Source: a virus. Taken from it: a stretch of 26,764 nucleotides of DNA. The stretch is from the IMG/VR virus record IMGVR_UViG_3300009605_000115, positions 1 to 26,764 of that record. One strand, given 5' to 3'. Within the stretch, counting starts at the first letter, position 1; the number at the start of each line of letters is the position of its first letter. A model generated the notes under the pieces. That model did no database searches. It was not told the DNA's origin and worked only from the letters and a program-made list of their open reading frames with translations. Position numbers and translations under genes: made by a program. Shown here piece after piece: positions 1 through 26,764 of the stretch.

Positions 1-3000
1 AATTGGTCTTCCAAACGCTCGATTTCACCTTGATATTCAGCACCAGACAAACCCTTGTCCATAGCCTCATGTGCCTGTCGAGTCAAATCCTCGATTCGGT
101 TGGTGAGTAGTACTTCCTTGTGATGTGATGGATGGAGCGGTGCTATGTTCGCATCCAACGCCTCTTGTGTCAACTTGTGCTTCCCAGTGCCATGACAGTT
201 GGGACACATCTCCCCGACCTTCATCTCAACGGCTTCAGATGAGAACAGGTCTGGTGGTCCCTCATCACCACCAAACAGGCTTGGTGGACCCTCGGCTTTG
301 CGGGTGATGTCTTCAGGGTCGATATGTCCATCACCATTACAAACAGGGCATTTAACTTCACCGTCATTCTGCGCACTCAACGCATCCATCTCAAAGTCAA
401 AGTCAAAACCATGAGGCTGAATCCCATCTTTTGCACCCCAATTCACAGGTTCGCCATGTTGCCTATGTGGGTCTAACGCCTTTTCGCCTTCCCTCGGTCC
501 GCTTTGTATGATGTGGGTCGACCATTCATTGTCATCAGTGAGGGTGGGAACCTTGCTGTGCAATCCCCACTTTCCGGGTGGTCTAGATTCTGGCAGCCAC
601 CCAAACTCCTCTGTGGACTCAGTTGATGGTTCTACACCCGGCACTCGACCTGTCTGATAGATGTTCGTGCCATATGCCGCCTCATGCTCCTCCCTGCGTG
701 GCTTGACAATCGGCAAGGGCTGCTCTCTTCCATATCTACCACCAGAAGGTTGTAGGTCGATACCAGTCTGCATCAGGAACTGATTGATTCGTTCCTGTAG
801 GTCATTCTCATGGGGGTTGCCGGGTATCAGGTGTGGGTCAGCAATTCCCATCGCCCTTAGTGCAGTGGTCCAACGACTTACCTTTTCAGATGCGCCGCCG
901 CTGGTTATGGCACCTTTGTCATGCAGAGCACTCAATGCACCAGTGGTCAATGGTGATTGGGATGGGTGTTCGTTCCACTTGAACAACAATGAGTTCATCA
1001 ATGCCCGATACTTCTCACGCTCGCGACCTCTGCCTCCTTTCGACAAGACATGGTGAGATGCCCTTCGCCCTAGGGTGTTCGCATCTGCCATAATTCCATC
1101 CACACCGAGTCTGATTGCACCAGTCTCCCCTACTCGGGACTTCTCCTGCACATGATGAGGTTCATGGGTGGTCAGCAATTGTGTCCAATGGTCGTTTGCA
1201 CCGGACTGCAGATTAGCGATTCCACCATAGTCCCATGACTCTAGTGGTTGGTCAGCCAATATGCCCAACAACCCATGCATGTCCTCTCGTGGTTCATTCC
1301 CGAGTGGTGTAGTGATTTGCTCTGATTCTTGGCGAGTTTCCATTCCACCAAGTCCTTCTCCTTGTAGCCCAGAGGTATCTGTACCTACAGGCCAGATATC
1401 CTTTGGGAAGTCCTCTGGTCTGGCTCCTTCTCGCAATGACATCCCATAGAACTGTTGACCTGCTCGTGGTGGTCTGGTGAACAGACCGGAGTGTTGGTGC
1501 CACCCATCTCCCTCATCCTTGTCTGGCCCATACATATGGTTCAACTCACTCTGTGTGTTGTTCACATCGAGGTTATGTCCTCCACGAGTATGGAATGGTC
1601 CCTTGTACAGTTGATATGGTGAGGTGGTGATGTCATTGGAATTACCTCCCCTGAAGTAGTACATGGATGTGTATGGAGCCAAGTGGTTCAGGACCTGTGT
1701 TCGTCGGTCAAACTCCTCACTAACTTCAGCAGCACGATTCTTGACATGGGAGTGTTGGTTCTCATCGAGGATTCCGCTATCAAGGTAATCATCGAACTCC
1801 TCGGTGGTACCGAAGTGCTCGTCGTTATTCGTCCTATGGTTGGTTCCGAGTTTGCCGTTCTGGTCGCGTCGTGGGATTCTCCCGTCCTTGTCCTGATTGG
1901 CAACCCAGTCCATCAACGATATAACTCCTGCCTGATTTTTCCTTCCGCCACCCAAGTACCGAGTATCTGTAGTCTTTCGCGACCCCAAGTCATATGCATG
2001 GCCGGACTTGTCGCTATCTTCATCATGCACCCATTGGCCATATGTGCGAGAATCGCGGTTTTCGTCAAAATAACCGTATGCAAGGTCTCCCGAGTTCGTT
2101 CCCGGTCGCAACATGTCAGCATCCCCAGCATCATGCTCGTACACGAGGACATCCTTCATGGCCTCAATCAGATGTCGCTTTTTGAAGTTCTCCTTGATGT
2201 CGACATCATGCATGTCGTAGTGTGGTGCAGGTAGGATGCTCCCCACTGAATCCATGCCCCGACTCTGGTGTATCGCACTCTCGACAAACCTCCCCATCCA
2301 GTTTCGTGTCAACCAAGGTTGTGGTATGTGTGGCATCTTCCTCCCATCACCTTGGTCGGCATCGTCGATGCCGCTCCATGCATCGTCGTCATGGCCCATC
2401 AAGCCGTAGTCGGATAGATGCCTGATGACATCATCGCGTTGGGTGGGAGTCATCCATTCAAGTCCGAATGCATACCCCAACATACCCAGTGAGTGGTCTC
2501 CTTCGTCATATGGGTCCAACGGGTCGCGCTCCTTCCCTGCCCAGACATCCTTGTATGTCTTGATATGTTGTTGTCGTTGCTTCATCTCATCCATGCCGCG
2601 CTGTTCCTTCGTGGCAGCCTCACCCACCCATCGTCGGAAGTGGTTTTCGTACATTTCAGATGGAGCACCGCCATTATGTCCCTTCCCATTCAATGAACCC
2701 ATGTGCGCCGGCTCCTGCGCCCACGAGCCCTGATGGTCCTTCTCATGAGCGTGTACCCCCGGTTCCAAATAGTGTTTCGTGTGGTTGGTGATGTTCCCAT
2801 CCTTGTCCAAAAATGGTGAGTATGCGGTGTCCAGTATGCCCATCCATGTAGGGTTGCCAAACTCCTGTCCATCCATCAGCGGCGACATGTCCCACGGAGA
2901 CAATGACCCATATGGCATGGTTGGGTCACGGTCGACTATCCGTGGCCAAGATGTGTGTGCCGCACGAGGATTGTCGTGACCCTTGGCATGACGATTCAAT

Positions 3001-3293
3001 CGTGGTATCCAAGGAGACGCAGCCTCTCCCTCCTGTTCACTTATTATGTCACGGAAGGAGGAGCGCGACCATTTTCGCGACTTCTTCAGTATATCACTGG
3101 AGAGGTAGGTGAGTGATATTTCAGCATGGTTGTTGGTGAACATACCATGTCGTGCAATGTTGGTCTTGGAGAACAAGTAGTCGGCAGCGGCGTTCTCCAA
3201 CTCCATTCCATCGATGATTGAACGGAGCAGTTCGACTTTGGAACGCAGATGGAACTCTACTGGTGTTTCAATCATGCCCACACGCCCCTTCAT
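1..3293 (-). CDS. Giant unrecognised virion-type protein, 3'-truncated, with DnaJ-like zinc motif pair
   Basis: I read this frame codon by codon from the ATG at 3293 to the left edge and found no stop, giving at least 1097 residues; the C-terminus lies outside the window. The start overlaps the stop of the gene ending at 3290 (ATGA). A second ATG at 3275 has an AAGGGG nine bases upstream and may be the true start. Most of the protein is hydrophilic, rich in Asp, His and Gly, and matches no family I know. Near the visible end are CPVCNGDG (about residue 982) and CPNCHGTG (about residue 1030), the CxxCxGxG pattern of DnaJ zinc centres. Between them lie GPPSLFGG (1002) and GPPDLF (1012), two copies of a motif shared with other genes here. 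There is no J-domain in the visible part, so it is not a DnaJ chaperone. A large structural or ejected virion protein is a guess from context. Confidence 0.85.
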   Translation of the reverse strand, partial: MKGRVGMIETPVEFHLRSKVELLRSIIDGMELENAAADYLFSKTNIARHGMFTNNHAEISLTYLSSDILKKSRKWSRSSFRDIISEQEGEAASPWIPRLNRHAKGHDNPRAAHTSWPRIVDRDPTMPYGSLSPWDMSPLMDGQEFGNPTWMGILDTAYSPFLDKDGNITNHTKHYLEPGVHAHEKDHQGSWAQEPAHMGSLNGKGHNGGAPSEMYENHFRRWVGEAATKEQRGMDEMKQRQQHIKTYKDVWAGKERDPLDPYDEGDHSLGMLGYAFGLEWMTPTQRDDVIRHLSDYGLMGHDDDAWSGIDDADQGDGRKMPHIPQPWLTRNWMGRFVESAIHQSRGMDSVGSILPAPHYDMHDVDIKENFKKRHLIEAMKDVLVYEHDAGDADMLRPGTNSGDLAYGYFDENRDSRTYGQWVHDEDSDKSGHAYDLGSRKTTDTRYLGGGRKNQAGVISLMDWVANQDKDGRIPRRDQNGKLGTNHRTNNDEHFGTTEEFDDYLDSGILDENQHSHVKNRAAEVSEEFDRRTQVLNHLAPYTSMYYFRGGNSNDITTSPYQLYKGPFHTRGGHNLDVNNTQSELNHMYGPDKDEGDGWHQHSGLFTRPPRAGQQFYGMSLREGARPEDFPKDIWPVGTDTSGLQGEGLGGMETRQESEQITTPLGNEPREDMHGLLGILADQPLESWDYGGIANLQSGANDHWTQLLTTHEPHHVQEKSRVGETGAIRLGVDGIMADANTLGRRASHHVLSKGGRGREREKYRALMNSLLFKWNEHPSQSPLTTGALSALHDKGAITSGGASEKVSRWTTALRAMGIADPHLIPGNPHENDLQERINQFLMQTGIDLQPSGGRYGREQPLPIVKPRREEHEAAYGTNIYQTGRVPGVEPSTESTEEFGWLPESRPPGKWGLHSKVPTLTDDNEWSTHIIQSGPREGEKALDPHRQHGEPVNWGAKDGIQPHGFDFDFEMDALSAQNDGEVKCPVCNGDGHIDPEDITRKAEGPPSLFGGDEGPPDLFSSEAVEMKVGEMCPNCHGTGKHKLTQEALDANIAPLHPSHHKEVLLTNRIEDLTRQAHEAMDKGLSGAEYQGEIERLEDQ

Positions 3294-3703
3294 AGGTGGC
3301 GGGCAAGTTCCTCAACTTGATTGACGATTGCATTGAGGTCGAATGGGTTGTCTTCCTTCCATGCCCCAAACAACTCTGACTTGCGAAGTGCTGCAGGTCT
3401 ATCACCGCCACCATCAGTCACATGCATACCCAATGTCGAACCACTTTGGTGGGGGTTTGCATTTGCATGATAATTCAGACCGGGTGGGTTGTTGTCTTGG
3501 ATAATCTTCTTGGTGACAGTTTCCGGGTCATCAGGTATCTCTTGGTTGGTCCAATAGTGTTGCGCTCGGACATTGGACCCACTCACATCCTCAAACTTCA
3601 CATCATGGTCGCCAACATCTATTGCCTTTTCCAAGTCAGCCGCCCGCTTCAATAGAGTTTCGTATTCACTGCACTCACCCGGTCCAACTCTTACTGGTTT
3701 CAT
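3290..3703 (-). CDS. Small unrecognised acidic protein
   Basis: This encodes 137 residues. The ATG at 3703 overlaps the preceding stop as ATGA, and an AGGTGA ribosome binding site lies just upstream. The N-terminal half contains a charged, probably helical segment (ETLLKRAADLEKAID). The middle is Asn/Pro/Gly-rich, and the C-terminus (KSELFGAWKEDNPFDLN, then a helix to residue 137) looks amphipathic. SELFG loosely recalls the LFG part of the GPPxLFG motif found in neighbours, but lacks the GPP. I recognise no family. The tight coupling to the genes on both sides places it in the same late transcript as the portal. Confidence 0.75.
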   Translation of the reverse strand: MKPVRVGPGECSEYETLLKRAADLEKAIDVGDHDVKFEDVSGSNVRAQHYWTNQEIPDDPETVTKKIIQDNNPPGLNYHANANPHQSGSTLGMHVTDGGGDRPAALRKSELFGAWKEDNPFDLNAIVNQVEELARHL

Positions 3704-4071
3704 TCTGCATCACCTGTCGGTATTGGTATGTTTGCCACATGGCCAAGGGACTTGGCTTGACCTGCTAGATTGTGAATGGCGTTCCAATCCATATCGTAGA
3801 ACTCCTCGTTGGTATTAGGCACATCGAACGATTCATCACCGTCTACACCCTTGACTATGGCATCATTGCCTCGTAGGGGGTCGCTCCACACATCCTCTAA
3901 GCGAGGAGTTTCATGGTGGATGAATCCGGCTCGCTTCAACAAAACGGCTGGGTCTGCCAACAACTTGCGTAATTGGGTGTTTTGATTGTTAATACGAGCA
4001 TCCATTTGCTCCATCTTGTGGATGAGTGCATCCATAAGTTGTGCTGCTGCATCCTGTTGCTCATCACTCAT
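3700..4071 (-). CDS. Small protein with N-terminal coiled coil, unknown function
   Basis: This encodes 123 residues. It starts at ATG 4071 with GGGGTGA placed well upstream and begins four bases after the preceding stop. Residues 1 to about 45 are a heptad-like helix (AQLMDALIHKMEQMDARINN), probably a coiled coil for self-association. A region around FIHHETPRLEDVW follows, then an acidic C-terminal part. There is no signal peptide or membrane segment. I recognise no family. Its position directly downstream of the portal cluster and its small coiled-coil design would fit a scaffold-like or connector-associated role, but nothing in the sequence proves that. Confidence 0.75.
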   Translation of the reverse strand: MSDEQQDAAAQLMDALIHKMEQMDARINNQNTQLRKLLADPAVLLKRAGFIHHETPRLEDVWSDPLRGNDAIVKGVDGDESFDVPNTNEEFYDMDWNAIHNLAGQAKSLGHVANIPIPTGDAE

Positions 4072-4075
4072 TCAT

Positions 4076-4444
4076 TCACCCCAATCGCTGACCGGGTGAG
4101 CGTTGTGGTCGCATGACGCCACCTACACGAGCGGGCATGATGAGCCCTTTCACCATTCGGTCACGGTCGCCAACATCGAATACCTGCCCCGTCTCTGCGA
4201 ACTGCATGACAGGCGCACCACCCGCGAACAGGTTGTTTGGGCCGACTGGGTCATCGGGTTGTTGCTCCTTCTGAACGAGTGACCACAAGTCATCTGACAG
4301 GAAATCACTGGTGTTTTTGATGACAGACAAATGCTCTCCCGCCTTGTTTGCATCACCGTTTTCAATCGCTTGGTGAAATGCACCAATCGCGGTCTCTAAC
4401 TTACGAGCCATCGCATCCATCTTGGAAAGGTCTATACTTGCCAC
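4076..4444 (-). CDS. Small helical protein with GPxxLF motif
   Basis: This encodes 122 residues from a GTG at 4444. AGGTGG lies four to five bases upstream and supports GTG over the ATG nine codons in. The first 60 residues form a helical domain (MDAMARKLETAIGAFHQAIE and following). A variant of the shared short motif, GPNNLFAGG, follows at residues 68-76. The C-terminal third is basic and Gly/Arg-rich (MRPQRSPGQRLG). The helical-domain-plus-motif design resembles the small tagged proteins at 21944-22372 and 24408-24902. It sits 32 bases downstream of the portal gene. Function is unknown; a virion-associated adaptor is an inference from motif and location only. Confidence 0.75.
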   Translation of the reverse strand: MASIDLSKMDAMARKLETAIGAFHQAIENGDANKAGEHLSVIKNTSDFLSDDLWSLVQKEQQPDDPVGPNNLFAGGAPVMQFAETGQVFDVGDRDRMVKGLIMPARVGGVMRPQRSPGQRLG

Positions 4445-4476
4445 GATACCACCTGAAGCGAACCCACCTATTGAAC

Positions 4477-6363
4477 TTAACGACCGTATAAGCCACTGTC
4501 TTTGCCCTTGTCACCCAACGGGTCAGATGCCGATTCTTTGGCAGATTGAATGGAATCCAGCGCCTGTTCGATGGGTGATTTGTCATGTCCGCGCTGGTGT
4601 GTGGTCCCCTTTGGTGACCCGGTGTTGGTGCGCTTGTCCTTTACACCAGACACACGATTGGAACGAGAAGCATCGGTCTTGTCGGAGTCACTACCGCCTC
4701 CACCGATGTCAGGTTCGCCACGCAACAATGGCATTCCGCCCTGCTGTTGCATCATGGCCGGGTTCGCCATAGCCATTCCGGGTTGCATTCCGGGCATCAT
4801 TCCGGGCATCATTCCGGGCATCATTCCGGGTTGCATCGGTGGCTTTGCCATTCCGCCTCCCATCGGAGGTGCGCCACCCGGAGGAGGTGGCATCGGAGGT
4901 GCGCCGCCACCACCCGGAGGTGGTTGTTGCTGCGGTGGTGGTGTTGGTGGTGGATTGCGATATGTGAATCGGATGTCCCGTTCTCCCTCCTCGACCAACT
5001 CGGGTTTGAATCCTAGTTGCATCATTCGTTGTGCGATGTTGACCTCCATCTCGTCACGACGCAGACGGGTCACCTCATCCTCCTCCTCGTTCGGATACAG
5101 GGTCAACTTCCAATCATGAACACCCATCAACTCAAGTAGTCGTGGGAATATGTCGCTTGAGTACATCTTTTGCCCTCGTTCAACGGCACGATTGGTGACG
5201 AGAATCTGCATTCCCTCATTGGTTAGTCCACCACCTTTGCCGGTGTCCATCATGAACACATTGGAGACACCATAGAACGCTGATATGCGTTGACGCAGTT
5301 CCTCACGCACAGCGATGTACTGCATCTCATCCATGCTGTCCATGAACTTGACCCACTCGACACGCCCCCGCCCCGTTTGGCTCTCCACTCCGATTTTCGG
5401 GATGTAGTGCGGGTCGCGCTCCATCTTCTCTTCAACGCCCTTCCAAAAGGAGGCAGTGGACTGGATGTTGTCGGTGGTGATTGCGAGGATGCCTCGTGGA
5501 ACACGGCGCTTGGAATACATGAGGTACATGTAGTTGTCCATAGCCGTCAGCGTCATCGCCTGTCGCCACATGGTAGCAACCGGGCTGCGCCCATACAGTT
5601 TGGATGGGCTGAACTTCATGGCGTGTAGCACCTCACCATCGAGGTAGTATTGCGTCTTGCCAGAACCCGCTGTGTTCACATAGTGGACATCCTGCAACGG
5701 AAGGCTGCATGTCTCGCACTCGTTGTTCTCATCCGTGTATGAGTATGTGCGATGACGATGCACCGGGCAAATCTTCCAACGCCCGCCACGAATGCCGCGC
5801 TTGTCTGCCACGATACGCACGAATGTCGGGTCACCACGGCTAACCTGCTTGACACGAGTGAACTCGATGTCGCCGGTCTCCTTGTCGAGGTAATACTCCT
5901 TGTGGATGATGAGGAATGCGTCATCCACGATGTTCAGGTCAAACTCAACTTCACGCAAAATGTCCATAAATGATTGGTCTTGTTCGGTGCGTTGGTCAAA
6001 CAACCACTTCGGATATATGTTCTCGTCAGCATCCGGCTCACGAGTCTCACCACCACATGTTGGGCATGGCCCATCAATCTTGTACTGGAACTCGGTGGCA
6101 CAGTCAACGCACTTGTGCTGAAACTTCTTTTCCCAATACAAACCACGACGAAATATCTCCTGAACTAGCGTATTGATAGATGTTCGGAGAATTACCGATT
6201 CCTGCATCGTTGCATACAACGCAGGAATAGTAATACCCTGAACAAGAACGGGTTCCTGAATACCACTTTTCCAAAGCGGCATTGTTGGTGCTGGCGTCTC
6301 TCGTCGTTTGAATGGTTTGGTTAGCGTGTCGAGGAAACGCTTGATTCGCCCCTCTTCAGCCAC
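4477..6363 (-). CDS. Portal protein with two zinc-ribbon insertions and Pro/Gly/Met-rich tail
   Basis: This encodes 628 residues from a GTG at 6363 preceded by GGTGGTG; it overlaps the previous gene by 8 bases. The core (about residues 30-470) has the layout of HK97/phi29-type portal proteins: an N-terminal SFxxW-like leader, a helical stem region and a long conserved middle (VLHAMKFSPSKLYGRSPVAT, then RRVPRGILAI). Unusually, two zinc-ribbon-like insertions are visible: C85-x2-C88 with C100-x2-C103, and C199PVH202 with C216-x2-C219. From about 470 the tail is low complexity: polyproline, then PGMM repeats, then a Ser/Lys-rich segment. It ends in SPIEQALDSIQSAKES (596-611), a degenerate copy of the motif shared by many genes here. 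It would form the dodecameric vertex channel through which the terminase pumps DNA. The TerL gene lies two genes upstream, as expected. Confidence 0.85.
   Translation of the reverse strand: MAEEGRIKRFLDTLTKPFKRRETPAPTMPLWKSGIQEPVLVQGITIPALYATMQESVILRTSINTLVQEIFRRGLYWEKKFQHKCVDCATEFQYKIDGPCPTCGGETREPDADENIYPKWLFDQRTEQDQSFMDILREVEFDLNIVDDAFLIIHKEYYLDKETGDIEFTRVKQVSRGDPTFVRIVADKRGIRGGRWKICPVHRHRTYSYTDENNECETCSLPLQDVHYVNTAGSGKTQYYLDGEVLHAMKFSPSKLYGRSPVATMWRQAMTLTAMDNYMYLMYSKRRVPRGILAITTDNIQSTASFWKGVEEKMERDPHYIPKIGVESQTGRGRVEWVKFMDSMDEMQYIAVREELRQRISAFYGVSNVFMMDTGKGGGLTNEGMQILVTNRAVERGQKMYSSDIFPRLLELMGVHDWKLTLYPNEEEDEVTRLRRDEMEVNIAQRMMQLGFKPELVEEGERDIRFTYRNPPPTPPPQQQPPPGGGGAPPMPPPPGGAPPMGGGMAKPPMQPGMMPGMMPGMMPGMQPGMAMANPAMMQQQGGMPLLRGEPDIGGGGSDSDKTDASRSNRVSGVKDKRTNTGSPKGTTHQRGHDKSPIEQALDSIQSAKESASDPLGDKGKDSGLYGR
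4774..4833. repeat. 12-bp tandem repeat, five copies
   Basis: Five back-to-back copies of cattccgggcat or its variant cattccgggttg. On the minus strand they encode PGMM/PGMQ tetrapeptides in the tail of the portal gene. The three central copies are identical, which suggests recent slippage and likely length variation between strains. Just right of it, catcggaggtgcgcc occurs twice (4861-4875 and 4891-4905) in the polyproline part. Confidence 0.95.
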
Positions 6364-6718
6364 CTACACCACCGCCAACACCCGGTTCCTCTGGTTCATC
6401 TTGTTCCTCTGGTTTGTTGCCGCTCATCGCCCGTTCCAACAGGTCTTGGATTCGTTTTGCATCATGCATAATGCCAGCCCAATGAGGGGAATCATCAGCC
6501 ACTTGTTGGAGGCGTTGGAGTAAGTCGTTGGCCAAGTTGTGTGCTATCGCCATCAACTGGTCCGGCTTGTATGCGTGTGGTTGGGTAGATGCCTCGATTC
6601 CGGGCTGCACCTGACCCAGACCTTGCGCCTGTGGCCCTCCTTGTGGTAGCATGTTGTGGGGCATTACTGGGCCGCCCCCCTGCTTGAGCATAACCCACGC
6701 GTAGTTCATTGGATTCAT
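6356..6718 (-). CDS. Small helical protein with N-terminal AW-LK tag
   Basis: The frame is open back to 6778, but I place the start at ATG 6718. This ATG overlaps the stop of the preceding gene as ATGA (6715-6718), the pattern seen throughout the operon. The 120-residue product begins MNPMNYAWVMLKQ, a clear N-terminal copy of the motif shared with at least nine other proteins in the window. A Gly/Pro/Gln linker follows, then a helical domain (QLMAIAHNLANDLLQRLQQV to SGNKPEEQ) and an acidic, Gly-rich end. The next gene is the portal, with an 8-base overlap, so it is probably made together with it. The family is not recognised. A portal- or head-associated small protein is an inference. Confidence 0.8.
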   Translation of the reverse strand: MNPMNYAWVMLKQGGGPVMPHNMLPQGGPQAQGLGQVQPGIEASTQPHAYKPDQLMAIAHNLANDLLQRLQQVADDSPHWAGIMHDAKRIQDLLERAMSGNKPEEQDEPEEPGVGGGVGG

Positions 6719-8157
6719 ATTGATTCCACCAACTGTTCTGCCTCGATTGCCAAGCGAATCAAAGATGGGTCGCGCCATGTCTCAACAGCCTCCGCTGATA
6801 CGCCCCAGTCTGCAAGCAGTTCATCACCTTTCGTGTCTGACCAATTATCCCATTTCACCAACTTTTCAAGTTGTCCACGGCGTTGTTTGGCGATGTCACC
6901 CTTGTGTGGTGTGGTGATATATTCCAATACCGATTTTGCTTGGTGCTTCTTCATACGGATGTGTGGCAGTACTCCATTCAACACCTTGCGAATGTCTGCC
7001 TTGGAGTAGAATTGCAACCGATGTTGTGACCTCTGTGAGTCTTTATAGACCTTCAAGTCCAACTGGAGAATGCCACAATCAAGCGTCTTGTGGAGTTGTT
7101 CACAGTGGGTACGGCCCCGGTCACCTGTCGCCACCAACCCCACACGAGGCTCACCACGCTTCGTGATTGTGATATAGCCGTCAGCATCAATGAACCCGGC
7201 TGCATATGCCCAAGGGTCCTTGATTATCACACCACCATCACTCTTGCACAACATCCACTCTCGTCGCTTGGTTCCCTTGATGATACCCACTTCCTCACCG
7301 TATATCTTCAACAGCGTTCCAAGTGACGAGGCAGACAGTCGCCGCACATTGTGGCCGATGTCGCTCAAGTTGGATACTATGGAGCGAGCATCCATCTGAC
7401 CATGCTTTGCCAATTGTTCGGATGACAGATGCATCCACATGGCCTCCTGCTTGGTGAGGGAGTCAATGGTATGTAGACAGTTGTTCCACTGTTTCCTAGC
7501 CAGTTCCTTGTCATTCAATGCGGCGACCCACAACTCCTTTTGAACCGAGTCCCAGTCATCATCAAACTTGTTCAGTTCCTCCAGACGGTCGATAGCCGAC
7601 TGCCACAGTGAACACGCCCGCAACAACGACACCCTGCGGTCTTCCCCGAACTTCTGCAGCGACTTCAGGTTGCGGTCACTCAATCCAAGGTTCCGTATCG
7701 TGTCCTCATGGCCGTCACACCATGACAGGTTATCGATGGTTTGCTCAACCTCAAACTGCTTCATCAGTCGAATGGCGTCAATCAGGTCGTCGATTTCATC
7801 CCTGTGGTTTTTGTGGATACGCCTCTTTCCCTTCAAGTCCTTGACCAAGTCCTCGGCATTCATGCCAAAATGCATGTCGAACCACCCAACCACAGACTTT
7901 TGTTGACTACCCAACAGGGGTTTATCTGGGAACTTCTTTGGTGCCTCCAATGGTGACAACTTCCCATCACCACTTGACGGTGTTTGTGGACTATCGGTGG
8001 CTGGTCCACCAGTAATGCCCTGACCGAGTTGTGGCGGTGCGCCCTTCAACAATGGATGGAGCGCCAACTGCTTGCAGATGTCGGTGAGGTCATCATCCAT
8101 GTTCGTGGTACTGAATGGTGTATCATAGTCATCTCCAACCAAAATACTACCCCACAT
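6715..8157 (-). CDS. LAGLIDADG-domain protein between terminase and portal
   Basis: This encodes 480 residues from ATG 8157, with AGGTGATGGC immediately upstream. The N-terminal 80 residues are Pro/Gly-rich and disordered. Residues about 85-310 are helical and charged and match nothing I recognise. At 317-327 is AYAAGFIDADG, a canonical LAGLIDADG helix, followed by a typical domain (GYITITKR, then FYSKADIRKVLNGVLPHIRMKKHQAKSVLEYI to about 430). Only one LAGLIDADG motif is present, so it would act as a dimer if it is a nuclease. I see no intein splice-junction blocks and no host gene split around it. The acidic residues of the motif (D324, D326) are present. Position between TerL and portal suggests a domesticated DNA-binding or DNA-cleaving domain with a packaging, maturation or anti-competitor role. 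A free homing endonuclease with a long N-terminal extension is the alternative. Confidence 0.85.
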   Translation of the reverse strand: MWGSILVGDDYDTPFSTTNMDDDLTDICKQLALHPLLKGAPPQLGQGITGGPATDSPQTPSSGDGKLSPLEAPKKFPDKPLLGSQQKSVVGWFDMHFGMNAEDLVKDLKGKRRIHKNHRDEIDDLIDAIRLMKQFEVEQTIDNLSWCDGHEDTIRNLGLSDRNLKSLQKFGEDRRVSLLRACSLWQSAIDRLEELNKFDDDWDSVQKELWVAALNDKELARKQWNNCLHTIDSLTKQEAMWMHLSSEQLAKHGQMDARSIVSNLSDIGHNVRRLSASSLGTLLKIYGEEVGIIKGTKRREWMLCKSDGGVIIKDPWAYAAGFIDADGYITITKRGEPRVGLVATGDRGRTHCEQLHKTLDCGILQLDLKVYKDSQRSQHRLQFYSKADIRKVLNGVLPHIRMKKHQAKSVLEYITTPHKGDIAKQRRGQLEKLVKWDNWSDTKGDELLADWGVSAEAVETWRDPSLIRLAIEAEQLVESI

Positions 8158-8165
8158 GCCATCAC

Positions 8166-9587
8166 CTAATCCAATATAGTAGTAGGGAACAATTCATCCA
8201 AGTCAATAATCCTCTCCCTGAACTCAGTGGTCGCCCAGTGTCCGAGGGCAAGCGCAATCACCATATCATCATGTCGCCCGATACTCTCCAACTTTCCATG
8301 CTTGCTCATACCGAACAACAACAGTTCGGTCTTGAGTTCATTCATCATAGTTCTTGAGTAGTCATCCCCGATAGGCATACGGATGTGTTCTCGCTCAAAC
8401 TTCAACACCAGACCCATGAGCAGTGACTCTCGCTTGGTCTTGGATGAGATGAATGTCTTGATTGGCAGGTCGGTGTTGGCGCGCAGTTCGGTGGCGAACA
8501 CGCGTTGGAAGTGGTTGGCCTCCAATTCGATGACATCTGGTCTGAACCTTGCGTTCAGGCGTTGAATCTCCATTATTTGGGTTCGGAAGTCCATTGCCTT
8601 CCGACGAATTATGTGGACTATCTCAAGGATGTCAGGCTCCTCGGCTGGTCGTCGCAGCACCATCATCACCGTGTAGTCGGCTGAACGGTCCGATGATATG
8701 GCAGGGTCCCAGCCGATGAAGTACTGGTCGTCATCGGAGCCACCCTCCTTTGGTGCCAACTTCCGACCGAGCAGAACATGATTACGGGATTCACATGGGG
8801 TAATGATGGTCGATGGGAACAGGCTGGATGAGTCATCAATCGGTTCGCATAGATACTCACGAGTGAATGCAACGGCTGGCATATCCTTTCGTCGTATATC
8901 CAACGCATCCAAGTCCCACCGCTCCGGCCACAGCGCTTCTCCACGCTCGTTGATGGCTGGGTATGTTTCGACCAGATACCCATTTTTGCTCTCAAGTTCC
9001 GTGTACAGGTCAGTGGGTGTGAACGGCGTTCCGACAATCATCAGTTGTCCAGTATGGTGAACACAAGGCACGAGGACCTCATAGAACCATGATGCTACAC
9101 GCTTCAGTTCCGTGTCCGTTGTTCCCCACAGGATGTCGTCACACAGGATTATGTGGGGGTGAGCACCACGAACACCACCCCCAACTGACTTGGCGGTGAT
9201 GTTGCTGCCATTCGTGAACCCGAAGAAGGTCTTCGCCCAAGCATCCTTCTTCTTCATCTTGGAGAGGAACGGCACCCCATCTATCCACTCGTTGAGGTTC
9301 CTCATGTGACGAATGGACTGGTCGAGGCTGTGGCTGAACACCATTGCCTCCGTCTTTGGATGGAAGATTACTTTCCACAGCAGGTATGACATGAACAACA
9401 CGGACTTGCCGTGGTCACGAGACGCCTTCACGCAATATCGGTTGTGGGCATCTAGATTAGTGACCCACTTCGCATGGTGAGTAGACAGTTGCCAACCGAG
9501 GATGTCCTCAAAGAAGAATCGGAAGTCACGCTTCGACATCTCAAAGTCGATTTCATCAATAACATCTTTGAGTTGGTCTTCCTGCAA
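8166..9587 (-). CDS. terL: Terminase large subunit (TerL), packaging ATPase-nuclease
   Basis: This encodes 473 residues. The best start is a TTG at 9587, preceded by GTGGTGA; the first in-frame ATG is 16 codons later. The ATPase half has a degenerate Walker A, ASRDHGKS (55-62), as is usual in TerL, a Walker B segment IILCDD (146-151) and the coupling-like motif VGTPF. The nuclease half has the RNase H-fold acidic residues in GWDPA (D294), VIELEAN (about 352-358) and RHDDMVIALALG (about 437-448). The length is normal for the family. TerL binds the portal and pumps DNA into the prohead using ATP, then cuts the concatemer. The gene is preceded by a Gly/Ala/Gln-rich protein gene and followed eight bases later by the LAGLIDADG protein. 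It appears intact. Confidence 0.95.
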   Translation of the reverse strand: MQEDQLKDVIDEIDFEMSKRDFRFFFEDILGWQLSTHHAKWVTNLDAHNRYCVKASRDHGKSVLFMSYLLWKVIFHPKTEAMVFSHSLDQSIRHMRNLNEWIDGVPFLSKMKKKDAWAKTFFGFTNGSNITAKSVGGGVRGAHPHIILCDDILWGTTDTELKRVASWFYEVLVPCVHHTGQLMIVGTPFTPTDLYTELESKNGYLVETYPAINERGEALWPERWDLDALDIRRKDMPAVAFTREYLCEPIDDSSSLFPSTIITPCESRNHVLLGRKLAPKEGGSDDDQYFIGWDPAISSDRSADYTVMMVLRRPAEEPDILEIVHIIRRKAMDFRTQIMEIQRLNARFRPDVIELEANHFQRVFATELRANTDLPIKTFISSKTKRESLLMGLVLKFEREHIRMPIGDDYSRTMMNELKTELLLFGMSKHGKLESIGRHDDMVIALALGHWATTEFRERIIDLDELFPTTILD

Positions 9588-9603
9588 TCAATTCACCACG
9601 ACC

Positions 9604-10785
9604 TCATGGCTGTTGTTGCATGTTTTGCTCTGCTGCTGTCGCACCGGCTTGTTGGCCAAACAGGTTAGGTGGCCCAGCGGGTTGTTGGCCCCATCCTTGA
9701 CCTTGTTGCCAATTCGGTTGACCACCACCACCAGTGATTTGCCCTGCGACTGCCGGGTTCGCACCTGCCACCTGTCCTGTGGTGTCAGTGACGCCAACGG
9801 CTGGCATTGCATTGGTCGGAGATTGTCCGATGGATGCAACTGGTGATTGTGGTTGTCCTGCGGCTGCTGCATTTGCTTGCTGTTGTCCACCACCGGCTTG
9901 CCATGCTTGTTTGAATGGTGCTGCGATTGCACCACCAAGGCGCTTCAAACCGGCTCCTGCTTGACCGGCTAGATTCTGACCAGCATATGCGGCCTGACCA
10001 ACTCCGCCAGCCACTCCACCACCCTGTTGGAAGTTCTGTGCCTGTTGCTGACCGAATTGCTTTGCTGCCTGACCTGCAGCCTGTACGCCTTGTTGTGCTA
10101 ACTCAGCACCACCGCCGGGGCCACCAACGACTGGTTGATAGTTTGGATTGTTAGGGTCTTGTTTGGCTTTGTGTGATTGATACATTGATGCACCCAGACC
10201 GGCTAATGCTCCTGCGGGGCCAGCGGCCAAACCACCAGCACCAAATGCCCCAAAGTGTCGTAGACCACGACCCATTGCTGGCATTGCGCGTTCCTTGCCC
10301 CACTGCTTGGCTCGGTCCCAGAATCCGGGTTGTGACTGTGCTGCTGGGTGGGATTGTACATTACCACCTGCAGTGCCTTGACTTGCACCACCGCTTAGGC
10401 CACCGGCTCCTTCGCCGCCCTGCCCAAGACCGAGCATCTGCCCTGCTGGTTTCATCTGTGCTTTGCCATCCTCAAAACCGTAGGTTCCTGCGCCACCAAC
10501 AGTTTGACCCGGAGCGGGTGCGCCGACCTGCTTCTCGATGAAGTCATAGACCTCGTGTGACTTGGTGAGTGTGTCACCCATCAACACATATGCCATCTCG
10601 TCATGGGTTGCATCCCACTTGTCCATCACTTGGATGATGGCAACCTCGTCATCCTCGTAGATTGCCCGAATCTTCATCTCCTTGATGATTGGATTGCGGT
10701 TCTCAACTGCCTCTCTATGTAGTGACCTCTCCTCGTACTTCCGAGGGTCATATTGCGACTTGACTATCTTCACTAGAGGCATCAT
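9604..10785 (-). CDS. Gly/Ala/Gln-rich low-complexity virion-type protein
   Basis: This encodes 393 residues. The ATGATG at 10785 overlaps the previous stop. Residues 1-90 form a folded, charged domain (KIVKSQYDPRKYEERSLHRE, then EVAIIQVMDKWDATHDEM). The rest is a long Gly/Ala/Gln-rich region with a few helices (FWDRAKQWGKERAMPAMGRG; RLGGAIAAPFKQAWQAG). It ends with GPPNLFGQQAG at 371-381, one of the best copies of the shared GPPxLF motif. Such composition is common in virion internal or decoration proteins, but I recognise no family. PFKQAW near residue 295 only weakly recalls the AW motif. The gene is 16 bases upstream of the TerL start. Confidence 0.8.
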   Translation of the reverse strand: MMPLVKIVKSQYDPRKYEERSLHREAVENRNPIIKEMKIRAIYEDDEVAIIQVMDKWDATHDEMAYVLMGDTLTKSHEVYDFIEKQVGAPAPGQTVGGAGTYGFEDGKAQMKPAGQMLGLGQGGEGAGGLSGGASQGTAGGNVQSHPAAQSQPGFWDRAKQWGKERAMPAMGRGLRHFGAFGAGGLAAGPAGALAGLGASMYQSHKAKQDPNNPNYQPVVGGPGGGAELAQQGVQAAGQAAKQFGQQQAQNFQQGGGVAGGVGQAAYAGQNLAGQAGAGLKRLGGAIAAPFKQAWQAGGGQQQANAAAAGQPQSPVASIGQSPTNAMPAVGVTDTTGQVAGANPAVAGQITGGGGQPNWQQGQGWGQQPAGPPNLFGQQAGATAAEQNMQQQP

Positions 10786-12797
10786 ACACCACCAAAGGCA
10801 ACCTTCACTGTTCCTACCACAGTCGGGGGCAACTGATAAAGTTTAGCGATGTTCTGCCAGTCTCCCCTTGAAGCAGTAATGGAGTGGACATCATGCACAG
10901 TGATGTCTAGACGATTGGCCACTATCGACACATCATCATAGTTTGTGATATTGAGAGACTTCTTTGTCGGAAGCAGGTCCAACACCTGTGGGTCCTGCTT
11001 CGCATCAGCCAACTGAATGACCTCCATCGCCTTCAACAGACGATTTTCGACCTCAATGGCACCTTCTTGGTAGGTGAACAGGGGAGGTGGCCCGTCGGCT
11101 GGGGGTTGCACTGCTGGGGCGACCTGTCCATGCGTGGCGGCAATCACCGCATCTGATGGAACGGACTGCCACTCCCTTGGGAGCATTGGTTCGTTAATGG
11201 CAGCCTCTGGATGACCTGCCTCAAAGTCGATTGCGCGCAGTGCTCCCAAACCCTGTTCATCTTCGGCAATTCGATGTTCGGCAATCTGTTGGTACAATGC
11301 CCGAACCGCTTGGGCGTTTGCATATTCCTGACTCCCCTCTTGGATGACCTGCTTCCCCTCGCGGGTGGCATGTTCGTTCCACACTTGGTTCAGGTCGATG
11401 CCTGTCTCATGCGCACCAGCGATTGTGCCAAGGGCGTTTTGGGTCCACTCCATCGTTCCCTGACCATATCCCTGCCCCCGGAACGGGGATGACTGGCTGC
11501 GGTGCTTGCCGTGGATGTCGGAGTGTTCCCCGACACCCAGTTCCCACTTCGTCGGGTCTTGGGAATACTCTGAATATGCTGCCTGTAGTTCCTCCGGCGT
11601 CCCCTCCTTGTCCGACTTCCAACGACCATGACGCAACTTTCGGCCCGGATGCAGACCTGACTCCTGACCCAATATGTCCAAGAGCGGTATGTACTTGCCT
11701 TGGTCGGTCAACTTCTTGCCCGGTGTCATCACCGCGGATATGGGGGCAGCAGCCGCAGATGCCAACTGCGAGTCACTCATTCCCCATCCCAATGCCGAGT
11801 TGTACCATCGCATCATGTTCAACGCCTCTTTTGAGGGTCGTCCGCCTCGGGACAGGTCAGAGTGGAAGAACGCGTCAGGGTGGTGGCCGATGAGGAGTTC
11901 CGGGGCAATCTCACCATAGTGGGATACGCTGGCCTTGTCTGCCTCCTGCTTCGGTGTCAGGGTCCTTCGGCCCCTGCTCCCTTCGCCACTAGCCTCCCGA
12001 CTCATCGTCGGGTTCATCAGGTTGGGTTCGACATACGGTTGGTGAACGAAGTTCATGGACATCCCACGACCAATCCACTCGTTCAGCACATCTTTGAGTT
12101 CGTTGTAGAACGGCAATGCACCGGACTCAGGGAACGGCCCACGCTCCGGCTCACCGAATGTCGTCCCGCTGTTCATGTAGAATGTGATTAGGTTGCCATC
12201 GGTGTCATAGGTAGGCATGTTCGCTGAGTCCATTACCTCGCCGGTTTCGGGGTCCTTCGGGTACGGGCCGACACGAACGCCACGCCATGCGGGGTCATTC
12301 GCAGGCGGGAGCGGCTTTCGTGCGCCACCACCAGCGTTGAATCGGGTGATAGCCTCATCGATTGCCGACATCGCGAGTTGCTTCATGTTGGAGTGTCCAG
12401 CAGGATGGAGACCTTCCAACGACTCTCCAGCAGTGTCTTGGTCGATTCCCTTCTCCTGCATGAACTGGACGATGCCATTGGCCGCCGCCTCGATTGGCCA
12501 CAGCACCTGCCCTGCACCGAACTCATGCTCAAATCCGGGTATGCCACCCTTGGCTACATGCTGGCCATGTGACCCTGATGGGTGAAATGTCTGTGTCGAG
12601 TACTCCCCTGTTGCAGGGTCGACCTTCTTCGGGTCGAAGTTGATGTCGAACGGGTGATGGGTCGCCAGACCCTCGCCCCATTGCTCCGGGTGGTATGCGA
12701 CAGGGTGAATCTCACCTGTCTCGGGGTCGGTGTAGTACACCCCCTTCGACTTGAGGATGATGGACTTGAGAATGATTTGTGCGAACAGGTCGGTCAT
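10782..12797 (-). CDS. Large unrecognised modular protein with GPPxLF motif
   Basis: This encodes 671 residues from ATG 12797, overlapping the preceding stop as ATGA. It begins with a short amphipathic helix (MTDLFAQIILKSIILKSKG). A segment with two PxTGE-type turns (TDPETGEIHPV and DPATGEYSTQ) follows, then a long hydrophilic middle rich in Gly, His and Glu. A C-terminal module follows GPPPLF (569-574), beginning QEGAIEVENRLLKAMEVIQL and containing a possible helix-turn-helix-like stretch (DDVSIVANRLDITVHDVHSI). There are no membrane segments and no catalytic motif I can name. The last 100 residues look more conserved and folded than the rest. It could be an internal or ejected head protein; this is inferred only from size, order and composition. 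Confidence 0.8.
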   Translation of the reverse strand: MTDLFAQIILKSIILKSKGVYYTDPETGEIHPVAYHPEQWGEGLATHHPFDINFDPKKVDPATGEYSTQTFHPSGSHGQHVAKGGIPGFEHEFGAGQVLWPIEAAANGIVQFMQEKGIDQDTAGESLEGLHPAGHSNMKQLAMSAIDEAITRFNAGGGARKPLPPANDPAWRGVRVGPYPKDPETGEVMDSANMPTYDTDGNLITFYMNSGTTFGEPERGPFPESGALPFYNELKDVLNEWIGRGMSMNFVHQPYVEPNLMNPTMSREASGEGSRGRRTLTPKQEADKASVSHYGEIAPELLIGHHPDAFFHSDLSRGGRPSKEALNMMRWYNSALGWGMSDSQLASAAAAPISAVMTPGKKLTDQGKYIPLLDILGQESGLHPGRKLRHGRWKSDKEGTPEELQAAYSEYSQDPTKWELGVGEHSDIHGKHRSQSSPFRGQGYGQGTMEWTQNALGTIAGAHETGIDLNQVWNEHATREGKQVIQEGSQEYANAQAVRALYQQIAEHRIAEDEQGLGALRAIDFEAGHPEAAINEPMLPREWQSVPSDAVIAATHGQVAPAVQPPADGPPPLFTYQEGAIEVENRLLKAMEVIQLADAKQDPQVLDLLPTKKSLNITNYDDVSIVANRLDITVHDVHSITASRGDWQNIAKLYQLPPTVVGTVKVAFGGV

Positions 12798-14218
12798 GCA
12801 TGGCCCCTCCGAGGGACCCCGCTGCCACTCATCAGCCCAGCAGGGTCAGCGCCCCAGTATCGTGGGTCGTCCTCAGGGTCGGTTTCAGTCGCACCCTCGT
12901 TGCGTGAGGTCTTCTGTGGACCATTGGCAGGAGCCGACACCAGACCATCGCTTCGGCTGCCGCCGCCGGGAATCCCCATGAGGCTCTTGCGGGACAGTTG
13001 GCTCATCAGATGCTTGAGTTCTTGAAGCAGACCACGCATCTCGCTCATGTCGATGTGGCCCAGTCCCGGCCCGAGTCGGCGCACATACGCCTTGACCAGC
13101 ATCAGGTCGCCCACATCCATCAGGTCCTCAATGTCGCCCTTCCCCAATGGTGTCATTGCTAATGGTGACGCCATCGTAGGTGGGGCTAATGGTGATGTTG
13201 AGGCTCTACCCATCCCCTTTGGTCTTGGAGGGCCACGCGTTGCTCGTTGCGCACCCTCTCTAGCCAGTTGAGACTGACCGGGGGATAGACGCAGACGACC
13301 GGAACCTTGAGAGCCGGGGTATCCAATCTGCCCCAACTGCTCACGAGGGGCGTGGGGAGTGTATGGAACGAGGACACCTGCTCCACCCGCAGAACGGTAA
13401 GCAGACTGTCGGCCCAACCATGACAAGTACTTGCCGGGGTTTTCCAATCGGGCTGGTCGTGGTTTGCCATATAGTGAGCCAACACCCATGTGGTGGGGGC
13501 TGAGGGAGTATGGTTGTCGCATCATGCCGGTCTTGGACTTGGAGCGGATGCTACGACCGCCACGGCCCTTGATATTGCCGAACAGTCGTTGGTGGACTGC
13601 AGCGCGTCGTTTGGTAGATGCCCAAGGTGAACGACCACCGATAGGTCGTGGGAATGGTTTAGTTCGATGTCTCTTTCGTGCCTTTGCACCACCAAGTGAA
13701 CGACCACCACGAGTTGCCCGGTCGATGGATTCCAGTGTTGTGGTGCCAACGGGGTCTCCCAGAACCTTGCGAATGTTGGTCCATGCCATCTCCATTGGCT
13801 CACTACGAGTCAGACCGAATGCGCCAGTGGCAGGGAACTGTGGTGGTATCTCACCCAATGCGGAGCCTGTGCCTGTTCGTGCGCCGGTAGCCAAGTCCAA
13901 TGGTTCACCGGCACTACCAGACGGCCCTGTGAGGTCAGACAGTTCTGCCTGATGCTCCTGTGGTGTGGATTCAGCGAATGGTTCGGCATCTTGTTCTGGT
14001 TTGATGGTCTTGACCTTCAGGTGCTGCAGACCTGCCCATCGCTGCTCACGGTCCTCGCGGTCATTCTTCTTGGACTCCTTGTCCTTCTCATCATGGGATG
14101 GGTCATTGGGACCATACTTCTCTTCATCCCTGTCTGCCTCCATGAACTCATCAGACAATGAGCGAGGGTTGTATAGTCGGGTATCACTGCCAGTCGTCTG
14201 CAACTTCTTGATGGTCAT
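12794..14218 (-). CDS. Arg/Lys-rich, largely disordered protein with internal AW motif
   Basis: This encodes 474 residues from ATG 14218, 13 bases after the previous gene. The first 90 residues are highly acidic and basic by turns (DHEKDKESKK type). At about 141-152 is EPMEMAWTNIRKV, a copy of the shared AW motif, here internal. Residues about 170-240 are strongly basic (ARKRHRTKPFPRP; KRRAAVHQR; GRGGRSIRSKSKTG), followed by a Gly/Pro/Ser-rich stretch. A helical C-terminal part (LMDVGDLMLVKAYVRRLG; RGLLQELKHLMSQLSRK) comes before a disordered end. The basic block would suit binding of packaged DNA. Slightly imperfect repeats of ctaatggtga at 13154-13196 encode PLA-type repeats. Function is unknown; a DNA-binding internal virion protein is my inference. 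Confidence 0.75.
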   Translation of the reverse strand: MTIKKLQTTGSDTRLYNPRSLSDEFMEADRDEEKYGPNDPSHDEKDKESKKNDREDREQRWAGLQHLKVKTIKPEQDAEPFAESTPQEHQAELSDLTGPSGSAGEPLDLATGARTGTGSALGEIPPQFPATGAFGLTRSEPMEMAWTNIRKVLGDPVGTTTLESIDRATRGGRSLGGAKARKRHRTKPFPRPIGGRSPWASTKRRAAVHQRLFGNIKGRGGRSIRSKSKTGMMRQPYSLSPHHMGVGSLYGKPRPARLENPGKYLSWLGRQSAYRSAGGAGVLVPYTPHAPREQLGQIGYPGSQGSGRLRLSPGQSQLAREGAQRATRGPPRPKGMGRASTSPLAPPTMASPLAMTPLGKGDIEDLMDVGDLMLVKAYVRRLGPGLGHIDMSEMRGLLQELKHLMSQLSRKSLMGIPGGGSRSDGLVSAPANGPQKTSRNEGATETDPEDDPRYWGADPAGLMSGSGVPRRGHA

Positions 14219-14231
14219 ACATCTGTCCGCC

Positions 14232-14609
14232 TCAAAAGTCTTGGCCTAGATGACCGGATTGCTTCAGTCTTGAGACGACATCATCAGGCGCAGGTAGCCC
14301 CATAGTTTGTCCGGGTCGTGAGATATTAGGAGTGTCAGGTGATGGCCCACCGGGGCTGCCTCCTTTCGCAGCACGACGGTCCAGTTCTGCTAGGATTGCC
14401 TCAACCATCTGCTTCAGTTCTGGTCCGGTGAATCGGAAGAAGTCCTGACTACCCATTGGTTCTGGTCCCACTCTTCCCCTTGGTATTGGAATCTCTGGCT
14501 TATCCTCGTCATATCCCTGCCCAGTACTGCTATATTCTGACGGTGGTGGCATATCTGGGTCATAGTCCTTTAACACAACCCAAGCCGTTTCAAATGCATT
14601 CATAGTCAT
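14232..14609 (-). CDS. Small protein with N-terminal AW-LK tag
   Basis: The open frame reaches 14627, but only the ATG at 14609 has a ribosome binding site (GGGAGGG, nine bases upstream). That start gives 125 residues beginning MTMNAFETAWVVLKD, a strong N-terminal copy of the shared motif. A Pro/Gly/Ser-rich linker and a predicted helix (GPELKQMVEAILAELDRRAA) follow, then a disordered Gly/Pro tail. The design (tag, linker, one helical domain) matches the small proteins at 6356, 21944 and 24408. It overlaps no neighbour with this start. Family not recognised. Confidence 0.75.
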   Translation of the reverse strand: MTMNAFETAWVVLKDYDPDMPPPSEYSSTGQGYDEDKPEIPIPRGRVGPEPMGSQDFFRFTGPELKQMVEAILAELDRRAAKGGSPGGPSPDTPNISRPGQTMGLPAPDDVVSRLKQSGHLGQDF

Positions 14610-14613
14610 CCGC

Positions 14614-15042
14614 TCAGTCCCTCCCATGCAGCACTAGTTCAAAAGTGGCTCGGACACGACTACCTAGATTGTGATAGAAGTTTCTGACCGAATCAGGGCC
14701 GGTGAATGGTCGTGCCATCTCATCAACCATTGAGTCAAATTGGTCTATCATCAATGCTAGTTGCTGTCTCCTTGGCCATGCTGTTATCGGGTCGTCATCC
14801 TCATAGACATCCAATAAGGCGTCGGCAATCATGTTGACGAACTCCTGTCGAGGTGCGGCCCATCCATCAGAACATTTTGTTATTCGCCCAAGGAAGTCGG
14901 CCCAAACCGATATTGCTGCTTGAACAGCATTGAAGAACTCCGGTATGTCTTCCATCTCCAATGCTCCATCATCCTGCAATAGATGTGCAGTCGGCATGTC
15001 GAGGCACATCAAATCTGCCACTGGTATCCCCACAAAGTTCAT
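14614..15042 (-). CDS. Small helical protein downstream of the small-terminase candidate
   Basis: This encodes 142 residues. ATG 15042 shares a base with the preceding TAA (TAATG), and a strong GAGGTGGAGG site lies inside the end of the upstream gene, so translation is probably coupled. The protein is mostly helical and acidic (DIPEFFNAVQAAISVWADFL; VNMIADALLDVYEDDDP; QQLALMIDQFDSMVDEMARP). There are two cysteines but no metal motif, and no membrane segment. I recognise no family. Immediate coupling to the TerS-like gene suggests a packaging- or head-related helper. Confidence 0.75.
   Translation of the reverse strand: MNFVGIPVADLMCLDMPTAHLLQDDGALEMEDIPEFFNAVQAAISVWADFLGRITKCSDGWAAPRQEFVNMIADALLDVYEDDDPITAWPRRQQLALMIDQFDSMVDEMARPFTGPDSVRNFYHNLGSRVRATFELVLHGRD
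14619..14625 (-). promoter_or_regulatory. Ribosome binding site deciding the 14609 start
   Basis: The minus strand reads GGGAGGG nine bases before the ATG at 14609. The upstream ATG at 14627 has no such site. This choice puts the AW motif within the first ten residues of the protein. Confidence 0.6.
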
Positions 15043-15761
15043 TATTCCTCCACCTCAATTATCTCCATTTCATCATGGGTGTTCATCAATGACTGACGAA
15101 CACGACGCCATACATCTGGCGACTCCTTCGCTAGTTCCAACTTGATTATGTTGATTGTGTCAGCCTTCATGTTGGTGTCGCCAGCGATGCCGACCCGCTC
15201 CTGAACCTTAAGAATGTCCTTCACCGTCTCACGAACCTCCTTGCTAAGCCCAGTGAGGTTTCGCACATATTGTGGGTCATTACGGTCTGCATCGTCGAGC
15301 ATCAATGACAACTCACCATTCAATCGTTCCGCGTTGGAACGGAGTTGTTCGACCTCCTGACCGGCGGCCAATGCCACGACCGGAGCCGCAGATGACTGTA
15401 CTATCGGTTTGAAATGGTGTTTCATGTGATGATATACCGTCGTCTCAGGACAACCGATGTATTCGGCAATCTCCGGTGACGGCACACCCTCCAAGCAGTA
15501 TCTGGATTCCAACTCCGCCCGTTCAACATGGGTACACACCGGGCATTGTGAGTTGGAGCCCATGTGGTACTCACCCATGTGATTGCGGAAGTGACGGTCT
15601 GAAGAGCCTTCGCGCCATCCCATCTTCTTGTCCATCTCCTTGGGTGTGACCATCCCGTTGAGCATGTCCTCCTCCAATGCGTCTCGCTCGTCACAGCCAC
15701 AAAATCGACACGATTTCCGTGTGATGCGCTCCGCCATTGTGTTTCCCACAAGAAGATTCAT
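15042..15761 (-). CDS. Candidate terminase small subunit with zinc and HTH motifs
   Basis: This encodes 239 residues from ATG 15761. An alternative ATG at 15737 begins MAERITRKSC, and neither has a convincing ribosome binding site. Two related units each open with a CxxC: CRFCGCDERDALEEDMLNG, and CPVCTHVERAELESRYCLEG. Each is followed by a helix-turn-helix-like stretch (VTPKEMDKKMGW; PSPEIAEYIGCPETTVYHHM) and His-rich ends (RHFRNHM; HHMKHHF). This looks like a duplicated zinc-supported DNA-binding module. A long helix follows (about 130-200; QEVEQLRSNAERLNGELSLM), suited to oligomerisation. Order, size and DNA-binding N-terminus fit a small terminase, which recognises the packaging site and recruits TerL. 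A transcription regulator is the main alternative. Confidence 0.75.
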   Translation of the reverse strand: MNLLVGNTMAERITRKSCRFCGCDERDALEEDMLNGMVTPKEMDKKMGWREGSSDRHFRNHMGEYHMGSNSQCPVCTHVERAELESRYCLEGVPSPEIAEYIGCPETTVYHHMKHHFKPIVQSSAAPVVALAAGQEVEQLRSNAERLNGELSLMLDDADRNDPQYVRNLTGLSKEVRETVKDILKVQERVGIAGDTNMKADTINIIKLELAKESPDVWRRVRQSLMNTHDEMEIIEVEE

Positions 15762-15788
15762 CAAATGAACCTTGTGTGCCGGTAGACA

Positions 15789-16046
15789 ATGGGACGATTA
15801 CCTCGCGCACCGCGGCGCATCGCTGGGGTGCCAATCACCAAGGAGACCGGCAAGAACTTGGCCGGCGCTGCAATCGACATCGTTCTGGGTCGAAGCGTGG
15901 ATGACAAGATTGCCAAGGAAAGATTGGAAAAATGTATGAAATGTGAGGTTTTTGATGGGAGTAGATGTGGTGCATGTGGTTGCTTCATGCGAAGTAAGGT
16001 CGGTTTGCCAACTGCATACTGCCCGTTGGGAAAATGGAATCGCTAG
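15789..16046 (+). CDS. Small six-cysteine zinc-binding phage protein
   Basis: This is one of only two plus-strand genes I accept; it encodes 85 residues. Cysteines sit at C49-x2-C52, C60-x2-C63, C65 and C78, and the end reads CGCFMRSKVGLP then CPLGKW. This CxxC...CxxCGCF...K...CPxxKW pattern is one I know from small proteins in marine tailed phages, whose function is not established. The first 40 residues are basic (MGRLPRAPRRIAG). It is divergent from the TerS candidate with only 27 bases between starts. It is convergent with the next minus gene, sharing a CTAG in which both stops lie (16043-16046). Confidence 0.85.
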   Translation: MGRLPRAPRRIAGVPITKETGKNLAGAAIDIVLGRSVDDKIAKERLEKCMKCEVFDGSRCGACGCFMRSKVGLPTAYCPLGKWNR

Positions 16047-16309
16047 TATGACAACCGGCGATACACCCATCCGGCGAGAATGAAGAATGACATGACGATG
16101 CCCAATGTCCATGTTAAAGCCACCGGACCCATCTTGTATCCCTGTGATGCCAGCAATATGAATGAACCCAATAACAGTGAAATGACCTGAACCATAATCA
16201 TGTCCACCATGACATTATGTGGTGTGTCATGCATATCTGCAACACCAGACACCAGCGTTCCAAAAATCCCACCGGCTTGTTTTGGCGCAGCGCTTCCTCC
16301 TTCAATCAT
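16043..16309 (-). CDS. Small two-helix membrane protein (holin-like size)
   Basis: This encodes 88 residues from ATG 16309, with GAGGTGATTAGACG upstream. Residues about 1-30 are soluble. Two hydrophobic helices follow (about 35-57, MVQVISLLLGSFILLAS; about 63-82, ALTWTLGIVMSFFILAGWVY), ending RRLSY. Two spans and a basic end are compatible with a small holin, but no signature proves it. It could instead be a membrane partner of the GTPase and membrane genes that lie to its right. The stop is the CTA of a CTAG also used by the facing plus-strand gene. Confidence 0.75.
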   Translation of the reverse strand: MIEGGSAAPKQAGGIFGTLVSGVADMHDTPHNVMVDMIMVQVISLLLGSFILLASQGYKMGPVALTWTLGIVMSFFILAGWVYRRLSY

Positions 16310-16316
16310 CGTCTAA

Positions 16317-16958
16317 TCACCTCATTCCTGCGGCTCCACGAGCCAATCCACCAAGGCCGCTACCGACCCTCTCCAATAATCCGGGGTCAGACAGGGCGGC
16401 ATCGAGCGCACCTTGCATCATGGACTGTTGGCTAAGCGTCAACAACTGTTGCTGCTCCATGATGGACTGTTGCAATGATTGGTTGCATGATGCCTGAAGC
16501 GCTGTCAGGTCATTAGTCACATTCTCCGGTGAAAGCGTTTGATATTGGCTGGGGAGCGATGCAATGTCAATCACGAGGTTCCCCTCCTTGTCCTCAACAA
16601 ACTTGGCGTTGCGAAAGAACTCGACGAATGACAGATTGACAAGGTTGGCAAATACGCTGATGATTAGTTGCAGATTGGGACCAGCCATCCATCGGTCGAC
16701 CGGACGACTAGTCTGCAGTAGCATCGCGACGATTTCAAGTTCCGATGGAGGTGCAACTGGTTGCTGTGCATATTGTGAGTTGATTCCTGCGCCACTCATC
16801 ATACCTGCCATCATCGGATTCGGTTGTTGCGGCTGCGTACCCCATTGGGCTTGGAACTGTGGGTGACCCATATACCCATTCGGTTGTTGCCCAATTGACT
16901 GTTGGGCGAATGGATTCGCCTCGGGTTGAGGAGGTTGTTGACTAAAGGGCCATACCAT
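16317..16958 (-). CDS. Gln/Pro-rich protein with folded centre, unknown
   Basis: The frame extends to 16994 (GTG) and 16991 (ATG overlapping the previous stop), but the ATG at 16958 has a strong GGAGGAG eight bases upstream, so I prefer it (213 residues). The N-terminal 75 residues are Gln/Pro/Asn/Met-rich and disordered. A folded centre follows (SELEIVAMLLQTSRPVDRWM; LIISVFANLVNLSFVEFFRN), then a Gln-rich helix (QSIMEQQQLLTLSQQSMM) and a Gly/Ala-rich hydrophobic tail. It belongs to the same run as the zinc protein and GTPase genes upstream. No family recognised. Confidence 0.75.
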   Translation of the reverse strand: MVWPFSQQPPQPEANPFAQQSIGQQPNGYMGHPQFQAQWGTQPQQPNPMMAGMMSGAGINSQYAQQPVAPPSELEIVAMLLQTSRPVDRWMAGPNLQLIISVFANLVNLSFVEFFRNAKFVEDKEGNLVIDIASLPSQYQTLSPENVTNDLTALQASCNQSLQQSIMEQQQLLTLSQQSMMQGALDAALSDPGLLERVGSGLGGLARGAAGMR

Positions 16959-16966
16959 GCGTCTCA

Positions 16967-16973
16967 CTCCTCC
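16967..16973 (-). promoter_or_regulatory. Ribosome binding site deciding the 16958 start
   Basis: The minus strand reads GGAGGAG eight bases before ATG 16958. It competes with the translationally coupled upstream ATG at 16991, which lacks a purine-rich leader. Both starts may be used. Confidence 0.5.
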
Positions 16974-16990
16974 GATACCTACCCAGTTCA

Positions 16991-17971
16991 TCACACTTGC
17001 GAAGGCACTTCAGGTGCCGTAAATGCCTGTTCCCGTTCAATTGAATCGTCCAACAAGCCTTGTAATCCGATTCCCACCGTGGCTTGGGTGGCTGGAGATA
17101 TTGTGGTATTGGATGTAGCATGGAGAATCGGACTGTTGTGACCCAACTGTTGGAACTGCCTCATGTCAAACACCATTATCGTCAGGTCGTTCATACCAGT
17201 CTCCTTGTTTTTGAAGTGTGTGATTGGCACACCATCCTTGCGAGCCATGCGGAAGAACTCCTCGTACTTCACCAACTTGTCCGGCGTGTTGTCCGGTTTC
17301 CTGACTACGCTAATTGGAATGGATACCGTGGACACGCCACGCTTCAACTTGTCCTTCAATGTCGACTTGCCACCCTCGCTCTCCTGTTCCTCCTCGGCCT
17401 CCCACTTGCAGAGCAGGTGATACAGATGCAGGTGCTCAGGACAATATGTCCCATTGAGGGTGTTGCCACTGGTCACACCCTCACGAGCGAGGAATGCGCG
17501 TGGCTGTTCGGTCACCGGGTCCATGAAGTACAGGTCCCAAAGGGACTTTCCGGTATCCTCATCACGAATCTCGTCATAGATGTTCCCGACGGTTCGCAAC
17601 AGGTTCTCGACATTGCATCCATCCACTACGCACTGTGCTGTGTTCTTGGAGTATCGGTACTTGCCTCCGAACCACCACCTGCGAGGCGACATGGCATGGC
17701 GCTTCATCGGCTTCAACAGACGGTATGCCTGTTTGATGTCCTGCCGTCGCCGCTTGTGTGGCTTCGCATGGCGTGACGGGTAGAAGTTGACCTTCGGAAC
17801 CTCGATGTGTGGTGTCTCCTCCGCAGCAGCATACATGGCACCTTGCGCCTGTGCCGCGCTTTGTAGTTGCTGAACAGACATATTTGTCTGTGCCGACAAC
17901 CTCATCAGTTCTGCCTCACTGCTCATTGCAAGCGGCGCATTGTATCTCTGTTGCCCGAACATGTCAATCAC
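16991..17971 (-). CDS. Unknown protein with a Cys/His metal-site candidate
   Basis: This encodes 326 residues from a GTG at 17971 that overlaps the GTPase stop as GTGA. An ATG three codons in is the alternative. The N-terminus to about 55 is Ala/Gln/Met-rich (ELMRLSAQTNMSVQQLQSAA). A very basic patch follows (HAKPHKRRRQDIKQAYRLLK, then MKRHAMSPRRWWFGGKYR). Cysteines in CVVDGC (about 114-119) and the C/H cluster YCPEHLHLYHLLCKW (about 177-191) could form a zinc site. The C-terminal third looks like a compact beta-rich domain (VSTVSIPISVVRK; DLTIMVFDMRQ). No family recognised. Stop/start coupling to the GTPase makes a functional link with it likely. Confidence 0.75.
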   Translation of the reverse strand: MIDMFGQQRYNAPLAMSSEAELMRLSAQTNMSVQQLQSAAQAQGAMYAAAEETPHIEVPKVNFYPSRHAKPHKRRRQDIKQAYRLLKPMKRHAMSPRRWWFGGKYRYSKNTAQCVVDGCNVENLLRTVGNIYDEIRDEDTGKSLWDLYFMDPVTEQPRAFLAREGVTSGNTLNGTYCPEHLHLYHLLCKWEAEEEQESEGGKSTLKDKLKRGVSTVSIPISVVRKPDNTPDKLVKYEEFFRMARKDGVPITHFKNKETGMNDLTIMVFDMRQFQQLGHNSPILHATSNTTISPATQATVGIGLQGLLDDSIEREQAFTAPEVPSQV

Positions 17972-18687
17972 TCATTCAACATCAGGAACATCGTGCGTTC
18001 CACATTCCAACCGATTCGAGTTGACATCATCGATACCCTGCATATAATCCCTGCCTTCTGTAGCCTTATCATTCCTGCCCTGAATGGGTCGAATATCTTG
18101 TGTTCCCGCAGCCGTTGCTGCTGCCATAGAACATCGGCCTCGGGGTCCCACCATCGGTCTGCCTTGTTCGCCACCAACCAAATAAACTTCGGAGCATACC
18201 TCTTTCCCTTGAATCTGGTGCGCAGTCGACGGTATCGGTACTGGCGGTTGATGATTGTGTCCACCAGATACTCAAAACCGGCCACCGCCTCCAACGCAGC
18301 GACCCCCCCGTTCTTGGAGCGGTCATCGTACATGTAGACGATTCCCTCGACCTGCCTATCCACCATGTCATCAATCCACAGCGACCAGAAGTCCCGTTCA
18401 CCACCGATGTCCGATGAATGCACGACACGCTTCTCACCTTCGTACCTAACGCGCTTTCGTGTTGCGTTTGGAAGAACATGACCATCACCTATCAACCTCT
18501 TCAGATGCCGTGTGCGTTCATCCTCCGGTATCTCCTCCATCTCACCCGGCGTCGTCATGTATCGGTCGAGCGTGGTTTTGCCCACCTGTGTAGCACCATA
18601 GATTCCGATTCGGCGCGGCTTCCAATAGTTCCATATCTGCTGCCCGAAAAGAACAGCACCCAATAGAACTGAACCTTCCATTGCCAC
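17968..18687 (-). CDS. Ras/Arf-like small GTPase with hydrophobic N-terminus
   Basis: This encodes 239 residues from a GTG at 18687, with GGGGGAG upstream. Residues 6-22 are hydrophobic (SVLLGAVLFGQQIWNYW) and could anchor or peripherally attach the protein to a membrane. Then come the G motifs: G1 GATQVGKTT (31-39), G3 DIGGE (93-97), G4 NKAD (174-177, after FIWLVA). The GG after D in G3 resembles Arf, SR-beta and Rag-type GTPases more than Ras. I cannot place G5 with certainty. Length is slightly above the usual 170-200 because of the N-terminal segment and an insertion near 145-165 rich in Arg/Tyr. It is expected to bind and hydrolyse GTP at a membrane. It sits between membrane-protein genes and a basic Cys/His protein, all coupled by overlaps. 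Such a GTPase is unusual in a virion gene cluster. Confidence 0.85.
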   Translation of the reverse strand: MAMEGSVLLGAVLFGQQIWNYWKPRRIGIYGATQVGKTTLDRYMTTPGEMEEIPEDERTRHLKRLIGDGHVLPNATRKRVRYEGEKRVVHSSDIGGERDFWSLWIDDMVDRQVEGIVYMYDDRSKNGGVAALEAVAGFEYLVDTIINRQYRYRRLRTRFKGKRYAPKFIWLVANKADRWWDPEADVLWQQQRLREHKIFDPFRAGMIRLQKAGIICRVSMMSTRIGWNVERTMFLMLNE

Positions 18688-18702
18688 ACTTTGTCTCCCC
18701 CT

Positions 18703-18936
18703 TCAGAACAAACTTATGATGTAGTCGAGGGCGTATAGCAGCGTGTTTTCCCACAGACTCTCATGAATGTAGTACTCCGCACCAGATGTGATGAGGATTG
18801 CTGTGCATGAAAAGAACACCACCTTTACCCAACCCCATGTCCTTTCATACACACGGTCCACTTGATTCGCCATATGCAGTTGGCGTAGGGTGCCTTCGAC
18901 TGCATCATCGCTCGGCGTCTTGAAAATCAGCCCCAC
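18703..18936 (-). CDS. Small membrane protein upstream of the GTPase
   Basis: This encodes 77 residues from a GTG at 18936, one base overlapping the preceding TAG. GGAGG stands seven bases before the start, which strongly supports it. Residues about 1-35 are soluble and charged. A hydrophobic helix follows (about 36-55, GWVKVVFFSCTAILITSGAE) and a second weaker one closes the protein (about 62-77, NTLLYALDYIISLF). No family recognised. Its stop is 16 bases from the GTPase start, so the two are probably translated together; it may be a membrane receptor or partner for it. Confidence 0.75.
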   Translation of the reverse strand: MGLIFKTPSDDAVEGTLRQLHMANQVDRVYERTWGWVKVVFFSCTAILITSGAEYYIHESLWENTLLYALDYIISLF

Positions 18937-19511
18937 TATTGTGCCTCCTTCTTCTTCTTCTGCTTTGAGCCATCTTCCTTCTCTTCATTCTGCGTCAGGT
19001 CTGTACCCAATGAGATAGGCTTGTCGCTATTCGACTTGTGTTGTGGTGGGGGGTTGAAGTCCTCCACAGGTTCTTGGAACGGCATAGCCGCCAACGCTTG
19101 GTTTTGAAGGCCACCCACCATCTGCATGTATGCCTCCGGGTTCTCGTCCAACAGACGGATTTGCCTGTCCAACGCTATCTGCCTCGCCCGCAACTCCTGT
19201 TGCAACTGCGCATCTTGGAACTGAGTGTTCATGCTTTGAATCTGACGGTCACGGATACGCTGTGACTTTGTCCATTGTGCCTTCGTGTCCATCCCTTCCT
19301 GCAACAGCAACTTGTAGAAGAAGAACGACATCCCCTGTAATGTGAATGCCCCCATCGCATATGTCATCGCATTCGTGTAGGTGTTGCCATCCACCCGCAG
19401 CCATAGGCGCGCGTCGAAGACAGCGATGGAGCATCCCACCAGAATCGACACGAATCCGATGAACCCCATGATTCTCAAAACATCTTCATTGACCCTGTGT
19501 TCACTCCCCAT
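18936..19511 (-). CDS. Two-helix membrane protein with coiled coil and poly-Lys end
   Basis: The open frame runs to a TTG at 19541. The ATG at 19511 has GGAGAGGCGAGG upstream and is preferred, giving 191 residues. Two transmembrane helices lie at about 14-32 (IMGFIGFVSILVGCSIAVF) and 45-66 (AMTYAMGAFTLQGMSFFFYK). A long polar helix with coiled-coil character follows (about 75-125; SQRIRDRQIQSMNTQFQDAQ), then a Pro/Asn/Glu-rich tail ending in KQKKKKEAQ. It is likely a membrane-anchored protein with a long soluble arm. It is the first gene of the coupled membrane/GTPase run, downstream of a 222-base intergenic region. No family recognised. Confidence 0.75.
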   Translation of the reverse strand: MGSEHRVNEDVLRIMGFIGFVSILVGCSIAVFDARLWLRVDGNTYTNAMTYAMGAFTLQGMSFFFYKLLLQEGMDTKAQWTKSQRIRDRQIQSMNTQFQDAQLQQELRARQIALDRQIRLLDENPEAYMQMVGGLQNQALAAMPFQEPVEDFNPPPQHKSNSDKPISLGTDLTQNEEKEDGSKQKKKKEAQ

Positions 19512-19569
19512 AACCTCGCCTCTCCAATGGGTCGGTGACAAAGGAACCCAATAAACTGTTCCCCGGAGG

Positions 19570-19634
19570 TAGTATTGATAGTATCAGGTATCATCCTTAC
19601 TCAATACTATGTTTGTAATGAGTCAGGATGATAC
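19570..19634. repeat. Two overlapping, mutually exclusive inverted repeats
   Basis: Repeat A: tagtattga (19570-19578) is the reverse complement of tcaatacta (19601-19609). Repeat B: a 16-base arm at 19588-19603 pairs with 19619-19634 with a single mismatch and a 15-base loop. The arms share 19601-19603, so only one hairpin can form at a time. This fits an attenuator-like RNA switch, a dimeric operator or an origin element. No long T-run follows on either strand. Confidence 0.8.
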
Positions 19635-19701
19635 ATGGGAATATCGATACAATAGGTGGGTCGAGGTAGGGGGGAGAGACCGTGAAGGAACCCCACCCCA
19701 A

Positions 19702-19717
19702 CCCGTTGAACAACGGG
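19702..19717. terminator. Short perfect hairpin, possible terminator
   Basis: cccgttg and caacggg form a perfect 7-base stem with a 2-base loop, flanked by a weaker accccac/gcggggt pair. It lies 17 bases beyond the stop of the minus-strand gene ending at 19734. The T-rich stretch (tattttatt) is on the plus-strand side, so orientation as a classical terminator is uncertain. Confidence 0.35.
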
Positions 19718-19733
19718 AAGCGGGGTATTTTAT

Positions 19734-20606
19734 TCAACCGCGTCGTGATTGGTCATCAGGCCCCGGTGTGTCGTCTTGCACATTGCGCCTGACTCCGACC
19801 GTGTTGGCATGTGCCTCCGACAGTTGGCTCGGTCGCCCACCTAACACGCTCAACGGCTGTTTGACCCCAACCCTCGGGAACGGGTTGAATGGCCTGTCTC
19901 TGCGCTGTAGCGGTGGAGTCGTATCCCTCAACCCCTCCCGTTGGGCGACCTCGATTGGCTGCCGGCCTTCTGGGAACGCCTGAGCCAACGCCTCATCGAC
20001 GGGTGAACCGGGAGGCGTCTCACGCAAACCCGGTCTATCCACACCCGGCGGTTGCGGTGGTCTCATCGACGCCTGTTCGCGCACCCAAGGTGGGATTTCA
20101 GGAGCGCCGGGAATATCTGCTGTTTGAACACCACGCATTTGTTGTGGTACTCCTTCCATCCCTTCATGGGTCGGAATGGCAGTCATTCGACCACCAGCGC
20201 CTTCACCAGCAGGTATTCGTCGCCTCATAGCCCTGAATGTAGCAGGAGAATAAGGCCTATCCTTTGGGCCACCAGACGCACGAAGGGCCGCTGCGTGTTC
20301 GTCACGGATGCCCTGCTGCAACTCTTGGAGCCTTTGTGCCTCCAACACCCTCTCAGTGTTCAGCAAGCCCCTCTCTGGGACAGGTGGTGGTGGAGCCGCT
20401 GGCCCACCACCTTGTAGCGCTTGATGATATGCTCTAGAACCTCTTTGGGGATGCGGGCCTTCTCTGCCGCCGCCGCCAAGACGAGGAGGAACCTCGCCAA
20501 ATGATGCTGCTTCCAACTCACGAGGGCTGAGTTCCTTCATTATCAATTCCCATATCTCCGGGGATAGTGAAGGGGTAGTGCTTTTGCGCACTGCGACTAG
20601 GGCCAT
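19734..20606 (-). CDS. Pro/Gly/Arg-rich protein with F-box-like N-terminus
   Basis: This encodes 290 residues from ATG 20606 (a GTG one codon earlier is also possible); no clear ribosome binding site. Residues 14-36 read SLSPEIWELIMKELSPREL and on to EAASF, which fits the eukaryotic F-box pattern L-P-x-E-[IL]-W-x-x-I-x-x-x-L-S-x-x-E-L-x-x-x-S. The remainder is low complexity: Gly/Pro stretches, a helix rich in Gln/Glu (NTERVLEAQRLQELQQGIRD) and repeated Pro-rich turns. SPVDEALAQAF (about residues 199-209) weakly resembles the shared AW-LK motif. Because it is disordered, function cannot be read. It could be a virion protein whose N-terminal helix pair only mimics an F-box. Confidence 0.7.
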   Translation of the reverse strand: MALVAVRKSTTPSLSPEIWELIMKELSPRELEAASFGEVPPRLGGGGREGPHPQRGSRAYHQALQGGGPAAPPPPVPERGLLNTERVLEAQRLQELQQGIRDEHAAALRASGGPKDRPYSPATFRAMRRRIPAGEGAGGRMTAIPTHEGMEGVPQQMRGVQTADIPGAPEIPPWVREQASMRPPQPPGVDRPGLRETPPGSPVDEALAQAFPEGRQPIEVAQREGLRDTTPPLQRRDRPFNPFPRVGVKQPLSVLGGRPSQLSEAHANTVGVRRNVQDDTPGPDDQSRRG

Positions 20607-20693
20607 CACTACTTCGGATACCGAGGCAGGTTATGAGGCTTATCGCCAAGTTCATGAGATGAGACGCCATCGGGTGGAGCGTCAGGTGTCACC

Positions 20694-21035
20694 ATGACCC
20701 AACTAGTCGGTGTTGTGCTCAAGAGAGCAACGAGTCCGCTGGCGTTGGAGCACAAACACAGATACGATACGAAGTACGAGCAAACCCCCCGCCGTGTCAA
20801 GTATCGAGAAGAACTCAACAGGGAGAGGAGAAGGAGAGGCATTTACAGTCATGGTGGCCCTGACATCTCACACACTAGTCAACACACACTAGTATTGGAG
20901 AATCCCCATGCGAATCGCGCTCGACACTTTGCCGGTCATACATTGAAGCCGATTGAGAAGGCGTGGAATCTCCTTGCCAACTCTGCATCATCTGACAACC
21001 CACGGCTATGCCGAGAACCAGTTCCATCCACATGA
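20694..21035 (+). CDS. Small basic phage protein with AW motif near its C-terminus
   Basis: This is the second accepted plus-strand gene, 113 residues, with AGGTG six bases before the ATG. The centre is basic: TPRRVKYREELNRERRRRG, then GGPDISHT and VLENPHANRARHF. This order (Arg-rich helix, G-x-D-x-SH, then N-R-x-R) recalls small structural proteins of marine tailed phages with a GDGKDVDHK-type motif, a distant resemblance only. The C-terminal PIEKAWNLLANS (positions 20949-20984) is a clear copy of the shared AW motif. This rules in this frame over the overlapping minus-strand frame at 20609-20842. It is divergent from the Pro-rich gene (88 bases between starts) and convergent with the HMG-CoA lyase gene (3 bases between stops). 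Confidence 0.75.
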   Translation: MTQLVGVVLKRATSPLALEHKHRYDTKYEQTPRRVKYREELNRERRRRGIYSHGGPDISHTSQHTLVLENPHANRARHFAGHTLKPIEKAWNLLANSASSDNPRLCREPVPST

Positions 21036-21038
21036 CAA

Positions 21039-21896
21039 TCATGAGTAGACCTCCATAGGCTCCAACCTTTTAATGAAACTGAGTACAGACTTCAAGTTGT
21101 CAGTACTCACCCCACAGTCGATGCCCTCATCCTCGCACCATGCCACCAAGTCCTCCGTCGCTAGGTTGTGACCGGAGCCGAGAGTCAACGGACAACCACC
21201 TAGACCCCCGATGCTGGAGTCGAACTGCCGGACACCGTAGTCCCATGCCGTCTCGATGTTCCTCAACATCTGGTGTCTGTCACCATCTCCATAGTGGAGG
21301 TGTAGTGCGATATTCGCATTCATCGACTCGGTCAGCATGAGAGCGCTCTCAACCAGTTCTGGAGTGGCCTTTCCCACAGTATCACACAACACGATTGTGC
21401 CTCCCAAGAGGTCTGCCTGTTGCAATGAGTATGAGAGGTCATTGTCTGATATAGACCCCATAAACGGACAACCGAATGCACAGGAGATGTAGACTCGTAC
21501 ATTCTCACGCGGTACTCCCTTCAACATGTCCCAGTAGTGGTCAATCACCTCACTCTGGACTCGACCGAGGTTGCGATGATTGAACTCATCTGATGGAGAG
21601 AAGAATATGTTGAAGTGCGTGACACCAACCTGTTTTGCTCGTATCAACCCATGTTGGTTGGGAATCAACACTCCAAACTGACCATCAATGTGGGAGATGT
21701 TGGCGAACACGAGGTCTGAATCTGCCATCGTGGGCATGACTCGGGGGTTGACGAATGACCCGACTTCGATATTGGTCAGACCAGCATCATACAGGAGTTG
21801 AATCAACTCAATCTTCTGTGCGGTGGGGATGATGAAATCAAGTCCTTGTAGACCGTCTCTTGGCCCAACCTCATATATCGTGAGCCCATCAACCAC
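21039..21896 (-). CDS. Hydroxymethylglutaryl-CoA lyase (HMG-CoA lyase)
   Basis: This encodes 285 residues from a GTG at 21896; no ATG fits and no ribosome binding site is seen, consistent with a leaderless message. HMG-CoA lyase cleaves HMG-CoA to acetyl-CoA and acetoacetate. The family signatures are present in order: EVGPRDGLQ (9-17; catalytic Arg13 and metal-binding Asp14), the IEVGSFVNP segment with PTMADSD, the FGCPFMG segment, CDTVGKATPE, the metal-binding HLH pair (199, 201), and GGLGGCPL with the catalytic Cys at 235, then HNLATEDL (Asn 244). The GLGGCP signature favours HMG-CoA lyase over isopropylmalate or homocitrate synthases. Length is near the usual 300 and the active site looks intact. 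It lies among virion genes with no metabolic neighbours, so it is probably a virus-carried auxiliary metabolic gene. In archaea HMG-CoA feeds mevalonate and isoprenoid lipid synthesis. Confidence 0.93.
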   Translation of the reverse strand: MVDGLTIYEVGPRDGLQGLDFIIPTAQKIELIQLLYDAGLTNIEVGSFVNPRVMPTMADSDLVFANISHIDGQFGVLIPNQHGLIRAKQVGVTHFNIFFSPSDEFNHRNLGRVQSEVIDHYWDMLKGVPRENVRVYISCAFGCPFMGSISDNDLSYSLQQADLLGGTIVLCDTVGKATPELVESALMLTESMNANIALHLHYGDGDRHQMLRNIETAWDYGVRQFDSSIGGLGGCPLTLGSGHNLATEDLVAWCEDEGIDCGVSTDNLKSVLSFIKRLEPMEVYS

Positions 21897-21918
21897 GCAT
21901 CACGCTAGATTGGTGTAG

Positions 21919-21926
21919 AAATTAAA
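21919..21926 (-). promoter_or_regulatory. Archaeal-type TATA-like box for the HMG-CoA lyase gene
   Basis: The minus strand reads TTTAATTT, ending 22 bases before the GTG at 21896, so its centre is near -26. That is the spacing expected if transcription begins at the start codon, as in leaderless archaeal genes. The gene lacks a ribosome binding site, which agrees. A single AT-rich octamer in a 47-base gap is weak evidence. Confidence 0.35.
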
Positions 21927-21943
21927 CCAGTAGGTGTGGCTGG

Positions 21944-22372
21944 TTACACTGGATTGCCTTTGTTGTCGACCACTTCGTATCCTTCGGGGAACTTGTCACC
22001 GATTATCCTTCCACTGGGATATGAGAACCACATCCCGCCTCGTTCAAATGCCTGTGTCTCTGCTTCCATAGTCTGTCCTCCTGTCTGCCCAAACAAGTCT
22101 GGTGGACCAGCAGTCACTCCCACGACGCTCGGGCTATGCTGCTGCTCCTGCTGCCGGTTCCAATCACGAATGATGGAAGCAATCTGGTCACTGTTGTTCT
22201 CACGCAACTGTTGGAGTTCTGCCCGCGCAGCATCATCATCCATCTGTGCGGCCTCATACAAATTAATCACACGAAACACAAAGGCGTCCCAATCATTCGG
22301 TGGGCCTTGACTTCCACCAGCCATGAACTTGATGACCGCCCATGCCTCGTCGAACGGTTGTAATATATTCAT
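21944..22372 (-). CDS. Small protein with N-terminal AW-LK tag and GPPxLFG motif
   Basis: This encodes 142 residues from ATG 22372, overlapping the preceding stop as ATGA, with AGGGA ten bases upstream. It begins MNILQPFDEAWAVIKFMAGG, one of the clearest N-terminal tags. A helical domain follows (FRVINLYEAAQMDDDAARAE; LRENNSDQIASIIRDWNRQQ), then a second shared motif, GPPDLFGQ (89-96), and a short C-terminal beta-like part (MWFSYPSGRIIGDKFPEGYE). It carries both shared motifs in one small protein, which links the two as parts of one system. No enzyme motif; family not recognised. Confidence 0.8.
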   Translation of the reverse strand: MNILQPFDEAWAVIKFMAGGSQGPPNDWDAFVFRVINLYEAAQMDDDAARAELQQLRENNSDQIASIIRDWNRQQEQQHSPSVVGVTAGPPDLFGQTGGQTMEAETQAFERGGMWFSYPSGRIIGDKFPEGYEVVDNKGNPV

Positions 22373-24372
22373 GAATACAACTTCCCTTTAAGCATCTGAA
22401 ATGCAATATCCATTGGTTCACCTGTAGTGAATCCCGTTGACTCATTCCAAGGCAGACCTGTGAATGTCCCCTGCGTCCTCAATGAGGGTCGCTCAGATAT
22501 GCCATGCGTCCTCAGTATCCTGTCAAGGGTCTCCGGGTCATCTGCAAACATCGTCTGTAGCCAATTCCACTCCTCGGGCGATATCTGGCCTTGGTAGATG
22601 TCCAACTCGTTGATGTCCGGCACAACATGGGGTGAAGCCTCCTGCTCCCTCTTCCAGTCTTGGTGTTCCTCGCCCCCCGCTCTGATGTGAGTTTGTTGAC
22701 GCAAGTCATCGTCGTCGTCAACCTCAAATCTGTGCTCCACATCGCCAAACTCACCCCTCAGTGCCGCGGCGACATCATCCGGTACCTCAGTCGGTCCACC
22801 TCTGGTCGACCCCGTACCAATGGAGATGTCGCGCTTCCTGTTGGTCAACCAATCCGGTGCCAAGTGTCCGCCAAGAGCGACATCCGGCAACGAAGGCAGA
22901 CCTTGCTCGGCCAAATCGACATCCTCCTGCGTCCTCAATGAGCCGGGATGATGCATCGGCTCCTTCAGACCCATGTGATATGGTGCTTTCGCAGCATCGA
23001 GCCAGTCTTTCAAGTCCTTCTGTCTCTCATTACGCAACCAAGACGACGGACCAGCACCGGGGGAATCTCCGTGGAGTTGGCCTGAATACCACCTTTCCCG
23101 TTCCCAATCTGCCCATCTCTTTTTTGCCGCGCTTTCAGCCTGATTCCTGTATCGATTGATGAATGATGTGTTCTCTCTCATTTTTTCCCGATGCAAGCGC
23201 CGCTGGTCCTCCGCCTCGCGCGCCGCCCTCGCCTTCGCCTCCCTTCGATGTCTACCCTGTAAATCACTCCGGCTTGCCGGCTTGGAATGCCCACTCGGTC
23301 TTGTGATTGGCGGTGTCTCCTGACCCCTGATGCGGCGAATCTGACCGTAGTCCTTGGGTATGGGCTGCTTCTCTCCAGTGCCTATCCTCGCCCGACCGAC
23401 GCCGGACGCACCATATGAGTCATCCCAGTAACTGGTTTCGTGTAGTGGGAGTTTCTCCTTGCCCGTCTTCCCCTTGCGCTTATTGGATGCAATGTCCATC
23501 TGGTCCTCGATGTCCTCGATGTCCTCGTCGGTCACCCGCTTCAGGATGGCCCATGCCGCCTCGATTGGACTGATGGACTTGCCGAACAAGGATGGTGGAC
23601 CGTCATCCTTCCCACCACGACCACCACGAGCCACCTTCGGCCTTTTATCCTCCACCTCAGTCTCGGGCTCATCCTCCGGCTCCTCGGTCGTGTCGATACC
23701 CAATGCCTCCTGCAACTCTTTGTACCTCGCGTCCCATGCCTCCTGTGCCGCAGTCGCCTGTCGCTTCCAGTGCGGTGCCACAAACTCTGCGGGGTCATTC
23801 GGCCTAACACCGAGTTCCTTGTCCACAATCTCCCTAATTCGGGTGTTGACCTGTTGGAGTTCGCTCCGTGGCTCTGGGATGTTCGGAGGGGTCTCGCCGC
23901 TCTCCGTCCTCATCGTCACCCCACCGGCAGTGCTCTTGTTCGCGTTGTACACCTTGAACGGATTGTCAGCCGCTTGGTGGGTATAGTTCATGTGAAGTGG
24001 CTTGCCACTGTCCATAGCGTGTCGTATGTGCTTGTCTATCCCACCAGAGTCATCGGTTGCGTCGTGTGGGTCCGGCAACGCCAAGAAGTGGGTCGCCTCG
24101 TCTGCGAATCCGACGCCCCTTTTCCACTTCGGAACCGAGTGGGGAATGTCGCGCTGACCTGCCCACAACTCCGCGAACAACGGCACACCGGGGCGCTCCA
24201 GACTCATCACATGGCTGGGCATCCCATTCTCATCGACCCACTCATCCATCTTGGAGTCGAATAAATCCCTGTCGCGGAACTTCTCACCGCCAAGGACCGC
24301 GAGAGTTGACCCCTCGTCCTCCTCAATGAGGGGCGGAGGGCCATCTTCCTTCAGGATGTCAAACCAGCGCAT
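22369..24372 (-). CDS. Large two-module protein with motifs at module borders
   Basis: This encodes 667 residues from ATG 24372, with AGGAG seven bases upstream. Layout: N-terminal helix and degenerate motif (MRWFDILKEDGPPPL); module 1 (about 20-210; FAELWAGQRDIPHSVPKWKR, THFLALPDP, GKPLHMNYTHQA); acidic linker; GPPSLFG (258-264) directly followed by SPIEAAWAILKR (268-279); module 2, with a strongly charged helical region (AKARAAREAEDQRRLHREKM; about 375-425) and an Asp/Glu-rich part; and a C-terminal tag EPMDIAFQMLKGKLYS (652-667). Neither module matches a family I can name; the GKPLHMNYTH and HFLALP segments in module 1 look enzyme-like but without a provable active site. The motif placement at the start, border and end is the key feature. 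Confidence 0.8.
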   Translation of the reverse strand: MRWFDILKEDGPPPLIEEDEGSTLAVLGGEKFRDRDLFDSKMDEWVDENGMPSHVMSLERPGVPLFAELWAGQRDIPHSVPKWKRGVGFADEATHFLALPDPHDATDDSGGIDKHIRHAMDSGKPLHMNYTHQAADNPFKVYNANKSTAGGVTMRTESGETPPNIPEPRSELQQVNTRIREIVDKELGVRPNDPAEFVAPHWKRQATAAQEAWDARYKELQEALGIDTTEEPEDEPETEVEDKRPKVARGGRGGKDDGPPSLFGKSISPIEAAWAILKRVTDEDIEDIEDQMDIASNKRKGKTGKEKLPLHETSYWDDSYGASGVGRARIGTGEKQPIPKDYGQIRRIRGQETPPITRPSGHSKPASRSDLQGRHRREAKARAAREAEDQRRLHREKMRENTSFINRYRNQAESAAKKRWADWERERWYSGQLHGDSPGAGPSSWLRNERQKDLKDWLDAAKAPYHMGLKEPMHHPGSLRTQEDVDLAEQGLPSLPDVALGGHLAPDWLTNRKRDISIGTGSTRGGPTEVPDDVAAALRGEFGDVEHRFEVDDDDDLRQQTHIRAGGEEHQDWKREQEASPHVVPDINELDIYQGQISPEEWNWLQTMFADDPETLDRILRTHGISERPSLRTQGTFTGLPWNESTGFTTGEPMDIAFQMLKGKLYS

Positions 24373-24407
24373 CGTATTCTCCTAGGCCTATGTAGTTAAT
24401 GGTATTT

Positions 24408-24902
24408 TCACTGGTATCCGGTTATGAACGAGGGTTGGTATCCACCGCCCTGCTGACCCTCGCACTGCTCCCATTCCTGTAGAATCCGTTGCGCCGTATT
24501 ATTCATATCCATCACTATTTGAGAAACTTCATGACCTGAAAAATCAGGTATCGTTTCAGGATTACTCATGAACTGCAATCGCTCTCTTAATTCTTCACAT
24601 GACGCATGTTGGTATTCTAAAATCGCATTTGTGGCTCTTTCATTATGTTGATTCCACGACCCGGCGTCGAGGGCCGGCCTTGCCATTCTACGAAAACTCG
24701 CTGATAGAGCATCAATTGTTTGTTCTCGTGCAGCCTCACAACAATCATCCCCTTCCCCTTGTGTTTGGTCGGTGTATTGGTCGGTCGAGGGGTCGTACTG
24801 ATAGTCCATCGTGAACTCATCATACTCGGGAATGTGCTCCGGTCGGAACTGCGGCTGTGGCTGCTTGATGACATCCCACGCCTTGTCGAATGGGGAAGAC
24901 AT
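24408..24902 (-). CDS. Small helical protein with N-terminal AW-LK tag
   Basis: The open frame reaches 25088, antisense-free but overlapping the next gene; ATG 24902, five bases after that gene's stop, gives 164 residues beginning MSSPFDKAWDVIKQ, a textbook copy of the shared motif. A Tyr/Asp/Gln-rich linker follows, then a helical domain (EAAREQTIDALSASFRRMAR; HASCEELRERLQFM; VSQIVMDMNNTAQRILQEWE) and a Gly/Gln tail. Four cysteines are scattered and do not form a metal motif. GAGTGA upstream is a weak ribosome binding site. Local base composition is more AT-rich (24480-24640) than its neighbours. Family not recognised. Confidence 0.8.
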   Translation of the reverse strand: MSSPFDKAWDVIKQPQPQFRPEHIPEYDEFTMDYQYDPSTDQYTDQTQGEGDDCCEAAREQTIDALSASFRRMARPALDAGSWNQHNERATNAILEYQHASCEELRERLQFMSNPETIPDFSGHEVSQIVMDMNNTAQRILQEWEQCEGQQGGGYQPSFITGYQ

Positions 24903-24907
24903 AGGAA

Positions 24908-25114
24908 TCACTCGTTCATTACAGAGGCCCCGCCACCATCTGGCTTCCCAGTGGTCGGAGGTGATGCTGGTGCGCCACCCTGTCCCAAGTCGCATCTGGG
25001 GCAGTACAACTGGTCGAGTTCGTCTAGTTTCATCGACCCGCCGCACCTCTCGCAGTGTGGCAGACCATGCTCCTTGAGAACTGCCCACGCACTATCCATC
25101 GGCATATTGCTCAT
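24908..25114 (-). CDS. Tiny zinc-ribbon protein with N-terminal AW-LK tag
   Basis: This encodes 68 residues from ATG 25114, overlapping the previous stop as ATGA. It begins MSNMPMDSAWAVLKEHGLPH, then forms a zinc ribbon with C21-x2-C24 and C38-x2-C41 (HCERCGGSMKL; YCPRCDLG), and ends in a Pro/Gly/Ala tail. It is nearly the minimal construct: tag plus zinc ribbon. Zinc ribbons commonly bind nucleic acids or protein partners; which applies here cannot be told. It is coupled between the GNAT/ART-like gene and a tagged helical protein. Confidence 0.8.
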   Translation of the reverse strand: MSNMPMDSAWAVLKEHGLPHCERCGGSMKLDELDQLYCPRCDLGQGGAPASPPTTGKPDGGGASVMNE

Positions 25115-26764
25115 CCTACCGCACCACTACTTGGCTTATTGATGATTTGGTGTTTGAGGAGTTGGAACGCGATGTCCATTGATTCTCCCATCCTCACTAT
25201 CTGTTCTGGTGAAATATCGTGTGGAATAATGTATGCGGAAGCATGGTCAATACCATCTGGTTCTTCATGCACTCCATAAAAATCATTTCCATAATCATCT
25301 GGGTGAGATAGGTTATGGCGACCTCGTATGCCTACAACTCGTGATGGTGTATCTCGGTTGTGCGTCATCTCATTAGCCCAATCTTCTGCTTGTTCTCGTG
25401 CAAAATCCAGACCTGTAGGTGTATGACCCATCCATGCATAAATCCCTTTTTTTGGCGGGTTATCTCTAATCTGTCCGATGCCTTCTAGATGAGTTTTAAT
25501 CGGAGTACCAGTCAAACCTTCATGGGATATCTTCTTGTGCTGCTCATCGGATAATGCACGATAGCCTGTCACTGGGCCATGTGATGATGGGAAGTCCTCG
25601 TGGTACTCACCGAGTTCCGTCTGGCGACCGGCCTTGAGCAGCCGCATAGCAATGTCCATAGGTTCACCTGTCTCGACTGTCTCGATTGGATGCCGCTGAC
25701 CCGCAAAGGATATTCCACGCGTCGGTCGAGCGGTCTTTCCTCTAGGAACCCCCATTAGGGAGCCTACTGCGGGGGTAGCGTACCCCGGATGCTCATGCCG
25801 CACCCTGCTCCCGGCTGGAACCTCCCCTCCCCACTTCACGCTCTTGTTCTTCCCATACTTTTGCCTTGGAAGTCGGACGCCCGCTTCAAGGTCGCGGAGG
25901 GCTTCATCCCGTTCGCGGAGGACGGAGAGTTCGTGTGCCACCACAGGGTCGTCAACATCAAATGTGTCACTAGCGCCGGGGATGGCGGGACGCCCCGGAA
26001 CGAAAGTCATATTGCGCATAACTTGCTCCGCGCGCCTTTCAATTCTATCTGACTCCTTCTGCCTCCGCTCATCGTATGACTCCTGAGACTCATCTTCAGG
26101 CTCAAGAATCGCCATATCACCTGTGGTCGGGTCGAATTGTCGGGTACTCCTGTGGCTCTGGCCAACATGGGTTTTGCTAGATTGCTGAGGGTCGCGTGGT
26201 GGTGTCCTCACTGGCAACTCACCGCCCATCTGCGGACGGAGGCTGCCCCATTTGTCCGGGGAGTCCCAGTTGTAGTCGAGGCGGTATTGATGGTGTTGGG
26301 CCGTTAGGTCTTCTAAATCAGGTGGATTTATGTCATCATCATCCCACAATATATTTATGTCATCATCATCCCAATCCTCACTAGGGAGGTCATCAGTGCC
26401 TTCATGATGTACTCCGGGGAGTCCCTTCAACCTCTCCTGAAGCATTTCATGGCTCCGTTGTGAATACTTGTTGCGTTGCCCTATGCTCTGCAATTCCCCA
26501 CGATGGCCGAGTATGCTCATGAGGAGGCGCTGGTACAGGCCCTGACCCCGGTAGGGTCTCTCTATACTGGCCTGACCGATGCGAAAAACTGTGTCTTTGG
26601 GGTTATCCGCGTCGTAGTATTCACTTCCAGACCAGTCGCTGACATCACCTATAGCCTTGTCGCCATGCATCAGGGTGTACTCACCATACGGACTACCCCC
26701 ACCCGGCGCTTGCACCCACAAGTCTGCGGGGTTGGGGGATTCGACAGGCGACTCGGGGCGGGGT
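25111..26764 (-). CDS. Modular protein: GNAT-like, linker, ADP-ribosyltransferase-like; 5'-truncated
   Basis: The frame is open to the right edge without an ATG, so the true start lies outside; numbering here begins at a TTG at 26721. Near the N-terminus, IERPYRGQGLYQRLLMSILG (residues 53-72) is the acetyl-CoA-binding motif A of GNAT acetyltransferases. An Asp-rich repeat and a charged disordered linker follow, then the shared motif GEPMDIAMRLLK (352-363). The C-terminal module (about 370-510) has the order VTGYRALSDEQHKKISHEGL, GIYAWMG, DFAREQAEDWANE, VVGIRG and IPHDISPEQIVRMG. That order resembles ADP-ribosyltransferase-fold domains (including KptA-like and phage versions), but I cannot fix the catalytic residues. 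It ends in ESMDIAFQLLKHQI, another tag. Both modules being protein-modifying types, each closed by a tag, suggests a packaged effector. Confidence 0.75.
   Translation of the reverse strand, partial: PRPESPVESPNPADLWVQAPGGGSPYGEYTLMHGDKAIGDVSDWSGSEYYDADNPKDTVFRIGQASIERPYRGQGLYQRLLMSILGHRGELQSIGQRNKYSQRSHEMLQERLKGLPGVHHEGTDDLPSEDWDDDDINILWDDDDINPPDLEDLTAQHHQYRLDYNWDSPDKWGSLRPQMGGELPVRTPPRDPQQSSKTHVGQSHRSTRQFDPTTGDMAILEPEDESQESYDERRQKESDRIERRAEQVMRNMTFVPGRPAIPGASDTFDVDDPVVAHELSVLRERDEALRDLEAGVRLPRQKYGKNKSVKWGGEVPAGSRVRHEHPGYATPAVGSLMGVPRGKTARPTRGISFAGQRHPIETVETGEPMDIAMRLLKAGRQTELGEYHEDFPSSHGPVTGYRALSDEQHKKISHEGLTGTPIKTHLEGIGQIRDNPPKKGIYAWMGHTPTGLDFAREQAEDWANEMTHNRDTPSRVVGIRGRHNLSHPDDYGNDFYGVHEEPDGIDHASAYIIPHDISPEQIVRMGESMDIAFQLLKHQIINKPSSGAVG
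26326..26373. repeat. 21-bp direct repeat encoding WDDDDIN
   Basis: atttatgtcatcatcatccc plus a terminal a occurs at 26326-26346 and again, identical, at 26353-26373 (period 27 bases, nine codons). On the minus strand it encodes two WDDDDIN units in the linker of the GNAT/ART-like protein. Perfect identity implies a recent duplication. Confidence 0.9.

Follow-up and report, generated by a model that had tools for sequence, protein, structure and literature searches.

An HMG-CoA-lyase-type gene in the virion module of an archaeal tailed virus placed in or close to the Magrovirales

What does a gene of the HMG-CoA lyase type do among the virion genes of an archaeal tailed virus? We asked this of a 26,764-base IMG/VR record, analyzed in full and called the window here, in which such a gene (HMGL) shares a strand with the terminase and portal genes inside the virion module. 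On balance, we lean toward a magrovirus lyase of the HMGCL family that acts within the infected cell and splits a 3-hydroxy-3-methylacyl-CoA, most likely HMG-CoA, with effects on acetyl-CoA and lipids.

The gene, its family, and its virus

The sequence-only reading had described an intact HMGL with PRDGLQ, HLH, GGLGGCP, and HNLATED motifs, and both the frame and the motifs were confirmed (Table 1). Its family assignment was borne out as well. The product matches the Pfam HMGL-like family PF00682 (4e-23) and, over nearly its full length, the NCBIfam HMG-CoA lyase model PRK05692 (1.3e-66, at 224.7 bits, below the curated cutoff of 246), and solved HMG-CoA lyases match it by sequence, down to 9e-44. 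An AlphaFold2 model built from 28 sequences (pLDDT 93.8) had HMG-CoA lyases as all eight of its best structural matches (Z 36.5 to 37.9), with human HMGCL (2cw6) the best PDB match at Z 37.9 and the next subfamily at 27.8. Human HMGCL (2cw6 and 3mp3) and bacterial 1ydn and 6nds share this fold at an rmsd of ~2 Å and 32 to 36% identity in structural alignment. Isopropylmalate, homocitrate, and citramalate synthases and 4-hydroxy-2-oxovalerate aldolase have the TIM barrel and HxH metal site in common with the viral protein, but these other DRE-TIM enzymes match its fold clearly less well (Z ≤ 28, 12 to 22% identity). Among viral proteins, an HMGL-like protein of the giant virus Klosneuvirus KNV1 (BFVD A0A1V0SKU2) has the same fold (TM-score 0.89) at 28% identity. 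Judged by sequence and predicted fold, we regard membership in the HMG-CoA lyase family as secure and HMG-CoA as a plausible substrate. PADLOC made no call for HMGL. The 47-nt gap upstream of its GTG contains a TTTAAT stretch consistent with a TATA element of archaea, and we read nothing beyond that into it.

Table 1. Features of the window, with coordinates and strand
Feature	Position	Strand	Remarks
Portal protein	4477..6363	minus	Druskaviridae-like
AWxxLK-bearing ORF	6356-6778	minus	Motif scan
Gene with HNH endonuclease domain	6715-8157	minus	phrog_5046, 3.5e-9; between portal and terminase
Terminase large subunit	8166..9587	minus	Virus-lineage marker
AWxxLK-bearing ORF	12794-14218	minus	Motif scan
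AWxxLK-bearing ORF	14232-14627	minus	Motif scan
Small cysteine-rich protein	15789-16046	plus	DUF6171 (9.4e-7); conserved in G001 and G003
Three conserved virion-module genes	17968..19541	minus	239, 77, and 201 aa; far side of HMGL; order kept in G001, G002, and G003
Convergent small gene	20694..21035	plus	113 aa; ends 3 nt from HMGL stop
HMG-CoA-lyase-type gene (HMGL; HMGCL family, DRE-TIM)	21039..21896	minus	285 aa; GTG start; no internal stop
TTTAAT stretch, possible archaeal TATA element	21921..21926	minus	~25 to 30 nt before HMGL GTG; by eye
Upstream neighbor of HMGL, AWxxLK-bearing	21944..22372	minus	142 aa; N-terminal QPFDEAWAVIK motif; motif scan
Large neighbor, no assigned function, AWxxLK-bearing	22369..24372	minus	Two AWxxLK motifs; motif scan
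AWxxLK-bearing ORF	24408-25088	minus	Motif scan
AWxxLK-bearing ORF	25111-26763	minus	Motif scan

That HMGL lies among virion genes of an archaeal tailed virus, as the first reading had proposed, agrees with the position of terminase and portal genes on its strand and with the portal itself, for which all 11 matches in a phage collection were archaeal viruses, the best being HCTV-5/HVTV-1 (Druskaviridae) at 29%. The 26.8-kb window fragment has no PolB or chaperonin gene; its syntenic relatives, G002 and G003, have both. Among the matches listed, the PolB of G002 scored highest against haloarchaeal HVTV-1. The ICTV profile describes the Magrovirales as related to Druskaviridae and as encoding PolB and chaperonins (PMC10768690), and Nishimura et al. 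(2017) reported that 38 of 58 viral genomes attributed to marine group II encode chaperonins (PMC5332604). Together, the portal, PolB, and chaperonin evidence and these two sources suggest that the window belongs in or close to the Magrovirales. The presumed host of magroviruses, according to this literature, is the archaeal order Poseidoniales (PMC10768690, PMC5332604). As a separate observation, the HNH-domain gene of the window has a relative in L014 that is split into two ORFs.

Occurrence among related viruses

In three other records (G001, G002, and G003), an HMGL 45 to 46% identical to that of the window occupies the same position, flanked by the convergent small gene (57 to 58% identical) and by the three virion-module genes, and weak relatives (28 to 29%) of the large neighbor lie upstream. 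Since G001 and G002 appear to represent a single virus, this syntenic placement amounts to two independent cases. The sequence-only reading had called for a check against an assembly chimera; the recurrence of HMGL among the same neighbors in other records rules out a misassembly. Elsewhere, HMGL lies near the terminase on the opposite strand (L014) or, in a further group of relatives, between terminase and portal; its position within the virion module thus varies. The convergent small gene itself is a plus-strand gene in a mostly minus-strand module; its window copy had no Pfam match, and L229:9210-9620, a relative from the same cluster, has a DUF6321 match (4.8e-15).

A single-sequence scan of IMG/VR for HMGL returned no match, its patterns being too specific, and relatives were instead defined by an IMG/VR search with a profile built from both viral and bacterial proteins. 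This search of other viral genomes, which the first reading had also called for, found at least 136 contigs encoding HMGL relatives, the best 80 of which are 40 to 54% identical to the window protein. Thirty-one HMGL-bearing records are at least 80 kb long, and 30 of these carry a chaperonin and 24 a recognizable PolB. Among eight PolB-bearing records of at least 70 kb, sampled mostly by PolB rather than by HMGL, four encode HMGL, a rough share given that records may be incomplete; records that lack HMGL also carry chaperonins. This share and the number of contigs indicate that HMGL is widespread yet optional in these viruses. PolB is broken up into separate frames in G078 (73771-74918) and G079 (54381-55819), and the PolB match in G080:93433-93999 passes through two stop codons. 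PCNA_N was not found in the 31 large HMGL-bearing records. A sliding clamp is listed for magroviruses in the ICTV profile (PMC10768690), and a divergent clamp sequence is the likely cause of this miss.

Some candidates were set aside. Two "Acinetobacter phage" records with HMGL have neighbors of bacterial type (catalase, HTH-type regulator, CoA-transferase) and were rejected as viral evidence. Records under the name "Acinetobacter phage MD-2021a" (L083, CAKLQH020000001.1) hold, amid bacterial-type metabolic genes, an HMG-CoA lyase annotated as 2-isopropylmalate synthase, and they are probably bacterial DNA. An UNVERIFIED fecal contig in the phage collection, which carries no annotation, was likewise rejected as evidence of a viral HMGL.

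The sequence-only reading was not aware of this enzyme as an established viral gene, a point that does not hold. The ICTV profile of 2023 reports HMG-CoA lyase in magroviruses (Aoguangviridae, Aobingvirus yangshanense YSH_150918; PMC10768690), and Xu et al. (2023) count HMGCL among magrovirus AMGs (PMC10160649). The Aoguangviridae enzyme bears the same annotation as that of the window, and the evidence from portal, PolB, and chaperonin points to one and the same order of viruses; the likeness to the reference genomes ON649702 and OR863078 is drawn from annotation. The consulted parts of these two sources do not describe a virus-specific clade with a fixed motif loss, which may be known elsewhere.

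Residues, selection, and substrate

Viral HMGLs form a lineage of their own. In a quick tree of 87 rows, a single branch with support 100 divides them from all other sequences, and their stem measures 0.64 changes per site; in a more careful tree of 59 rows they form one clade supported at 100/100. This phylogeny, too, had been proposed in the first reading. A genome scan for cellular HMGLs gave no archaeal match among the 80 listed, and two haloarchaeal plasmid proteins were added to the cellular set for the careful tree. Neither tree places a cellular sequence inside the viral clade, among a cellular sample in which archaea are scarcely represented. Identity averages 46% among viral sequences and 45% among cellular ones, against 33% across the two sets. 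For the 16 close pairs of viral HMGLs that were informative, dN/dS was 0.03 to 0.19, indicating purifying selection that keeps the gene for its function.

The catalytic core is retained throughout this clade. In human HMGCL numbering, R41 and D42 are kept in all 81 viral rows that cover them; E72, N138, D204, H233, H235, C266, and N275 in 82 of 82; and Q45, Y167, and S169 in every viral HMGL covering them. In the human enzyme, D42, H233, H235, and N275 are the metal ligands, and R41 and C266 are catalytic; all six are present in the window protein, as in 2cw6, 3mp3, 1ydn, and 6nds, and do not vary across the viral clade. By contrast, only 23 of 82 viral HMGLs retain Cys174.

The claim that all recognizable active-site elements are present stands for the four motifs and is too strong for the residues right after the metal-binding HxH. 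Asp/Asn-Thr occupies this place in each of the 80 cellular relatives compared, a set that favors typical members because it was picked by similarity to the viral profile with patterns from conserved motifs of six sequences, and in none of the 82 viral HMGLs; the window has Tyr-Gly there. Unlike the cellular HMGCLs of solved structure, the window protein also has Val for Ser201, a change found in 82 of 82 viral HMGLs and in 9 cellular ones, and a shorter C-terminal tail (beyond human residue 306, the median is 14 residues in viral and 22 in cellular sequences). To our knowledge, Asp/Asn-Thr after HxH is not a published defining feature of the HMGCL family. As it is a regularity found here, its loss weakens the claim about substrate and not that about family. 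The changed loop and tail across the clade mean that homology alone does not give specificity, and these changes may alter substrate binding.

These differences open an alternative that we rate as less likely, though credible, namely, that the viral lyase performs the same metal-dependent C-C cleavage on a different acyl-CoA or on a non-CoA substrate, its specificity having changed at the base of the clade. Such a change would fit the clade-wide fixation of the lost Asp/Asn-Thr, Ser201Val, altered post-HxH loop, and shorter tail, as well as the single clade and its long stem, and even the two distant haloarchaeal HMGL-like proteins retain HDT. However, every metal-binding or catalytic position examined, the cysteine of the HMGCL-type GxGGCP among them, is unchanged in 82 of 82 viral HMGLs, and HMGCL is the closest fold by a wide margin. 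It is conceivable, if not what we expect, that an ancestral HMG-CoA lyase gave rise in magroviruses to a lyase of their own, whose metal-site loop was rebuilt and whose substrate changed, and that the published label is wrong for the whole clade.

Probable site of action and proposed role in infection

Many proteins around HMGL share a short motif, roughly [PAGS][MFIL][DENQ]x[AT][WFM]xx[LIVM][KR] and here called AWxxLK (QPFDEAWAVIK is an example). It occurs 9 times in ORFs of the window, where shuffles predict 0.05 occurrences. Around viral HMGLs (loci L177 to L255), 257 of 1,259 proteins contain 298 copies in total, against an expectation of ~1, and most copies lie no more than 40 aa from the N terminus. 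It was found in 0 of 82 viral HMGLs. The motif may mark virion proteins for loading or for assembly; that it directs proteins into the particle is our guess, and, if it does, its absence from HMGL fits action in the cell. One motif-bearing protein (25111-26763) had no Pfam match; by eye, and unsupported, it shows GNAT-like and ADP-ribosyltransferase-like stretches with AWxxLK-type motifs between them.

A structural or moonlighting role in the particle or its assembly might explain why HMGL sits within or next to the virion module and usually shares the strand of its neighbors. We consider this very improbable, given that the catalytic residues are invariant, that HMGL lacks the motif of many neighbors, and that half of the large PolB-bearing records do without it, so that it would be dispensable for assembly. 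A degraded copy on its way to loss, or a misassembly that brought in a gene from bacteria or the host, would suit the patchy distribution but can practically be dismissed in view of the low dN/dS, the intact frames, the syntenic copies in other records, and a viral clade free of cellular members among those sampled.

The in-cell HMGCL-family lyase that we favor would be produced inside the infected marine archaeon and left out of the particle. It would hold a divalent metal through Asp14, His199, His201, and Asn244 (window numbering), with Arg13 and Cys235 taking part, and would cleave a 3-hydroxy-3-methylacyl-CoA, most likely HMG-CoA, to acetyl-CoA and a keto acid. With HMG-CoA as substrate, the products would be acetyl-CoA and acetoacetate, and the reaction would compete with mevalonate synthesis. 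Acetyl-CoA could thereby be set free for energy and carbon, and the synthesis of mevalonate and archaeal lipids deprived of HMG-CoA in the course of lytic infection. Xu et al. (2023) place magrovirus HMGCL in leucine degradation instead (PMC10160649); between this and competition with mevalonate synthesis, sequence would favor neither. No thiolase or HMG-CoA reductase gene was found in the 31 large HMGL-bearing records, on which ground we rejected a metabolic operon; this pattern suggests that the virus supplies a single enzymatic step and draws its substrate from the host. The lack of such partner genes also counts against HMG-CoA as the substrate, as do the lost Asp/Asn-Thr, the other clade-wide changes, and the model score below the curated cutoff.

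Magroviruses are reported to be abundant in the surface ocean, and an enzyme kept by selection at the branch point between energy and archaeal lipids in many of them could alter the carbon use of infected cells. The AWxxLK motif that adjoins HMGL, common to hundreds of virion-module proteins, is the strangest feature we saw. Were the substrate indeed changed, "HMG-CoA lyase, leucine degradation" would mislabel a whole viral clade, and the enzyme would serve an unrecognized step of infection.
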